Below are positions 1 through 64,000 of a DNA stretch of 64,000 nucleotides, piece after piece; within the stretch, counting starts at the first letter, position 1, and the number at the start of each line of letters is the position of its first letter. A model generated the notes under the pieces. It ran no database searches. It saw only the letters and a list, made by a program, of their open reading frames with translations, and was not told the origin of the DNA. Made by a program: the position numbers and the translations under genes. The stretch is taken from assembly GCF_005239135.1 (NCBI RefSeq), contig NZ_QKNX01000001.1, positions 434,001 through 498,000 of the forward strand, in the 5' to 3' direction. The DNA is from Natronomonas salsuginis. GTDB taxonomy: Archaea > Halobacteriota > Halobacteria > Halobacteriales > Haloarculaceae.

Positions 1-724
1 CGTCCACGCTGGTCACGTCTTCTCTGTCAATCCCGACGGCCTCCAGTCGCTCCAGCACTTCCTTTTCGTCCTTAAGCGAGCGGTTCCGCCGCGACGTACG
101 CTGGACTGACCCGTACTGCCCGCTGACGGGCTGGTCGTGGTGGAGCCGGTCGAGCAGGACGCTCCGGGCGTCTTGCCGCAGGTCGTTAGCGTTCCGTTGT
201 ACATCCGAGAGCAACGTGTAGAGGTTCACGAGTGCGGGCGTGTCCATCCCGTCGAGATCCGATGGGTCGTTCCGTTCGAGCGCGTCAATCAAGAGCAGTG
301 CATCAGCGTAGATGGGGATGTCTGGTTCTTCCCGGTCGCCGTTTCCTGTCTCGCTGGCTACCTCGTGGGCGTCAACCAAGGGGGAGCTTGACGGCGTCTC
401 AGTTTTCTGGAGTATCCCCTCGTGGTCGTCAAGCTCGAACCGTGGATGAAGACTCACCACGGTTGCGTACGGTTCGGAGTCGGGTGGGAGGCGGTCAAGA
501 TCGAACCCACCGGTGGCGTCTTCGACCCGCTGAAATAGCGTTTCGAACTGCTCGCGTTGCAGAGGGATCACCCCGTCATCGTCTCGGTACGTGATGAGAA
601 TCCGATGTTCCTGCACGTCCGTAATCCGGAACGGCGTGCGAGACAGCGGCGTGAGCAGCGTTGCATCAGCTGGCAGTTCCTCGGCAGTATCCAGCAGATT
701 GTGCCACGTTGCGCTGAGCGGCAT
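1..724 (-). CDS. Hypothetical protein, 3' end cut by window edge
   Basis: A minus-strand reading frame opens with ATG at 722-724 and stays open to base 1, so at least 241 residues are encoded and the C-terminus lies outside the window. The protein begins MPLSATWHNLLDTAEELP and is acidic, with the codon use of a real halophile gene; the forward frames over it are broken. It has no signal peptide or membrane segment, and I recognise no domain. The middle (about residues 115-150) is charged and low in complexity, and the second half looks helical. It is transcribed away from the decayed gene at 844-1107. Function unknown. Confidence 0.72.
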   Translation of the reverse strand, partial: MPLSATWHNLLDTAEELPADATLLTPLSRTPFRITDVQEHRILITYRDDDGVIPLQREQFETLFQRVEDATGGFDLDRLPPDSEPYATVVSLHPRFELDDHEGILQKTETPSSSPLVDAHEVASETGNGDREEPDIPIYADALLLIDALERNDPSDLDGMDTPALVNLYTLLSDVQRNANDLRQDARSVLLDRLHHDQPVSGQYGSVQRTSRRNRSLKDEKEVLERLEAVGIDREDVTSVD

Positions 725-843
725 ATCTGTTAGTTCGCCGCACAGAGCAAAAGTCCACGGGCGACAGAGAACAGCGAGATTCAAGATGACATGAGGACAG
801 GGTCAAATGTTCATAGGCGGTGCCCGAGAACGCCGGCTATTGT

Positions 844-1107
844 TCAATTCTCACACTCTACTAATGACTGGTTCATCGAATCACGGATGAAACCAACTCC
901 GCGAAGTTCAGCCGCATACTGCTCGATATCAAATCGCTCCTTGGCCTATTGAACCAGCCCCCCAAGGCACGACTCCGTAACGGAGATATCGTGTGGGTTA
1001 GCTATAGCCATGAAAACGCCGCCTAGTAGTTTTCCGGGCTGTTCGTTCGTGATGATCGCTGCTCTAAGGTAGCTGTCAGCGTTGTCCGTAGACTTATTTC
1101 CTATCAG
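844..1107 (-). pseudogene. Decayed gene fragment with in-frame stop
   Basis: Read on the minus strand, one frame gives a protein-like sequence (…SYLRAAIITNEQPGKLLGG… then …IANPHDISVTESCLGGLVQ), a TAG stop, and then continues in the same frame as AKERFDIEQYAAELRGVGF… to a TGA at 844-846. Another stop lies just upstream (1108-1110) and there is no good start codon. The amino-acid composition on both sides of the TAG is that of a real halophilic protein. I infer a gene truncated at its 5' end and inactivated by a nonsense mutation. I do not recognise the family. Confidence 0.5.
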
Positions 1108-1121
1108 CTAATCCACAGACG

Positions 1122-1466
1122 TTACTCAATCGATGCCTCCTCCGGTTTCTCTGGATGGCCATCTAACCCGAGAAGCCGGATCTCAACCATATCTATAAAC
1201 ATCGCTACGGTCATCAATTTCTCCGTTGCGCCCTCTAGATCTGAGACTTTCTTCTCCCGAAGCCCCCAATGATCATCCGGGCGATACCGGTAGGAAATAC
1301 GGTAATGGGCACTATCAATTCGGATTTGACGGCCATCAGGATGATCTATCACAATGTCGTGTTGCTGTTCTGGATGACGAGATGGCTCCCAAGGATCAAT
1401 AATATGTTCGACGAACGATTTGTATTCTGTGTCTGTGAACGGAGTTGCAACCGGAGTGTCACGCAT
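1122..1466 (-). CDS. Hypothetical protein, 114 aa
   Basis: Small acidic protein without membrane segment or recognisable motif. The N-terminal half contains alternating polar/hydrophobic stretches (HDIVIDHPDGRQIRIDSAHYRISYRY), which look like beta strands; the C-terminal half looks helical. It starts 105 bases from, and divergent to, the nuclease gene at 1572. A TATA-like TTTAAAAC lies about 20 bases ahead of the ATG, so the message is probably leaderless. Coding is supported by composition only; function unknown. Confidence 0.65.
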   Translation of the reverse strand: MRDTPVATPFTDTEYKSFVEHIIDPWEPSRHPEQQHDIVIDHPDGRQIRIDSAHYRISYRYRPDDHWGLREKKVSDLEGATEKLMTVAMFIDMVEIRLLGLDGHPEKPEEASIE

Positions 1467-1480
1467 ACTCAGTCATAGTA

Positions 1481-1490
1481 TAGTTTTAAA
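1481..1490 (-). promoter_or_regulatory. Probable TATA box for the 114-aa gene
   Basis: On the minus strand the sequence ctttaaaact lies about 20 bases ahead of the ATG at 1466. This is the spacing expected for a leaderless haloarchaeal transcript. Assigned by motif and position only. Confidence 0.4.
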
Positions 1491-1571
1491 GAAAAACGTA
1501 TGGATATCTAATTTACGACATACTATTAACCGACAGATGTTCGAGAGTCAGACAATCTATCCACCAATACA

Positions 1572-2489
1572 ATGAAAGTACTGTCATGGAACGTCCAGGG
1601 AGCATTTCCATACTACACGCCGATTGAGCGTATTGAAAACCAGATTCAGTATATTCGGGAGTCGGCTGAGTATCCGGATATCATCGCACTGAACGAGGTC
1701 AATCGATTCAGGCGTGATATGTGGGTAGATGAGTTAACGGACCTCGGGTACACGGAACTCGTTCACACGCTTGATTGGGCTGAAGAATTAGGAGAGAGCG
1801 ATGTACCGCCCCACCAAGATTTCAACCACGTAAATGGAAATCTCACCGCGGTCCATAAGTCATCTCATGTGCATTCTCTGACTCGATTGTCTCCGAGCAT
1901 TCGTAACGGACCATGGGATGGGGCAGATCTGAAAGATTGGGATACCAATATGCCTGAGAAAATTCTGCACGCGACCGTGGAGCTGGCCGATTCGACGCTT
2001 GATATCTGGAACGTCCGGGCGGTTCCAGGAAGTATGCATGGAGAAGAGAAAATCAAGATTCTGAATAATACGTACAACAGGATCCGGAGAGGCTGCCAGT
2101 CACCGTGTCTGCTCACAGGCGATTTCAATGCTCCCGACCGGGAACTGGCAGACGGAACGCTCATTCCATGGCGAAACGACCAGGGGGGAGACATCGCAGA
2201 TAAGTGGGTCACAGCGGAGCGGAATATCCTGCGTGGATTGGAAGACAACGGCATGGTCGATGTGTTCCGTGAGCAACACGGCTATGGAGACCTCGACATC
2301 CTCGATGTGAGTCACGCCACGCAGACAGATGATCCACTGGCGGTTCCACCAGCGGATGTGGAAGGGAAACGCTTCGACCACCTGATCGCTTCACACGACC
2401 TGCATCCGGAGGCGTGCTGGTACGATCACGACGGCTTTCGCTGTAGCGATCACGCTCCACTAATTGCCGAACTTCGGCCGGAATCCTAG
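1572..2489 (+). CDS. Endonuclease/exonuclease/phosphatase-family protein
   Basis: 305 residues, the usual size for a single EEP (DNase I-like) domain. The signature blocks are all visible: the N-terminal SWNVQGAF strand (residues 5-12) with the metal-binding Asn, ALNEVNRF (about 38-45) with the catalytic Glu, GDFNAPD (about 184) with Asp/Asn, and the C-terminal CSDHAPLIAEL (about 289) with the Asp-His pair. The family hydrolyses phosphodiester bonds in nucleic acids or lipids, or phosphomonoesters; the substrate cannot be told from sequence. There is no signal peptide, so it is cytoplasmic. It stands alone between two divergent or convergent small genes, so context adds little. All catalytic residues appear intact. 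Confidence 0.88.
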   Translation: MKVLSWNVQGAFPYYTPIERIENQIQYIRESAEYPDIIALNEVNRFRRDMWVDELTDLGYTELVHTLDWAEELGESDVPPHQDFNHVNGNLTAVHKSSHVHSLTRLSPSIRNGPWDGADLKDWDTNMPEKILHATVELADSTLDIWNVRAVPGSMHGEEKIKILNNTYNRIRRGCQSPCLLTGDFNAPDRELADGTLIPWRNDQGGDIADKWVTAERNILRGLEDNGMVDVFREQHGYGDLDILDVSHATQTDDPLAVPPADVEGKRFDHLIASHDLHPEACWYDHDGFRCSDHAPLIAELRPES

Positions 2490-2575
2490 CTCACGCGCAA
2501 TACGATCACCCTCCACGCAACGTGAGAGACCCGCTCGTGCAGTTTCTATTCTGAGGGCGTGACAAAATTCAGCGG

Positions 2576-2890
2576 CTACGTGTCAAGTACGTTATCAAAT
2601 TCCTCAATGACGATTTCTCCGTTGATTACTCGGTCCTCGCACCAGTCTACTGCTTCTTCGTCTGTAAACGGGACGATCGACTCAAACGACGGGTCCATTT
2701 CGTCATAGTTGATGACGTAGTGTTCTGCTGTGTTCCACTCTTCCACATGCAGGAAGTAATCGTCCTCGCTCCTCTTGTAGAGAGTTTCTCTCAAGCCAGG
2801 TACTGCCCCGGGTACAGTATTCGGCATGAACTGAGCGAGCGGTTCTGCTTCTTCAGTATCGTACGGTTTGCGGTCGATTATTCGGATCAT
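2576..2890 (-). CDS. Hypothetical protein, 104 aa
   Basis: Very acidic small cytoplasmic protein (MIRIIDRKPYDTEEAEPLAQ…) without cysteines arranged for zinc and without membrane segments. The start is well supported: a Shine-Dalgarno-like gaggtgg lies directly ahead of the ATG, and a TATA-like tttttaaatat lies further upstream (about 2912-2923). It converges with the EEP-family gene. Family and function are not recognised. Confidence 0.68.
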   Translation of the reverse strand: MIRIIDRKPYDTEEAEPLAQFMPNTVPGAVPGLRETLYKRSEDDYFLHVEEWNTAEHYVINYDEMDPSFESIVPFTDEEAVDWCEDRVINGEIVIEEFDNVLDT

Positions 2891-3069
2891 CCACCTCTCT
2901 TATCTTTCACATATTTAAAAACCCTCGTTGCATAGCGGTGCGCAGGCAGTTTCGACTCCAGTGATACGGGGGACTCGCCTGCTCCACCCTATATTCCCGC
3001 GGATAGTTCTCCAGAATGAGAGTCCGGCATGAGGCGACTGCTGACACGACAAAGCAATAACAATGGAAT

Positions 3070-3531
3070 CTATGGAATCATCGGACCTGGCTGCCACGAT
3101 AAATCACGATTCCACAACCGACGCTCAGCACTTGTTCCAGAAGCGGCTGTGTATAGCGAAAGGAGCTCAGAGTACACTTGCGGACGGCAGTACTCCCCCA
3201 ACGGCGATAGCGTGTAGACGCGAGTATTTCCTGCATTGGTGATCCGAACAATAGGGAAGTGATGGTTCCACCAGGTCGTCGACAACGAGTGGTGCCGTCC
3301 TCCTTCGATCTCGGTGACAAACTGGCACATAGTGCCAGAGTTGGCACCTGGTGCCAGGCACATGGGGGACTGATTCGTGAAACAGTGATCTGTTGCTGAT
3401 TTCACAGCATTGTGGCTTGTCACTGACAGTACCGAATTTGGCTCCGACCAGAAGGAGGCATCGCATCTTGAATTCGATGAATTACTGGATGAATTCGATG
3501 AATTCATGAGATGCAGGGCTTCCACGGTCAA
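3070..3531 (-). CDS. Doubtful ORF, 153 aa
   Basis: A minus-strand ORF of 153 codons beginning MTVEALHLMNSSNSSSNSSN. Its N-terminal Asn/Ser run comes from a 21-base tandem repeat, and its centre is made of a tandem palindrome (3323-3356). The composition (Ser, Thr, His, Cys, Trp-rich; few acidic residues) is unlike neighbouring halophile proteins, although the part around residues 70-110 reads like a folded domain ending in hydrophobic strands. It may be a degraded regulator gene or no gene at all. Confidence 0.3.
   Translation of the reverse strand: MTVEALHLMNSSNSSSNSSNSRCDASFWSEPNSVLSVTSHNAVKSATDHCFTNQSPMCLAPGANSGTMCQFVTEIEGGRHHSLSTTWWNHHFPIVRITNAGNTRVYTLSPLGEYCRPQVYSELLSLYTAASGTSAERRLWNRDLSWQPGPMIP
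3323..3356. promoter_or_regulatory. Two tandem perfect palindromes, operator-like
   Basis: TGGCAC-ATA-GTGCCA (3323-3337) is followed after four bases by TGGCAC-CTG-GTGCCA (3342-3356). Each is a perfect 6-base inverted repeat around three bases, and their centres are 19 bases apart, close to two helical turns. A third half-like GGCAC follows at once. This is how binding sites for a dimeric DNA-binding protein look. The site lies inside a doubtful ORF, so a regulatory or recombination role is inference. Confidence 0.45.
3470..3511. repeat. Tandem 21-base repeat, two copies
   Basis: The 14-mer gaattcgatgaatt occurs at 3470-3483 and again at 3491-3504, giving a 21-base period (seven codons). In the minus-strand ORF it encodes an Asn-Ser-Ser run. 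Probably replication slippage in sequence under weak selection. Confidence 0.6.
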
Positions 3532-3713
3532 TGTGAAGCCCTAGAGAGATAGGTAATGATCTGATCTCCTCCGTTCATCCCGTAAACACAAGAGGAGTCT
3601 TTTCGTTAACTACGATTTTCTGGTGGAACGTCACGAGAATCGAAGTTGGATGGAAATGCGGCTGCCGTGTCCTTATGCAGTTCCACAGCTTTCCTGCTGG
3701 TTGTAGCACGAGG

Positions 3714-3724
3714 GTTTAAAAAAG
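3714..3724 (+). promoter_or_regulatory. TATA box for the 152-aa zinc-finger gene
   Basis: The sequence gtttaaaaaag lies about 20-30 bases ahead of the ATG at 3744. This is the spacing of a leaderless archaeal promoter and supports 3744 over the upstream GTG at 3729. Confidence 0.5.
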
Positions 3725-3743
3725 AAGAGTGAAAACATACGAC

Positions 3744-4202
3744 ATGCCAGAACAGAATTCCACTAGTAGGGCAGACGACAGTGAACACGTGCGAACCCAT
3801 GGATATGGTTCAAATCGTCAAAGTCGGTCTTTTGTTGAATCCTTAGACCCTGAGGATGTGTTTGAGAATCCAGCTCGGCCTCGACGGAAAGAAGCAATCA
3901 GTGGACTTGTGGATGCGGGGTTTCTATCGTCGCTGGAGGCTGAAGCATATATTCGCTACGTCATTGAGGGGCAACGTGGGGTTGAGGAGCGATCCTTTTC
4001 GCTAAGTAGTGTTGAATCGGCGAAGACGAAGATTGCCTCTGCACGGGAGTCATTCGCTATTCTCGATGCATATCGATCCCCGAAAGCCCCGGATAAGTGT
4101 TCGAAGTGTGGTTCTGATCTCGGTGAGGTATGGACAGCGAATCTCGAAGAAGTATCGCTCTGTCTTGATTGTGCGGATGTTGAACGTCCGGAACTTAGAT
4201 AG
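3744..4202 (+). CDS. Hypothetical protein with C-terminal zinc ribbon
   Basis: About 152 residues from ATG 3744 (MPEQNSTSR…); an alternative GTG start at 3729 adds five residues, but the TATA box position favours 3744. Residues 1-40 look disordered and polar; about 45-115 are helical. The C-terminus carries CSKCGSDL (about 120) and CLDCADVE (about 141), a CxxC…CxxC zinc ribbon. Such ribbons in small haloarchaeal proteins commonly mediate nucleic-acid or protein contacts, but no specific function can be given. It stands alone with its own promoter. Confidence 0.7.
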   Translation: MPEQNSTSRADDSEHVRTHGYGSNRQSRSFVESLDPEDVFENPARPRRKEAISGLVDAGFLSSLEAEAYIRYVIEGQRGVEERSFSLSSVESAKTKIASARESFAILDAYRSPKAPDKCSKCGSDLGEVWTANLEEVSLCLDCADVERPELR

Positions 4203-4406
4203 CCTCCGCTAATAACTTCGCACGCACAACAAGTATATAAACGAGTTTCTATTAATTTTCATATAGAATGGTGGGGATTACACACTCTATCCGGTGTAGT
4301 CGGTTGGATCTCATGGATAACCATTCTCAAAATCTCATAGCAGCATTTCCTATTCACACACCATCAAAACTCTCCCCCCGTCATTAGTTCATATTGACCC
4401 AAATCC

Positions 4407-4901
4407 ATGGTAAAAATACACGGGAACCCCTGGTCAGTTAGTACAAAAAACACAGAATGGGCTCGAAATAATCACCAGCCAAAGCAGCCAACACTGCGGA
4501 TCTCCTTCAAAGGCCACAGTTCAGAATGTTTGCGATTCCTCAAAGAAACTGGATTAGCACAACTGTGGCCAGATCCAGCTCAGGTTACATTCCGACTGCA
4601 TTCAGATAACGAGGATCCCAAAGCGTCAGGTATTCTCGGCGTTTCAAGTCGCTCAGGAGAGTACCTTCTTGAATGCGAAGCCAGTGCAAGACCAGTCTTC
4701 GACTTCGTGAATGCGGCGCATCAGTATGCGGATGAAACTGGCGATATCGTACAGTACTGCCTGTGGATAGAGGCGGAAGACGGATTGATAATGGATTGGG
4801 ACGCGCATATGTTAGTTGTCTTCACAGTAGATGCCGATGTACTTCGCCACCGAAGTCTTCTCCCATACGGGCTGGACACACAAGGTGAAGATCCACTGTG
4901 A
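4407..4901 (+). CDS. Hypothetical protein, 164 aa
   Basis: A 164-residue cytoplasmic protein beginning MVKIHGNPWSVSTKNTEW. It has mixed alpha/beta character, no cysteine cluster and no membrane segment, and I recognise no catalytic motif. Its nearest downstream neighbours are the CARF-like cassette genes (268 bases on), but the gap contains junk-like sequence, so membership of that operon is unlikely. Coding is supported by composition and by an uninterrupted frame; function unknown. Confidence 0.6.
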   Translation: MVKIHGNPWSVSTKNTEWARNNHQPKQPTLRISFKGHSSECLRFLKETGLAQLWPDPAQVTFRLHSDNEDPKASGILGVSSRSGEYLLECEASARPVFDFVNAAHQYADETGDIVQYCLWIEAEDGLIMDWDAHMLVVFTVDADVLRHRSLLPYGLDTQGEDPL

Positions 4902-5169
4902 ACTAACCCTGCCCACTCAATTGTGGGTATCCTCACTCATTCTTTGAGGCAGGGTTCCTTGTTTCAACGACGCGCCGTGCAGATTCTCGTCACCACCTGC
5001 GCGATTGCTGGCGAAGACATCGGGGTGTGGAACGTTGCTGCCGCCCATCTTTGGCAGTCCTGGAAACTGACGCAAGTATTTGACTCGTCCTAAGCTGTGC
5101 AAATTACCTAGCCCCTGAGCCAAACCGAGTTCCCCCTAGATTGATACATCAATGGTTTGAGCACGCACT

Positions 5170-5643
5170 ATGGATCGGGTTTGGATCACGAACGGGTCGA
5201 CACGGATCGCTCCGGTCGTCAATCCACTCATCGCTGCATGTCATGACGGCTACGCTCCGACTGATATCTACGTCCTCAACAATCCAATCATCGATGATGT
5301 CACGGACGCTGCAACGTCCTTGATGAAGACGGTCGTTACCGCACATGGTAACGACGAACCGTCTATCACAATCAAAACGATCGGTGAAGAGACTGACTTC
5401 GAGGCGATTACTGACTACCTCCAGTCGGCAATTGAAGCAGGTGACGACGCGAATGCCGACATCGCGGTCGACATCACGCCCGGCCGGCGATTCTGGTCAG
5501 TCATCAGCTTTCAGGCTGGTCTCACGCACGATGTCGAACACCTCTATTATTCACACGTCGAAACCGAGGAGTATTTCGGGGAAACGTATCCAACGATTCC
5601 CCGGACAGCAATCAATCTGATTGACTTCACGGAGGTGGTCTGA
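5170..5643 (+). CDS. CARF-like Rossmann-fold protein
   Basis: 157 residues, first gene of a four-gene operon. Alternating strands and helices (RVWITNGST; TDIYVLNNP; SITIKTIG) suggest a Rossmann-like fold, and ADIAVDITPGRRFWSVISFQ (about 96-115) resembles the conserved strand-turn-helix of CARF domains, where a D-x-T-x-G-x-(R/K) turn contacts a nucleotide ligand. CARF proteins sense cyclic oligoadenylate or other nucleotides in CRISPR-linked signalling; no CRISPR array or cas gene is visible here. Its TGA overlaps the ATG of the PIN-like gene (TGATG), implying coupled translation. I infer a sensor role. The fold assignment rests on one motif and needs structure prediction. Confidence 0.55.
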   Translation: MDRVWITNGSTRIAPVVNPLIAACHDGYAPTDIYVLNNPIIDDVTDAATSLMKTVVTAHGNDEPSITIKTIGEETDFEAITDYLQSAIEAGDDANADIAVDITPGRRFWSVISFQAGLTHDVEHLYYSHVETEEYFGETYPTIPRTAINLIDFTEVV

Positions 5644-6680
5644 TGCGAATCCACCGCCAGCATCTGACGGTCCTGTTGAACCGATTGTACGACCGCGGTG
5701 ACGATGTAATCGCGGTCGAACACCCGTCTCGGGAAATCGGTGAGCTCCTCCGCATCGAACTCGGGGACTACGACGCGTGTACGATCACGTTTAGTACCGA
5801 TATTGAGGGCTATGCCGACGCACGAGATGACGTCAGGCGACAATATGTCGAGACGGTTGTTGAGGACCTCCCGGATGCATCGGAATTCCGGAATGCGGTA
5901 CTGTCCAGTGGGATTCTCGAACCCGCGAATCAGGACGATATCAAGACGTTTCTGGAACGGTACGGGGATCCCGACCTGATGGCGGGGCATCCGCCCGCGA
6001 TTGCTGGCTTCGATACGAACTTGATGCCGTGGCGGATCGATCGCATCCTCGGGCTCCACGATGCTGACAAGGGAATTGGGTACGTCAACGGGTTCGCGCT
6101 CGCAACAGGCGTTCGTGACGAGCTCGATTGGGACTACAAGTGCCACGATACCGATCCGTTCGTCAACGCATTCGGTGACGTCTACAAGGACTACTGGAAC
6201 CAGCCACTCGGTTCGGCGCGAATCGGACGGATCGGCCTGCTTACCTATCGACGGATTCGGGACATCGAACAGGCAGTCGAGATTCAAAGTACTGAGGGGG
6301 ACGAGGCGATCATCGATGCGTACGACGAGTACGACCGTGAATACCGGAGCGACATCTTACTGTTCAGTAACGACCGGAATTTCGTCGAACGGGCGCGGGC
6401 CCACCGGATGCTCGGCCAGCGAGTTGACCTCCCCAATGAATTCCCGGATACGGCTACAGCAAGCTGGCGAGAAATTGAGATCCTCCTCTACATGCTCGCT
6501 ATCGTGTTCGGTATCATCGAGGTGCCGAGCGCGACCATTTACGGTGTCTGGCGCGGGAAAAACGAGCTGGACTGGCAACACGAGCGTGTCAAAGTAGATG
6601 CACGCAGTCCGACGCTCGATTCGAAGTTGGAGGGCGATCTCTCGATCGTCGAATCATACGAGGAACATAGAGTAGGGTAA
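5643..6680 (+). CDS. PIN-like nuclease domain protein
   Basis: 345 residues, translationally coupled to the CARF-like gene upstream. The block GFDTNLMPWR (about 122-131) matches the first acidic motif of PIN nucleases (D-T-N), and RSDILLFSNDRNFVERARAH (about 236-255) matches the late PIN motif with acidic residues ahead of a helix. PIN domains are metal-dependent RNases (sometimes DNases). The N-terminal 110 residues include HPSREIGELLRIELGDYDAC, possibly a regulatory part; residues about 280-295 are hydrophobic and may be a buried helix. Followed after 75 bases by the AddB-like gene. I infer an effector nuclease; target unknown. Confidence 0.6.
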   Translation: MRIHRQHLTVLLNRLYDRGDDVIAVEHPSREIGELLRIELGDYDACTITFSTDIEGYADARDDVRRQYVETVVEDLPDASEFRNAVLSSGILEPANQDDIKTFLERYGDPDLMAGHPPAIAGFDTNLMPWRIDRILGLHDADKGIGYVNGFALATGVRDELDWDYKCHDTDPFVNAFGDVYKDYWNQPLGSARIGRIGLLTYRRIRDIEQAVEIQSTEGDEAIIDAYDEYDREYRSDILLFSNDRNFVERARAHRMLGQRVDLPNEFPDTATASWREIEILLYMLAIVFGIIEVPSATIYGVWRGKNELDWQHERVKVDARSPTLDSKLEGDLSIVESYEEHRVG

Positions 6681-6755
6681 ACGAGTGACTAGTTCATCCA
6701 TTGATGTTATTCATCGACACTAACTTTTTACCAGATAGTTGCGCATTAGAGAGGT

Positions 6756-9341
6756 GTGCCTATTCAGCGCGCCAAGCCGGTCGAAAGTCTCTACAAGGAT
6801 GTCGCAGATTACGATTTAGTCCTCACCCCGGACGCGCCGCTGGCGAGTGCGATCAACCGTCGGGTAGACGTCCCGCAGTTCGGGACGTTTGCGACAACGC
6901 CGCGACGGCTCGCGGCAGGTCGGCGAGAACAAGCCGAAGACCGGAGCGCGTTTCTCGAAGTCATCGACTGCACTGACCACGACTGGAAATCAATCAGTTA
7001 CGCCATCGGGAACGTTCTGCAGTGTTGGGAGCACCAGGGAACCATCGAATCGATACTCGAACACGACAGTTATGTCGACGAAGAGACCGGTGACGTCGTC
7101 GAGATTATGGCGGAGCTCCAGTCGACATCGAGGTCGCTGACGGAGTACACTATCGACGCGGAGTCGCTCGCAGTCATCGGAGAACAACAGTTGACGACAC
7201 TGGAGCGAGCGATCCTCCCCAAGGAGTACGACCAGGTAGACCTCTTCACGACCGATACGTTCGACTATCCGTCGTTCAACATCTTCGACTCGTCTGCCGA
7301 CATCGTCGATGCGATTCTCGACACCGTCACCGCCACGACAGCAGGTAATGTCGCTGTTGTGCTGGACGCCAGTAGTCGATATTCGTCGCTCATCGAAGCA
7401 GCGTTTGACACAGCCGGGATTCCCTACTACGGTGGACCGGGATTCGTCGACGAGCCCCACCATCGTGCGTTTCTCAACCTTTGTCGGACAGGGTTTCGTG
7501 GGGGCGAGACGACGGTCGGAGACGTCAAACCCGTGCTCACGCAGATGGGTATCGACGTCCCCATCGATCACGACAACAAGCGGCTCTACGAAACAGTGAT
7601 CCCGGAAACAACGTGGATTCGTGAATTCTGCCAGTCGATTACCGCACACACGTTCGCGGACGCACTCGAAGCATACGAGTCACAGACCGAGACCACTCTG
7701 ACGTCGTTCCGGGAAGAACTCGCCAGATTGGGCATAGCCGACACACCGGTCGCTGCAGACACGGTCGACGAACTCGCGTACTACCTCCAGACCTACGAGG
7801 TCCCGGTCGACCGGGAGAACGAGGGCGTGTTGCTCGCCGATGCGAAGTCCGCAGGCTACGTGGACCGACCGGTCGTGTTCCACGTCGGTCTAGACGAGGA
7901 CTGGACTCACTCTCCGCCACAGCGGCCGTGGGTCGACACCGCGGGACAGTTCCAGCGGTATCTCGACCAGTTCCAGCTTCTGATCCAGAGTGGCGTCGAG
8001 CAGTACTATCTCGTCCAGGACACGCAGGGCGGCCAGCCGGTCACCCCGTGTCTGTACTTCGGCGAACTACTGGACGATGACTATGACCAGTTCAGCGATC
8101 TCGATGCTGTCTCCCACCGCAGGCCAGTCGTCGACGGAGAGACGGGGTTCCAGAAAGAGGAGACCGACGTCGAGGCCGAGACAGTCGAAGCGATCAGCCA
8201 GTCGAGTCTCAACAGTTACGTCAACAGTCCACGGGACTACTTCTTCAGCCGATTGGTCGACGGCCCCGACAAGGATTACTTCACCGAGGGGAACCTGTTC
8301 CACGACTTCGCCGAGTTCTACGTGAACCATCCGGACGTCGTTGACGCCGATGCTCTCGTGGACGTGGTAGACGTCATGGTCGAGGAAGCGCGGCCACTGT
8401 TCGCGGGGACCGACGAGCCGTTGCGCCGCCGGACCTACCTGATCGGCCTTGAGACGATCGTCGAGTATCTCGATGCCCGTGGTCCCGAGGCTCAGGACTT
8501 TCTGACGCCAGCGTCCGGGTGGGGGCGGAATTTCTTCGCGGAGTACTTCGACGAACCAATCGATTCACCACTCACGGAACGCTGGTTCGACAACACGTCA
8601 CTCGGCATCAAGGGCAAGATCGACCTCGTCAGAGCGCCGGACCACCTGCTCGATTTCAAGAGCGGTCGGAAAAAATCACGGCACAAAGTCGTTCAACAGG
8701 CCGCGATCGATCCGCCAAACGATACGCCGAATTTTCAGGCTGCGCTGTACCTCTGCCACTACCGGACGAAACACCCTGACGAACCGATCGCATTCACCTT
8801 CTTTCACTTTCTGGAAACGCTGGACGACGTCATCACCGGCGACGCCGACCTCGACGATACGCTCACGACTGTCCGGTACTATCCGTGGACCTTCGACGAA
8901 CACGTCGGGTCGCGGGAGGCCTACGACACGTTACTCGACGGGTACAACGACTGCGTGGCCACGTTCGAGGACTTGGGATTCGAGGCGTACACGGAGATCA
9001 TGGGGGGACTGTCGTTCCCCGACACGACCGAGAAAGCGGAACTCCGGGAGTCGGACTTCGCCGCCCGGTTCACCGCGGCCGTCGACGACCGGACAGGCGA
9101 CGACATCAACGCGGAGAAGGGTTGTGACCAGGCAATCCGCGAGCTCAACGGGGTTCGCAAGAAGTCGTTCTTCCGGGAGGATCTTGACGCGATCGAGCGG
9201 TTCGTCGACAACCGGATCGAAGAGCTGAACAGCTATCGGCGCGGTGACGACCGGTTCCCGGTCGAGGGCATCGGCGGTGAACCGAACTACCGTCGCATCG
9301 ACCACCGCGACCTGCTTCTGGAGGGGACTAGCGATGACTGA
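6756..9341 (+). CDS. AddB-like PD-(D/E)XK nuclease subunit
   Basis: 861 residues from a GTG start with a short purine-rich stretch (gagaggtg) around it. The N-terminal 550 residues have the look of a decayed helicase as in AddB (DLVLTPDAPLASAINRR strand, VVLDASSRYSSLIEAAF, later VFHVGLDEDW). The C-terminal nuclease of the RecB type is clear: GIKGKIDLVRAP (about 621) followed by LLDFKSGRKKS (about 634) and FQAALYLCHY, i.e. the D…D-x-K…Q…Y series. It is shorter than Bacillus AddB, and I do not see the four-cysteine iron-sulphur cluster clearly. Its end overlaps the start of the AddA-like gene by eight bases, so the two are very probably one complex that unwinds and degrades DNA ends. Confidence 0.8.
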   Translation: MPIQRAKPVESLYKDVADYDLVLTPDAPLASAINRRVDVPQFGTFATTPRRLAAGRREQAEDRSAFLEVIDCTDHDWKSISYAIGNVLQCWEHQGTIESILEHDSYVDEETGDVVEIMAELQSTSRSLTEYTIDAESLAVIGEQQLTTLERAILPKEYDQVDLFTTDTFDYPSFNIFDSSADIVDAILDTVTATTAGNVAVVLDASSRYSSLIEAAFDTAGIPYYGGPGFVDEPHHRAFLNLCRTGFRGGETTVGDVKPVLTQMGIDVPIDHDNKRLYETVIPETTWIREFCQSITAHTFADALEAYESQTETTLTSFREELARLGIADTPVAADTVDELAYYLQTYEVPVDRENEGVLLADAKSAGYVDRPVVFHVGLDEDWTHSPPQRPWVDTAGQFQRYLDQFQLLIQSGVEQYYLVQDTQGGQPVTPCLYFGELLDDDYDQFSDLDAVSHRRPVVDGETGFQKEETDVEAETVEAISQSSLNSYVNSPRDYFFSRLVDGPDKDYFTEGNLFHDFAEFYVNHPDVVDADALVDVVDVMVEEARPLFAGTDEPLRRRTYLIGLETIVEYLDARGPEAQDFLTPASGWGRNFFAEYFDEPIDSPLTERWFDNTSLGIKGKIDLVRAPDHLLDFKSGRKKSRHKVVQQAAIDPPNDTPNFQAALYLCHYRTKHPDEPIAFTFFHFLETLDDVITGDADLDDTLTTVRYYPWTFDEHVGSREAYDTLLDGYNDCVATFEDLGFEAYTEIMGGLSFPDTTEKAELRESDFAARFTAAVDDRTGDDINAEKGCDQAIRELNGVRKKSFFREDLDAIERFVDNRIEELNSYRRGDDRFPVEGIGGEPNYRRIDHRDLLLEGTSDD

Positions 9342-12222
9342 ACCGACGCCCAATCCTGCCCAACAGCAACTCATCGAGAACACTGACGGCATCTACGTCG
9401 TCGACGCCGGTGCCGGGACCGGGAAAACATTCGCTATCACGCATCGATACGCGGAGATCGTCGATCAACCGGCGGTCGAACCCGAGGACGTCCTACTCGT
9501 GACGTTCACGCGGAGTGCAGCGACCGAGATGAAAGAACGCATAGTCGACCACTCCACATACTCCCTGCGGGAACTTGCCGACGGATCTATCCAGACCTTT
9601 CATTCACACTGTTTCGACATCCTGCAGGAGCACGGGTATCGAGCACCGACACACCTCGGACTGGACGAGCGGATCACTGGCTCGACACGCGTCGTCGAGG
9701 ACGAACTCGTCGAGAACGAACTGTTCCGCGAGTTCATCGACCAGTTCCGCGACACCCACCCCGGGTACGCCGACGTATTCCGCGCTTTGTCTGCCCCGCT
9801 CGAACTACTCGATGTTGTGTCTGAACTCGCGTCCAAGGGCGTCTTCCCGACAACCGAAGGGTGGTACCGAGACGGCGAAACTGCCCTCGACGGTGACTTC
9901 GACGCGTTCAAATCGCTCTTCGACGACGTCAACCAACCACGCAACGACGGCCGCAAACAGTCCCGACTCCGAAGCAAACTCAATCGCTACGGGCGCAACA
10001 AGACGTACCTCCCCGAAGCACCGGCCAAAGCGGAGTTGCGAGGCGACGGCACAAAACAGGTCCCTGCGCGAGTCACCGAACTGGTCTTTGACGAAGACCG
10101 GGAGGGCCTCAAGGCGTTCATCCACGACGTCTACATCGAATACCTCGACTTCGCGCTCGGTCGTAACTATCTGACGTTCGGATTCCTCCAGTTGTTCGCG
10201 TTCGTCCTGTTATGCGAGGACGACGTGCTCCGGGAACGCGTGGCGTACGACTACGTGATGGTCGACGAGTTCCAGGATACGAGTGAGATCCAGTTCAAAC
10301 TCGCACTCTTGCTTGCAGGGACTGACAACATCTGCGTCGTGGGCGACTGGAAACAGAGCATCTACTCTTTCCAGTACGCCGACGTCGACAACATCCGCGA
10401 ATTTGAAGCACGTCTCGATCGGTTTACCGATGACCTCGACGAGGAACGCGAGCGCATCCAGTTTGAGGTGGACGAGATCGAACGGATCGAGCTGACCGAG
10501 AATTACCGGTCGACACAGACTGTACTTGATTTCTCCGAGGAAGCGCTCGTCGTCCCCGCTACCGATCGAGACGACGTTGACGACTCAGTGCTGAATGACG
10601 TTGTCTCGCTCTCTTCCAACGCTACGTTCGACAACACCACCATCGAAGGGGTGCACGATCCCGACGAACACGAGGCCGTCCTCTCGACGATCCAGGATGT
10701 CGTCGGGAACGAGGAGTATGCCGTAGAAGATGAAGACGGTCACCAGCGGACGCCGACGTACGGCGACATTGCTATCCTCACGCGAACGCGGGATTTCGGT
10801 CGGGAACTGTTGACCGTCGCCGACGAGTACGACTTCCCGATGGCCTACGACGGAGGGATAGAACTGTTCAGAACTGACCAGGCGAAATTGCTGCTCGCCT
10901 GGCTCCGAATCCTCGAAGCGGATGCTGACAGGGGATGGGCGGTCGTCCTTGAACAAGCAGGCTATGTGCTCGACGAAATCGACCACATCCTTAATACGGG
11001 TGACTACCCTGCGAATATAGCCACATTTCGTGACGAGCTCGACGAGCGAGCTGCGGTCGGGGCAGTGGCCAGAGCGGTGTTTGACCGTTACGGGTTCAGC
11101 GGCGAATACGCTGACGTCATCTTGCACACGATCCAGTCGGTCCACGAGTCCTCGACGCTCACCCGTGGCGACCTGATTCGGTTCATCGAGCGCGGCATCG
11201 AGAATGGCAGCACCCACGACGTGTTCACGAGCGCCGGTGTCGACTCGGTCACGGTTCAGACGATCCATTCGGCGAAGGGGCTGGAGTACCCGATCGTCGT
11301 TCTTGCGAATATGAACAGCGGGAAGTTCCCGCCCAACGGCGGCGGGTCGAGTGTCATCCAGTACTCTGAGCCGGTCGGACTCCGCCAGCGCAAGCAGTAC
11401 GCCACTGTGGCCGAGCATCCACACGTCTACGACAACTGGCGTCACGACGTCGTCCGTCACTGCCTCTCTCGTGACAACGACGAGGAACGACGTCTCCTCT
11501 ACGTCGCCATCACGCGAGCCGAGAGCCACGTGCTGTTCACTGGCGGCGAGGATCCAAACACGTTCTTCGAGGAACTTCCCTGCCCCACACGCGAAGCTGA
11601 CCCGACAGTTGAAACAGTAGATCGAACCGCGACAGCCCAAACCCAACTCCCGTTTTCAATCGTCCAGCCGGACGGCCCGACAGGCCACACGCCACACACC
11701 CTTATGGACAGCAACGTGTTCGCCAACGATGGTACAGAGACCGAGGCAGTCGAGTTCCGTGGTCGGGACTTTGGCTCACGAATCCATGACTTCGCAGAGG
11801 CCTATGCACTCGGCGAGGACGTCACGCCGGCGATTGACGACGCCGACGACGAGCGACACGTCAAAGCATTTCTCGACAGTCTCCCGGGCGAGCTTCACGT
11901 CGAGGAACGAGCCGTACTCCCCTTGGAGGTAGACGATGAGCGCGTAACGATCTCAGGCATCGTTGACCTCGTCCACGAAACACCCACGGAGATAGAGATC
12001 ATTGACTTCAAAACCGACCGGACAAGGCGCGGCCAACCAGAGTATCGAAAGCAACTCAGCGCCTACTATCACGTCCTATTGGAGTGTTTCCCGGACAAGA
12101 CCGTGACCACGAGTCTCTTCTACACGGCGGAAGGCGAGCGAGAGTTTATCGAACCGCTTTCACAGGATCGACTACGGGACCTCGTAAGAAGCGTCTCTAT
12201 GAGGGAGCAGGAGCGAAACTGA
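9334..12222 (+). CDS. AddA-like UvrD/RecB helicase-nuclease
   Basis: 962 residues from ATG 9334, which overlaps the upstream stop (ATGACTGA). All superfamily 1A helicase motifs are present: Walker A DAGAGTGKTFAI (about 25-36), TFTRSAATEMK, DEFQDTSE (motif II), VVGDWKQSIYSFQ (III), LTENYRST (IV), QTIHSAKGLEYP (V) and YVAITRAESH (VI). The C-terminal RecB-family nuclease shows ISGIVDLVHE and EIIDFKTDR (D…D-x-K), then QLSAYYHVL. Together with the upstream subunit this resembles AddAB/RecBCD-type end-processing enzymes, but its coupling to CARF-like and PIN-like genes suggests a defence rather than housekeeping role. An upstream extension of the frame (to 9244) overlaps the AddB-like gene and is rejected. 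Confidence 0.9.
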   Translation: MTEPTPNPAQQQLIENTDGIYVVDAGAGTGKTFAITHRYAEIVDQPAVEPEDVLLVTFTRSAATEMKERIVDHSTYSLRELADGSIQTFHSHCFDILQEHGYRAPTHLGLDERITGSTRVVEDELVENELFREFIDQFRDTHPGYADVFRALSAPLELLDVVSELASKGVFPTTEGWYRDGETALDGDFDAFKSLFDDVNQPRNDGRKQSRLRSKLNRYGRNKTYLPEAPAKAELRGDGTKQVPARVTELVFDEDREGLKAFIHDVYIEYLDFALGRNYLTFGFLQLFAFVLLCEDDVLRERVAYDYVMVDEFQDTSEIQFKLALLLAGTDNICVVGDWKQSIYSFQYADVDNIREFEARLDRFTDDLDEERERIQFEVDEIERIELTENYRSTQTVLDFSEEALVVPATDRDDVDDSVLNDVVSLSSNATFDNTTIEGVHDPDEHEAVLSTIQDVVGNEEYAVEDEDGHQRTPTYGDIAILTRTRDFGRELLTVADEYDFPMAYDGGIELFRTDQAKLLLAWLRILEADADRGWAVVLEQAGYVLDEIDHILNTGDYPANIATFRDELDERAAVGAVARAVFDRYGFSGEYADVILHTIQSVHESSTLTRGDLIRFIERGIENGSTHDVFTSAGVDSVTVQTIHSAKGLEYPIVVLANMNSGKFPPNGGGSSVIQYSEPVGLRQRKQYATVAEHPHVYDNWRHDVVRHCLSRDNDEERRLLYVAITRAESHVLFTGGEDPNTFFEELPCPTREADPTVETVDRTATAQTQLPFSIVQPDGPTGHTPHTLMDSNVFANDGTETEAVEFRGRDFGSRIHDFAEAYALGEDVTPAIDDADDERHVKAFLDSLPGELHVEERAVLPLEVDDERVTISGIVDLVHETPTEIEIIDFKTDRTRRGQPEYRKQLSAYYHVLLECFPDKTVTTSLFYTAEGEREFIEPLSQDRLRDLVRSVSMREQERN

Positions 12223-12363
12223 TGCTTTCGGAATCTAATCTCTACGATCGCTGGCGAAATCGGCGGGGTGATTTCTGCTTGTGAACAGCACTGGTTACAG
12301 CATGCTCATCAACGGAGAGAGGACAGTACAACTTCTGATTAAAATCCGCTAAGGGCTCTTTCC

Positions 12364-13641
12364 CTATTGGATCAGGTCTTCGAGGTGGCCAGAAAGAGTG
12401 GTTTTGAAGTCCTCAACAAACTCACGATAATCTCTATCCCCTTCAGCTGTGGGCAGTTCTACCAGTCGGAGAGAGTGGGTATCTTGGATAGTGTATTCAG
12501 TCTCGATGGACTGGTATTGAGACGGATAGACGAGGATCCCGGGCACGTCGTCTGCAAGCTGATAGGCAGTCAGTTGGTACAGATCGGCTTGGTTCGGTGA
12601 GCCGGTTTTCCACTTTGCGTCACCGACGAAGACGACCTCGTCCGTGTGGTTTCGAATCACAAAATCCGGGCGCATTCGAACCGGGAACTTCCCACCTGTG
12701 ACCAATCCACGCACCTTACCTTGACCCCTCACTCGAAGCCCGTCCATATCCTGTATTGCCTCTCGCGCAGCACGTTCTACAACAGCTTCGAAGATCCGGT
12801 TCATATCTATCAGGACTGCAAGGGTTGGACGCGTTCCGCTTTGGAAATCGTCTATGTAAATCCCGTTAATAATCAATTCGGCATATCGGAGTGCATCTTC
12901 GTAGTGGTCGTTAAGCCGTGTGAGCTCGATCTGATCCAGTTGATGTGGTTGGACCGGAACGAGGGTTACTCGTCGCCGGAATCGGGTTACATGCTGTTGG
13001 AGTTCACGGCGTAGACCGTTGCTCTGGACTAGACTTGCCAGTATCCTCGTAGCATATAACACGGCACGGTTCTCCACTGTATCAGCGGTCAACTCGTCGT
13101 AGTCGCACTCGAACTCCATCCCCGTTGGTCCCTGGCGTTGCAATTGACGCTGTAAATTTAATCGGCCACGAAGATGCTCCTCTGTTTCCTGGACATGGCG
13201 ATAACCGGTATGGAGGCCTGACCGCCAAATTGTCTCCAACTCTTCCAAATATAAGGTTGCAAGTGCATCCACGAATCGCCGTCCCGCCACGACACTGCTT
13301 TGGGAGTCCAGCGGGGGTGCGGCAACCCCGCGGGCATACCTGTAAAGATGAAGAAGGTTCGTCCCGGCTGCTTTTGGTCGGACTTCCACCGTCGGACCGT
13401 CCGGAAGCGAGAATATGCCCACGTAATGCGTACTCCCGAGAATAACTGACCCGTCAGCGGTGTAATTATAATTGAGCCGAGTACGCTGTTTGTTAATTTC
13501 TGACTCGATCATCTCGATGTCACGATCTGTCAAATCGAGTGGCTCCGATTCACTCCATTCAGACATCGTTAAGTCCGTCTGGAGGGGCTCCGCAGAGTGA
13601 TCTGTCTCAGCGTCCGGGTCGGTACGTCGGTCAATGCTCAT
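12364..13641 (-). CDS. mcrC: McrC-family PD-(D/E)XK subunit
   Basis: 425 residues. The N-terminal half has the McrC pattern (GSTHYVGIFSLPDGPTVEVR, then LLHLYRYARG…), and residues about 330-352 carry the nuclease core MRPDFVIRNHTDE…VFVGDAKWK (D…D-x-K). McrC supplies the cutting activity of McrBC, a GTP-driven restriction enzyme of modified DNA, and acts only with McrB. Start 13641 is supported by a Shine-Dalgarno-like ggaggtcc eight bases ahead; it lies 18 bases after the McrB stop, so the pair is one operon. The first 25 residues are acidic and disordered. Catalytic residues are intact. Confidence 0.87.
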   Translation of the reverse strand: MSIDRRTDPDAETDHSAEPLQTDLTMSEWSESEPLDLTDRDIEMIESEINKQRTRLNYNYTADGSVILGSTHYVGIFSLPDGPTVEVRPKAAGTNLLHLYRYARGVAAPPLDSQSSVVAGRRFVDALATLYLEELETIWRSGLHTGYRHVQETEEHLRGRLNLQRQLQRQGPTGMEFECDYDELTADTVENRAVLYATRILASLVQSNGLRRELQQHVTRFRRRVTLVPVQPHQLDQIELTRLNDHYEDALRYAELIINGIYIDDFQSGTRPTLAVLIDMNRIFEAVVERAAREAIQDMDGLRVRGQGKVRGLVTGGKFPVRMRPDFVIRNHTDEVVFVGDAKWKTGSPNQADLYQLTAYQLADDVPGILVYPSQYQSIETEYTIQDTHSLRLVELPTAEGDRDYREFVEDFKTTLSGHLEDLIQ

Positions 13642-13659
13642 GAGTAGGACCTCCGCGTG

Positions 13660-16600
13660 TCAGTCATCACTCTCAACTTTACGGCCCTGTGTCTCGGTGT
13701 ACAGCGAGTGGGTGATCTCGACCAGGTCCACGACATCGTCGATTGCTTTCTGGAACAGTTCTGAGCCGCGTAATTCTTCCACGATACGCGGTCCCTCACC
13801 ACGATCGACATCCTCGATATCATATTCTTTCGTTACTACGCGGTATGTCGTCGCAGAGTCCTCCGGAGGTCGGACATCGAACCCCTCCTCTTCGAATTGA
13901 CCCGCGTTTTGGGTGATGAAGTCGAAGTGTTGGTCGTCCTCTCCTTTTGTGTGCAACCGGACAGCAAGCGATCCGCTCCGTTCCGGTGCAGGCTTAAACA
14001 GATACGTTATCTCCTCAGGGTGATCCGGGTGTTGAGACGTGAATTCCAGTGCGCGACGATCGTATTCCGTTGACGATACTTCCGACACGACATCTGCGTG
14101 GAGCATGTCTTTGATCCGTGGGAATATTTCGGACTGCGCCGCCTCTAGGGCACCGGGATACGTCGAGTACGATTCCGATTCGCCCTCCGAGGACGACGCA
14201 ATCTGTAACGACCCTTCTGGTTCAACGTCTGTTAGAGTAGCCAACGCTTCAACCAAATCGAAAGCATCAAAGTCACGAATGCGTTCCCGCTCCCAATCCA
14301 AGAGTTCGGTTCCAGCACCGTGAAAGATGTCTTGTCGGATTCGTTCGAACTGCCCGAAATAATACTCGTCTAAGAGCGGCAAGATGTCATACTTCCATGC
14401 GTCCACCGCCTCCTGAGGCCCGGAGACACCAAGTAGATATGAATGCCCGATTTGCTTTCCTTTGCCTAAGTCAGGCGCATCCAGAATCGCCTCATTCACA
14501 GTGTGTAGGGCTTTGATCGATAAGGCTTGAAGAACTGTGTCCAAGTCTTGATTGGACGATGCAGCCGTCTCTGCGGCTTTTTCGCCTCCAAACCCATACT
14601 CGTCGTATAGCACTTCATAATCTGGTGGGAAAGCGATAAACCGGAATCGACGTCGAAGCGCCGCATCAACCAAGGCAATCGAGCGATCCGCAGTGTTCAT
14701 CGTCCCAATTACGTAGATATTCGGTGGAACAGTGAACTCAGTTTTTGAGTGTGGGAGCGTCACCACCGTTTCATTCTCTGCGCCGAGGCGTTTGTCATTC
14801 TCTAGTAACGTGATCGTCTCTCCGAAAATCTGAGCGAGGTTCCCACGGTTGATCTCGTCAATGATTAAGACGTATGGCTTCGCATCGGCCCCGGCATCTT
14901 GATACGCTGACCGAGCCCGGTCACAAATTCGCTTGAATACACCGCTTTTGATTTTGTATTCGACACCTCCATTTGATTTCTCAGCGGTCAACCCTTCGAT
15001 GAAATCCTCGTAGGTGAACGACGGATGGAACGTGACAGTTTCTAATTGTGACTCTGTCGGATGCTCGGTTTCCTTGGAAAGCCACCATCGCGCAAACCGC
15101 TGCGCTGTGTACGTTTTCCCCGTGCCTGGCGGGCCGTGAAACACGAGCTGATGGGCTTGCTTGAGTTGCCGCTCGATTCGTTCGGCATCAGCCGGCCGAG
15201 TCGGCGAAGCGGCGAGTGGTTCCGGCGTGTCTTCACCGAATCCACCGTCGAGGATCCCTGCCATTTGAACTTGGTCAAAATTGGGGCTTTCAACCCCGGC
15301 TTGTGATTGCAACTCACGAAGCAACACCACGAACAGCGTTTGGGCTCTCGTTAGAGGCGGCACCCACCCTGATCCGAGTTCCTCAGACTGCTCTTCCAAA
15401 CGGGTTTCATTATTTCTATACAATTCAAGGATCCGCCGCACCGTCGACACATCCCCCGACGCAATGTCTCCCTCACCGAGGTCATTCCGCCGGAACACCT
15501 CCGTCCACTCACGGACCACCGAACCAAGGATAATTTCCCCAACCCAATTCTCATTCACTCCGTCAACCGACAGCCGAGAACGAATATCCGTCACCGCCTC
15601 CTCAATCCCATCGTACTCCGCAGCCGAACCAATGGACTGCGCCTCCAGGACAGTCTTGTATAGTTCAGCTGCTGCGGAGTGCGATTCTTCCGCCGGATCC
15701 CCTTTACCGACTTTATCAATTACGTTTAACAATTGATCAATCTCATAATTCAAAGGCACTTCATATGCCGTCCCCTCAGTCACTCGTCCGACCATCTGCC
15801 CGTATTCTGATTTGAACGTATTGAACTGCTCAACGCATCCTTCATAGTCCCGCGGGCAATCATACCCGAAAAATCCCAATCCCCGCTCAGTCGACCCGTT
15901 CAGAATCGGGAACTCTTCGATGTGCAGTAACCCGAATAACTCCCATATGGTTCGCTTCGCGCCGAGTCTCTGCTCCCACGACTCATCATACTCCTCAGCT
16001 GCCCGCATCTCCCCAATCACCTCTGCTAATTCCTCTGCAGACCGTCCATACTCGTCAGTCCATTTTTGATAAATGACATCAGCAGAACCGGCTCGTTGTG
16101 CGCTGTGCATCGGATCCCACAACGCTTCAAACGTCTCACGGTCCGGTGACGACACAAATTCCGCTGCTCGATCACGAGCATCCGACGGCGTGTATTTGTC
16201 TACGAAGTCAAAGTGCCGCGCTTGACTCACTTGCCCTGCAGCAGTAACCCACTGCCGAAGAATCTCAACCTGCTCGTCCGTCAACTCCGTGTCGGTCAGA
16301 TCCTCTCGACTATTCCAAAATAAAAACATCCGCTCGATCGTCCACAAGTGAATCTCTCGTTCAGCGTGATCGTCTAGGACTGACCGAATCTCCTCATTCA
16401 ATTCCCAAAACGCAACGTAATCCTTAGCAATATCCCCGCTTGGCGTCCACTCGCCGATATCCCGTAGTGCATCCCGCATCGACCGATAATAAATCGGGTA
16501 CGTGTCTGGTTCCTGCAACTGCCAAAAGTAAGAGAGGAAATATGGAATGTACCCTGTTTGCGGGGCTTGCTGCGGATTCGCAACCCGCGCCCGTAACTCC

Positions 16601-16998
16601 TCAACGACCTCCTCCAATTGTTGTGAGTACTCCAGTGCCGTCTCACCATCTCCTGGAGCCACGAGCACCTCTCTGAGCACTCCCTGCAGATCGATGTCGT
16701 CCTCAGACTCAGCCGCTGATAGAAGCATATTGAAAAACATCCCTCCGCTCGTTCCGGAATACCCCCACAGCTTGTGTTGTCCCGACTCGCTCGCCATTTC
16801 ACTCCGAAGGTCCTCGGCCCCCATTTCTCCATCAAGAAACTCCTGCAGGAATCTGCGTCGAACCGGAAGCCGCTCTCGCCGTTCCTCATTCGCAGTCCCT
16901 AACGCAAACACTTCCCCACTATCAGACGCATACTGAAACCCTGCGTCAGCAAACGCATCCCAAACATCGCGGATTTGTCCCTCGTCCTTCAGAACCAT
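13660..16998 (-). CDS. mcrB: McrB-family AAA+ NTPase with long N-terminal region
   Basis: About 1,112 residues from ATG 16998. The C-terminal third holds an McrB-type AAA+ module: Walker A VFHGPPGTGKTYTA (about 620), Walker B VLIIDEINRGNLAQIFGE (about 709), sensor VIGTMNTADRSIAL and the arginine finger LRRRFRFIAF. The N-terminal 600 residues should bind the substrate DNA; they include QEFLDGEMGAEDLRSEMA and a repeated helical pattern I cannot assign. Start 16998 is chosen because a TATA box (17022-17029) sits 24-31 bases ahead, as in leaderless messages; an in-frame ATG at 17046 lies upstream of that TATA box. It drives hydrolysis and DNA translocation in the McrBC complex with the next gene. 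Confidence 0.87.
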   Translation of the reverse strand: MVLKDEGQIRDVWDAFADAGFQYASDSGEVFALGTANEERRERLPVRRRFLQEFLDGEMGAEDLRSEMASESGQHKLWGYSGTSGGMFFNMLLSAAESEDDIDLQGVLREVLVAPGDGETALEYSQQLEEVVEELRARVANPQQAPQTGYIPYFLSYFWQLQEPDTYPIYYRSMRDALRDIGEWTPSGDIAKDYVAFWELNEEIRSVLDDHAEREIHLWTIERMFLFWNSREDLTDTELTDEQVEILRQWVTAAGQVSQARHFDFVDKYTPSDARDRAAEFVSSPDRETFEALWDPMHSAQRAGSADVIYQKWTDEYGRSAEELAEVIGEMRAAEEYDESWEQRLGAKRTIWELFGLLHIEEFPILNGSTERGLGFFGYDCPRDYEGCVEQFNTFKSEYGQMVGRVTEGTAYEVPLNYEIDQLLNVIDKVGKGDPAEESHSAAAELYKTVLEAQSIGSAAEYDGIEEAVTDIRSRLSVDGVNENWVGEIILGSVVREWTEVFRRNDLGEGDIASGDVSTVRRILELYRNNETRLEEQSEELGSGWVPPLTRAQTLFVVLLRELQSQAGVESPNFDQVQMAGILDGGFGEDTPEPLAASPTRPADAERIERQLKQAHQLVFHGPPGTGKTYTAQRFARWWLSKETEHPTESQLETVTFHPSFTYEDFIEGLTAEKSNGGVEYKIKSGVFKRICDRARSAYQDAGADAKPYVLIIDEINRGNLAQIFGETITLLENDKRLGAENETVVTLPHSKTEFTVPPNIYVIGTMNTADRSIALVDAALRRRFRFIAFPPDYEVLYDEYGFGGEKAAETAASSNQDLDTVLQALSIKALHTVNEAILDAPDLGKGKQIGHSYLLGVSGPQEAVDAWKYDILPLLDEYYFGQFERIRQDIFHGAGTELLDWERERIRDFDAFDLVEALATLTDVEPEGSLQIASSSEGESESYSTYPGALEAAQSEIFPRIKDMLHADVVSEVSSTEYDRRALEFTSQHPDHPEEITYLFKPAPERSGSLAVRLHTKGEDDQHFDFITQNAGQFEEEGFDVRPPEDSATTYRVVTKEYDIEDVDRGEGPRIVEELRGSELFQKAIDDVVDLVEITHSLYTETQGRKVESDD

Positions 16999-17021
16999 AG
17001 ACTCACAACTATCTGGTAATC

Positions 17022-17029
17022 GTATAAAA
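17022..17029 (-). promoter_or_regulatory. TATA box for mcrB-mcrC operon
   Basis: On the minus strand, ttttatac lies 24-31 bases ahead of the ATG at 16998. This is typical spacing for a leaderless haloarchaeal promoter and decides the start codon. Confidence 0.5.
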
Positions 17030-17152
17030 CCGCCGGAGCACCACATACTGTTAATTCAAGTAAGTATCGACAGTGGTAGTGACATAATACCGACCACTTG
17101 AAATACCTTTGCGAAGCCAAGCTCGACTAATTTCACCTCTGTTTAGTTATAG

Positions 17153-19627
17153 CTAGTCTGCCCTATTCAGGTTCCAATTAATCGAAGAACAGTTACACCG
17201 GACGCTGACGTCTGAATTGCCTTCTTGCACGGTGCTAATACAGGAGTTGCAGTCTTCACACCAAAGTAGATTAAACAAGTCCCGATACACAGTTACTGCT
17301 GGTTCTAATTCTGCGGGTGTACAATTCGCAAAATCACGATCAGATTCATTCCAGTGAATGTTCGGATTAAGCGCTGTGCCATCTGTCGCTATTCTATCGG
17401 CGATATTAGTCATCTCGTCATCAAGATCTTCAAAATGGGCAATGTCCCGTCCCCATGATTGCTCTGCGGCTTTTGCTTCTCTCACTAACGATTTGTATCG
17501 AGAGATCACACCCTGTTGAAAATCTCCTAGTGTCCATCGGCTATTTGCCTTGAAAGGGACTTTTGCATCAATTCTGTCACATACTTCTCGTAAGAACCAT
17601 TCAGCCATCCGCCGTGTCTGGTGAGCTGCAATCGAGACGTTACCATCACCAAGTTCTGCCTCTATTGTTTCCCACTCCATTTCTGGCCGACCGAGCGTCT
17701 GTGGACCCTCTACAATATCCCAACCAGAGAGTTGAATTGCATTATCAGAGGTGACTACTCCGGAGGAGCGGAGATGACGATGCCAAAGGTCATCATGCGT
17801 AGTAATGAACATCTGGCAGTCCTCACCTGCTATTTCTGACGCTAGCAATCTAGCTAATGGCCGTCGGTGCTCCGCGTCGATAGACATTACAACGTCATCA
17901 AGCATCATTACAGACAGTTCCTCCTGATCCTGGAGCCAGTCAAACAGTGCGAAATAGAGACAGATGCCCATACTATCTTGATGGCCTTCGCTATGGAGAG
18001 CATGCGGTGGATGGCGCCCTCGGTCGTAGAAATCAACCTGCATATCTAACCCTGTTTCTGTCGGGTCCAACCCAACGTCGAAATCGGACTCATCCCCGTG
18101 AATAGCAGTATAATATGTTTCGAACTGGTCTTCTATCTCGTCATAAATCGCGTTTAAGACGGAGTCACGAGCCGAGATAAACTGCTCATGAACGGATTCC
18201 ATGTCACTGGCTACTCGTCGTGACTCACCAGCACGCCGGCTCAACGAAATCATCTCATCGTAACGTTCCTGCGCTGCTTGAAGTGTCTGCCACGCCTCTT
18301 CTAACTCGTCTAACACAGGTCCGTCCGCAATGTGTTCCTCAAGATCCGCAAGCATTGCTTCGACCTGCTCTGGTTGAACCAGGGCCTCTCGTTCATCATC
18401 CGTTAAATTCGCTTGCTGAGGGGGTGATAACGCACCATTGTTGTACTCTTCCTCCCACTCCTCTAGAGACTCTACGAACGCTGTGAGGGAGCCTGAATTA
18501 AATCCATCAACGTCACTGAGTGTTTCACGGAGTGACTCAGCAGTCACACGGACATCAGTTAACAACTGTTGTACTCCTTCTTGTTCTTCTTCAAGAGCTT
18601 TGAGTTTCGACTGTAATTCCTCAGCCTGGTCGATCCGGTCAGAGAGAAACTCATTGAGCTCTCCCGGATCCCAATCCTTCCAACACAGAGGGCACCGTCC
18701 GGCTTCAGGATCGATAGCATCTTTACCAAGTTCGATGAGTTGCTGCCGCTCAAGATCTCTCAGTACATCTTCGTCAGCCTCGATTTCTCGGCAGGATTCA
18801 AGGAACGACTCGGCCGCTTCGAGAAACTCCTCTGCACCACTTCCGAACCACTCTTGCAGTTCGTCAATCCGCTGGCGACCATCCGTCCTGAGCAACGGGG
18901 ATGCAACGACTCTCCGTGAGGGTGACTCTATCCCTCTATCAAACTCCTCCTCTAACTCATCAATCGTATTTCCATTGAGGCATTCCCGAAGTTCGTTCAC
19001 TTTTTCCAAGAGCACCGCGCCAGAATCTTGATCAACCTCTAAGGCAGAATAAAGGCCGTCACGGCGACTTTTCGCTTCCCGTTCAAGTCTACTCGCCTCA
19101 CTGTCAAAGTGATCCGCTGCGTTGCCAAGGGCCAGCCGCCGATCTTTGATGTTACGAAGGTTGAGAAGCGAGCGAATGCTCTCTGAACGATCTCCTTCCT
19201 TTGCAGTAATGAAATCCAGAATTTCATCCCGAGAAAGTAAATGAAGGCCGCGATCAGCCGCGCTTTCTACCGACTCGAATACCGATTCCAGATCACCGGT
19301 GTCATCTTCAATAGACGGGTCGGTCCGGCCTTCGACGCTTCGCCGTATCGTCCCTCGGTCACCGTTTACAGCGATTTCGGCCTCTACCCATGCCTCTTCG
19401 GGGTCAGCATCAATATGGGGCGCATGCCGCCGCTCAGTAAGTGACTGTGACCCCTCCCCTGAAAGTTCACGAATCGATCCAGTAAGCAGAAAATCAATAG
19501 CAGCAATCACCGAACTCTTCCCTGAGCCATTAGGCCCGACAAGAACTACATTCTCTCTTTCCGGATCAAGTGTGAATTCGCCGTTGATGCCTCGGAAGTT
19601 CGAAATTGTGAGGCTCTCAATCCTCAT
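17153..19627 (-). CDS. SMC/Rad50-like ATPase with CxxC hook
   Basis: 824 residues. Walker A VLVGPNGSGKSSVIA (about 29-43) follows an N-terminal LTISNFRGINGEF strand as in RecF/SMC/Rad50 proteins; Walker B VMMLDDVVMSIDAEHRRPLA lies at about 575. Between them are coiled coils split by CPLCWKDWDPGE (about 313), which resembles the zinc hook that joins two Rad50-like molecules. After the ATPase head is an extra C-terminal domain ending with CEDCNSC and CNC cysteine pairs. It probably senses or clamps DNA. Its start overlaps the stop of the 65-residue gene by 11 bases, so they are coupled. Similar ATPases occur in Lamassu-type and other defence systems, but no nuclease partner is adjacent, unless the neighbouring McrBC serves. 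Confidence 0.75.
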   Translation of the reverse strand: MRIESLTISNFRGINGEFTLDPERENVVLVGPNGSGKSSVIAAIDFLLTGSIRELSGEGSQSLTERRHAPHIDADPEEAWVEAEIAVNGDRGTIRRSVEGRTDPSIEDDTGDLESVFESVESAADRGLHLLSRDEILDFITAKEGDRSESIRSLLNLRNIKDRRLALGNAADHFDSEASRLEREAKSRRDGLYSALEVDQDSGAVLLEKVNELRECLNGNTIDELEEEFDRGIESPSRRVVASPLLRTDGRQRIDELQEWFGSGAEEFLEAAESFLESCREIEADEDVLRDLERQQLIELGKDAIDPEAGRCPLCWKDWDPGELNEFLSDRIDQAEELQSKLKALEEEQEGVQQLLTDVRVTAESLRETLSDVDGFNSGSLTAFVESLEEWEEEYNNGALSPPQQANLTDDEREALVQPEQVEAMLADLEEHIADGPVLDELEEAWQTLQAAQERYDEMISLSRRAGESRRVASDMESVHEQFISARDSVLNAIYDEIEDQFETYYTAIHGDESDFDVGLDPTETGLDMQVDFYDRGRHPPHALHSEGHQDSMGICLYFALFDWLQDQEELSVMMLDDVVMSIDAEHRRPLARLLASEIAGEDCQMFITTHDDLWHRHLRSSGVVTSDNAIQLSGWDIVEGPQTLGRPEMEWETIEAELGDGNVSIAAHQTRRMAEWFLREVCDRIDAKVPFKANSRWTLGDFQQGVISRYKSLVREAKAAEQSWGRDIAHFEDLDDEMTNIADRIATDGTALNPNIHWNESDRDFANCTPAELEPAVTVYRDLFNLLWCEDCNSCISTVQEGNSDVSVRCNCSSINWNLNRAD

Positions 19628-19814
19628 CGTTCAAAACACTCTCCTCAACTCTCTCAATGATACGCTCCTCACCGCCGAAATCCTCCTCGTCAAGCAACCC
19701 TTCCATCTCCTCGACAATCTCAAAATCAACATCAGACTCCTGCAATTGCCGCATAAACTCGCCAACGATCCGATCCTCAACATCCGCATCGCTGAATTCC
19801 TCATCGGGAGTCAT
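19617..19814 (-). CDS. Small acidic partner of the SMC-like ATPase
   Basis: 65 residues, with more than a third Asp/Glu (MTPDEEFSDADVEDRIVGEF…), predicted helical, no cysteines. Its stop overlaps the ATPase start by 11 bases, which argues for a stoichiometric partner. An AT-rich stretch (about 19838-19852) upstream could be its promoter. No family is recognised; a role as regulator, adaptor or DNA mimic is inference. Confidence 0.62.
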   Translation of the reverse strand: MTPDEEFSDADVEDRIVGEFMRQLQESDVDFEIVEEMEGLLDEEDFGGEERIIERVEESVLNDED

Positions 19815-19995
19815 GTAGATAGCCCCTCACGGGGTGTTAATTAAATTACTCATACTTTGGAGGGTTTGTTCATATATGTGTGATCAACTCACGTCTCTCT
19901 GGTATGTGTCCTAAAGGGAAATGTGAGCGGAGTTGGTTAAGTTAGCCGGTAGTCGGGTTATCGGCATTGATCTCAACCATTCTTGATATTTGCAC

Positions 19996-20626
19996 TCAGA
20001 ACATCTCCTTAATGATCTCTCGGCACGGTTCTATCGGGAAAATAAACTTTTCAGCATTTCGAGTGTAGTATTCATCAAGCTTGGTCGAGAGGTACTGATA
20101 GACGTCTGAACCAGACTCATATCCCCACTGGTCCGCGAGTTCATTGTTACTGGTCGGAGCCAGCTCAATGATGTCCTGGAGGCGATCAAGTTCCTCCTGA
20201 TCTAACGGACAGTCCGGCCACGAGTCGCTATTATTCGACTGGCCTTCAGACAACTCCACAGGATCAGATTCCACTGAAGAACCTGGTGACGAACCTCCCT
20301 ATGAATCAGCAGGTCCTTCTCCGAACTTGGCACCGCCATCTCCTGTGCTGCTTCGAAGGGCGTCTTGGGCTTGGTCGGGGGATCGTGATAGATCTTGTAT
20401 AATCCCAATACCTGTTGTACTGATTCGGCGGCACTTCGACTGCTCACGGACGGGGATCATGCACGCCCCATTCGGTTTCAGGGACTGGCGCATCCCTGTA
20501 GGTGACTTCCGCTAAGAGGATTGCCCTGAACGAGGTGAAGCAGACGTAGACGTTGTTATAGACATGACCGAGGAAGTCCTTAAGTAGGGTCTCTAACTCA
20601 TCCTCTATGAGTGGTAGAAAATACAA
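19996..20626 (-). pseudogene. Broken HTH-like gene (one frameshift, one TAG)
   Basis: Three minus-strand pieces join into one plausible protein. Piece 1 (20626 to about 20470) reads …LEDELETLLKDF-like helices to PVPETEWG. A one-base shift then leads into ACMIPVREQSKCRRISTTG… down to PADS, a TAG at 20299-20301, and in the same frame GGSSPGSSVESDPVEL… to MF at 19996. The last 92 codons form an intact frame by themselves (from GTG 20274) and contain a helix-turn-helix-like stretch (LAPTSNNELADQWGYESGSD). I infer a decayed gene downstream of the coiled-coil protein gene; the C-terminal 92 residues could still be made. Family not recognised. Confidence 0.5.
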
Positions 20627-20649
20627 ATATAGTAGCCGGAGGAAAACAT

Positions 20650-21831
20650 CTACTGGCAGGAGTTACAGCCGGAAGATTCGGTTGTAAGCCGAATTGGATT
20701 CATCCCATTCAATTGTTCCCCGCAGTTCTCACAAGCGACCGATCCTGTGACTCCTTCGCCGACAGCATACGGTACACGAATCGACTTGGAGTGGTTTCTT
20801 TGCTGGAGATGAATATCTAATTCCCCACGTTCGTAGGTAACGATAGTCGCCGTAGCGGGAACAGTACTCACTTCTAGCGAATGCCGTCGAAAAATCTGGT
20901 TTCGTTTCTCACGATACCCATTTTGCTTCTCTTCGAGGAGTTGTTCCCGGTCTGATTCAAGGGACTCTTGTTCGGACTGGAGTTCGTTGCGCTGTTGGAG
21001 GAGTTCGACCCGTTTTCGCTGTTCGGTCACGTCGTTGATTTCTCTGGCTAAATCTTGGACCCGATCTGTGAGCGAGGAAATCTCGTCTTGGACGTCGTCA
21101 AGTCGTTGCTCTTGGAGTTGACGGTATTCTTCAAATTCTCTTTCCGCAGCTCGTGTCGCCTCCTCTCGGGTTTGTTGTAGTACCTCCTCCACAGCGTCTA
21201 AAGCGATATCTTGCGCGTCCTTGAGTGGTTTTTCTAATGACTCAATCGAGATTTCCGAACCGCCGTCCTCGGATGTCGGCTCCAGTGGGTCCATGATAAG
21301 GTCAAACATGAGTTCCGACACTGTAGTTGTCAAGTTCGGCAGAACTTCTGAGGAGTTCGTATCGACAGTGACGGCTTCAAGTAAATCCCTCTGATATTCG
21401 CTGACTGTTTCTACTCCGATCTCGACCAGTACAAAGAGCGCCGTTCTGTCATAGTATGGAACGAAGTTCGCTGACTCAACCTGCGCGTCACTTTCCAGTA
21501 TCCAGTCAGGATACAAATAGTCTCCCTCAACCTGTTCGGTGGTGACGGTTATCGTTCCGACGGGAAACTGATCGGCCACCTCAGAAAGAAGTTGCTGTGC
21601 AAATCGGCTATCCGGTGAGAGAGCCCATTCACCCTCACCAGCCTCGGTCTCTTCAACTTCGATCAGCAGGTCGAATTCCTTCTCTTCGAGGAAGTCAAGT
21701 TCTACATGAGAGGGAAGTTGAATATGCCACCTGTGCCCTTCGTCTCGAATCGAGGCACCGATCGTTCGCAAATAGGACTTCGTGAACCCCTTTATAACCC
21801 GCTGTGTCACTGGATGCGATGCATCAGTCAT
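20650..21831 (-). CDS. Coiled-coil protein with C-terminal zinc ribbon
   Basis: 393 residues, overlapping the end of the helicase gene by eight bases, so translated with it. Residues 1-190 form a mixed alpha/beta domain; about 205-320 are a long charged coiled coil rich in Gln, Glu and Arg; the C-terminus has CENCGEQ and CNSCQ, a zinc ribbon. In many SNF2-type proteins such a coiled-coil extension is fused to the helicase; here it is a separate gene. I infer a helicase accessory protein that dimerises and contacts DNA or the other system subunits. No enzymatic motif is seen. Confidence 0.72.
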   Translation of the reverse strand: MTDASHPVTQRVIKGFTKSYLRTIGASIRDEGHRWHIQLPSHVELDFLEEKEFDLLIEVEETEAGEGEWALSPDSRFAQQLLSEVADQFPVGTITVTTEQVEGDYLYPDWILESDAQVESANFVPYYDRTALFVLVEIGVETVSEYQRDLLEAVTVDTNSSEVLPNLTTTVSELMFDLIMDPLEPTSEDGGSEISIESLEKPLKDAQDIALDAVEEVLQQTREEATRAAEREFEEYRQLQEQRLDDVQDEISSLTDRVQDLAREINDVTEQRKRVELLQQRNELQSEQESLESDREQLLEEKQNGYREKRNQIFRRHSLEVSTVPATATIVTYERGELDIHLQQRNHSKSIRVPYAVGEGVTGSVACENCGEQLNGMNPIRLTTESSGCNSCQ

Positions 21832-23623
21832 CGTCTGGCCCTAGGTCAAAACCCTCGAAGACACCACTATTGAAGTTCTGAACCTTCTGTGCCAGTTCCT
21901 TCTGTTCCTCAAGATCAACCGCCATTGCGTCAAAATCGTTCTCCAAATCGACTTCTGAACCCGCGTTCACTAACCGTTCGAAGATTTCATCTTCGAAGCT
22001 CCTGCCGGAATCTTCGAGTCTGCTCAGTATCGTACTTAGTTCTCCCACTGTCTGTTGGAACAAATCGATCTTATGGTAGAGCCTGTCGAGTACGTACTCC
22101 TCGATAGTGTTTTTCAGTCCCATATTGAAGATGTAGACCTCTCGTTTCTGCCCGATGCGATGGATGCGACCGATCCGTTGTTCGACTCGCATCGGATTCC
22201 ACGGCAGATCATAGTTCACCATAATGTTACAGAATTGAAGATTGCGACCTTCGCTCATCGCATCAGTGGATACGAGTACACCGCCCTTCTCTTCGAAGCG
22301 CTCGACGATGTCCTCTTTTTCTTGACTCGAATGACCACCATGGAAGGCGTGAGTCGTGTATCCCTGCTTATCTAATGCCTTGATGACTTCCCGTTGGGTC
22401 GGCCGGAACTGTGTGAAGACGATCACCCGCCCCATGTCCACGTGCACTCGGGCCTCCTCGACGATGTCGAACAGCCGCTCTTGCTTCGTGACGGTATCGA
22501 TGGCCTCGATCTTTTCAAGGATCGTCCGGAGTTCATCGCGGTGCGTCAGCTCGTTGCGCTCCTCCAGCTGCATCCTGATTGTCTGTTCTAGCGCAGCTGG
22601 ACTGCTTACGACCTCCTTCTGAAGAAGCATCAACACCAACTTCTGACCTTGATCTTGGCTGTAAGCCTCACGGACATAGTCTGAGACCGAATTATATAGG
22701 TCCATCTCGGCAGCCGATGGTTCGAACGTCCGCGTGTCGATAATACGGTCGGTGAAGTCGATGTCTGCATCCTCACGCCGGTTGCGGATCATCACCTGCC
22801 CCAACCGATTCTGAAGCTCGTCCCGGTTTACCAGCGTCTTCTGGTTTCGGTTTACGAAGTAGTGGTGGAACGTATCCCGGCTTCCAAACAACCCGGGTCG
22901 GAGGAGAGAAACGATATTGTAGAGGTCAGTGAGTTCGTTCTGAATCGGTGTCGCGGTGAGGAAGAACGCGTAATCGTACGTCAGCTTGTCGATGAGATCG
23001 TAGCGGTCTGTCTCCTCGTTTTTGACGTAGTGAGCCTCGTCGAGCACAAGCACGTCCCACTCCCGGGCGAGAACAGTGTGCCTGAATCTGTCGCTCTTGG
23101 CCGTATCGATGCTGGCAATAATGTAGTCGTGAGCATCGAAACCACCAAACTCGCTATCATAGTTGCAGACGAATTCAAGACCGAACTTCTCCCTCATTTC
23201 GGCCTGCCATTGCTTTGCCAGTTGTGCGGGAGTGAGAATCAATACAGAGTCATTGGTCTCACGGTAGTGCATCTCCTTCAGAATCATGCCAACCTCAATG
23301 GTCTTCCCGAGGCCGACTTCGTCAGCGAGGAGCGCTTTCCCGTCCATCTCGAAGAGTGCTCGATAGGCCGCGTCCACCTGATGTTCGAGGAGCTTGACTT
23401 GCTCCTCGTCAACGTGGGAGAGCGATCGGAGTTCGGTGTCTGGTTGGCCAACTAAGAGCCGATTTGCAACGACCGTCTGCCGGTGGAACGAAAAATCCGA
23501 AACTCCAGAAGAATAGGAATCAACAATGTCCTCTGCGTTGTCGTGCGTGACCTCAATATCGACGAGGTCTTGCTCATCCATATAGTAGAAGAACCCTGTC
23601 GAATGGTATAGAGGTTTTGTCAT
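21824..23623 (-). CDS. SNF2-type DEAD/DEAH helicase
   Basis: 599 residues with all SF2/SNF2 motifs: ADEVGLGKTIEVGMI (Walker A, about 100-114), ILTPAQLAKQW (Ia), LVLDEAHYVKN (II, about 205), FFLTATPIQN (III), VIVFTQFRPTQRE (IV), LVSTDAMSEGRNLQFC (V) and QRIGRIHRIGQKR (VI, about 485). It belongs to the RapA/DrmD-like group of dsDNA translocases. It leads a two-gene operon with the coiled-coil protein and is divergent, across 55 bases, from the McrB-like gene, so the two operons share a promoter region. In context it is the likely DNA-scanning motor of the restriction-modification cluster. Confidence 0.88.
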   Translation of the reverse strand: MTKPLYHSTGFFYYMDEQDLVDIEVTHDNAEDIVDSYSSGVSDFSFHRQTVVANRLLVGQPDTELRSLSHVDEEQVKLLEHQVDAAYRALFEMDGKALLADEVGLGKTIEVGMILKEMHYRETNDSVLILTPAQLAKQWQAEMREKFGLEFVCNYDSEFGGFDAHDYIIASIDTAKSDRFRHTVLAREWDVLVLDEAHYVKNEETDRYDLIDKLTYDYAFFLTATPIQNELTDLYNIVSLLRPGLFGSRDTFHHYFVNRNQKTLVNRDELQNRLGQVMIRNRREDADIDFTDRIIDTRTFEPSAAEMDLYNSVSDYVREAYSQDQGQKLVLMLLQKEVVSSPAALEQTIRMQLEERNELTHRDELRTILEKIEAIDTVTKQERLFDIVEEARVHVDMGRVIVFTQFRPTQREVIKALDKQGYTTHAFHGGHSSQEKEDIVERFEEKGGVLVSTDAMSEGRNLQFCNIMVNYDLPWNPMRVEQRIGRIHRIGQKREVYIFNMGLKNTIEEYVLDRLYHKIDLFQQTVGELSTILSRLEDSGRSFEDEIFERLVNAGSEVDLENDFDAMAVDLEEQKELAQKVQNFNSGVFEGFDLGPDDD

Positions 23624-23678
23624 TCTAACTCTCGTCTTAGGCGGGTTTTTATTAGTAGAGGGTCACATTAATCAGCAA
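23624..23678. promoter_or_regulatory. Shared divergent promoter of helicase and McrB-like operons
   Basis: Only 55 bases separate two divergent start codons. The AT-rich ggtttttattagtag (about 23643-23657) can serve as TATA element in either direction, 20-35 bases from each start. Co-regulation of the two operons is inferred. Confidence 0.45.
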
Positions 23679-24914
23679 ATGAGTAGCGGGAAGCCGCGGT
23701 TTCAAGAGTACGACCGCGATGAAGCGGAAGAATATAGCGGATTCCTCCTGACGAACGCGCCGACTGCAGAGGACTTCATCAAGCAGACAACCGACCCGAA
23801 GGCAATCCGCTATCTAGTTGAAACACATACGATCGACGTCGACGTCCCTGGCGCTGGCACCAAGATAAAGGAAGCTATCCTCACCTCTGAGACAGCACCG
23901 CTCGATGTGAAGCAAACCGTCGCACAACGCAACGTAGACCTGGACGACATTATTGTGCCAGAAACCGTCGAGCGCAATGCCCGAACCGCTCTTGCGGTCG
24001 GCAAGCCAATTGTTTTCTATGGGCCGACAGGAACTGGAAAGACGTATTTTGCCAAACAACTTGCACTGGAAACCTGTATCGACTACGAAGTGCATACCGC
24101 GACGCCGACGTGGACGCCAGCGGATATCACGGGGAGTATTCAGCCTGAGACGGATGACGGAGAGATTACGTACCACCGGCGAGCAGGCTGTGTTTCCCGA
24201 GGAATCCAAGAGGCAGAGCGATACGGCGACAACTACGCTGTCATTATCGACGAGATCACCCGCGCCGACATCTCACAAGTCTTCGGTCCGTTGTACACGG
24301 CTATCGAGGACGATAAACAGGTGATTTTCCGTGATGACGATGGAGACGGACTCACCTTGACCGATGATTTGAAGCTCATTTGCACGATGAATATGTCTGA
24401 CCGGACTGTCAATGAGCTTGACAACGCCATTACCCGTCGGTTCGCAATGATCGAGTTGAGTCGTTACGACGACGATGATCGGGCAGCGTTATTCGATGAC
24501 TGGATTGGAGAATTAGAATCAGGCCCGGACCTAAATATCGATCTCAGAAAATTACATACACTGTTCGAGCGCCATCATCGAGGAATCAATGAGGGGACGA
24601 CGACGAGTGCCGAAGGTGGGATTATGGAGTTCGGTCCGATGCACTATATCGACGTGACAAAGTTCCTGAAGCACGCCTGCAAGCCAAGCGGGCCATACTC
24701 GGGAGAGGCGAGCCTGGCAGTCGGACAAGCATTTGCGACCTATATCGCGCCACGGCTTCTGAACACCGCCTCACTACCACAGATTAACCGGTTGGCAAGC
24801 CACTACGATTCGCTTGACGATCAGTTTTCCTTCGATTTGAGTGCCCCTGCCGATCTTGCTCGTCGGCAAGCCGAAGCAGAGGAGCGTGAGATGGGCGTCA
24901 ACGCTTATGAGTGA
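23679..24914 (+). CDS. McrB/MoxR-like AAA+ ATPase (short form)
   Basis: 411 residues, far shorter than McrB because the DNA-recognition domain is missing. Walker A VFYGPTGTGKTYFAK (about 112-126), Walker B VIIDEITRADISQVFGPLY (about 188-206), sensor ICTMNMSDRTVNELDNA and arginine finger ITRRFAMIEL are all present and are of the McrB/MoxR (AAA_5) type. The stop overlaps the start of the McrC-like gene by eight bases. It should form a ring that powers or loads the McrC-like nuclease, with substrate choice supplied by other subunits, perhaps the divergent helicase. Expressed from the shared divergent promoter. Confidence 0.85.
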   Translation: MSSGKPRFQEYDRDEAEEYSGFLLTNAPTAEDFIKQTTDPKAIRYLVETHTIDVDVPGAGTKIKEAILTSETAPLDVKQTVAQRNVDLDDIIVPETVERNARTALAVGKPIVFYGPTGTGKTYFAKQLALETCIDYEVHTATPTWTPADITGSIQPETDDGEITYHRRAGCVSRGIQEAERYGDNYAVIIDEITRADISQVFGPLYTAIEDDKQVIFRDDDGDGLTLTDDLKLICTMNMSDRTVNELDNAITRRFAMIELSRYDDDDRAALFDDWIGELESGPDLNIDLRKLHTLFERHHRGINEGTTTSAEGGIMEFGPMHYIDVTKFLKHACKPSGPYSGEASLAVGQAFATYIAPRLLNTASLPQINRLASHYDSLDDQFSFDLSAPADLARRQAEAEEREMGVNAYE

Positions 24915-26703
24915 TGCAGTTAGGTACGAGTACGGGACATCCCTGTGCACGGTTCAAGAGGACCAAAAACTAGTCGTTGAGAACTGTGACCCGGCTACGA
25001 TCCGGGAAGAACTCGAAGCGGCGAATTTTCAGCGAAATGATGCCCGATTTGTTAAGCGCCGTGCCAGATTGCGGTCAAATGCATCGGATGATGAGGACGA
25101 TTCACTACAGGTACTCGCGGTCCGGGTGGCGGAGGACACACTCCACGTCGAGCCTTCAGACGTCATTGGTATAGTCGGTCTCGTGCCCGGGATGAGTGTA
25201 CAGATCGAGCCGAAAATTGAGTGGGGCGATGTTGTTCGGATGTTATTGACGGTCTACGATATTGACCGGACACAAACGCCATACGGAATTCCGCTCGAAG
25301 AGCTGACCTCAGGTGGCATTGAAGCGTCCCGCATTATCGCTATCTTGGCTATCAATTATGTCCACGGTGTTCGGACGATCAAACGAAAAGGATTCATCCG
25401 CGATCTCAACATTCAGCGACGAAATGGCTTCGAGGGGATCGGATCTATCGATATGTCACAAACGCTGATGAACCAAGCGACCGGGAAACCGGAACCTGCT
25501 TGGATTGAGTCGCAGGTGGATTACAGCAACGTCGTTAACGAAGCAATTCATATGGCGGGCAAGCTCCTTCTTCGTCTCCTTCACCGGGACTCTGAGGAGG
25601 AGCAGCATCCTGGCCATGGGGCGCTTCTCTCTATGGTTCATCAAGAGGTCGAAAGGATGGAAGACCTTGGAATCGGGAGCAGACAGCAACGGTTAGGCGA
25701 GTACAGGCAACTGACGCTGAATGCCCTTCCTCGGCAACGTCACTATTACCAGCGCGCGCTTCACACGGCACACTCCGTTCTAGCGTCTACGCTACTTGCA
25801 CAGACTGGAAGTGGCCCCGAAGAACTACTTGTTGACTATGCACTAAGCATGAACGCTCTTTTCGAGGATTATTCACAAAAGGTTCTGGAGCGTGGCCTCC
25901 AATCCATTGCAGAGATAGATCACCTCGACCAGCTCACGAACCTCGAAATCGATGCAGAGCCGCCGCTAGAGCCTTTTGAAGGAAACAATCAGGCGAGCTA
26001 TTATCCAGACCACCTGGTCGTCGACAATGATGTGACGCTTGCGGTGCTGGATTCGAAGTATTACCAGGAAGGAAAAAATCCCGCCAATGAAACGAACTCT
26101 CGGTCCCGAATGTTTTCCTATGCCTATCTCACCGAGACCGATCGGATGGCATTTCTTTGCCCACAATTCCACCGGACCACGTTAGTAGTGAATAACATCG
26201 ATGCATCGGTCGATATTCTCTCTCCAAATGGTGGATTTAGTTGTGAATCCTATGAATCCTTACTCCACGAGTATCTCCTTGAGACGATTGAACTACGGTA
26301 TCCTGAAATCGGCGTTTTCAATTCAGTCCGGGAGGGAATGCTCTGTCTCCAAGGCGTCTCAGAGGAAGACCTTGCGGCCATTACAGAGGTTGAGGGCCCC
26401 TTCGGAATTAGTAACCCGTCTACGTTCGCGTCGAAAGTGATTTCGGCGATCTCATTCTCGACCCATGGGCCCGGGAAATTAGAGCTAGAGAACAGCGGGG
26501 GATGGACAAAATCCCGAATTATTGAGAGATGCAACAAGAAGGACGATGAGGATCGTCCAATGTATCCACAAGATCAGACCACCTGTGTTCCGGTCTATAC
26601 ACCCGATGGCGATACCGGCCATGGCACGATCACGTTGAATTTCTTCAGACAAGAAGAGGATGGCTTGATAACTAAACTCGAAGAATCGCTTTCGCTTATA
26701 TAA
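24907..26703 (+). CDS. McrC-like PD-(D/E)XK nuclease (long form)
   Basis: 598 residues from ATG 24907, overlapping the ATPase stop; an upstream frame extension is rejected. It follows the McrC plan: an N-terminal beta domain (IGLVPGMSVQIEPKIEWGDV), helical middle, and nuclease core YYPDHLVVDNDVTLAVLDSKYYQ (about 360-385; D…D-S-K). It is about 170 residues longer than the McrC at 12364, the extra part being C-terminal (from about residue 450) and unassigned. Residues for metal binding look intact. It forms an operon with the short McrB-like ATPase and converges on the 135-residue gene. Confidence 0.78.
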   Translation: MSDAVRYEYGTSLCTVQEDQKLVVENCDPATIREELEAANFQRNDARFVKRRARLRSNASDDEDDSLQVLAVRVAEDTLHVEPSDVIGIVGLVPGMSVQIEPKIEWGDVVRMLLTVYDIDRTQTPYGIPLEELTSGGIEASRIIAILAINYVHGVRTIKRKGFIRDLNIQRRNGFEGIGSIDMSQTLMNQATGKPEPAWIESQVDYSNVVNEAIHMAGKLLLRLLHRDSEEEQHPGHGALLSMVHQEVERMEDLGIGSRQQRLGEYRQLTLNALPRQRHYYQRALHTAHSVLASTLLAQTGSGPEELLVDYALSMNALFEDYSQKVLERGLQSIAEIDHLDQLTNLEIDAEPPLEPFEGNNQASYYPDHLVVDNDVTLAVLDSKYYQEGKNPANETNSRSRMFSYAYLTETDRMAFLCPQFHRTTLVVNNIDASVDILSPNGGFSCESYESLLHEYLLETIELRYPEIGVFNSVREGMLCLQGVSEEDLAAITEVEGPFGISNPSTFASKVISAISFSTHGPGKLELENSGGWTKSRIIERCNKKDDEDRPMYPQDQTTCVPVYTPDGDTGHGTITLNFFRQEEDGLITKLEESLSLI

Positions 26704-26712
26704 TCGGTGTCT

Positions 26713-27120
26713 TCACACTCTGAACGGGGTGACTAGCCACCCGTCACGTCGACGTTTGATCTGTCGCCCAAAGATAGTCTGGAGCGAGTAGGACTCACTG
26801 TCGATCGCTACTTCGAATGTGTCCCCAACACTCTGGAAGTTTCCACCAAGGGTGAACTGTATCGTCGGCAACGGATGCTGGTTGTTGAGATAGTCCATCT
26901 CAGCTCGCATAACTGAAACGAGGCGTTCACGAAGCTCTTCCTCTTCGGCAAGTGCCATCTCTAACCCGACAACACAAACCTCCTTCGGCAAGTCTCGCTC
27001 ATCGAGACTGGATACGAATTCCTCGATGGGAAGCTGGTAGTCCGCAGTTTTCCACTTGCCTCGTTCCATGACGTTGTACATCCCGGCAACTGCATCGATC
27101 TCATTCATGTCTCGGAACAC
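26713..27120 (-). CDS. Small protein at end of methyltransferase operon
   Basis: 135 residues from a GTG 21 bases after the methyltransferase stop, with gaaggtg as ribosome-binding sequence. Helical N-terminal half (PKEVCVVGLEMALAEEEELRE), beta-rich C-terminal half (TIQFTLGGNFQSVGDTFEVAI). I do not recognise the family; by position it resembles small accessory genes (such as DUF3780) that accompany DUF499/DUF1156 operons, but I see no motif to confirm that. Only 9 bases separate it from the end of the convergent McrC-like gene. Confidence 0.65.
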   Translation of the reverse strand: MFRDMNEIDAVAGMYNVMERGKWKTADYQLPIEEFVSSLDERDLPKEVCVVGLEMALAEEEELRERLVSVMRAEMDYLNNQHPLPTIQFTLGGNFQSVGDTFEVAIDSESYSLQTIFGRQIKRRRDGWLVTPFRV

Positions 27121-27141
27121 CTTCGGAACTGTTTCGGATGA

Positions 27142-29766
27142 TTAGTCATGGAGCAGAGATCGGTATCCTTCATCATTAGTAAGCGCTGCAAGGTCGTTTG
27201 TGAGTTCAACCATCTCACTCGTTTCTTCTATTTCCTGTTGCTGACCGGTAATCTCCCCCGTTTGCGCGGCATACCAACGGCGCAACTGAACCCGGTCTAA
27301 AGCTGTTAAATCCGATTCTGTGGTGGATTTTAAATACGCAACACGGTCTTCATCGTTCCAATCCAGTATCTCAAATTCATCCTCGTCCCGGATCAGGCCC
27401 TTCTCTCGAACCTCCTCGGGAGAGACATCGGTGCCATAGCAGAGACGATGGAGGTCAGTTTGAGTCGGATCATCCATCCCAAGCAGAGTGAGATAAATTT
27501 CGTCGGGCGTTACATCCCCGGCCACGAGTCCATGCATCTCAGCAGCAATCTCTGTAGAATCTAACACGCCACCTTCACGATGAACCTTCCCATAGTACTG
27601 TGAATACTCCCTGAAGCAGCGGCCTAGCTCAACAATTCCCATTTCGCCTTCTGAAATAGATTGGTCACTATTTTCGAGCTGGTTGCGGGCTTCAGTCGCG
27701 GAGCGATGGGCTTCACGTCTAAGCGACGACCAACTAATCGGTTCCCGGGAGTCAGCGGGCTTGGCGACGACCACCACGGTGAAGTTGAGTTTATCGTCCC
27801 CGAATAGCTCACTGGCGTTTGCCGAAACCGGGTACATTGCAGCGATGTCGAATCCAGATCCGCAGAGTCCGTCGAGGAGTGCCCCCCACGATTCCGCCCC
27901 ACCATGTTGGTACGTGAATGCCAAGATGCCATCGTCAGACAGCACCTCACGCATTCGAGCGAAAGCCTCCCCGAGTTCCAATTCGAACTGATCGTCATCT
28001 TTCCCGATTGCAGGATTCGACACGATACTCTCCTGGCGTGGAGTCGTCTCTTCTTCAAAGCAGTCGTAATCTTCGGATAGTAGAACACGCTGCCAGACGT
28101 AAAAGAAGTCAGAAACCTCAGAGTAGATGACGTTCTCGTAATACGGTGGATCGGTAATTATCGCATCATACTCTGTATCGAGGTCAACATTGCGCATATC
28201 CCCTTGATGGAGGGTGTAGTCACCACTAACTGACTTCTCGAATGGATTCGTCTCCTCCAGCTCTCCATCCTTCAAGTACCGTTCTGTCGGGTGGTGGGCA
28301 AATTCAACTCCGTTTTTGATCTTTTCCCACGTCGATGTGAAGGTTCCTCGCCCCGCCCGTGTCCCCCATACGTTGTTCTCCGCGTAGGTCCCTCGTGGCG
28401 TGTACGAGTTTCGGCCGAGTATACCCTCGATCTTGCGCCCTGCGCTATTATACCGGCCAAAGCTGTTCTGGAACAATAACGAGTCGCTAAACGCTAACAG
28501 GAGATACTCCTTAATCTGTTGGTCATCTATATCGTCGATTGCCCGGAGCAGCGTTGAAAGGCAGTAGAGCTGGCGGTCGTTGAACATATCCCGCCATTTT
28601 TGAAAGCCGTGCTGGAAAATGTCGTTTCCGCTGATTCGAGATGCAGCTGTTATTGCCCCCTCTGGAATAGGGCCCTCCGGTGCGTATTCTTGGAGACTGT
28701 CGTCAGTCTGCCACTGATCTGAAGCGGATTCATACTGTTCTCTGTCCGCAGTTGACGGTTTCTTGAATCCCTTGTAGACTGCACGATCTTTCCCCTCATC
28801 ATCGCACTCCGTGCAGTAGTACTCGACTGCAAAGAGCTTCTCCGAGTACGACTGACCGTCCGCGATCGCATCGACAATTGGGTATTTCAGTCCACAGGAG
28901 GGACAACCATACTTTCCTCCTTGTGAAACCGGGCCATTCTCTGGAACGAACTCGTAGCTACACTCTGAACAGACTGAGTTCGTCGAAAGATCATCTGTGA
29001 GAGAAATCCCACCGCAATCGGGACAAAGGACATGGTATCCGTCACTGTCTGCGTATCTGCCCTTTGCCACCCGGTAGTCCTTGAACAGTGGGATCGTCTC
29101 GCCACATGAGATGCAGTCGAGAGTCCGAACCCAAAGGGCATAGACGATATCAGCGATGTGCTCGTCATTGTGTGGGCAGTCGGTCTCGTATTGTGTGGCG
29201 AGTTCCGCAGCAACTTCGTCTTCAACGCGCTCGAACGCCGAGTGAAGTGCATCGATCTCAACCTCGTGTGCTTCGAATTCTTTCTTCGTCACAAACCACG
29301 CGACCGGGTTCAGGTCGACTCCCGTAACAGACGCATCGAATCGGGAGGCTTCTAGGAGACTTGTCCCGCCCCCCATGAACGGGTCGAGTACTTCGACGTC
29401 TTCAACCTGCACGTCCCGCTGATAGAGATCCCAAAGTGCCTCGGGATTCTCCAAATCTACCGCCTGAATTAGCTCCCTCAGATCGTACTCGTTCTTGTCA
29501 TCACCGGATGTGTATGCCGAGAGTGATGCGTTGCCGACTGTTTCATCTTGGACGGTCACCCGGTCAGGATCGTCTAGCAGCGTGTAGAGACAAACCGCCC
29601 GGAAGGTACTCCCGAGCTTTCCAGCCCACCACTTGTGCATCGTGGTTAACGGTCGGTAGTAGAGCTTCGCACGCCCTTCACGGGTAGCTAACTCTGTCAC
29701 TTGTTCGATTGGGAATCCACGCTCTATCGGGCGTTCCCTCGGGACATCGGAGTTTGAATCAGACAT
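27142..29766 (-). CDS. DUF1156 DNA methyltransferase, copy 1
   Basis: 874 residues. N-terminal DUF1156 region (ERGFPIEQVTELATREGRAK, then YYRPLTTMHKWW). SAM-binding motif I VLDPFMGGGTSLLEASRF (about 127-144) comes before the catalytic ITDPPYYENVIYSEVSDFFY (about 545), the motif order of alpha-type amino-methyltransferases, giving N6-adenine or N4-cytosine methylation. Between them are at least four CxxC zinc pairs (about 200-330). It is paralogous over its length to the gene at 33123, but where that copy has HKWWARRPG this one has HKWWAGKLG, a change in a block usually conserved. Same operon as the DUF499 ATPase. Confidence 0.87.
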   Translation of the reverse strand: MSDSNSDVPRERPIERGFPIEQVTELATREGRAKLYYRPLTTMHKWWAGKLGSTFRAVCLYTLLDDPDRVTVQDETVGNASLSAYTSGDDKNEYDLRELIQAVDLENPEALWDLYQRDVQVEDVEVLDPFMGGGTSLLEASRFDASVTGVDLNPVAWFVTKKEFEAHEVEIDALHSAFERVEDEVAAELATQYETDCPHNDEHIADIVYALWVRTLDCISCGETIPLFKDYRVAKGRYADSDGYHVLCPDCGGISLTDDLSTNSVCSECSYEFVPENGPVSQGGKYGCPSCGLKYPIVDAIADGQSYSEKLFAVEYYCTECDDEGKDRAVYKGFKKPSTADREQYESASDQWQTDDSLQEYAPEGPIPEGAITAASRISGNDIFQHGFQKWRDMFNDRQLYCLSTLLRAIDDIDDQQIKEYLLLAFSDSLLFQNSFGRYNSAGRKIEGILGRNSYTPRGTYAENNVWGTRAGRGTFTSTWEKIKNGVEFAHHPTERYLKDGELEETNPFEKSVSGDYTLHQGDMRNVDLDTEYDAIITDPPYYENVIYSEVSDFFYVWQRVLLSEDYDCFEEETTPRQESIVSNPAIGKDDDQFELELGEAFARMREVLSDDGILAFTYQHGGAESWGALLDGLCGSGFDIAAMYPVSANASELFGDDKLNFTVVVVAKPADSREPISWSSLRREAHRSATEARNQLENSDQSISEGEMGIVELGRCFREYSQYYGKVHREGGVLDSTEIAAEMHGLVAGDVTPDEIYLTLLGMDDPTQTDLHRLCYGTDVSPEEVREKGLIRDEDEFEILDWNDEDRVAYLKSTTESDLTALDRVQLRRWYAAQTGEITGQQQEIEETSEMVELTNDLAALTNDEGYRSLLHD

Positions 29767-29805
29767 ACCGTCTCATGGCCGTGTACTCGTATTTGAACCT
29801 CAGGC

Positions 29806-32800
29806 TCATTCGAACTCGATCGTGATATCGATGTTAGTCGCACTGCTCGGAATCTTCTCTAACAAGTCAGCGACTGTCTCGTGCGACTGTCCCTCTGTCA
29901 GTTGCAGTTCCGTGTGCCCTATCTCGAAGCTCGCCACGTTCTGGAGCTTCTCGGGGGCTGCGTCGGCATTTTGGGCAGTAAACGACACTGATCCATAGGT
30001 GACAGTACCGGACTCATGTGAACTCTGCCACTTTGAGAGGAGGTCTGACAAACTCTCTCCTTCATAGAGGAACTCCCATTCGTCGGCATCGGGGATCCGG
30101 AAACCAATACCCCGGAACCAGTCAGTCGGATCTTGTGTCCTCGTTGTCTTGAATTCGTACTCGGGATCGTCATCACCGAGATTGTCCAACAGGAAATGCC
30201 GAATCGCAGCTTCAGACTCCTCAGGTGCGCACTCGGCCTGTATATCGCCGACTTCGAACGTGTCCTCCACATCGAGATCCCCAATATAGTCGAGTATTTT
30301 ATCCCCAACTTCGTCAGGCACCATCGGAGCAACTACGACAGACCGTGGGTCTCGATCACCGAGAGAACTCACATAGTCGCCCATCGTTTTGATCCGATAC
30401 CCGTCGCCGAGGAGCGAACTCACAGCTCCCGTAAACGCTGTTTTAGTCTCTTCGGACGGGAGATAGACCTCGACATCGTTCCGGATCGCAGTTAGGACTT
30501 GACCAGTATCGGCTTCGTCGGCATCCTCGATTGCTTCCTGGATACGACTTTGAACCTCACCTGAGCCAATCCTCTTCGCGTTTGAGACATCACGAAGTGT
30601 GGCGTCCGATCGGGCTTTCGTGATTACCTCACTCCCGCTGACAAGGACGTATTGATCCTCGTTGGCAAGTCGTCCGACTGCCCGCATAATGTCGTCATGA
30701 GGGTCGTCACTGTCGACCCACACGTCCGTTCGGTTTAGCACTTCGAGTTCGAACGTTCCCACATCTACTTTCTTCGTGCCGCCACTGAAGTTCCGCTGGA
30801 GTTCCGATTCGATATCGTCGACCGACCACCGGTCAACATTCTCACTGAGCACCAGAACTGAATCTGGATCGAGATTGTCCATTTCGCTCTGGAATCCCGT
30901 CCCATCGTGAGCAAGGACAGGTTTTTCTTCAAGTCCGTCCTCGACTGCGTCGACAACGGCCTGAACACTCCCCGGAATCGGATACGTCGGGTCCATCAGG
31001 AACTTCTCGTAAACGTCATCGATCGTCGTCTCTGACCGACTGTTCAGCCGGTCTTGGACAATACTCCAGACATTCCGTTGAAGATCGAAGGGGTCGGCTT
31101 CGGCTGCCGCAGCTATGTTACTAGCGTTTAGCTCGTCTTCTGCCGCCGTGAAGTTCTCCAGCGACATTTCCGCCGCATCGTCGTACGCACTCAGTAGATT
31201 GTCACCGTCAATGACCTCTCCGTAGGCACTCTCCAGTCTGTCTTCCAGGTCATCTGCATATTCACCTTGGAGCTTCTTGATTTCGGACTGGATTTCGTCA
31301 GACAAACTCGGATCGTCCTGTCGGAGCTTCGCGCCGATAACCTCCTTCGCTTTGCCGAGGAATTTCTCCTGCTGCTTGGTCGTCGAAATCGTCTTCTCAT
31401 TTTTCGGCTGGACGAACACCAGCGTATTCCGCCACTGGCGACCCGCCGGCTGATTTTTGATGATCTCGCCGACCTCGTCCTCGCTCCAGGGGCCATTCTT
31501 CACCACCACCTTGATATTTTGACTGTCCGGGACGCTCTCCAGTTCACCATCGGTATTGAAACCGACAGCATACGCACCCGAGCCAAATACAGACTCCACT
31601 GTATCGCCGATAAGCTGCATCGCATCCTCGTCTTCGACGTCACGGGCAGCGTTCTTCACTAACGACCGGGGATTTTCGTCCTCTCGTATGACGAAGCGCT
31701 CGTCCGAACGCCAGAGGTGGTACACCTCGCCTTGCAGGCGTTCGAGGTCGACGATGATGTCGTTGATGCGATCTCCAACGTGGTACGTTCCGATGATGAT
31801 GTCCGACGTCGTCGCTCCTTCAGCAAGTCCAGGGGTGAGCGAATAGATGAGAACCGTGCTGAGAATCGGACGGCCGAACGAGATATCGGTATTGGACAGT
31901 CGGTCGACGATGTCGTCGTAACACCGGTCGGCACGGGCATGAGCAACATTGATCCGTCCGATTTCGTCGTTGTACTCGACTGCATCAACCTCACCATGGG
32001 TGATGAGATCGGTCTTCTGGTGCTTGTCCACGAGCACCTTCGCAAAGAGGTAGAGCATCCCGCGAGTCGCACCGGATTCTGTCTCGGCAAAGTATCGCGT
32101 TTTGAGCGACTCGATAAGTTCCGGGTGGAACGGGTACGTCTCCTGCATCTCCTCCCGGAGGCCGTCAGGCATATCGACATAGTCCGTCCCGTGATAGGCA
32201 TCGATGTATTTGTCGACGAGCGTCTCAACGGCACGCATATCGATGGAATCGGGTTCGACCAACCGGTGGCGGAGGACGTCCTTGATATCCACCTGGTTGG
32301 ACATGTTCACTTCGACTCGGGTCTGTCGAGAGAGAATGTCGTGGACGGCCGATCCTTCGCGTAGCACCGAGACGATAGCGTAGAGATTCGTGCGAGAGGT
32401 AGTTTCCAAGAGGGCCTGCAGGAACCCTTTGTTGGCGCTCTCACGGCGTCCTTCGAGGGTTCCGAACCAGTCCTCCAGCTCGTCCATGAAGAAGGCGACA
32501 GTTCGATCGCCGACAGCCTCCTCGATCACGTCGATAGTCGGGTAGCCACCCTCTTCGTCGTAGTCTTCCTCAGTAACCTCGTAGTCCAGCGCGTCGAATA
32601 GCGGTTCCCAAAGATACTCGGACTGTTCCTTCTGAAGAGAAACAACGACAGGGAGCGCGTCCCGTGGGAGAGTTCCGTCGAGCCCCTCAACCCGGCCGTC
32701 GGCCCACTCCTCGACGACGTCGGGCGAATTGAAACAGTGGTACATTGCCACCATCTGGTGGGACTTCCCGGTCCCGTACGGACCGTACATCTCGTGGATG

Positions 32801-33036
32801 CGCGTGTTGTCCTCGCCCTGGAGCGTGTCTCGTAATCGCTTGAGAGAGTCCTCTAAGCCGTCGGTCAGCAGTGTACGATTGAAAAACCGGCCAGGATTAG
32901 ATTCCAGTGTATCTTCGTCGCTATCGACGTCGTAGAGGCGAATTTGGCCCTTAATGAGGCCGTCACCTTCCGTGAGTTCCTGACTGAGCGTCAGTATATC
33001 GTCGATCTCAGTATCGAGAGTTCCTTCCGCACTCAT
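29806..33036 (-). CDS. DUF499 P-loop ATPase
   Basis: 1,076 residues. Walker A EMYGPYGTGKSHQMVAMYH (about 82-100) and a Walker B-like VAFFMDELEDWFGTLEGRRE (about 174-193), followed by sensor-like LYAIVSVLRE. The remainder is helical with beta C-terminal parts, typical of DUF499, a defence-island family comparable in size and position with BrxC/PglY of BREX. It is flanked by two DUF1156 methyltransferases in one operon (gaps of 86 and 39 bases). By analogy it is the large motor or signalling ATPase that licenses methylation or attack on foreign DNA; its exact role is not established. Confidence 0.83.
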   Translation of the reverse strand: MSAEGTLDTEIDDILTLSQELTEGDGLIKGQIRLYDVDSDEDTLESNPGRFFNRTLLTDGLEDSLKRLRDTLQGEDNTRIHEMYGPYGTGKSHQMVAMYHCFNSPDVVEEWADGRVEGLDGTLPRDALPVVVSLQKEQSEYLWEPLFDALDYEVTEEDYDEEGGYPTIDVIEEAVGDRTVAFFMDELEDWFGTLEGRRESANKGFLQALLETTSRTNLYAIVSVLREGSAVHDILSRQTRVEVNMSNQVDIKDVLRHRLVEPDSIDMRAVETLVDKYIDAYHGTDYVDMPDGLREEMQETYPFHPELIESLKTRYFAETESGATRGMLYLFAKVLVDKHQKTDLITHGEVDAVEYNDEIGRINVAHARADRCYDDIVDRLSNTDISFGRPILSTVLIYSLTPGLAEGATTSDIIIGTYHVGDRINDIIVDLERLQGEVYHLWRSDERFVIREDENPRSLVKNAARDVEDEDAMQLIGDTVESVFGSGAYAVGFNTDGELESVPDSQNIKVVVKNGPWSEDEVGEIIKNQPAGRQWRNTLVFVQPKNEKTISTTKQQEKFLGKAKEVIGAKLRQDDPSLSDEIQSEIKKLQGEYADDLEDRLESAYGEVIDGDNLLSAYDDAAEMSLENFTAAEDELNASNIAAAAEADPFDLQRNVWSIVQDRLNSRSETTIDDVYEKFLMDPTYPIPGSVQAVVDAVEDGLEEKPVLAHDGTGFQSEMDNLDPDSVLVLSENVDRWSVDDIESELQRNFSGGTKKVDVGTFELEVLNRTDVWVDSDDPHDDIMRAVGRLANEDQYVLVSGSEVITKARSDATLRDVSNAKRIGSGEVQSRIQEAIEDADEADTGQVLTAIRNDVEVYLPSEETKTAFTGAVSSLLGDGYRIKTMGDYVSSLGDRDPRSVVVAPMVPDEVGDKILDYIGDLDVEDTFEVGDIQAECAPEESEAAIRHFLLDNLGDDDPEYEFKTTRTQDPTDWFRGIGFRIPDADEWEFLYEGESLSDLLSKWQSSHESGTVTYGSVSFTAQNADAAPEKLQNVASFEIGHTELQLTEGQSHETVADLLEKIPSSATNIDITIEFE

Positions 33037-33122
33037 GTATGTCCAAAGGGATGGCTGACTGGCTTATGAAAGTGAGCATTATCAACTGATGGGCTCAACT
33101 GCCAGAAGACGCGGGAAGAGGA

Positions 33123-35777
33123 CTAGTCGTCGGAGAACTCCGAAAGCGAGGTGTCGACACCGATCATCTTCAGATAGGTTTCGTCCTGCGTGGCCTCTGC
33201 AAGCCCTTCACATAGCTCTTCGAGATCATCAGTCGACCAGTCCTCAAGGTACTCTTTGGTCGATTTACCTTCCTGGTAGTAGTAGCGAAGGAAATGGGCC
33301 TTGTCCAGGACTGTGAGGGATCCGTTCCCCTCCGCGACTTTGGTCTGAAGGTAGGCTTGACGTTGTTTATCGTTCCAGTCGCCGAGGATAAAGTCGTCGC
33401 CGTCCATACGGAATAGTGCCTTCTCTCGCATCTCTTCTTCGGAGGCTTCACTCCGCCGGAGTAGCTTGTTGAAGTCGTTGTAGCTTGGCGATGGGTTCCG
33501 TTGCAGGGCGAGGAAGAGATCCTGCTCACCGAGCGCGTTGTCCTGGATGATACCGTAGATTTCTTGGACAGCCTCCTTCGCTTTCATGATATCGCCACTT
33601 CGGTGTACTGCGCCATGATGTTTCGAATATTCTGAGAAGCACGCACCCATCTCAACCACGCCGATGTCACCCTCGGTCAGGTCTCGGTTCTCTTCGAGGC
33701 TTTCTTGAATCTCTTCAAGTTGATTTATAATATTTATTTTGAGATTCCGCCAACTGATCGGCGTGCGTTCTTCCGTCGGGCGAGCAACGATGACAATGTC
33801 GAATGACACTGCCTCTCCGCCGATGAATTTGTTCAGGTCGGAGTTGATTGGATACGTCGCTGTTACCTCAAAGTCATTGTTACAGAGCGATTCAAGAAGT
33901 TCGCCCCAAGATTCCTCGTCACTGTGGTGATAAGTGAAAGTGAGCGTGCCGTCTTCTTTGAGAGCCCGGTTGATAACGGCAAGAGCTTCGCCCATTTCAT
34001 GTTCGAAGTCTTCGGCAGTCTTGTCGAGAAATGGATTTGTTACGATTGATTCGGCTCTTGGTGTCTTCTCTTGGTCAAAGCCAGGATGGACATCTTCTAA
34101 AAGAATCTTCTGCCAGACATAGAAGAAGTCGGCGACTTCTGAATAAATGATATTGTCATAGTATGGGGGATCAGTGATAACTGCATCATAGGTATCCTCT
34201 GAAGATATATTCCGCATATCTCCTTGTCGAACCTCTGAATTCAGACCAATAGGTTGAGCGAACTCTGAAGTTTCTATGGTGTCACCATCATCGATATACC
34301 GTTCGGTCGGGGCAGCAGCATATTCCACGGCATTCTTGACTTGATCAAACATCGCTGTGAATGTTCCAGATCCATGCTCAATCCCCCATATATTGTTCTC
34401 TGCAGGATACATTGGTGGATCGAAAGAATTCGTGCGCATTAGATTATCAATATGATTTCTACTTTGATGATATCCTACCATCATTGTATTATACCGTAGC
34501 CCGTCTGTTAAAGCAAGTAACAGGTACTCAGCAGCATTTTGATCATTCAACGAGGACAGCGATTTCAAAATCTTTGATAGACATAGTAGCTGACGTTCAT
34601 TGAGCATATCTGTCCACTGGCTATAGCCATGATCAAACACCGGATTCCGCTCGGACGTCATATGACCTGGCGGGATATCTTCATCCGGAACATAATCGTG
34701 GAGATCAGTCCGGGTGTTCCATTTTCGCTTCGCATCTTCGAAGAGTTGCTTATCAGCGGCTCCAGCTTGCTTGTACCCCTTGTGATCACTCTTCTCCAAG
34801 CCCTGTTGGTCACACTCCTCACAGTAATATTCGACGGCATATAGCCGTAGATTGTACCCACCCTGATCCTGGATCCCATCTGTTATAGATTCTTTTTGGC
34901 CACACTTCGGGCAGTTGTAATATCCGCCTCGGCTTACGTTCCCTTCCTTTGGAACAAAGGAGTTGCCGCATTCCTTACAGTCGCTATCATCTTGCCAGTC
35001 ATCAACGAGAGTTACGGCTCCACAACCTGGACATAGGACGTTATAGCCTGGTTCGTCACTGTATCTCTCCTTCGCCACCCGATAATCCTTGAAAAGCGGA
35101 ACGGTGTGCCCACAAGAGACACAATCAAGCTCCTTGACCCAAAAGTCATACATCACATCCGCTTCGTGATCGCCATTCGGACAGGGAGTCCGGTAGTACT
35201 CCAGGATCTCATCCGCGACGTCGGCCTTTACCTGTTCAAATGCATCTTCCAGATCATCCACACTAGTTTGCCCTGCCTCAAGCTGTTTCTTTGTGACGAA
35301 CCATGCGACCGGATTGAGATCCATACCATGAGTCTCAACACCGAAACGAGAGGCTTCTACAAGCGATGTACCACCGCCCATGAATGGATCAAGGATCTTT
35401 TTATTTTTGATTCGCACATCTTTCGGATAGAAGTCCCACAGAGGCTCCGGATCATCCATATCCACCTCGCTAATTGCATCAATGATGTCTTGCTTACTAA
35501 GGCCATTTTGTCCGAGGGTCTCATTCTCACCGGGTTCATAGACTTCTACTTCTTCAAGACTCGTATCATCATCTAGTAGTGAATATAGAGAGATCGCACG
35601 AAAAAGACAACCCGGGCGACGTGCCCACCACTTATGCATCGTATAGATTGGGCGATAGTACTGTTTGGCACGACTTTCTTTCTCGGCGATTTTATTTATC
35701 TTTTCAATAGGAAATCCACGCTCGATGGGGAGTTCAGGACGTCCCTCCGACTTCTCAGATTGATCCTGCTTAGACAT
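33123..35777 (-). CDS. DUF1156 DNA methyltransferase, copy 2
   Basis: 884 residues, first gene of the operon. DUF1156 start IERGFPIEKINKIAEKES and YYRPIYTMHKWWARRPG (about 18-57), motif I LDPFMGGGTSLVEASRFGVE (about 131-150), zinc pairs (CVSCGHTVP, CPGCGAV, CKECGNS, CPKCGQK, CEECDQQ; about 225-345) and catalytic ITDPPYYDNIIYSEVADFFY (about 550). Same plan as the copy at 27142, with clear but moderate identity, so this is an old duplication. Codon use in the centre (34.1-35.6 kb) is noticeably AT-richer than in copy 1. A TATA box lies 34 bases upstream. Likely the canonical modification enzyme of the cluster. Confidence 0.87.
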   Translation of the reverse strand: MSKQDQSEKSEGRPELPIERGFPIEKINKIAEKESRAKQYYRPIYTMHKWWARRPGCLFRAISLYSLLDDDTSLEEVEVYEPGENETLGQNGLSKQDIIDAISEVDMDDPEPLWDFYPKDVRIKNKKILDPFMGGGTSLVEASRFGVETHGMDLNPVAWFVTKKQLEAGQTSVDDLEDAFEQVKADVADEILEYYRTPCPNGDHEADVMYDFWVKELDCVSCGHTVPLFKDYRVAKERYSDEPGYNVLCPGCGAVTLVDDWQDDSDCKECGNSFVPKEGNVSRGGYYNCPKCGQKESITDGIQDQGGYNLRLYAVEYYCEECDQQGLEKSDHKGYKQAGAADKQLFEDAKRKWNTRTDLHDYVPDEDIPPGHMTSERNPVFDHGYSQWTDMLNERQLLCLSKILKSLSSLNDQNAAEYLLLALTDGLRYNTMMVGYHQSRNHIDNLMRTNSFDPPMYPAENNIWGIEHGSGTFTAMFDQVKNAVEYAAAPTERYIDDGDTIETSEFAQPIGLNSEVRQGDMRNISSEDTYDAVITDPPYYDNIIYSEVADFFYVWQKILLEDVHPGFDQEKTPRAESIVTNPFLDKTAEDFEHEMGEALAVINRALKEDGTLTFTYHHSDEESWGELLESLCNNDFEVTATYPINSDLNKFIGGEAVSFDIVIVARPTEERTPISWRNLKINIINQLEEIQESLEENRDLTEGDIGVVEMGACFSEYSKHHGAVHRSGDIMKAKEAVQEIYGIIQDNALGEQDLFLALQRNPSPSYNDFNKLLRRSEASEEEMREKALFRMDGDDFILGDWNDKQRQAYLQTKVAEGNGSLTVLDKAHFLRYYYQEGKSTKEYLEDWSTDDLEELCEGLAEATQDETYLKMIGVDTSLSEFSDD

Positions 35778-35810
35778 GAGTCAGCCTTACCAGGCATTTC
35801 CGCAGGAACC

Positions 35811-35820
35811 TTATAAAAAT
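35811..35820 (-). promoter_or_regulatory. TATA box for methyltransferase-DUF499 operon
   Basis: On the minus strand atttttataa lies about 34 bases ahead of the ATG at 35777, and no other gene intervenes. Probable promoter of the four-gene operon 35777 to 26713. Confidence 0.5.
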
Positions 35821-35920
35821 ACGTAACTGCTGTCCAAAACTCGGCCGCAGACCATCTACTCGCTTTTGACGATGTGGCCCGGTGCCCCAAGTTTATCTTC
35901 CGTAGTTACCATTTAGACAC

Positions 35921-37204
35921 GTGCCGAAACTGAAACGGCGAAAAGACGGGGGCTACTACCTCCATGCCTCCGGCGACGAAAATCCGATCAACACCTTCCA
36001 GGTCACTGACCGGGGAGCCGAGATCGTCAAAAGTAGCGGCCGGGAACTCGGTGAATTCTTTCCAGACCAGCTATTCTTCCTACTCTACGACCTCGGTCAC
36101 CTCTCGACGAAAAACTCCGGTGAGACCGGTGGCGAGATAATCGGCCAAGACCTACCAAGTGAGGTATACCAAGCTCTCTCTGTAGAAGACCGCGTTCAGG
36201 TGGCGAGAAAAATCGTCCAGACCCACGGAGTCGAGGAACTGTACACCGGTGAAACGGCGAAATGGGTCTGCTCTATCCTTGATCAGTCCACAGCAACCCT
36301 ACAGCCTTTGGTAGAGGATATCGCGGAATCAGCCGGATACAGTTTTGAAACCATCCTGGAGTACAGCAAGCTGGTTCACGACGGCGGGAACTCACTAGAG
36401 ATCGCTCTCTGTGCAGATCTCCAGATCCGATATCTTCGTGAAGTAGCGACGTTCGATGTCGATGATGGCCAAGAACGCGAACGAGAGGTACTCGGGGCTG
36501 ACAACAAGTTCGTCTATCTCAAGACCCCAACCGAGGATACGTTTACCTTCGGCATTCCAGGCGACAAACCGATAGAGATCGCTGATGATCTCTCTGCTGA
36601 ACTTGATAGGGTTTGGAGCCCTGGAATCGGTACCGCCGGTTTTGCTGCGCTAACAACGATGGAGGTGGAGCGACGATACGACGTCGATGACGGTATCGTA
36701 CTTCCAGCGGAGCGCCTCAATGATTTTCCTGTTGCCCTTCCACCTCGATCTGAGGTTACGGAACTTTACGAGTCCCTTCGTTTGCTGAAGGCCACAGTTG
36801 ACCATGTACTCTCCTCGCCGGACGCGAGTGTGGAAGACGGTGATAACTCGGTTTGCGACCGATGGCAAGATGAGCTAGAGAAGCGTCTTACATCGGGTAC
36901 TGACGGAGCAGATTCCCTCGGTGCGCAGCAGAACTCACGCACCGACCACACGGTTCAGACCTACCGCGACTGCTACGGCAACGGAAGTGAGATTACTGAC
37001 TACAAGTATATCGAGTGGTCTCAGCCGAGTGAGTCAGAGCAGCTTCGACTGTTTGGATTCGGGATTTTCGAACACGGAGAGGAAGTCAAGGTCCCGGTTG
37101 CACCGGAGAGCGAGAGGCCGTTACCGGTCTATCCGCAGTCAGAGAGCGAGTTAGAGCAAGCAATCGAGTTGTTAGATGAGTTCCCATCGAAACCTTCTGC
37201 CTGA
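35921..37204 (+). CDS. Unknown 427-aa protein beside the methyltransferase operon
   Basis: 427 residues from a GTG start (MPKLKRRKDGGYYLHASGD…), divergent from the methyltransferase operon across 143 bases. The basic, beta-rich N-terminus is followed by an acidic helical body and a C-terminal beta part (LFGFGIFEHGEEVKVPVAP). No nuclease, helicase or methyltransferase motif is visible and there are no membrane segments. Composition is that of a genuine halophile gene. Its position suggests membership of the defence cluster, perhaps as a specificity or regulatory factor, but that is inference. Confidence 0.68.
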   Translation: MPKLKRRKDGGYYLHASGDENPINTFQVTDRGAEIVKSSGRELGEFFPDQLFFLLYDLGHLSTKNSGETGGEIIGQDLPSEVYQALSVEDRVQVARKIVQTHGVEELYTGETAKWVCSILDQSTATLQPLVEDIAESAGYSFETILEYSKLVHDGGNSLEIALCADLQIRYLREVATFDVDDGQEREREVLGADNKFVYLKTPTEDTFTFGIPGDKPIEIADDLSAELDRVWSPGIGTAGFAALTTMEVERRYDVDDGIVLPAERLNDFPVALPPRSEVTELYESLRLLKATVDHVLSSPDASVEDGDNSVCDRWQDELEKRLTSGTDGADSLGAQQNSRTDHTVQTYRDCYGNGSEITDYKYIEWSQPSESEQLRLFGFGIFEHGEEVKVPVAPESERPLPVYPQSESELEQAIELLDEFPSKPSA

Positions 37205-37325
37205 TGACGACGAACAGGACTGAATTCGATTGTTGCGAAGACAACTAGAATATCACATATCCAATAACTGTGGCTACCCTCATTCAAGAGTAATATTCAC
37301 ATTGTTTGACTGAGACACGGTCGGT

Positions 37326-39221
37326 ATGTCCGAAACAATTGAAGACCTTCTGGCAGACATCAATACAGATGTCTTTCTTCCGGGTCTTCAGCGTGAATTC
37401 GTTTGGTCACCAAACCAGATAGAGACGCTCTTTGACTCACTCATACGGGGCTATCCGATTGGGGTGCTGCTTAAATGGGATATCCGTCGTGCTCGGGACG
37501 ACTACTATGCCTACAAATTCATTCCGAACTACATCGCTGACGACGGCGGTGTTCCTCGACCAATTACTGATCAGGGATTCGCGCGAAACAATGAGGGGGT
37601 CGATGACTCCGGTGCTGATTCACTAATTATCGATGGACAACAACGACTCAATTCACTCTACATCGGACTATACGGTAGCATTGCAACCTATACCGGAGGT
37701 AGCGGGAGGACAAGGGAAGAGTCCCGGTATTGGGATGAAAAGAAACTCTGTGTGAACCTCTTCGGTCACCCGCAGCATGACCGGGATGGGCTATCGGGTG
37801 ACTACGAGTTCAGTTTCAAGAAATCAGATCTATTCGCGGAGGAAGACGAATTCGGCTATGAACACCGCGGAAGCACACATCGCTACTGGTTCCCACTTTC
37901 TGCTGCTATCGCCAATGATGGACTTCTGTTAGAGCAATCCGACCTCAGAGCAGCAGCAAAGGACCGGGTTCGTTCGACAACAATGGAAGCGGACGAGGAT
38001 ACGCGTGATGCCCTGAAGGACTCGGCTTCGCTGGTCATGGACGAGTTCTATCACAACGTGATGAAAAGCGAACTGCCAGTGGAGACGATCAAGAAGGACA
38101 ACCACCACATCAAGGAGATTTTTCAGCGTATCAATATCCAGGGAGAAGAGCCACGACCGTATCAACTCATGCTGTCTAAGTTGATGAGCACGTGGCCGTA
38201 TATGGAAGACCGACCGTTCAATCCTCGACAGAAGGTTGAGAACTGGATCGAGGACTTCAAGCGCGAGTTTTCAGAGTACGAGACCGAGATAGACCGAGAC
38301 CTCTTCATGCGGTATTCCTACATGCTTCTTGATGACGACCTTGCTGGCAAGTCATCCGTCAACAATCTCTCTGAATCGGATCTGGAGACCCTACGAACGA
38401 AGTGGATGGATGGTCCTGAAGAATATTCGTTTGCACCGTTTGAGTGGTTCCCCCGAGCCATGGAGAACTCCGTACAGAGCCTGATCGATATCGGGCTTTC
38501 AGAGTATACGATGGGTTCAAAGAGTCACATTGCACTTCTTGCAAAGTTCTTCTACGAAAACCCATCTATTGACCATACCGCAGCTGAAATTCGTAATGAC
38601 ATTTTCAAGTTTTTTGCCATTCTACTTTTGCTGAACGAGAGCCATGGGCTGCTTCGACGGACGAAAGCGCGCACCACATTATCGGTACTCTCTGAAAACA
38701 AAGGTGAACTTTCCACGTTCCCCGCTTTAGAGCTCTTCAATACGTTAGGAGTTAGTCCGGCTCGGGAAGATATCGAACGAGTAGTCAAACACGCGGAATA
38801 CAACCCGAATGCCACAGGCACGGTTACCTTCACCAGCCGGAACGTTGCTGCGGTTCTCGGCCTACTTGATGGTGTGTATGGAGATAGAAACGTCAGTGAC
38901 TACGAGGTTGACCATATCTTCCCTTCCAGTCGCGCTGATGAGGTTGAAGCAGAAGCCGGTGACGAGGTGAACATTCACAGACTTGGAAATCTCCAACTGC
39001 TTCATCACAGAGTCAATAACAACGAAAAAGGAACTCAGTGGCCACTAGATTGGCTTGGTGATCTTTCTGAGGGTGAACAGAGACGATACCGGGAATCCAA
39101 TCTGTACCCGGACGACGTTCAGATGTCACCAGAGAATTATTCGGCGTTCACTGAAAGACGGGAGGAACTGATCAAGAAAACTCTCATAGATCGGTACGTC
39201 AGCAGCAGTACCGATGATTGA
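37326..39221 (+). CDS. DUF262/HNH nuclease, GmrSD-like
   Basis: 631 residues. N-terminal DUF262 (ParB-like, GmrS-type) domain: PGLQREFVWSPNQIETLFDS (about 19-38), RGYPIGVLLKW, and the NTP-binding IIDGQQRLNSLYIGL (about 100-114). C-terminal HNH domain of the DUF1524/GmrD kind: YEVDHIFPSSRA (about 525) and IHRLGNLQLLHHRVNNNEKG (about 551). GmrSD-type enzymes are modification-dependent (type IV) restriction nucleases that use nucleotides and cut glucosylated or otherwise modified phage DNA. Both halves are fused in one chain here, and the key residues D-G-Q-Q-R, D-H and H-N are present. It stands alone as a transcription unit next to unknown genes. Confidence 0.87.
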   Translation: MSETIEDLLADINTDVFLPGLQREFVWSPNQIETLFDSLIRGYPIGVLLKWDIRRARDDYYAYKFIPNYIADDGGVPRPITDQGFARNNEGVDDSGADSLIIDGQQRLNSLYIGLYGSIATYTGGSGRTREESRYWDEKKLCVNLFGHPQHDRDGLSGDYEFSFKKSDLFAEEDEFGYEHRGSTHRYWFPLSAAIANDGLLLEQSDLRAAAKDRVRSTTMEADEDTRDALKDSASLVMDEFYHNVMKSELPVETIKKDNHHIKEIFQRINIQGEEPRPYQLMLSKLMSTWPYMEDRPFNPRQKVENWIEDFKREFSEYETEIDRDLFMRYSYMLLDDDLAGKSSVNNLSESDLETLRTKWMDGPEEYSFAPFEWFPRAMENSVQSLIDIGLSEYTMGSKSHIALLAKFFYENPSIDHTAAEIRNDIFKFFAILLLLNESHGLLRRTKARTTLSVLSENKGELSTFPALELFNTLGVSPAREDIERVVKHAEYNPNATGTVTFTSRNVAAVLGLLDGVYGDRNVSDYEVDHIFPSSRADEVEAEAGDEVNIHRLGNLQLLHHRVNNNEKGTQWPLDWLGDLSEGEQRRYRESNLYPDDVQMSPENYSAFTERREELIKKTLIDRYVSSSTDD

Positions 39222-39302
39222 GGTGACTGAACAAATTGACGAAAGCGAGCGAGTACTTCGTTAGGTAGCAAATCAGCAGAGGACCCCTCCGATAACCAGA
39301 TA

Positions 39303-40220
39303 ATGAATCTCCCAATCGATCCAACTGAAAACGACTTATCACCGCAAGAGCTTATCCAGGAACTCCCCTCCAAAGCCGCTCGCCGTCGAGTCCTCCAAGC
39401 AGCGGACCTTTCCATTGACGTTGACGACCAGAGCTTCACTGAGATGCTGGAAGAACTCTCTCAAATCGAACTCCGGCGAGCGGCATCACAGCTACGCTTC
39501 GCAGGTGCCAGGACGATCTACTACTATCGTGTTGAGGACCTCCAACAGGTTTCACCGGATGGCGCGGTCGGCCGTGTCGGGGACGTCGGCTCTCCGGGGG
39601 CATACGGCCCCGAAGTTCAGAAAGCTCTCAGAGAGCACAATCGGATCTACGTCGTCTGTAATGTACCCAAGACTGGATCGCAGACACAGCTCACACTCTC
39701 GAAAGATGACCGTCCAACAACCGTTGCCACCTTCAAACCGAGAACGCAACTTCTCGCAGTCCGTTCCCCTGATGACGGCACTGCAGATGCAACAGCTCAG
39801 GCTGTGTTGAGTTATCTCGGATTAGAGGATGCCTCTAGGGTCTCGTTCTTGGACGACGGATTCCGTGAAAGGTTCGAGGATGCGTGTGTCGATGGTTATT
39901 CCACGGTTCAGCTTCGCCATACAACCACTTCGGCCAACACGAAGGAGATAGAGGTGCGATCCAAAGAATCCGGGGATAGAAACGTATCTGATGTCCGTCC
40001 TGATGCAATCGTTGAAGACTTGCTACAGCGGGGGGACATCGAACTAGAAAAAGCAGGAGGACTGGTATCTATCCCTACCACGGTTCAGTCGATTGAGCAC
40101 GGCGAACGACTTCATCCACGCGTGACGATTCGATTCCCCGACGGGCGTGTGACGTTTGAGCAGTTCGTTCCCGAGCAAATCCTGATCGAACTGGACGATG
40201 TCGTTCGTAAATCGCTCTGA
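39303..40220 (+). CDS. Unknown 305-aa protein after the GmrSD-like gene
   Basis: 305 residues (MNLPIDPTENDLSPQELIQE…). Helical N-terminus, then ARTIYYYRVEDLQQVSP, beta-rich middle (RIYVVCNVPKTGSQTQLTLS), and a C-terminus with VTIRFPDGRVTFEQFVPEQ. The N-terminal Leu/Glu/Arg-rich segment (SFTEMLEELSQIELRRAASQ) looks like a small helical interaction domain. No catalytic motif is visible. It is 81 bases after the DUF262/HNH gene on the same strand and could be its accessory or immunity partner. Not recognised. Confidence 0.65.
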   Translation: MNLPIDPTENDLSPQELIQELPSKAARRRVLQAADLSIDVDDQSFTEMLEELSQIELRRAASQLRFAGARTIYYYRVEDLQQVSPDGAVGRVGDVGSPGAYGPEVQKALREHNRIYVVCNVPKTGSQTQLTLSKDDRPTTVATFKPRTQLLAVRSPDDGTADATAQAVLSYLGLEDASRVSFLDDGFRERFEDACVDGYSTVQLRHTTTSANTKEIEVRSKESGDRNVSDVRPDAIVEDLLQRGDIELEKAGGLVSIPTTVQSIEHGERLHPRVTIRFPDGRVTFEQFVPEQILIELDDVVRKSL

Positions 40221-40310
40221 GTCTGGCGACACTGAACTGTGAGTTCAACCGCTATTCTTAAAGACAAGTTTGGGGAAGAATCGGGGGTAGCTGAGTAGAA
40301 ATACATACGT

Positions 40311-40424
40311 ACTTTTAACTAGATGTCCTACGGTTTCATACAGCCTGATGCCCTGGTGACGTCGTCACAGAAGGGCCGCGTGTAGTAGCACGCGACCGGG
40401 CTGTTCGCCGGAAAGCAAACAGCA
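40311..40424 (+). promoter_or_regulatory. Promoter and structured leader of nuclease-AAA operon
   Basis: A TATA-like acttttaac (40311-40319) is followed by about 80 bases of leader before ATG 40425. The leader holds two perfect dyads: GTGAC-GTC-GTCAC (40356-40368) and CGCGTG-tagtag-CACGCG (40377-40394). Haloarchaeal messages are often leaderless, so a leader with two inverted repeats suggests an operator or RNA-level control. Function inferred. Confidence 0.4.
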
Positions 40425-41006
40425 ATGACAACTTCAAGCTCGCACCGAGAAAAAACCCTCGGCACGATCTCTCCAATCGCTGTCCCGATCAACCAACTGC
40501 CCGTCGTTGAACTCAACGCTGAGTACATCCGCCGCTCCAGCGAATTAGCACTCGACCGCAACGAGTCTTATCGGAATATCGACGGAGGCACCGTTTTCGG
40601 AAACAATGACGCGCTGACAAGCCATCAGACCGGTATCCTCGGAGAGATGGCCGTTGCCGAACTCTACGCTACTGATATAGATGCTGAAACGTACGAATTC
40701 GGCGACGGGGGAGTCGACCTCGATTTGTGGGATGCTTCTGCTGATGTCAAATCGACAACAACGAATAAAATGCAGTACCCACAACTTCTGATCTGCGAGG
40801 ACAACCCTCTTTCTGCAGACTTGTACTTTGTAGCCCATATCATCAATTGGGGTCCAGGCGGTGCTCAAGTCCGAGTCCACGGCTACGCGACGCAGGAACA
40901 GGTAGAATCCAAAACGCCGTACCGGCATCCGGGCACCCGCAAGAACTACGTCGTCGACCCGGAGGAACTGACACTGCCACCGCTAGTCCAGGTCTGCCAT
41001 GGTTGA
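40425..41006 (+). CDS. Probable PD-(D/E)XK-type endonuclease
   Basis: 193 residues. HQTGILGEMAVAELYATD (about 67-84) gives the helix with the early Glu, and VDLDLWDASADVKSTTTN (about 100-117) gives the Asp followed by D-V-K, the spacing of PD-(D/E)XK nucleases of the phage/restriction type. The beta strands after it (LLICEDN; DLYFVAHI; AQVRVHGYA) complete the fold. The stop overlaps the start of a membrane AAA+ ATPase by eight bases, so the two are made together. I infer a nuclease effector controlled by the ATPase. A recombination or resolvase role is the alternative. Confidence 0.62.
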   Translation: MTTSSSHREKTLGTISPIAVPINQLPVVELNAEYIRRSSELALDRNESYRNIDGGTVFGNNDALTSHQTGILGEMAVAELYATDIDAETYEFGDGGVDLDLWDASADVKSTTTNKMQYPQLLICEDNPLSADLYFVAHIINWGPGGAQVRVHGYATQEQVESKTPYRHPGTRKNYVVDPEELTLPPLVQVCHG

Positions 41007-42186
41007 ATCAGGCTCGTCAGTCCGGACTGCGACGGTTGTCGTTGTCGTTTCGACCGCGATCGCTGTCGTCGGTACCGGACTATTCGGTGGAATAGGCTCA
41101 CTCGGAACTGGAGTGTCGGTGATTGTACTGACGGCTTTCGCGGCCCCTATCGCGTACGCTGGCTACAAGATCTCCCACTCGATATCAGTACCGACCACTA
41201 CACGGGTCAACGATACCCGTAATATGGACGCCGAAGTTGTGAAGAAACGCACCGAAAGATGGTCTGAGGAAGCCGCGGTCAATCCGGCGTTCCCTCCAGG
41301 ACAAGATCCACCCACCAGCGCACGCGGTCAGAACCACTCATCCCAATCCGAACAAAGACAGACCGACACTGACCCAAGTGAGAAAGGACCCCGACCTGCT
41401 CAAGGGAGCCGAGGTCTTGACACGTCAGAGATGGAGTTCCACTGGCGGGTAGAAACCAATGTGGGGTTCGATGACATCGGCGGTATGGACGACCTGAAGG
41501 ACGAGCTCCGTGCAGAGGTAATTACGCCATTGGAAAACCGTGAGAAGGCCGAGGAACTTGGCGTGTCAGCACCGAATATCGTATTTCACGGCCCACCAGG
41601 GACCGGAAAGACGTACACAGCCGAAGCGTTAGCCACCGAACTTGGGCTCCCGTTCGCCAAGCTCAGCGGCGCAGACGTCACGTCGAAATGGATCAACGAG
41701 TCCGCATCCAAGGTCAACAACCTGTTCACCGAAGCGCGACGTGTGGCCGCGAAAGAAGGCGGCGCGGTCGTCTTCATCGACGAGTTAGACTCGGTGCTCA
41801 AAGACCGGGCCGGGAGCGAAAGCTCGCACGAAGAGGATAACAAGGTCGTCAACGAGTTCCTCTCCCACCTTCAAGACACGAAAGACCACAACATCGTGTT
41901 CATTGGTGCGACTAACCGCATGGAAGCCCTCGATGAAGCGGGGACTCGTTCCGGCCGGATCGATAAAAAAATCCACGTCGGTAAACCAGACGCTAAGGCG
42001 CGGAAAGCTATTCTCCGTGCACAGCTGACCGACAGGAAACACAACCTCTCAGAGACAGATATCGAAGACTTAGCCGGCGCAACGGAAGGTGCGGTGGCAT
42101 CAGACCTCGAACAGATCGTGAATAGAGCTGCCAAGAACGTCTTATTACGAGGAGGGGATACGATTCGCAGGTCAGATATTGATTGA
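40999..42186 (+). CDS. Membrane-anchored AAA+ ATPase
   Basis: 395 residues. Two N-terminal hydrophobic segments (about 9-27 and 31-54) anchor it in the membrane, followed by an acidic disordered linker (about 75-145). The AAA+ domain is of the FtsH/CDC48 kind: FDDIGGMDDLKDEL, Walker A VFHGPPGTGKTYTAEALA (about 193-210), Walker B VVFIDELDSVLKDR (about 254), sensor IVFIGATNRMEALDEA and arginine-finger region RSGRIDKKIHVGK. No protease domain follows, unlike FtsH. It is translationally coupled to the PD-(D/E)XK-like gene. The pair could be a membrane-linked defence unit in which the ATPase remodels or gates the nuclease. Confidence 0.83.
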   Translation: MVESGSSVRTATVVVVVSTAIAVVGTGLFGGIGSLGTGVSVIVLTAFAAPIAYAGYKISHSISVPTTTRVNDTRNMDAEVVKKRTERWSEEAAVNPAFPPGQDPPTSARGQNHSSQSEQRQTDTDPSEKGPRPAQGSRGLDTSEMEFHWRVETNVGFDDIGGMDDLKDELRAEVITPLENREKAEELGVSAPNIVFHGPPGTGKTYTAEALATELGLPFAKLSGADVTSKWINESASKVNNLFTEARRVAAKEGGAVVFIDELDSVLKDRAGSESSHEEDNKVVNEFLSHLQDTKDHNIVFIGATNRMEALDEAGTRSGRIDKKIHVGKPDAKARKAILRAQLTDRKHNLSETDIEDLAGATEGAVASDLEQIVNRAAKNVLLRGGDTIRRSDID

Positions 42187-42340
42187 CGGAATCACAAACT
42201 CAACACCGCGTTTTCGACGATACGGTCGTGCTGTCAATCGGTTCACCATGCTATCAGTCGCCGTGTCTTTCTCGGTCCTCTCTCCGTCTTTGTTTTGGGT
42301 CGATAATCCTCCCACTTCCTAACAGCCTCGAACTCATCAA

Positions 42341-42754
42341 TCAGTCGTAGTAGCTCAGCCGATCAACCACCTCAGCGAACGCGACATTTTCTCTCACGTC
42401 AGTGATCTCGATACTCACCCGTTCGCTCTCTTCAGTGTCGGGAACAATGACGACGAACCCGCGTTCAACACGGGTGATACCGTCACCTTGGTCTCCGATA
42501 TCTTCTATCTCGACGTCGCGCGTTTCACCCTGTTCGACAGGTGGTTCTGGTGGGCCACGTTCACGCTCAGGTTCCGTTCCTGTGTCCTCATTACTATCGT
42601 TTGAGGGCGAGGATACAATGGCAACTCGATACGTTTCGCCAGGTTGGATATCGCCGAGTAGAATTTCTTGTTCCGGCACTTCCAATCGATAGGATCCGCC
42701 CTGATCTTCAATTTGTGCAGAAAACACACAACGAAGTTGATCCGAGATCTCCAT
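42341..42754 (-). CDS. TRAM-domain protein, 137 aa
   Basis: Residues about 72-133 form a TRAM domain (VEQGETRDVEIEDIGDQGDG, ITRVERGFVVIVPD, ERVSIEITDVRENVAFAEVV), a small RNA-binding beta barrel common as single-domain proteins in haloarchaea. The N-terminal part (SYRLEVPEQEILLGDIQPGE) resembles another small barrel, and a Pro/Glu-rich acidic linker joins the two. TRAM proteins act as RNA chaperones or tRNA-modification partners; the specific partner here is unknown. Confidence 0.82.
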   Translation of the reverse strand: MEISDQLRCVFSAQIEDQGGSYRLEVPEQEILLGDIQPGETYRVAIVSSPSNDSNEDTGTEPERERGPPEPPVEQGETRDVEIEDIGDQGDGITRVERGFVVIVPDTEESERVSIEITDVRENVAFAEVVDRLSYYD

Positions 42755-42820
42755 TAGTAGACCTCATCCACCGGATACGCGGGCCTGCGTACTTGATTCT
42801 GCTGTCTGAAGCCAGCTACC

Positions 42821-42993
42821 CTAGTGGTTCGTCAACCGTCGATTGATGAGTTCGGTGGGCTGTTTGCCCTGCCCACGGAACTCGAACGAACTTCTATCTG
42901 TCAGAACCGGTGTGATGGATACAACGTCCAGGTCTCGCAATTCAGTTGCTCCCGAGCGTGGGCGTTGGAATCGTTCGATATAGAGTGATACGA
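42821..42993 (-). pseudogene. Frameshifted C-terminal remainder of the 120-aa gene
   Basis: Directly after the stop of the 120-residue gene, the next frame stays open for about 57 codons (…VSLYIERFQRPRSGATELRD… then VSITPVLTDRSSFEFRGQGK) to TAG at 42821-42823, with no start codon of its own. It reads as protein, so I infer that a one-base shift at about 42990-43000 split a once longer gene. Confidence 0.42.
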
Positions 42994-43356
42994 CTAATCG
43001 ATACGTTCCACGCGTAACTCATATTCAGCGTACTCCTCTATTTCGCCTGCCTCATCAACAGCATGGATCTGAGATTTGTCGCTCATATCGCCAGGCCATG
43101 GAACGAACACACGGTAATCCGCCACGTAGAGGATGTACTCTTCGGCACCGGGGACATACCGATGGGCGTCGTGTACGATATCGAGTGGTCGATCGTGATC
43201 ACACTCAGTGGGAAGTTCGTCACTCAACACGACGGGCGTATAGTGCAGCGGACTGGACACAACAAGATAGCATGTGACCGCGCCTCCCTTCGAGAGATAG
43301 TTGAGAATCCGTAACTGCTTGGGATTTCCGGCGAAGATTGTTACATCATCCGGCAT
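42994..43356 (-). CDS. Hypothetical protein, 120 aa, possibly truncated
   Basis: Begins MPDDVTIFAGNPKQLRILNY. It is acidic, beta-rich and cytoplasmic, with hydrophobic strands AVTCYLVVSSPLHYTPVVLS and YILYVADYRVFVPW. No motif is recognised. The frame following its stop continues as protein-like sequence in the next register (42821-42993), so this may be the N-terminal two-thirds of a frameshifted gene. An unbroken start and good codon use suggest that it was recently functional. Confidence 0.58.
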   Translation of the reverse strand: MPDDVTIFAGNPKQLRILNYLSKGGAVTCYLVVSSPLHYTPVVLSDELPTECDHDRPLDIVHDAHRYVPGAEEYILYVADYRVFVPWPGDMSDKSQIHAVDEAGEIEEYAEYELRVERID

Positions 43357-43641
43357 ACGAGACTAGTGGCTCCACAGTGGAATAGAAGCTTGTAATTCAA
43401 TCGTAGCTGCTTGACGAGATGGTCTATCGGTGGACGTATTTCTTGATTGCCAGCGCCACCTCACGGATGATCCAGTCGTACCTATCTGTATAGAACACTC
43501 TCACCGTAGTGCATCTACTCTCTGAATCTTGCCCGCGGTAAGAGAAATGCCGCTGACCCACTAGTTCAGATAGGGCGATTCCAAAGCCATCACTCTACGA
43601 TTGACAGAGCACTAGTTCAAGCCCGTCACAAAGACACGCCA

Positions 43642-43794
43642 TCACTTCAGGCTCACAACCTCTTCACAGTTCGGACACTCGGCCCACATGTCTGTTGCTC
43701 CGTCATCTTTCTGGTACTCGATAAGGACTCATGCGGAAGGGATACGCTCACCACAGTCCGAGCAGCAACCAAGTTTTGAGGACTTCTCAGTCAT
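43642..43794 (-). pseudogene. Small zinc-finger gene with TGA replacing a Trp codon
   Basis: A 50-codon frame from ATG 43794 encodes MTEKSSKLGCCSDCGERIPS, then Ala, a TGA at 43729-43731, then VLIEYQKDDGATDMWAECPN and a second CxxC before the stop. It matches the plan of small haloarchaeal proteins with two CxxC pairs, and the TGA falls where a Trp would fit (TGG to TGA). Either the gene is freshly inactivated or there is a sequencing error at one base. Confidence 0.55.
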
Positions 43795-43967
43795 GGACAG
43801 AGGATGGAAGGAGCGTGTAACAGATTCCTTCCACCGATATTCTGGTCCTGTAAAAAAGGAAGCCTTTGGCGAGAGACCACCCAACCTATGAATATCCAAG
43901 GATCACTTCATGACCTCCGCTGCATTCGGAACCTTCGGCCCGGTGAATAGTTGAGCCTCGACAATTG

Positions 43968-44387
43968 TCAAGCCCATTTCCCGGATTCGGCGTTCCTGAG
44001 AGCGATGTCAAGGACCCGCAACCAGTACACGGCCAACCGTTCCACGACCGGGTCATTGGTATCGTGGAGACGTTGTACCAATGTGTCGCGGCGATCGCGG
44101 AGCTTCTCTTCGTCACCGTCAGCGTCAGCAAGTACCTCCTCAGCCTCGCTTTGCATACGCTCACGGTCAGGACCGAACCGGACGACTCCGTGGCGTTCGG
44201 CACGAGTGACTACACCTTCAGCGACGAGGTTGGCGAGAATTTGTCTTGTCCGGTCCACGCGGACATTCGTTGAGAGAGCGATCCCGGTCGCTGACCGCGG
44301 CGCATCGTCGGTCAAAGCCCATGCTCTCACTCGATCTCGTGGTGAAGACCACATCATCCACCTCCGCTCGTCTGTGCCCGAAGTCAT
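43968..44387 (-). CDS. Winged-helix transcriptional regulator
   Basis: 139 residues from ATG 44387 (MTSGTDERRWMMWSSPRDRV); an in-frame start at 44408 is less likely. Residues about 15-75 form a winged helix: RVRAWALTDDAPRSATGIAL, then STNVRVDRTRQILANLVAEG as recognition helix and VVTRAERHGVVRFGPD as wing. The rest is an amphipathic helical tail for dimerisation (RDRRDTLVQRLHDTNDPVVE). It looks like the single-domain HTH proteins that are numerous in haloarchaea. Target unknown; it stands alone at the edge of the gene-poor stretch. Confidence 0.72.
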   Translation of the reverse strand: MTSGTDERRWMMWSSPRDRVRAWALTDDAPRSATGIALSTNVRVDRTRQILANLVAEGVVTRAERHGVVRFGPDRERMQSEAEEVLADADGDEEKLRDRRDTLVQRLHDTNDPVVERLAVYWLRVLDIALRNAESGKWA

Positions 44388-45030
44388 GGTCGAAGAAACG
44401 GTTCTCATCGTCTTTAACGCCGGTTTTTCTGACCGTCACGACCTCGTTGTCACCAGTTTCGACGCACGGAAAACCCCCTGTCCCGCCCTTGGAGAGTGCG
44501 TCCGATAGAACCGGTCCCGAAGTGGCAGCGAATCAACCTTAATCACCGTCAAGAGAAACGAACGTCACGAGGGAGGTTACCGGTCGTCGTGTAGTCTCAT
44601 GGAGGATTGAGGGGATCCTGTAGCCCTCTCGAACCGCCGTCGGCGCGGCAGCGGCAACAGTGTGGCGGTCTCCACGCTGTTGGAGGACGGAACAGTTCGA
44701 CCATGGCCTCCTCCTCCTGATGAGCGAGGGGGGGCATCCGGAATGCGGTACGGTCAGCAGTGAGCTGTCCTGATGGAATGAAAGCGCGAACCCCCGTCAC
44801 GCATGCGTAGTCGGTAAGCGACCCGTATCCCGACGGCAGTCTATCAGTATATGAGCTGAGCGACTGCGCGCGTGGTGAGGGATCTCATTCGGCATCACCC
44901 GATCACTGGTCACGGTCGCTCGTGACTTGCGCAGGATTGATTTGCTGCAACAAGCATGTCAGAACACCGTGCTAACATCGACGAGCGGCACGACTCCCTG
45001 TTTCCAGTCAGGTGGCTACTGGACATGCGG

Positions 45031-45174
45031 TGCGTTCGGTAGAGTTCGTAACTCACGTGAATATTGAACAATAGGTGGATCAGGTACGTGAGTCACCGAA
45101 CGCAGTGCTCGCGGCTCACGAACGTGTGTTGGAGTAGTGGCATAAGGCGCTGTAACTGACGGAGGTACGTGAGT
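45031..45174. repeat. Inverted and direct repeats around ACGTGAG
   Basis: The 10-mer tgcgttcggt (45031-45040), followed by ctcacgt at 45052-45058, recurs inverted as acgtgag-tc-accgaacgca at 45086-45104, so the two could pair as an interrupted hairpin. The 12-mer aggtacgtgagt occurs at 45082-45093 and again at 45163-45174. The arrangement suggests a structured RNA or a protein-binding region. Confidence 0.45.
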
Positions 45175-45838
45175 GTTGATAGGCTCGAACGCTACCTATG
45201 CTGCACAAGGAACGGTAGGGAACTGTCGCGGACAAGCTACGTCCGGCACAGTCCGCACGCCCGGTCCCTGTGGTAGCGTCAGTATCCTATGCACTGAGGC
45301 TACCACAGTTACCTTCCGTGCAGTACTTTCCGACGAAGCGATCGGTTCGTGATAGTACTCTAAGCACCGGAAGAGCGAGTTTCTCCAATCCCTCCTCTTT
45401 GCTCACCGGCGTTCATGTCGTGGGGTCGGTCCTCTCCGCTATGTACTCCTCTGCACGCACCTATGGCGAAGGGTATTATTCTCACACCCATCACACAGAA
45501 AAAATTGGGGGCAGTTACGATTACCGCTCGTTTCTGGCTCGACGACCAAGCTTTACTGTACCACACGACCCTCGGGGTTCCCTCCGAACTCCACAAGGAA
45601 ATAATCCGTACCGGTCCCCTCGTGTACAGTTGTCACAGTAATATACTAAAATTGATAAGTATTCTGTAGTCAAGCCTGGCCACATGGCGTTTGAAAGTGG
45701 TTGCCCCATCGGCACCTGCGATATAGGCTACGGGGGTAAATCCCTCTCAGCCATCTATTAGACCTACCCTCTTTGGAAATTTTGAGGGGGTATAGAGCTG
45801 TGCGAGTTCCAAGCTACGGTGGGAAATTGCTTCGCACT

Positions 45839-45859
45839 GCTTCTAAAGCTCTTAGAAGC
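45839..45859. repeat. Perfect dyad GCTTCTA / TAGAAGC
   Basis: Seven-base arms around aagctct. One of a family of dyads with TTCTA/TAGAA arms in this region. Confidence 0.55.
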
Positions 45860-45908
45860 TATGCGGGTAAATCGTCATGAGATCTCTGCGCTCGTTATTG
45901 TGCTTATT

Positions 45909-45939
45909 TTCTATAGAATTCTACCATGATCCGGTAGAA
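45909..45939. repeat. Adjacent dyads TTCTATAGAA and TTCTACC / GGTAGAA
   Basis: A perfect 10-base palindrome (45909-45918) abuts a 7-base inverted repeat around atgatcc (45919-45939). Both carry TTCTA/TAGAA ends, as at 45839 and 48211, suggesting one binding protein for all. Confidence 0.55.
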
Positions 45940-46027
45940 ATCGCAGTGCGTGGACGGGGTAGATTTGGGGATTTCTCGTGTTCGAGGCTTTCGCGGGAAC
46001 TAGGGCGAAAGTGGTTGCAGAATTCAC

Positions 46028-46052
46028 GTGTTATTAATCTATAGAATAACAC
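46028..46052. repeat. Perfect dyad GTGTTATT / AATAACAC
   Basis: Eight-base arms around aatctatag, with CTATAG in the centre as in the palindrome at 45909. No gene starts within several hundred bases. Confidence 0.5.
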
Positions 46053-46868
46053 ATCGAGTTAGGCGGAACCGCAAGATGAGGCCGGGTTATTGTTTAATGT
46101 AATTGTGCGATGGATAATCTAGAATCAAAGGACGTGAGATTTCAGGCGAGCTGTGGTGGAGGGTCTAATTAGTGCCAGTTCGGCTCAGTTATTAACCGTG
46201 TTTTCTATTACTAAGTATTCAGATAGGTTTGGGAGAAAGTCCATGTTGTATATCTCCGATGGAATAGTAAGAATCGCATGACGCTACGAAATTTCGCTTA
46301 TTGTATATTCTCGATGAATGATGCGTGATCGCAACACGTAGCCTCAATGTAAATCTTCAATGAATCGTGTGTAATTTCGCCATCTATATCATCGGCACTA
46401 TTATATAAACAAACCAACTGAACAGTGTAACAGGGAAAATACCGCCGTTTACATGCCCGCATCTGCCACCATAAGATGAATGACAAAAACCCTGTTTTAC
46501 GACGGTTACGCTCCGGAAATGGGAGGATTGGTTCAGGATTGCATAATCCAAATACTATCCTTTAACACACAGGATAAACCTGGTGAAATAATTCTCTCAC
46601 ACCTATTCACGACTGAAACTGACATGACTCTGTACCCGTAGAATAGTCTGGTCACCCTGTTCCCATCAGTAAATATCGTAAGTTGGCCGGTTTATTTGGG
46701 TTATTGATACTCTGTCTGGAGATCAGTTGAGCCACTCCACCGATACCGCTTTCCCCATTTCAACTGTTCACCCCATCTATGAACGTCGGGGCGTCATAAC
46801 CCATCTCCTGAAAGATCGGCCCTGCTGAACCCTTGCTGAAAACACAACCAGTCAGTAGCGGAGGAGAG

Positions 46869-47270
46869 ATGGATTCCCTCCCGAAGCCACGCCTCCTCCG
46901 ATTCGTTGAACATGGTGCCGTGTTGGCTCGCTGTACCGCGCCACGGTTCTCGACACGCCATTCTCGGGAGCGCTTCATTCTCCGCTAAAACGTGATTCTG
47001 CTCTGGCTGAACGTGAAGTAGACGACAACGCACTGCGACCACGTTGACGAACCCATCGAACTACCATGTATCCGCGATGCCTTTGAGCTTGAATCGATTC
47101 CTGGACCCTCGACGCCCTGCAGGACATTCGACCGCTTTGAGATGGCTGTTTGGCGTGTTCCCTGATCATCTCAATCACTGATCTCCTCTTAGACGGTGTC
47201 ACCGAGATCAATGCGTGCAGGTTCGAGCGCACGAATCTCGCACAAGCTAGAAGATACCAACCTTCTATTT
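46869..47270 (+). mobile_element. Remnant of an IS5-type transposase gene
   Basis: Forward frames give pieces that line up in order with haloarchaeal IS5-group transposases: MDSLPKPRLLRFVEHGAVLA (from 46869); then, after a frameshift, DEPIELPCIRDAFELESIPG and PCRTFDRFEMAVWRVP (about 47040-47162); then, in another frame, DGVTEINACRFERTNLAQAR (about 47193-47252), corresponding to the GVxGIDASGFxRxxAxxxY catalytic region. Stops and at least two frameshifts are present, and the C-terminal half is gone, so it is inactive. I see no terminal inverted repeats. The alignment is from memory of the family, not computed. Confidence 0.6.
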
Positions 47271-47294
47271 ACCCTCCAATGAAAGGGAAGGAGT

Positions 47295-48128
47295 ATGAGC
47301 GATCTTCCGAATCGTCTGGACCTCAATGTCAAAGACGTCTCGCCAGCGCATGGAACTACAAGACCTCGGTTGGATGTCGAGATATCAGCTGGTCCATCCA
47401 ACAACAATGACATACTGGTTGAGCAAATTTCGCCAGAGGTGACGTTTCGGTTCCCAAAGAACAACAAGCATATTGAAGGCTCGATTCCAACGGTTCCACT
47501 CGCTCAGACCTCTGAATTCGAGCGCCGAGGGTCGACGTTCAAACTCTTCATCGAGTTCTCGCGCCAAGAACTCGATACCATCGAGGAATACCGCGAAGGC
47601 GGCGACATCGAACTGGAGTTGAACCTCTGGATTGTTGGGGACCGGAACGACAACCGGGAGGAAGGCCGATTCGAGTTGACTGAGGGACTAATCGATGGTG
47701 AGTGGACCCGGATACTCGACGCATTTGACTATCACAATAAACGGGATGTCGAGCTAAACCTCGGTGTCGAGAATCCTCGCATCCGAGACCGGTTAGTTAC
47801 GGCCCATGGGAAAATCGAACGGGCACAGCAGAAGCATGATACAGGCGACTACCCATCAACTGTTGTCGAGTGTCGTCGAGCGATTGAGGCGCTTCGTACC
47901 ATCGAGGAAACCAGCGACGTACTCCACAAACGCAAGTACGACGATCTGGACGATATAATGGGAAAGTTCGAGAAAGGCTTCGCTGGCGGTCTGGCTCATG
48001 CTGAGGAGAAAACCGCCATCACCCCCGCACTCCGGCGAGATAGTGAATTTGCTCTGAATCTCACAAAGGCGTGTGCCCGCTACATCTCAACCGCCCTTGA
48101 AGAAGAAGGAGGAGAGATCCGAGAATAG
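47295..48128 (+). CDS. Hypothetical protein, 277 aa
   Basis: Begins MSDLPNRLDLNVKDVSPAHG after a good ribosome-binding sequence (gggaaggagt). Residues 1-130 are beta-rich (RLDVEISAGPSNNNDILVEQ; VTFRFPKNNKHIEG; IELELNLWIVGDRND), and the C-terminal half is helical (AQQKHDTGDYPSTVVECRRA, EALRTIEETSDVLHK), resembling a HEPN-like or TPR-like helical bundle, though without a clear R-x4-H motif. No membrane segment. It lies just inside the integrase-proximal end of the element. Function unknown. Confidence 0.7.
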   Translation: MSDLPNRLDLNVKDVSPAHGTTRPRLDVEISAGPSNNNDILVEQISPEVTFRFPKNNKHIEGSIPTVPLAQTSEFERRGSTFKLFIEFSRQELDTIEEYREGGDIELELNLWIVGDRNDNREEGRFELTEGLIDGEWTRILDAFDYHNKRDVELNLGVENPRIRDRLVTAHGKIERAQQKHDTGDYPSTVVECRRAIEALRTIEETSDVLHKRKYDDLDDIMGKFEKGFAGGLAHAEEKTAITPALRRDSEFALNLTKACARYISTALEEEGGEIRE

Positions 48129-48210
48129 CATACCCTTCGATGAGTGTAAAATGCGTCAAGAAACAAGCTGTCGAGATCCCGCTTTCTCACTTCCTAAGCA
48201 GTGTTAAGAG

Positions 48211-48279
48211 TTCTAAGCGACTTAGAATATATTCGGTGGTTCGGATGTTATCCAGGGTAGTGTAAGAGTCCTCTTACAC
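48211..48279. repeat. Two perfect dyads between convergent genes
   Basis: TTCTAAG-cga-CTTAGAA (48211-48227) and GTGTAAGAG-tc-CTCTTACAC (48260-48279) lie between the end of the 277-residue gene and the end of the integrase gene. They could be bidirectional terminators, or recombination or regulator sites for the integrase. The first shares its TTCTA/TAGAA arms with dyads at 45.8-45.9 kb, which speaks for protein binding. Confidence 0.5.
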
Positions 48280-48373
48280 TCTGTCCGATAGTTCGTTCAT
48301 GAGGCTGACCCGTCGCCCGGGTTATTTTTGCGGCTGTTGGCAGTCATTTTCAGACTCGGTGCTTTCAGCTTCA

Positions 48374-49393
48374 TCACATTTTATCGAGCGCGTCGCGTCT
48401 CTGACTTGCGGGAACCTGATCATATTTCATTGTAGTGACAGGAGTTTGATGCCGGAGTTGGTCCTTAGCCGCTTTGAGGTCTCGTTCCGCTGCGAGAAAA
48501 GTACCTGTACTATGCCTGATACTATACCAGGTCATTGTGCGACCGCCCGTGTCGATACCCGCATCAGCGCATAATCGCCGGAGGAGCCGGGCGAGTGATC
48601 GGGACGAATACGGTGTTCCTTCCCTCGTAAGCCATAATCGGTCGCTGTCGTCGTAAGCTGGATTCTCGGCCCGCTCTTCCAGCCATTGGGTCAATGCGTC
48701 AGTAGTGCGGCTTGTCAAGCTTGTGCGCCAGTTATCTGTGTTCTTACTCGACTCTTCCCGGGGGATACGTAGCAACCGATTATCGATATCAACCCATCCT
48801 GGCCGGGCACGAGAGACCTCCACGGGACGGAGCGCGGCGTCTAGACTTGTAAGGATGATTGTCGCTTCGCGCCAACTCTCCGTTGCGAGCGCAGCCTCAC
48901 GAATCAGCCTGCGTTCGCGCCGAGTAAGGTAGTCGCGTGGGGCGTCGTCGCCACTCGACGAAAACCGTTGGTCGTGCTCCCACTCACAATTGGGGTGGTT
49001 GTCTTCGAGATACCGGTAGTACCGAGCGAGTGCTTCCTCGGTCTTGCCTTTCGTAGCGTTGCTCACGTCTCGATAAATGACGTCTTCTTCGATGTACTCT
49101 GTCGCCCGCGCGGGTTCGGGTGGGATTGAGTATCGGTCATGGCGGGCCCATACCCACCGGTCGAACCGAGCAGTGCGGTACGCGGTTTCGTACGTAGTGT
49201 AATCGCTGTAGCCCACTCCCTTTTCAGGAGTTTTTCCGCGAGTTCTCATCCACTGGATGAATCGATCTCGGTGGTCCGAATAGTCTACCAGTTGCTGATC
49301 GTTGAGGTACTCGGCGTTCGGCTCAGGGACTAACTTTATCGTTCGACCGGGCTCGATTTGAATGTCACAGCGTCCGTTTCGCTTGGCTGTCAT
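48374..49393 (-). CDS. Tyrosine integrase
   Basis: 339 residues from ATG 49393 (MTAKRNGRCDIQIEPG); an upstream in-frame start at 49417 is less likely. The N-terminal SAM-like core-binding domain is about 30-135. The catalytic domain has the first Arg in TSLDAALRPVEVSRARPG (about 188), the second box in WYSIRHSTGTFLA (about 290, a variant of HxLRH) and the nucleophile in VTTMKYDQVP (about 324). It faces away from the tRNA-Leu, whose 3' end is 45 bases upstream of the start codon, as in elements that integrate into tRNA 3' ends. It should catalyse insertion and excision of the genomic island to its left. All catalytic residues appear present. Confidence 0.87.
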   Translation of the reverse strand: MTAKRNGRCDIQIEPGRTIKLVPEPNAEYLNDQQLVDYSDHRDRFIQWMRTRGKTPEKGVGYSDYTTYETAYRTARFDRWVWARHDRYSIPPEPARATEYIEEDVIYRDVSNATKGKTEEALARYYRYLEDNHPNCEWEHDQRFSSSGDDAPRDYLTRRERRLIREAALATESWREATIILTSLDAALRPVEVSRARPGWVDIDNRLLRIPREESSKNTDNWRTSLTSRTTDALTQWLEERAENPAYDDSDRLWLTREGTPYSSRSLARLLRRLCADAGIDTGGRTMTWYSIRHSTGTFLAAERDLKAAKDQLRHQTPVTTMKYDQVPASQRRDALDKM

Positions 49394-49437
49394 GATTGTA
49401 TGCACAAGCAAAACCACGAGACTGCGTAAGGGTTGAG

Positions 49438-49522
49438 TGCGCGGGACCGGATTTGAACCGGCGGACCTCTACAGGACAGCGTCCTAAGCGCTGCGCCTTT
49501 GGCCTGGCTCGGCAACCCGCGC
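49438..49522 (-). tRNA. tRNA-Leu (anticodon UAG)
   Basis: Minus strand, 85 bases with the discriminator A. Acceptor arms GCGCGGG (5', 49516-49522) and CCCGCGC (3', 49439-49445) pair perfectly. The anticodon arm is CAGCG-CUUAGGA-CGCUG with UAG in position. A long variable arm follows, as in class II tRNAs, and the T arm GCCGG-UUCAAAU-CCGGU is complete. No intron. The CCA end is not encoded. The integrase next to it marks this tRNA as the attachment site of the island. Confidence 0.95.
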
Positions 49523-49732
49523 GCACCCTACCGTACCGGAGTCACGCAAAAATAGCTGTCGCTACCGATCGTTCGACTCGGTGCTCGCCCCCGAACTCGC
49601 GAACGATCGCACACTCCACTTTTCGAGACCGGCGCGCGAAGACGAGAGTGATCGAGCAGCTCACCGACGCTCACTTCGACGATCTCGATCGACCGCTCCG
49701 AGCGGAGCGGCGGACCGTGGCGAACGGTTACA

Positions 49733-50179
49733 CTACCCTTCACATCGGGGCGTCTCGGGGACGAGTCCGAGCTGGCTGAGAGTAGTGAGTTGATCGTAGC
49801 ACCACCACGCCTCCGTCGCCCTCGTGCCGTCCATCTTGTGGATCGAGACTCCCTCGAACTCGACTTTCTCGTTGGTCGGTTCGAGGTTGAATGGGGGGAG
49901 CGGCCCCTCGTGTGTACCTCGGGCGCGGTATCTGGTCACGACCGTATCGCCTTCGACGATGGTCTCTAACAGTTCGACCTCGAAGTCGGGGAAGGATTCG
50001 CGGAGCCCCTCGACCCACCCCTTGAACGCTTCTCGCCCCTCGTACTCCTCGCCGTGGGCGACGTTGTGCATCACCATGTCCTCGGCGTAGACGTCGTCGA
50101 TGCACTCGAACTCGCCGTTGCTGAACACCCGTCTGTTCGTCTCCTCTACTTGTGTTTTCAGTTCTTCGGATCCACTCAT
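49733..50179 (-). CDS. SnoaL-like (ester cyclase) family protein
   Basis: 148 residues, a single NTF2-like fold: helix KTQVEETNRRVFSNGEFECI, AEDMVMHNVAHGEEYEG, EAFKGWVEGLRESFPDFEVE, then strands VEGDTVVTRYRARGTHEGPL and VEFEGVSIHKMDGTRATEAW. This is the pattern of the predicted ester cyclase SnoaL family (polyketide cyclases and many uncharacterised stand-alone proteins). No polyketide genes are near, so the substrate is unknown. First gene on the chromosomal side of the tRNA, with chromosome-like GC content. Confidence 0.85.
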   Translation of the reverse strand: MSGSEELKTQVEETNRRVFSNGEFECIDDVYAEDMVMHNVAHGEEYEGREAFKGWVEGLRESFPDFEVELLETIVEGDTVVTRYRARGTHEGPLPPFNLEPTNEKVEFEGVSIHKMDGTRATEAWWCYDQLTTLSQLGLVPETPRCEG

Positions 50180-50415
50180 GAACGGACACCTAAGCGTCCG
50201 TGTATCTACTCTCTAACACAGTAATGAAGCGACTACACGGTCCGGCAGCCGGTAAGCAGCGTTCACTGATTTCACGTTGATAAGTAGCGAATAGAGTCGT
50301 CAGCTAACAATTCTGCACTCATCTGTAGTCTGGGAGACAACGATGCAATCTATTATTGCCTACCAGTCATTTCACCTAGTAGGCAGTTCCTGTACGTGGA
50401 ATTGCATCCAAACGA

Positions 50416-51831
50416 ATGAGTGGACATGAGTCATACGCAGTCGTCGTCCTCGAAGCCTCTCGGGTCAACAGACTCGACTCTCACGAGATAGAAGACCTCA
50501 TCGACTATTTCGACCCGGACGGTGTCGTCCTCATCCGCGGCAACGCACCCGCGTTCACCGTCGAACAGGTTCGCTATGAACTTGAACGGGTCATTCCCGA
50601 CGGTGTCGGGCTCCACGCTATTGCTGAATCCGACCCCAGAACCGTTACAACCGACGCTGGAACGGTCCTCATCGCTCCGAATGAGCTGTCCACGCAACAG
50701 GTCGAATCATACCTTCCCGGGGACGGAAGCCACACCTACGTCCTCACAGAGGCTGTCAGCGTCGAGATGGACATGATAGCCCTCACGGCCTCCGTCGATG
50801 GACTTGACCCTTACGGTGGCCACGATACGCCACTTACCGTCTTCTCGGGGCAACTCGCCTCTGACTACTGGGTGGACCATGACGGCATTGACCTCCGCGG
50901 GCTTGGCGTCGTCAAACAAGGGAACGTCAAAATCCCCTGCTTCTACCTCGGCTCCGACGGGGTTGTTACGGTCAAATCACTCGCTGAAGGTAAACTTGGG
51001 ATTCGTGCTCTCACCGGCATGGGTGAGACCTATGCGGCCCGGTTCAAGCAAGCAGGCTACAAAACCGTTGAGGATATCTACCGAGCCGAGATGGTTGACC
51101 TGCTCAGCATCAAGGGCGTCAGCGACCATCGCGCCGAGCAGTTCACCAAGCAATCCACCGCGCTCGTTGAACGCGAGGTAGTTCGATTCACCGACGACGA
51201 GTCGCTTCCACAGGATGTCGTCCACATCGACATCGAGACCGACGGGCTCAACCCAAGTATCATCTGGCAGATTGGTCTGTACGACCCCCGCGCAGACGAG
51301 ACCTATGCGTTCCTGCAAAAGGACTCAACACAGAAGGGAGAGATTCTCCGTGAGTTCGGAGCATGGCTCCGAAACAACCTCGATGGCCGGGCAGTCGTCG
51401 CGTACAACGGGTGGAAATTCGACTTCCCGCATCTAACGGAGTTCTTCCACCAGTGCGCCCCGGAGTACAGCCAGACGTGGGAAAGCACCTACAAAGTTGA
51501 CCCGTACGACTGGGTCGTCCGCGAAGGACACGCTGCATTTCCAAGCAGAGGGAACGGCATCGAGGCTGTCGCTGATGCGGTGGGCTACGAGCGTGAACAC
51601 ACGGGACTGGATGGGGCGACCACAGCACACGCCTACCAGCGGTGGATGCAGAACCCCTGTGGGGAGACCGAACTCGACTGGGACCGCCACACCACGTACT
51701 GCCGTGAAGACGTGCTGGCACTCCATCACGTGTACCAAGCCTTGCTCAACTCGGGGCGCGTGCTCTCAGAACAGAATACCGACCGCCCTACCGATGAAAA
51801 CACACAGCAGGGTACCTTGTTCGATTACTAA
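50416..51831 (+). CDS. mrfB: MrfB-like DEDD exonuclease with HhH domain
   Basis: 471 residues. Residues 1-190 are an uncharacterised alpha/beta part (DGVVLIRGNAPAFTVEQVRY). A helix-hairpin-helix pair follows (IRALTGMGETYAARFKQAGY and LLSIKGVSDHRAEQF; about 195-255). The C-terminal RNase H-like 3'-5' exonuclease has VVHIDIETDG (about 268), VVAYNGWKFDFPHL (about 327) and YCREDVLALHHVY (about 428), i.e. D-E, D and a Y-x3-D last motif. This is the plan of Bacillus MrfB/YprB, which with the MrfA helicase repairs mitomycin-type DNA damage. It overlaps the helicase start by one base (TAATG). Confidence 0.82.
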   Translation: MSGHESYAVVVLEASRVNRLDSHEIEDLIDYFDPDGVVLIRGNAPAFTVEQVRYELERVIPDGVGLHAIAESDPRTVTTDAGTVLIAPNELSTQQVESYLPGDGSHTYVLTEAVSVEMDMIALTASVDGLDPYGGHDTPLTVFSGQLASDYWVDHDGIDLRGLGVVKQGNVKIPCFYLGSDGVVTVKSLAEGKLGIRALTGMGETYAARFKQAGYKTVEDIYRAEMVDLLSIKGVSDHRAEQFTKQSTALVEREVVRFTDDESLPQDVVHIDIETDGLNPSIIWQIGLYDPRADETYAFLQKDSTQKGEILREFGAWLRNNLDGRAVVAYNGWKFDFPHLTEFFHQCAPEYSQTWESTYKVDPYDWVVREGHAAFPSRGNGIEAVADAVGYEREHTGLDGATTAHAYQRWMQNPCGETELDWDRHTTYCREDVLALHHVYQALLNSGRVLSEQNTDRPTDENTQQGTLFDY

Positions 51832-54293
51832 TGGCCAGCATCGACTCCACCGAACTCCGGCGAATCTACGAATCACGCTTCAACTACACAGATGACATCG
51901 CGTTCAGCCGAACGGAGCCAGAGAAGCCCGCTGAACGAGTACCTGTCGACGAGGTCCTTCCCCCGGAGTTGGCCAATAAGCTCTCGTTCGACCCCTACGC
52001 CCATCAAGCAAACGGGCTTAATGTACTGAGTGAGGGCGAGAACGTTACTGTCTCCACGGCAACAGCGTCCGGAAAGACCCTCATTTACGCGCTCGACATC
52101 GCACGCCGGTATGTCGATAATCCGGTCGTGACCGGCCTGTTTGTCTACCCGATGCGTGCACTCACGCGCAATCAGTTCGACAACATCAGCGACCTGCTCA
52201 ACAACACGCTCGGACTGGATATCGACATCGGGGTCTACGACGGAGACACGAGCACCGAGCGGAAGAAAGAGATTCGCGCGAACTGCAACGTTGTCCTCAC
52301 GAACTTCGCCGGTATCAACCACTATCTCTCCCATCACCAGAAGTGGGCACGCATCTACCAAAATCTCGACCTCATAGTCATCGACGAGAGCCACCAGTAC
52401 GGCGGTATCCACGGGATGCACGTCGCGTGGATCCTTCGCCGCCTCAAGCGCATCGTCCGAAACTACGGCGGCGATCCACAGTACGTTCTGACGACTGCAA
52501 CCACCGGAAATCCCATCGACCACGCCCGACAGCTCACCGGTGAGGATGCAGAGCTTGTCGACAACGATGGAAGCGAACAGGGAGAGCGTGACATCATCTT
52601 CTGGAACCCACCGTTCGACCCGCAAGCCGGACCAGACCCCAAAGACTCTGATACCGGTGCGTCAACGAGCTTCGTCTCGAACGAACTCACGTCAATTCTC
52701 GCCAGCAAGGGGATACAGACACTTCTATTCACGGACTCCCGAACGATGACAGAGGTCGGGCTAAAGCGTGTCAAATCGCTCAGCAAGGCGGGGGTTTCCG
52801 TTCAGTCGTATCACGCGGGGCATGGGCAGAAAACACGCCGAAAGACCGAGCGAGGGCTTAGAGACGGGACTATTGATACCGTCATCAGTACCTCCGCGCT
52901 CGAACTCGGTATCGACGTCGGCGGGCTCGATGCAACTGTTCTCGCGGGCTACCCTGGCACCAGACAGAGCTTTTGGCAACGTATCGGACGAGCCGGACGG
53001 GGCACAGACCGGTCAATGAGTATCCTTGTCGCTGACTACACGGGGCTTGACCAGTACATCGTCCGGAACCCCGAGTACATCTTCGAGGAGAGTGTCGAGA
53101 ACGCCGTCATCGACCTCGAGAACAACAAGGTCTACGCCCAACACATCCTCTGTGCAGCGAACGAATCACCGCTCACATGGGGGGATGCCGATGACTTCGG
53201 CGACGAAGAACGGCTTGAACAAGTTACGGAGATGTGGAAGACTGCCGGTCTACTCACTGGAACGCTCGACACTGGTGTCCAGTACACGCGGAACGGCCGT
53301 CCAGAGTCAGACGTGGACCTCTACACGACAGGTGGCGACGAGGCGTTCGAAGTGCGCGTCGAGGACGGAGACATCGACCACGACCCCATCGAGCGAACGC
53401 GGGCGTACCGTGACTTCCACGAAGGCGCAGTCGTCCTCCACAACGGACTTGAGTACGTCGTTGAGGAGCTAAACGAGGATACGGTCAAACCGTACGTCCT
53501 TCTCTCTCAGCAACAAAACATCACCTACTACACACGAACACAGCGCGACGTTCAGGTAAACGATCTCGAATCAGTCGAATCCATCGAACTTGGTGATTTC
53601 ATCATCCACCGGGGGAATGCTGAAGTCGTCACCCATCTCAGCACCTACGAAGAGCGCCGTATCAAAGACAACGCCCGTCTAGGACGATATCAGACAGGGA
53701 ACCCTCCGCTTGCGATGCAGACGCACATCATGTGGGCCGAGCCAACTGCGGAGGTCGGTCGCGAGATGCTTCGCGAATTCGCCGAACCGGAGAGCATCAA
53801 AGAACTCGGAACAGAAGACAGTCCCTTCGCGCTTGACGCTCACGAAGAAGGCGTTCGTCAGATGCCGACCACCGTTGAAACCGATATCGTACTCGGTGGC
53901 CTGCACGCTGCAGAACACGCAATGATAGGTGCTGCTCCGCTCACAATGATGATGGACAAGCGCGACCTCGGCGGGCTCAGCAGCATTAATCACCCAGAGA
54001 CCATGTCTGCACTTGGACTGTTCATCTACGATGGTGTTCCGGGTGGGGTGGGATTCTCCCATTCTATCTACGACCGCCTCCAACTCCTCTCAGAGACGAC
54101 AAAGGAGCTCATTGATGGCTGTAACTGCGGTGAAGTGACTGGATGCCCCGCCTGCTCGATGGAGGAAAACTGTGGCGATGACAACGAACCGCTGCACAAT
54201 CCAGCCGCGGTCTGGTTCCTCACACGTCTACAGGAAGCGCTCGAAGAACGTTCCTCTGATCTCGACTCGCAACCTTCCGAAACTGCCGCGTGA
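51831..54293 (+). CDS. mrfA: MrfA-like DUF1998 helicase
   Basis: 820 residues. Helicase motifs: STATASGKTLIYALDIAR (Walker A, about 75), VYPMRALTRNQFDN (Ia), VVLTNFAGINHYLS, VIDESHQYGG (II, DExH), TTATTGNPIDHA (III), SALELGIDVGGLDATVLAGY (V) and WQRIGRAGRGTDRS (VI). C-terminal DUF1998-like region with cysteines in CNCGEVTGCPACSMEENCGD (about 764) as a metal site. Same family as Bacillus MrfA/YprA and yeast Hrq1; related DUF1998 proteins are DrmB in DISARM, but no phospholipase or methylase is adjacent and the partner is MrfB-like. Expected role: unwinding damaged DNA for the coupled exonuclease. Confidence 0.86.
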   Translation: MASIDSTELRRIYESRFNYTDDIAFSRTEPEKPAERVPVDEVLPPELANKLSFDPYAHQANGLNVLSEGENVTVSTATASGKTLIYALDIARRYVDNPVVTGLFVYPMRALTRNQFDNISDLLNNTLGLDIDIGVYDGDTSTERKKEIRANCNVVLTNFAGINHYLSHHQKWARIYQNLDLIVIDESHQYGGIHGMHVAWILRRLKRIVRNYGGDPQYVLTTATTGNPIDHARQLTGEDAELVDNDGSEQGERDIIFWNPPFDPQAGPDPKDSDTGASTSFVSNELTSILASKGIQTLLFTDSRTMTEVGLKRVKSLSKAGVSVQSYHAGHGQKTRRKTERGLRDGTIDTVISTSALELGIDVGGLDATVLAGYPGTRQSFWQRIGRAGRGTDRSMSILVADYTGLDQYIVRNPEYIFEESVENAVIDLENNKVYAQHILCAANESPLTWGDADDFGDEERLEQVTEMWKTAGLLTGTLDTGVQYTRNGRPESDVDLYTTGGDEAFEVRVEDGDIDHDPIERTRAYRDFHEGAVVLHNGLEYVVEELNEDTVKPYVLLSQQQNITYYTRTQRDVQVNDLESVESIELGDFIIHRGNAEVVTHLSTYEERRIKDNARLGRYQTGNPPLAMQTHIMWAEPTAEVGREMLREFAEPESIKELGTEDSPFALDAHEEGVRQMPTTVETDIVLGGLHAAEHAMIGAAPLTMMMDKRDLGGLSSINHPETMSALGLFIYDGVPGGVGFSHSIYDRLQLLSETTKELIDGCNCGEVTGCPACSMEENCGDDNEPLHNPAAVWFLTRLQEALEERSSDLDSQPSETAA

Positions 54294-54750
54294 GTTGGCG
54301 GGGTTGACCAATATCCACTAGACGTGCAACGATGAGGGATCGTACAGGTCCTCTGGAACAATAACTGGCGTCCAGAGTACGAGTATGACCAGGATCACGA
54401 GTTTCGGTCTATGGCTCCTCATTTCGGTCGTCACTGGATTTCGACGTGGTTCCGTAGTCGAAAGTCATGGAACGAGCCGTGGGTACAATACTTGAGGGGC
54501 GATAGGCTGGGTCCCGATATTGTGCATTTGAGTGGGCGGTCTGACCGCCTCGGTGTACGTCATGGTACCTAACGATTCCACGTACCTATCCGTATTGCTG
54601 CTGAACAAGGTTTGTGTCGGCGTTGTCCGATTCACGCTCGTCGTGAACGACGGGATTCTCTCCTTGAACAAAGATAGATCCAGATCCGTCGTCGCCCCTC
54701 CGTCATCTCCGAACCGCAACCTCCAAACGACCACCGAAGAACGGTATCGT
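54294..54750. other. Intergenic stretch with possible IS end remnant
   Basis: 457 bases without a supported gene between the helicase and the protease. Frames here are short or antisense to nothing conserved. The only notable element is an IS200/IS605-like end at 54639-54669, listed separately; the promoter of the protease gene should lie in the last 100 bases, but I see no clear TATA box. Confidence 0.5.
54639..54669. mobile_element. Possible IS200/IS605 terminal hairpin remnant
   Basis: CGTCG-tgaa-CGACG followed by ggattctctccttgaac resembles the end of the intact element at 61666-61699 (hairpin with a four-base loop, then gcttcctccttgcac). About two-thirds of the tail positions match. No transposase sequence is attached, so it may be a solo end left after decay, or chance. 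Confidence 0.35.
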
Positions 54751-55761
54751 ATGAACCGGGCCGCCGTTGCCGTCGTCGCCACCGTGGGGCTCTTCGCCCT
54801 CATCCAACTCGGCTCGCTCGCGCTGGTCAAGCCGTTCATCGACGCCGGCTACCAGACCGTCGAGGACCCCTCCGATCCGACGAACAGCCTGCTGTACATC
54901 GGCGCGATTCTCGTCGCCACGGCCGTGATGCTCGCGGCGATGAAGTTCGGCGTCGATCGGCTCCTCCAGGGACTCATCGTCTTCGCGTCGGTGTTTCTCG
55001 CCTTCTACGTCTTCACTATCGTCGTCCCGCCGATCGTCTTCGTGGCCGGTATCAACGTCCCCGCCGTCGTCGCGGCGCTCGCGCTGGGCGTTGGACTCCT
55101 CGTGTACCCAGAGTGGTACGTGATCGACACCGCGGGAATCATCATGGGCGCAGGCGCGGCCGGCCTCTTCGGCATCAGTTTCGGCCCCCTGCCCGCGCTC
55201 GTGTTGCTCGTCGTGTTGGCGGTCTACGACGCGATCTCAGTCTACGGGACCGAGCACATGCTCACGCTCGCCTCCGGCGTCATGGATCTTCGACTCCCGG
55301 TCGTGCTCGTGATCCCACTGACGCTCTCGTATTCGTTCCTCGCCGAAACCGGGCCCGAGACGCTCGACAGCGGGGAAGACAGGGAGGCCCTAGCTGATGG
55401 CGACGAGGGGGACGAAACGGATGCCCCCGACAAACCGGACGATCCGTTCGCCCGCGACGCATTCTTCATCGGGCTGGGCGACGCGGTCATCCCGACGGTT
55501 CTCGTCGCATCCGTTGCCGTGTTCCGCCCCGGCGACGCGGCGCTGTTGGACGTGCCGGGCATCGCGATCACGGTCCCCGCGCTCGGCGCAATGGTCGGAA
55601 CGCTCTGTGGGCTCATCGCGTTGCTGTGGATGGTGATGAAGGGGCGCGCACACGCCGGATTACCGCTGTTGAATAGCGGTGCAATCACCGGCTACCTCAT
55701 CGGGGCGATGGCGGCCGGAATCGCGCTGGTCGATGCGTTCGGACTCGCGCCGTACGTCTGA
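54751..55761 (+). CDS. Presenilin-like intramembrane aspartyl protease (PSH)
   Basis: 336 residues from ATG 54751; the longer frame upstream is not supported. About nine transmembrane segments. The two catalytic aspartates are seen in VLAVYDAISVYGTEHML (YD motif, about 160) and FFIGLGDAVIPTVLVAS (GLGD motif, about 240), and the C-terminal GLPLLNSGAITGY stands where the PAL motif occurs. A long acidic cytoplasmic loop (about 205-235) lies between the aspartates. Archaeal PSH enzymes cut substrate helices within the membrane. Real substrates are unknown in haloarchaea. The gene stands alone and converges with the next one. Confidence 0.88.
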   Translation: MNRAAVAVVATVGLFALIQLGSLALVKPFIDAGYQTVEDPSDPTNSLLYIGAILVATAVMLAAMKFGVDRLLQGLIVFASVFLAFYVFTIVVPPIVFVAGINVPAVVAALALGVGLLVYPEWYVIDTAGIIMGAGAAGLFGISFGPLPALVLLVVLAVYDAISVYGTEHMLTLASGVMDLRLPVVLVIPLTLSYSFLAETGPETLDSGEDREALADGDEGDETDAPDKPDDPFARDAFFIGLGDAVIPTVLVASVAVFRPGDAALLDVPGIAITVPALGAMVGTLCGLIALLWMVMKGRAHAGLPLLNSGAITGYLIGAMAAGIALVDAFGLAPYV

Positions 55762-56760
55762 TCACTCGCCGGTCAGCGCTTCACTGGCGGGCGCGAACTC
55801 GATCGATTCGCCCATCCCCCGTTCTTTCGCCCGCTCGTAGAGCATCCACGCGGCGGCAACGGTCTCGATGCCGGTTCCGCCGCTGTCGAAGACCGTGACC
55901 TCGTCGGCCGCGGTCCGTCCGGGCCTGTGTCCGGCGACGATCTCTCCGAGTTCGGCGTGGACGTGGTCGTCGTCGACGAGCCCGGCGTCGCGGGCCGCAA
56001 GAAAGGACCCGGCATCCTGAAACGCCCGGGCACGGAGATCGGGGACGTACGTGGCGCGGGCGATCGTCTCCGCGTCGAGTTCCCGCTTTCCGCGGTCGTA
56101 CTGGCCCATCGCGGTGACGTGGACGCCGTCGGGGAGATCGGCGTTTCGAACGACCGGGTCGGTCGCGGTCGTCGCCGTGATGACGACGTCGGCGTCCTCG
56201 ACGGCCGCGGCGGCGCTCGATTCGGGCGTCACGTCGGCGGCGAGCCGGTCGTCGAACTCCTCGGCGAACGCCGTTCTACTGGTGGCTGTCGGGGAAAAGA
56301 CGCGCACCGCCTCGAAGTCTCGGACCGTTGCGGTCGCCCGGAGCTGGCCGCGCGCCTGCGCACCGGACCCGATGACCGCACACGTCGTCGCGTCGTTGCG
56401 CGCCAACACGTCGACCGCGAGCGCGCCCGTCGCGCCGGTCTTGAACGGGTTCATCGACGCGCCATCCAACAGCGCGAGCATGCGCCCGGTGTCGGCGTCG
56501 AAGAGCGGCAGCGCGAAGTGGGCGTCCTCGTCGCCGAAGCCGGCGGCGTAGGTGTATCCGCCCATCGCGCCGAGTTCGGGGAGCATCGCGAGATAGCCGG
56601 TACACATCCCCGGCGGCTCCTCGGACGCGAGTTTCGTTCGAGGCTCGGCGCTCCCGTCGTTTCCGTAGCTCTCGTACCCCGACCTGACTGCCGAGACGTA
56701 CTCCGCGGGCGTCGCGAGGCCAGAAAGCTCGTCGCTCTGGAGGAACAAAACGTCGGTCAT
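55762..56760 (-). CDS. Ornithine cyclodeaminase / mu-crystallin family enzyme
   Basis: 332 residues from ATG 56760 (MTDVLFLQSDELSGLATPAE), the usual family length. NAD-binding part: TTCAVIGSGAQARGQLRATA (about 119-138, G-x-G-x-x-A), and ADVVITATTATDPVVRNADL. Substrate-side residues include EPRTKLASEEPPGMCTGYLA and MNPFKTGATGALAVDVLA. Members include ornithine cyclodeaminase, alanine dehydrogenase of archaea and ketimine reductases, which act on amino acids or imines with NAD(P); which one this is cannot be told. Only one base separates it from the convergent protease gene. Confidence 0.87.
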   Translation of the reverse strand: MTDVLFLQSDELSGLATPAEYVSAVRSGYESYGNDGSAEPRTKLASEEPPGMCTGYLAMLPELGAMGGYTYAAGFGDEDAHFALPLFDADTGRMLALLDGASMNPFKTGATGALAVDVLARNDATTCAVIGSGAQARGQLRATATVRDFEAVRVFSPTATSRTAFAEEFDDRLAADVTPESSAAAAVEDADVVITATTATDPVVRNADLPDGVHVTAMGQYDRGKRELDAETIARATYVPDLRARAFQDAGSFLAARDAGLVDDDHVHAELGEIVAGHRPGRTAADEVTVFDSGGTGIETVAAAWMLYERAKERGMGESIEFAPASEALTGE

Positions 56761-56797
56761 GGTTGCGTTTCGTCCGCGCTCGGTATAGTCGCTCCGG

Positions 56798-57058
56798 CTA
56801 CTCGACGGAGAGGCGGTTCCTCTGCGGGTTCCCGTCGTGTCTCGCCGAATCCGCCGAGGCATCGGCCCCGACCTCGGAGCCGGTCTGCGTAACGGTCGGC
56901 CCGTTGATGAACATCGCGTGAGCGATCAGTCCGAGCGTGACGGTCGACGCCAGCGCGATGGAGACTGACACCGACATCCCGAGCGACACGAGCAGGGCGG
57001 TCAGGCCGGCAAGCGATACGGGAATGAGCGCCAAAACGATGTCGTAGTAATCAGTCAT
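56798..57058 (-). CDS. Small membrane protein, 86 aa
   Basis: From ATG 57058 (MTDYYDIVLALIPVSLAGLT); the in-frame ATG at 57088 falls in the AT-rich promoter. Two transmembrane segments (about 6-28 and 30-52) and a hydrophilic acidic tail. No motif. It precedes the cyclodeaminase gene by 37 bases on the same strand, so they may be cotranscribed. A TATA-like run (ataaaaaaa, about 57096-57104) lies 38-46 bases upstream. Confidence 0.72.
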   Translation of the reverse strand: MTDYYDIVLALIPVSLAGLTALLVSLGMSVSVSIALASTVTLGLIAHAMFINGPTVTQTGSEVGADASADSARHDGNPQRNRLSVE

Positions 57059-57242
57059 GATCCAACGGAAGCTACGATAGAATTTCACATAAAAATTTTT
57101 TTATCGCGTGCTGATACTTTACTCGACACATAAATGACTATTATGGGTGACATTTGAATACGTACTTCATAAGTTATAGAAGCGACGGGATCGGCGACGG
57201 AGACAGCCAGTTTAACCATGCCCCGACGAGAAGCCGAGACCA

Positions 57243-58532
57243 ATGGAGGAGAATCGGAGCGTCGACTACGCCGAACATGCAAAGGAGATTCTCGGCGTTT
57301 CGCGGTGGTGGCAGATCGTCGCCGCAGGGGCGATGATGGCCGCCGTCAGTCCCTATCAGTACGTCTGGTCCTCGATCGAGGGGCCGCTGGCCGCACGGCT
57401 CGATATCGGTCTGCCAGCACTCGGGGCGGTCTTCTCATTTTACGTCGTTTTCCAGTCGCTATCGCAGCTTCCGGCGGGCTGGTGGCGCGACCGACGCGGT
57501 CCCCGCCATCTCACCTACCTCGCGGCGGTTCTGGCGGGTGGTGGATACGTCGGATTGGCGTACGCAACGACCGTCTGGCAGCTGTACGTCCTCTACTCGC
57601 TCGGCGCGATCGGCGTCGGGATCATCTACACGGTCGCCGTCAACACCGCGGTCAAGTGGTTCCCTGATCGAACGGGGCTCACAACTGGGTTCGGGACGAT
57701 GGCGTTCGCGGGCGGAAGCGCGCTCGTCGTCCCGTACGTTCGGGCGAACGCCACCGTCGCTGGCTACCCCGACGTGCTCCGAACCGTCGGGCTCGCCATC
57801 CTCGTCGTGTTACTCGTCGGTGCCGTCGTACTTCGCGATCCGCCGGACGACTGGCTCGACGGTGACGGACGAACGAACAGAACGGCGATGCGTGATCTCG
57901 CCGTGTCGCTCCGCGGACGAGCCTACGAACCGGCCGAGATGCTTCGGACGTGGCAGTTCTGGCTCCTGTACGCGATGTTCGTTGCGACCGCCGCGGCGGA
58001 CCTCATCGTCATCGCGAACGTCGTCCGGTTCGCCGAACACCTCGGGCTCGCCGCCGTCGTCGCGACCGCCGCGGCAACCCTCCTGCCGCTCGCCGCGGGC
58101 GTCTCGCGGATGATACTCGGCGAGGCCTCGGACCGGTTCGGCCGAATTCACGTGATGGCCGCCTCGTTCGTTCTCGCCGGTATCTTTCGATTCGGGTTGG
58201 TCGGGGCCGGGACGGCCGGCGCACCGATCGCGTTCGTCGCGATGGTCGTCGGCTCGATGTTCTTCTCGTCGCCGCTGTACGTCTACTTCCCGTCGGTCGT
58301 CGCCGACTACTACGGGGCCGAACACTCCTCAGGCAACTACGCGGTGTTGTACACCGCGAAAGTCGGCGGGGGCGTCTTCGCAGGCACGGTGGTCGGGGTC
58401 CTCGTAGCCGCGTTCGGCTGGGTTCCGACGGTGGCCTTCGGCGGCGCGCTCGCCCTCGCGGCCGGGCTCGCGGCGCTCGTCCTCCGCCCGCCGTCGGGAG
58501 CTGTTCCAGACGGTGCGGGGCCGAACGCGTGA
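57243..58532 (+). CDS. MFS transporter, OFA-like
   Basis: 429 residues with about twelve hydrophobic segments. Between segments 2 and 3 is the MFS signature in GWWRDRRGPRHLTYLAA (G-x-x-x-D-R-x-G-x-R), and the second half has the matching SRMILGEASDRFGRIHVMAA. The start (LGVSRWWQIVAAGAMMAAVS) and the overall plan resemble the oxalate/formate antiporter group, so a monocarboxylate or organic anion is a likely substrate, but specificity cannot be read from sequence. An acidic loop follows segment 6. It is a single gene, divergent from the small membrane protein. Confidence 0.86.
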   Translation: MEENRSVDYAEHAKEILGVSRWWQIVAAGAMMAAVSPYQYVWSSIEGPLAARLDIGLPALGAVFSFYVVFQSLSQLPAGWWRDRRGPRHLTYLAAVLAGGGYVGLAYATTVWQLYVLYSLGAIGVGIIYTVAVNTAVKWFPDRTGLTTGFGTMAFAGGSALVVPYVRANATVAGYPDVLRTVGLAILVVLLVGAVVLRDPPDDWLDGDGRTNRTAMRDLAVSLRGRAYEPAEMLRTWQFWLLYAMFVATAAADLIVIANVVRFAEHLGLAAVVATAAATLLPLAAGVSRMILGEASDRFGRIHVMAASFVLAGIFRFGLVGAGTAGAPIAFVAMVVGSMFFSSPLYVYFPSVVADYYGAEHSSGNYAVLYTAKVGGGVFAGTVVGVLVAAFGWVPTVAFGGALALAAGLAALVLRPPSGAVPDGAGPNA

Positions 58533-58579
58533 TCGAATCCGCAAGGATTTGAAAGGGCGCCGTCGAACGACTAGGTAGC

Positions 58580-58993
58580 ATGGCAGATCAGTCGTTTTTC
58601 GAACAGCGTCTCGACGCGAGTACCTGGCCGATTGCGGCCGGGGATCTCGTCGCCCTGATGGCCTTCCTGCTCGTCGGGACGCTCCAGCATTCGAGCGTCG
58701 AGCAGTTGAGCGCCGACCCGGCGATCTATCTCCTCGCGGCCGGACCGTTCATCGTCGGGTGGCTGCTCTGTGCGCCGCTGGTCGGGGCGTACTCGCCCGG
58801 CGGCGGCTCCGCGCCGAACTCCTCGATCCCGCTCGCGATACGGTCGTGGCTCCCCGCGGCGATCGTCGGCCTCTTGATCCGGCAGTTCGCGCTCCCCGAC
58901 CGCGGCGTCGAAGTGGTGTTCGCCGTCATCATGCTCGTCGGCGGGGCGCTCGCCCTGTCTATCTGGCGGCTCCTGTACTTCAAGCTCCGGTAA
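58580..58993 (+). CDS. DUF3054 membrane protein
   Basis: 137 residues with four transmembrane segments (about 20-38, 50-70, 88-105, 110-130), matching DUF3054: AAGDLVALMAFLLVGTLQHS, FIVGWLLCAPLVGAYSPGG and IPLAIRSWLPAAIVGLLIRQ. Function of the family is unknown; it is common in haloarchaea and actinobacteria. Its last bases overlap the end of the convergent methyltransferase gene by 14 bases. Start follows the MFS gene by 47 bases. Confidence 0.85.
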   Translation: MADQSFFEQRLDASTWPIAAGDLVALMAFLLVGTLQHSSVEQLSADPAIYLLAAGPFIVGWLLCAPLVGAYSPGGGSAPNSSIPLAIRSWLPAAIVGLLIRQFALPDRGVEVVFAVIMLVGGALALSIWRLLYFKLR

Positions 58994-59573
58994 CCGGTTT
59001 GACCCCGGCGATCGTCATCTCGAATCCGTAGTCGATCGGCCTGACGTCGAGGCCGACCGCTTCGATCGCAGCTTCCAGTTCCGTGGTCGTGTAAAACGTC
59101 GAATCGAACCCGACGAGCTTCTCCGCGGCGACCAGCCCTCGGCCGAGTCGCGTGTCGCGGTCGAACTCCCGAACCACGAGGATGCCGCCCGGAGCGAGCA
59201 CGCGGGCCATCTCTTCGAGACACCGCCACTGTTTGGGGAAGTGATGGAAGGCGTCGACGACGAGGATCGCGTCCACGGAATCGTCCGGGTGAGGGAGATC
59301 GGTCGCGCTCGCTCGCACCGTTTCGAGTTCCCGGCGGCGCGCGCGGCGCAACATCCCCGCAGCGGGATCGACGACGGTCGCGCCGACCGTGCTCGCGACT
59401 CGACCCGATCCGCCGCCGATTTCGAGGACCCGCGAGAGCTCCCTGTCGGCGACGAACAAGCCCTTTCTAACGGCGTCTTCGTTGGCCGACGGCATGACCA
59501 GATCGTACAGCGGCGCGAACAGATCGAACGCTCGCACGTCCCAGCGCATGGGAGCGTATCGAGCGCCGGACAT
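58980..59573 (-). CDS. Class I SAM-dependent methyltransferase
   Basis: 197 residues from ATG 59573 (MSGARYAPMRWDVRAFDLFA); an in-frame start six codons upstream is possible. Motif I SRVLEIGGGSGRVASTVGAT, then VVDPAAGMLRRARRRELETV, DSVDAILVVDAFHHFPKQWR (motif IV region), and VLAPGGILVVREFDRDTRLG. It is of the UbiE/MenG-like small-molecule type. The substrate is unknown; quinone or lipid intermediates are common for this group. It is divergent from the acetyltransferase with 26 bases between starts, so they share a promoter region. Confidence 0.85.
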   Translation of the reverse strand: MSGARYAPMRWDVRAFDLFAPLYDLVMPSANEDAVRKGLFVADRELSRVLEIGGGSGRVASTVGATVVDPAAGMLRRARRRELETVRASATDLPHPDDSVDAILVVDAFHHFPKQWRCLEEMARVLAPGGILVVREFDRDTRLGRGLVAAEKLVGFDSTFYTTTELEAAIEAVGLDVRPIDYGFEMTIAGVKPVTGA

Positions 59574-59599
59574 AACACCGTTGCCCTCCACCGATCGGT

Positions 59600-60166
59600 A
59601 TGGATCCCGTCCTCCTCGGGTGGCCGTCCGACGGGCCGACGCTCCGACTCGACTATCGACGGTTCAGCTACGCGGGGAAGTTCGTCATGTCGAACACCGG
59701 AAAGGCGATCATCCGCGACCCTGAGCGATCGGGGACAGCGAATAGTGAGTTCGACGACCACGTGCTGGCAGCCGTCGCGTTCAACGCCGACCGAACCGAT
59801 TCGACGACGCTGTGGCTCCGCTTCGTCACCGTCAGGGATGATCGACGGGGTGAGGGGCTCGGCGCGAGGCTCTGCCGGTTCGCCGTCGACCGAGCGGACG
59901 ATCGGGGGTACGACCGGGTGCGAATCGCGGTGAACAATCCGTTCGCCTACGAGGCGCTTTACCGGGCCGGATTTTCCTTTACCGACGAAACGACCGGTAT
60001 CGCCGAACTCGTGCTGGAACGCCCGGCCGACCGAGTCCCGGCGACCCGCTCGACGGAGACGTATCAGGAGGGCCTCGACGAGTATCGATCGCGTGACCTC
60101 TCGACGGCCGAGCAGGAATTTCTCGACGCGAAGCGTGGACGAGGGCCGCCACAGCCGAATTACTGA
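59600..60166 (+). CDS. GNAT N-acetyltransferase
   Basis: 188 residues. The acetyl-CoA-binding block TLWLRFVTVRDDRRGEGLGA (R-R-G-x-G-L-G; about 72-91) and the helix after it (RLCRFAVDRADDRGYDRVRI) are typical, with VNNPFAYEALYRAGFSFTDE forming motif B. A C-terminal extension of about 45 residues (STETYQEGLDEYRSRDLSTA) is predicted helical. Substrate unknown. Downstream lies the interrupted zinc-ribbon gene. Confidence 0.82.
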   Translation: MDPVLLGWPSDGPTLRLDYRRFSYAGKFVMSNTGKAIIRDPERSGTANSEFDDHVLAAVAFNADRTDSTTLWLRFVTVRDDRRGEGLGARLCRFAVDRADDRGYDRVRIAVNNPFAYEALYRAGFSFTDETTGIAELVLERPADRVPATRSTETYQEGLDEYRSRDLSTAEQEFLDAKRGRGPPQPNY

Positions 60167-60261
60167 ACGGTGCCCATCGTTTTTCGTGTGTTCCGGTACA
60201 TTTCGACGCACGGGCGAGAGGGCCTGTTATCGGGCGATGTGTCCGGACTGTGATGCGCAGG

Positions 60262-60400
60262 TCAGTGACCCACGAGTGAACTCGTGGGCTTGTCAGTGGA
60301 CTCCCCTTCTGCCGTCGAATCGACGGAGGCGTGGAACTCGCCGTTCAGGTTCAGCGTCCCTGACGTCAGCGCACACTGACAGGGTGCGCCTCCACTCGAA
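60262..60400 (-). ncRNA. Predicted omega RNA (right-end RNA) of TnpB
   Basis: TnpB proteins use an RNA made from the 3' end of their own gene through the element's right end. Here that end holds a perfect 8-base hairpin (60269-60288) overlapping the last codons of tnpB. The guide would be the flanking sequence just past the end, on the minus strand from about 60261 downward, which lies in the zinc-ribbon gene. Length and 5' end are inferred, not seen. Confidence 0.4.
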
Positions 60401-61563
60401 GACGTCTGCCCCGAGTGGAGTCGTTTGAGCAGTTTCCGAGCGATGTTCTTGCTCGCGTTATAATCCGCGTTCAGTTCGTACTCGCACTTCTGACATACAA
60501 ACTGGTGTTTCGATCGTCGATTCAATTCGTGCGTAAACCCGCACATCGAACACCGCTGACTCGTGTACGCCGGACTCACTTGTTCGACCGCAATGCCGTA
60601 CATCTCGGCCTTGTATTCGACGTACTGGTACAAGCGTCGGAATGCCCATGCATGGAAGCGTTTCGCACCTGCCATCCGCTTGCGGATGTCGGTCAGATTC
60701 TCGAACGCGATGTGCGTACAGTCGTGGGCACGGGCTTCGTCGAGAATCTGGTTTGACGCCCGGTGGAGTTCATCCTGCATCCAGCGGTGTTCGCGGTCGT
60801 TCATCGACTGCATCGACAGGTGCGCCGACCGCGTTCCTGTCTGGTGCATCGACCCGCGAGTCTTCTCAAATTCTCGGCGTCGATGGTTCATCTCGTCGGC
60901 GTTTCCGATGAACGCGCCTGTCGAAGTCACGGCGAGCGAGCCGTCCACGTTCAGGTCAACGCCAAGGACTGTTCTGTGCTTGGCATCAAAAGAAGCCGTC
61001 GACTGCTCTTGCTCGTCGCTTTCAGTTCGGCGCATCCGTGCGTGGAGGTAGAACGACTCCGTGGAGCGGTCGTACTGGAGCGTGGACATACGGAACTCGT
61101 AGTCTTCGTTCAGCAGGTACTCACCGATCGGCGTTCCCTCAGGGTCGTCGGGAAGCACGTAGTCGCACTCAACACGACCGTTCACCGTGGACAGAGATAC
61201 GTGGTCGCGGTGGAACGTCGCAGAGCGTTTGTCGTAGACGACGCTCCACGCGTTAAAGTAGGGTTGACTGGTGGTATCTCCCTTTTTGAGTCGGGCGACA
61301 CCGCTTTTCGTCGCTTCGATAGCGCGTCGAATCCCTTTCTGGACGAGATTTGCGGTCAACTCCGTTTCATCGCGAAGTCGCTCGTAGAGGGCGTTTTCGG
61401 CGTTCTGTTTCGAGGTTATGCAGTAGTCGTTCGGGTGCCTCCATGCCCACGCGGCCGTCGTATTGGCACAGTAGAGAAACTGGTTTTTCGTCTGATGAAG
61501 GTCGTCGCACCGCTCTGTGGGTACATCGAGTTTGACTTTGACGGTGCGAATCACGTCCTCCAT
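60262..61563 (-). CDS. tnpB: RNA-guided endonuclease TnpB
   Basis: 433 residues. The split RuvC triad is intact: Asp in LGVDLNVDGSLAV (about 200), Glu in HIAFENLTDIRKR (about 280) and Asp in ELNADYNASKNIAR (about 374). Before the last comes the zinc finger CSMCGFTHELNR and FVCQKCEYE (about 335-368). The N-terminal TVKVKLDVPTERCDDLHQTK is the wedge region. TnpB cuts DNA matching its guide RNA next to a short motif and favours retention of the element. A TATA box cttataaa lies about 25-32 bases before the ATG. Length is normal, so the nuclease is probably active. Confidence 0.9.
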   Translation of the reverse strand: MEDVIRTVKVKLDVPTERCDDLHQTKNQFLYCANTTAAWAWRHPNDYCITSKQNAENALYERLRDETELTANLVQKGIRRAIEATKSGVARLKKGDTTSQPYFNAWSVVYDKRSATFHRDHVSLSTVNGRVECDYVLPDDPEGTPIGEYLLNEDYEFRMSTLQYDRSTESFYLHARMRRTESDEQEQSTASFDAKHRTVLGVDLNVDGSLAVTSTGAFIGNADEMNHRRREFEKTRGSMHQTGTRSAHLSMQSMNDREHRWMQDELHRASNQILDEARAHDCTHIAFENLTDIRKRMAGAKRFHAWAFRRLYQYVEYKAEMYGIAVEQVSPAYTSQRCSMCGFTHELNRRSKHQFVCQKCEYELNADYNASKNIARKLLKRLHSGQTSSSGGAPCQCALTSGTLNLNGEFHASVDSTAEGESTDKPTSSLVGH

Positions 61564-61834
61564 CTGTGTTTCACATATTTTACTGTCTCTTTATAAGTTC
61601 TTCGACTATCATGGGGAGTCGGCCTGCTATCGTTCGTGGTTTGATTCAAGGCTTGTCGGATTCCCCCCACGGCTAAAGCCGTGGGCTTCCTCCTTGCACC
61701 TTTGTGAGGATCGTCGACGAGGAGTGTCCGGAGTGCGGCCAAGAGCTGCCGATCCAGTAGCGTCGGTTCGATCACGGGCCAGACCCACCGGTCGGCTTCG
61801 GAACGTTCAGGGCGACGCGCCGGCACTGGTGGGT

Positions 61835-62053
61835 ATGCTCGGATCCGTTCGATCGATCCTCTCTGCTGCGTGGCCGTTCGTGGGGTCGGCGTACCTCCTG
61901 TATCTGGCGTTGCAGCAGCCACCAGTGCGATACGTTGGGGTCATCGGGCTGGTCGTCGTCACGCCGCTGTTGGCCGGATGGACCGTCGGCCGACTCTTCG
62001 GAGTCGGGCCGTGGGCGACGCCGTCGAAATCCGACCCGCAGAAGGACGGCTGA
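61835..62053 (+). CDS. Small membrane protein, 72 aa
   Basis: From ATG 61835 (MLGSVRSILSAAWPFVGSAY). Two hydrophobic segments (about 7-28 and 33-55), the second ending in GWTVGRLFGVGPW, then a short charged tail. The longer frame upstream runs into the IS element and is not used. Convergent with the next gene, whose stop is one base away. Family not recognised. Confidence 0.65.
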   Translation: MLGSVRSILSAAWPFVGSAYLLYLALQQPPVRYVGVIGLVVVTPLLAGWTVGRLFGVGPWATPSKSDPQKDG

Positions 62054-62284
62054 TCAGGGTTTGTGCGTGAAGATGAACGCCTGCTCGTCTTCCACGCCGA
62101 CGCAGAGATCGAGCTGTTTCGAGAGATTCAGACTCGTCGGGTTCTGTTTGCAGACGACGAGATCGTCGAACGGTTTCTCACACGCCGGGCAGGCGACCGA
62201 AACCGTGTTCTGGTAGGTCTTGATCGCCGGGTTCTCCTCGCGCGGCGTCAACGACGCCAACAGTTCGTCAGTGTCGAGCTCCAT
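62054..62284 (-). CDS. Small zinc-binding-like protein, 76 aa
   Basis: MELDTDELLASLTPREENPA… with VSVACPACEKPFDDLVVCKQ (about 29-48), giving CPAC and two later cysteines as a probable metal site, and a hydrophobic C-terminal strand LDLCVGVEDEQAFIFTHKP. The length and plan match a conserved single-domain haloarchaeal family, but I cannot give its function. No signal peptide. It starts 130 bases from the divergent pilin-like gene. Confidence 0.75.
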   Translation of the reverse strand: MELDTDELLASLTPREENPAIKTYQNTVSVACPACEKPFDDLVVCKQNPTSLNLSKQLDLCVGVEDEQAFIFTHKP

Positions 62285-62413
62285 ACACCGCTAGGTGGGG
62301 GCCATCCCCTTCAATCTCGCGGGCTTATAAATAAAGACAAACCGAGAGGCGGCCGATTTCGATCCGTGAACCGGTGCCGACATTGATAATACGATCGGGC
62401 GTAGCGGTTCCGA

Positions 62414-63811
62414 ATGAACGATCGCGCCGTCTCTAGTACCATCGGTGTCGTTCTCCTCTTGGGGATGACGATCGCCGCCGTGAGCGCGCTGATGGTGGTC
62501 GGTGGAACGGTGATCGACGAGACGCGCGCCGACGCCGAGCGATCGCAGATGGAGAACGCCATGTCGAGTTTCAGTTCAAAGGCGAGCCTCGTCGGGCTGG
62601 GCGAGTCCGGTAACCAGCGGTTCTCGCTGGGGCGAGTCTCCGAAGGCGACGTGGAGGTGCGACCGGACGGGGGGCGCGTGACGCTGTACCTCCAGAAGGA
62701 CGGTGGATCTAGGGAGGAACTCAATAGTACCGCGCTCGGAGCGGTCGTCTACCGCGACGGCGACACGGAAATCGCGTATCAGGGCGGCGGCGTCTGGCAA
62801 CGGCGTGGCGAATCGAATTGGATGCTCTCGCCGCCGGAGTACCACTACCGACTGGAGACACTCACGTTTCCGATCATGACCGTCGACGGAGATGGCGGGT
62901 CGAGCGGCAGCGTGCGCGGTACGGTGCGTTCGACCCATGAGTCCAGCGATTGGTATCCCATACAAGGTAGCGAAACTCGGTCGAATCCGCTGGAGAACGG
63001 GACGATTCTCGTCGAGGTCGAGAGCCGCTACTGTGCGGGCTGGGAGGCGTTTTTCACCGAGCGATCCGAGGGCTCGATCACCGAATCGTGTGGAGCGGAC
63101 GACACGCTCGTGGTCGATCTAACCGTGCCGTTCACCATCAGTGGTGAGGATGCAGTGATAGCCAAGACGATCAATCCAACGGGAGGTGGTGGACCGGGAG
63201 GAGGCAAAAAGATCCCCGATGGATGGACCGAAGGCACGATCGCACCCTCGATCAGTCCCGAAGTCGAAGCCGAGCTCGAATCGTGCGCCACAGACGGATG
63301 TGCCGACGTATCGGCGTCCGAACTCAGCTCAGGCGCGTACGACGCCTCCGGGACGACCGCGCTCTATGGAAAGACGTTCAACACGACCGACGGTGACATC
63401 ACGGTGGTCACCGACGGGGACGTCGAGCTCAACGACATCACGATCACAGGGAGCGGCAACGTCACGCTGTACGTCCGAGGGGAACTCACGGTCGATTCGA
63501 TGGTGAACGACGGGGGGAGCGCGACACAACTCGTTACGCTCGTTCACTCCGACGGATCTGTCAGATTCGACGGGGATTCCGATTACACCGGCATCATCTA
63601 CGCGCCGAAGTCGGACATGCGGTTCAACGGTGCGCCGGCCATCTCGTACACGGGGGCGCTCGTCGCCGAAGATATGGACATCAAGGGGAGCATCAACAAG
63701 TTCGATTTCCAACCAGACCCGGAACTCGAAGAATACCAGATCGGCGGCGGCGACCGTCCGCTCACCTACCTCCACGTTACCGAGAATACCGTCGAGATCG
63801 AGTTCGACTGA
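62414..63811 (+). CDS. Pilin-like secreted polymer-forming protein
   Basis: 465 residues. The N-terminus MNDRAVSSTIGVVLLLGMTI is a class III (type IV pilin) signal: a short charged leader, then a hydrophobic helix, as in haloarchaeal surface proteins. The body is beta-rich and hydrophilic. From about residue 290, repeated strands (TFNTTDGDITVVTDGDVELN, DITITGSGNVTLYVRGELTV, SDYTGIIYAPKSDMRFNGAP) resemble bactofilin-like beta helices. I infer an exported, membrane-anchored surface or pilus-related protein. A TATA-like cttataaataaag lies 73-85 bases upstream. Confidence 0.82.
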   Translation: MNDRAVSSTIGVVLLLGMTIAAVSALMVVGGTVIDETRADAERSQMENAMSSFSSKASLVGLGESGNQRFSLGRVSEGDVEVRPDGGRVTLYLQKDGGSREELNSTALGAVVYRDGDTEIAYQGGGVWQRRGESNWMLSPPEYHYRLETLTFPIMTVDGDGGSSGSVRGTVRSTHESSDWYPIQGSETRSNPLENGTILVEVESRYCAGWEAFFTERSEGSITESCGADDTLVVDLTVPFTISGEDAVIAKTINPTGGGGPGGGKKIPDGWTEGTIAPSISPEVEAELESCATDGCADVSASELSSGAYDASGTTALYGKTFNTTDGDITVVTDGDVELNDITITGSGNVTLYVRGELTVDSMVNDGGSATQLVTLVHSDGSVRFDGDSDYTGIIYAPKSDMRFNGAPAISYTGALVAEDMDIKGSINKFDFQPDPELEEYQIGGGDRPLTYLHVTENTVEIEFD

Positions 63812-63833
63812 CCGCCGACCGACGTGTCTCACC

Positions 63834-64000
63834 TCACTGCGAGAAACGCAGTCGAACCGGAAATCGCGGCGCGACGATCCCGGCCGTGGTGACCTCGGCG
63901 ACGACGCGGTCGGAGTCGTGGACGCGGACGTTCGTGTTCGGCTGAGCATCGAAGTACCGTTCCCAGGCATCGCTACGCGAGGATTCGACCGTAACGTTGT
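63834..64000 (-). CDS. Surface-type protein, partial (C-terminal 55 residues)
   Basis: A minus-strand frame open from the right edge to TGA at 63834-63836 encodes NVTVESSRSDAWERYFDAQP, then NTNVRVHDSDRVVAEVTTAG and a short strand-rich end. This composition, and the position convergent with a pilin-like gene, suit another secreted or pilin-like haloarchaeal protein. The start lies outside the window. Confidence 0.6.
   Translation of the reverse strand, partial: NVTVESSRSDAWERYFDAQPNTNVRVHDSDRVVAEVTTAGIVAPRFPVRLRFSQ

What the first reader, a model, noticed from the sequence alone, without database searches (positions are those of the whole stretch)
20650..37204. Composite helicase, McrBC-like, DUF1156 x2 and DUF499 cluster: candidate undescribed defence system
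Seen: an SNF2-type helicase with a separate coiled-coil zinc protein; divergent from it by 55 bases a short McrB-like ATPase overlapping an McrC-like nuclease; then a convergent operon of two DUF1156 methyltransferases around a DUF499 ATPase, plus a 135-residue gene and a 427-residue unknown. Known: DUF499, DUF1156 and a helicase recur together in defence islands and resemble the helicase-methylase-ATPase (Hma) type. Inference: adding an McrBC-like nuclease arm without a long recognition domain would give one system in which methylation marks self, the SNF2 motor scans, and the McrC-like enzyme cuts. No PglZ (BREX) or DUF1998/PLD (DISARM) gene is within it.
Basis: partly seen in the sequence, partly recalled or inferred. 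Interest (0 to 1): 0.82.

Follow-up and report, generated by a model that had tools for sequence, protein, structure and literature searches.

The report
McrBC-armed DUF499 defence system
Salt-loving archaea share a conserved block of seven kinds of gene that probably marks their own DNA by methylation and destroys unmarked invaders; unlike its published relatives it carries an McrBC-type nuclease as the likely cutting part.

Summary
In 391 haloarchaeal genomes, 54 of 58 close DUF499 loci have the short-form McrB/McrC pair within about 16 kb, and 54 of 57 such McrC genes have the DUF499 gene. Core genes share one history (DUF499-McrC distances r=0.92). The conserved unit has seven kinds of gene: McrB, McrC, a 135-aa protein, DUF1156 methylase (1-3 copies), DUF499 ATPase, SNF2 motor and coiled-coil/zinc protein. 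The 427-aa, SMC-like and GmrSD genes are cargo. It belongs to the published DUF499 'BREX-related' (BR) kind (Hma is BR Type 1) and is closest to Type 3. The 135-aa protein is homologous to the small iSTAND-like gene of haloarchaeal Type-3 loci, but PglZ, Type 3's presumed nuclease, is absent from all 28 loci examined; McrBC is there instead. Where the other core proteins of two systems are 94-100% identical, the methylase can differ by 31-36%, most in its putative target domain, which suggests that specificity travels with the methylase. Best reading: a fourth BR subtype, so far seen only in Halobacteria, that methylates self and cuts with McrBC. Activity is untested.

The parts
20650..21831 (-). 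Coiled-coil/zinc protein (393 aa); candidate detached C-terminal half of a RapA/BrxHII-like helicase
   Evidence: Next to SNF2 wherever both were found; 27 homologues aligned, CxxC...C at the C-terminus. AlphaFold pLDDT 84.6: alpha+beta core with two long helices before the last strands. The one wide structural match is RapA 8so8, Z 9.5, 242 aligned, rmsd 7.6: suggestive only
21824..23623 (-). SNF2-family motor without fused nuclease (probable start at base 23581)
   Evidence: Pfam SNF2 3e-34, Helicase_C 5e-24, no nuclease domain; 71-86% identical in most relatives; present in all 27 further loci
23679..24914 (+). Short McrB-like AAA+ GTPase
   Evidence: AAA_5 7e-15, NCBIfam McrB 9e-16; Walker A, Walker B and MNxxDR invariant in 27 homologues
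24841..26703 (+). McrC-like PD-(D/E)XK nuclease with a C-terminal extension (probable start at base 24907)
   Evidence: PF10117 7e-7; PD...LDSK invariant in 28 homologues, aligned with the nuclease motif of the McrC chain in 6ut5, weak E 0.055
26713..27120 (-). 135-aa iSTAND-like protein (P-loop fold without Walker A)
   Evidence: tblastn finds it in 27 of 28 McrBC-type loci; homologous to the 129-132-aa gene of PglZ-bearing DUF499 loci (hhalign 98%; HMM E 2e-10 to 7e-6); pLDDT 89.3; VIA rows listed are P-loop NTPases, Z up to 4.7
27142..29766 (-). DUF1156 methylase MT2 (paralogue of the window's clade only)
   Evidence: DUF1156 3e-6; 45% identical to MT1, both catalytic motifs present here, altered in two relatives; MT2 monophyletic
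29806..33036 (-). DUF499 AAA+ ATPase
   Evidence: DUF499 1e-12; 54 of 58 homologues co-located with McrC; McrBC-type clade support 0.965
33123..35777 (-). DUF1156 methylase MT1
   Evidence: DUF1156 8e-12; DPFMGGGTS and DPPYYDN motifs, five CxxC
34218..34787 (-). Putative target-recognition region of MT1 (residues 331-520), the most exchanged stretch
   Evidence: 43-56% identical between several systems whose other core proteins are mostly 94-100% identical; boundary inferred from divergence, not structure

Best explanation
A DUF499-centred, BREX-related restriction-modification-like system: a fourth BR subtype. Shown: a conserved unit of seven gene kinds; shared history; intact active-site motifs; no PglZ; methylase alleles exchanged against an almost unchanged rest. 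Inferred: the DUF1156 methylase recognises a site and protects host DNA (N6-adenine by family). DUF499, the iSTAND-like protein and the methylase form the recognition complex, with the SNF2 motor and its coiled-coil partner moving on DNA. On unmethylated invader DNA the complex recruits the McrB ring, which has no long recognition domain of its own, and its GTP hydrolysis drives McrC to cut. McrBC, usually a methyl-dependent type IV enzyme, would thus be the nuclease of a system in which methylation protects, in the place that PglZ is thought to hold in BR Type 3.
For: Co-location of 54/58 DUF499 and 54/57 McrC places. Core gene distances r 0.71-0.97; a genome with two systems (G080) has a matching set in each. 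The PglZ profile finds none in 28 McrBC-type loci but PglZ is in 14 of 15 sister loci ordered DUF499-PglZ-methylase-small protein, identified by matches to 9nv3 PglZ and PorX. 135-aa homology. Trees. Invariant motifs. Methylase exchange: G238/G281 others 94-99%, methylase 65%; G226/G127 others 96-99%, methylase 64%; the reverse in G023/G127, methylase 92%, McrB 66%.
Against: No experiment shows methylation, cutting or virus resistance. The target-region boundary is inferred. A more distant clade of short McrB/McrC pairs (30-34% identical) stands without DUF499, so such pairs can exist without the rest. G228 keeps the other parts but no McrBC in the 40 kb read, so McrBC may be dispensable. The P-loop and RapA structural matches are weak or partial.
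Confidence: 0.55

Rival explanations
1. One unit, but McrBC is a second-line type IV arm: the methylase/DUF499/SNF2 part blocks unmodified DNA as BREX does, and McrBC cuts invader DNA carrying foreign modifications that would escape it.
For: McrB keeps the NxxD GTPase signature of canonical McrB. A BREX plasmid is known to pair with a type IV enzyme (PMC8565348, title and abstract), and the BR paper lists type IV GmrSD as an auxiliary effector. G228 lacks McrBC.
Against: McrB lacks a long modification-reading domain. McrBC is almost always present, unlike the varied nucleases around it, and no other nuclease is conserved in the core.
Confidence: 0.27
2. One unit, but the outcome is not cutting of invader DNA as such: recognition by the methylase complex switches McrBC into a self-damaging, abortive nuclease, or the complex mainly blocks replication and McrBC clears stalled DNA.
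For: A small inactive P-loop (iSTAND-like) protein of the kind proposed to be a sensor is conserved, and the coiled-coil protein evolves fast, as a sensor might.
Against: Protective methylases and their exchange fit site-directed restriction better than a general alarm. Nothing here tests it directly.
Confidence: 0.12
3. Separate systems placed side by side in a defence island.
For: The island holds several unrelated defence-like genes, and cargo is inserted between core genes in many loci. Distant McrBC pairs stand alone.
Against: 54/58 and 54/57 reciprocal co-location in 391 genomes, correlated distances, and matching sets in genomes with two systems.
Confidence: 0.04

Closest known systems
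BR Type 3 (DUF499 + DUF1156 methylase + PglZ + iSTAND + nuclease-less helicase; PMC12839542)
   Same: Closest DUF499 and methylase relatives; homologous small iSTAND-like protein; helicase without fused nuclease; methylase with several CxxC zinc-binding motifs
   Different: No PglZ; McrB/McrC instead; C-terminal helicase part probably a separate gene; second methylase in the window's clade
Hma / BR Type 1 (helicase-methylase-ATPase)
   Same: DUF499 (HmaC), DUF1156 methylase (HmaB) and SNF2 helicase (HmaA) homologues
   Different: No PD-(D/E)XK domain on the helicase; extra McrB, McrC, iSTAND-like and coiled-coil genes; NCBIfam antiphage models far below cut-off (56 of 1200 and 126-141 of 1000 bits)
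BR Type 2 (PLD/HKD helicase, DUF3780)
   Same: DUF499, methylase, SNF2
   Different: No PLD domain on the helicase; haloarchaeal Type 2-like loci have a PLD-SNF2 protein and a DUF7680 gene and lie far away in the trees
Canonical McrBC type IV restriction
   Same: GTPase with NxxD motif plus PD-(D/E)XK McrC in one operon
   Different: McrB has no long recognition domain; locked to a methylase/DUF499 system. McrBC branches associated with DNA methylases and DISARM-like genes were announced but not described in PMC11090510
BREX and DISARM
   Same: Related helicase, methylase and ATPase families
   Different: No PglZ, ATPase matches DUF499 only; no DUF1998 or PLD gene among the core genes

Membership tests
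DUF499-centred BR systems (class) | DUF499 ATPase, DUF1156 methylase and SNF2 helicase in one locus | tested here: met
BR Type 3 | Active PglZ encoded in the core locus | tested here: not met
   PglZ profile from sister loci finds none at E up to 10 in 28 McrBC-type loci
BR Type 3 | iSTAND component | tested here: met
   135-aa protein homologous to the small gene of PglZ-bearing loci, P-loop-like fold without Walker A; the iSTAND name follows PMC12839542's layout, since no iSTAND profile was available
BR Type 3 | Helicase without nuclease fusion | tested here: met
BR Type 1 / Hma | Helicase fused to a C-terminal PD-(D/E)XK nuclease | tested here: not met
   599-aa SNF2 protein with no nuclease match
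BR Type 2 | HKD/PLD helicase and stand-alone DUF3780 gene | tested here: not met
   No PLD or DUF3780 match in any core gene
BREX | PglZ and BrxC (DUF6079) | tested here: not met
   No PglZ; ATPase matches DUF499 and not DUF6079
DISARM | DUF1998 protein and PLD protein with the helicase | tested here: not met
   No such match in the core genes
McrBC type IV enzyme | McrB GTPase with NxxD motif and McrC PD-(D/E)XK nuclease | tested here: met
McrBC type IV enzyme | N-terminal modified-DNA recognition domain on McrB | tested here: not met
   Only 85-95 residues precede the AAA domain, with no domain match there; a small unknown reader cannot be excluded
McrBC type IV enzyme | Cuts only modified DNA | not testable with these tools
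   Needs biochemistry

The most novel reading that the evidence does not exclude
McrBC has been turned from a methyl-dependent enzyme into the GTP-driven nuclease of a methyl-protected system. Specificity for both marking and cutting would lie in exchangeable methylase alleles, so that one machine is re-aimed by swapping a single gene.
Probability: 0.42. Interest if true: 0.78.

Novelty: new variant of a known kind. Interest (0 to 1): 0.63.

Why it matters
It adds a further nuclease solution to the DUF499/BREX-related class, in which PglZ is replaced by McrBC. PglZ has been proposed as the cutting part of BREX-like systems, and a natural PglZ-for-McrBC exchange would support that view. If the model holds, this is an McrBC working where methylation protects, with methylase alleles exchanged between nearly identical systems, which makes the question of where specificity resides directly testable in cultured haloarchaea.

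Tried and rejected
Sequence search of solved structures with the coiled-coil and 135-aa profiles gave only coiled-coil noise or nothing convincing. Foldseek alone gave no match at E 0.001 for either model; BrxB/BrxF did not appear among the listed chains, which excludes nothing. The coiled-coil profile gave no hit at E 1e-4 in the fused helicases of Type 2-like loci, so the split-helicase idea rests on fold alone. The 427-aa gene was rejected as a part: one full-length relative at 40%, otherwise mainly its last 150 residues inside large proteins elsewhere. No relative of McrC in phage records. Outside Halobacteria none was found in a phylum sample or in the genome collection; the latter scan used two short peptide patterns and could miss distant forms. 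A first guess at the tRNA repeat sequence matched nothing. Literature searches found no McrBC-bearing DUF499 system; most subscription papers and preprints are not in the library, and supplementary tables could not be read.

Full report
Observation. The ORFs are at the stated places, and profile searches confirm the families. The 135-aa, 427-aa and coiled-coil genes have no curated match. The cluster sits in an island rich in other defence-like genes: full-length McrBC, SMC/LmuB-like, AddAB-like, CARF-PIN-like, GmrSD and an IetA-like ATPase.

Is it one unit? The window's DUF499 and McrC proteins were searched in 391 Halobacteria genomes. Of 58 DUF499 places at 42-100% identity, 54 have a core-clade McrC within about 16 kb (median 6.8 kb). 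Of 57 McrC places, 54 have the DUF499 gene, and one exception (G363) is a contig break. By genome the table is 52 both, 3 DUF499 only, 2 McrC only, 334 neither; Fisher p 2e-58, not corrected for relatedness. Neighbourhoods of 28 McrBC-type loci share McrB, McrC, the 135-aa protein (27 of 28), at least one DUF1156 methylase, DUF499, SNF2 and the coiled-coil protein, with varying cargo inserted between them. In three of the 28, SNF2 and the coiled-coil gene were not among the ORFs read: one contig end (G345), one SNF2 about 22 kb from McrC (G359) and one SNF2 frame broken by a stop (G135). SNF2 was near DUF499 in all 27 further loci checked. Protein distances of core genes correlate (DUF499-McrC r=0.92; all pairs 0.71-0.97). 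Genome G080 carries two systems of different clades, each with its own matching set, which argues against species history alone. Exceptions: G337 and G142 keep DUF499 with little else, G228 lacks McrBC, G289 and G172 have McrBC without DUF499, and a distant McrBC clade (30-34%) stands without DUF499.

What the unknown parts are. The 135-aa protein folds confidently (pLDDT 89). The structural matches listed by VIA are P-loop NTPases at low Z (up to 4.7), and it has no Walker A motif. Its profile hits the 129-132-aa gene of other haloarchaeal DUF499 loci (hhalign 98%). Those loci read DUF499, PglZ, methylase, small protein (PglZ in 14 of 15), which matches the published BR Type 3 content with PglZ and iSTAND. 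PglZ identity rests on matches to 9nv3 PglZ and PorX and the conserved SDHG and HGG residues. PglZ is absent from the 28 McrBC-type loci. The coiled-coil protein also folds well (pLDDT 84.6), and the only broad match is RapA. That is compatible with a helicase split in two genes but is suggestive only.

Relationship. DUF499 of the McrBC type is monophyletic (30 tips, support 0.965). Its methylases are monophyletic (43 tips, 0.955) and branch next to Type-3 methylases, which are paraphyletic in that tree; both genes are far from the Type 2-like loci. Those carry a PLD-SNF2 helicase and a DUF7680 gene. So haloarchaea hold DUF499 systems with three different nuclease solutions: PLD, PglZ and McrBC.

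Methylase exchange. In G238/G281 the other core proteins are 94-99% identical but the methylase is 65%. In G226/G127 the figures are 96-99% and 64%, and in G134/G109 96-100% and 69%. Residues 331-520 fall to 43-48% in these pairs. In G023/G127 the methylase is 92% identical while McrB is 66%. Methylase alleles therefore move between systems. If McrBC or DUF499 had an independent sequence specificity, such swaps should be harmful, so the simplest inference is that target choice follows the methylase, as it follows the specificity subunit in type I and the Mod subunit in type III restriction (general knowledge). MT2 is a paralogue confined to the window's clade among the loci read; its catalytic motif is altered in two relatives (DLPF in G314, THPP in G345), hinting at a structural or specificity role there.

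Mechanism. Shown: one unit, intact active sites, no PglZ, exchangeable methylase. Inferred: methylation protects self; DUF499 with the iSTAND-like protein and methylase recognises unmethylated sites; the SNF2 pair moves on DNA; McrB, lacking a long reader of its own, is recruited and drives McrC to cut. The main rival keeps the unit but makes McrBC a second-line type IV enzyme against modified invader DNA.

Distribution and literature. All relatives found are Halobacteria; 11 are on plasmid records and none in phage records. The annotated copy in Natronorubrum bangense carries only generic names. The 2026 BR paper defines Types 1-3 and its main text does not contain McrB or McrC. The CoCoNuT paper notes methylase-associated and DISARM-associated McrB branches for later work. 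Two archaeal restriction surveys do not mention McrB or McrC.

Verdict. New variant of a known kind. The unit, its relatives and the missing PglZ are shown; the mechanism is inferred.

Noticed in passing
window 48374-49522; second repeat at G000:C1:415025 (L208:1501): Integrase beside tRNA-Leu; a copy of the tRNA 3' part (21 bases exact, about 54 of 56 alike) lies 68.4 kb away, so the whole island looks like an element integrated at tRNA-Leu.
   Followed up: partly
L081:5176-11997 (G000:C2): The same genome also carries a PglZ-bearing DUF499 (BR Type 3-like) system.
   Followed up: partly
L130:8600-16700 (G337:C17): A distant McrB/McrC pair beside an SNF2 (52%), a 676-aa coiled-coil protein with a cysteine-rich tail and a 218-aa Mrr-like protein, without DUF499: possibly another system.
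   Followed up: no
window 27142-29766; relatives in L075 and L078: The MT2 paralogue has an altered catalytic motif in two relatives, so a second methylase may have become structural.
   Followed up: partly
L065:7877-9736 and equivalents: A roughly 619-aa ATPase with DUF4143 recurs between McrB and SNF2 in several loci of the window's clade but is absent in the window.
   Followed up: no
window 40425-42186: An IetA-like AAA gene with a 193-aa partner; the same pair lies next to McrB in L084 and L089.
   Followed up: no
window 35921-37204: The last 150 residues of the 427-aa protein match parts of very large haloarchaeal proteins (open frames up to about 3300 codons).
   Followed up: no
window 12364-17046: A full-length McrBC with a 1128-aa McrB sits in the same island as the short McrBC.
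   Followed up: no
window 20650-21831: In several locus pairs the coiled-coil protein is only 52-60% identical while its neighbours are 81-96%, as for a fast-evolving sensor.
   Followed up: partly
window 39303-40220: The 305-aa gene of unknown function recurs (70-76%) at the edge of several related loci.
   Followed up: no
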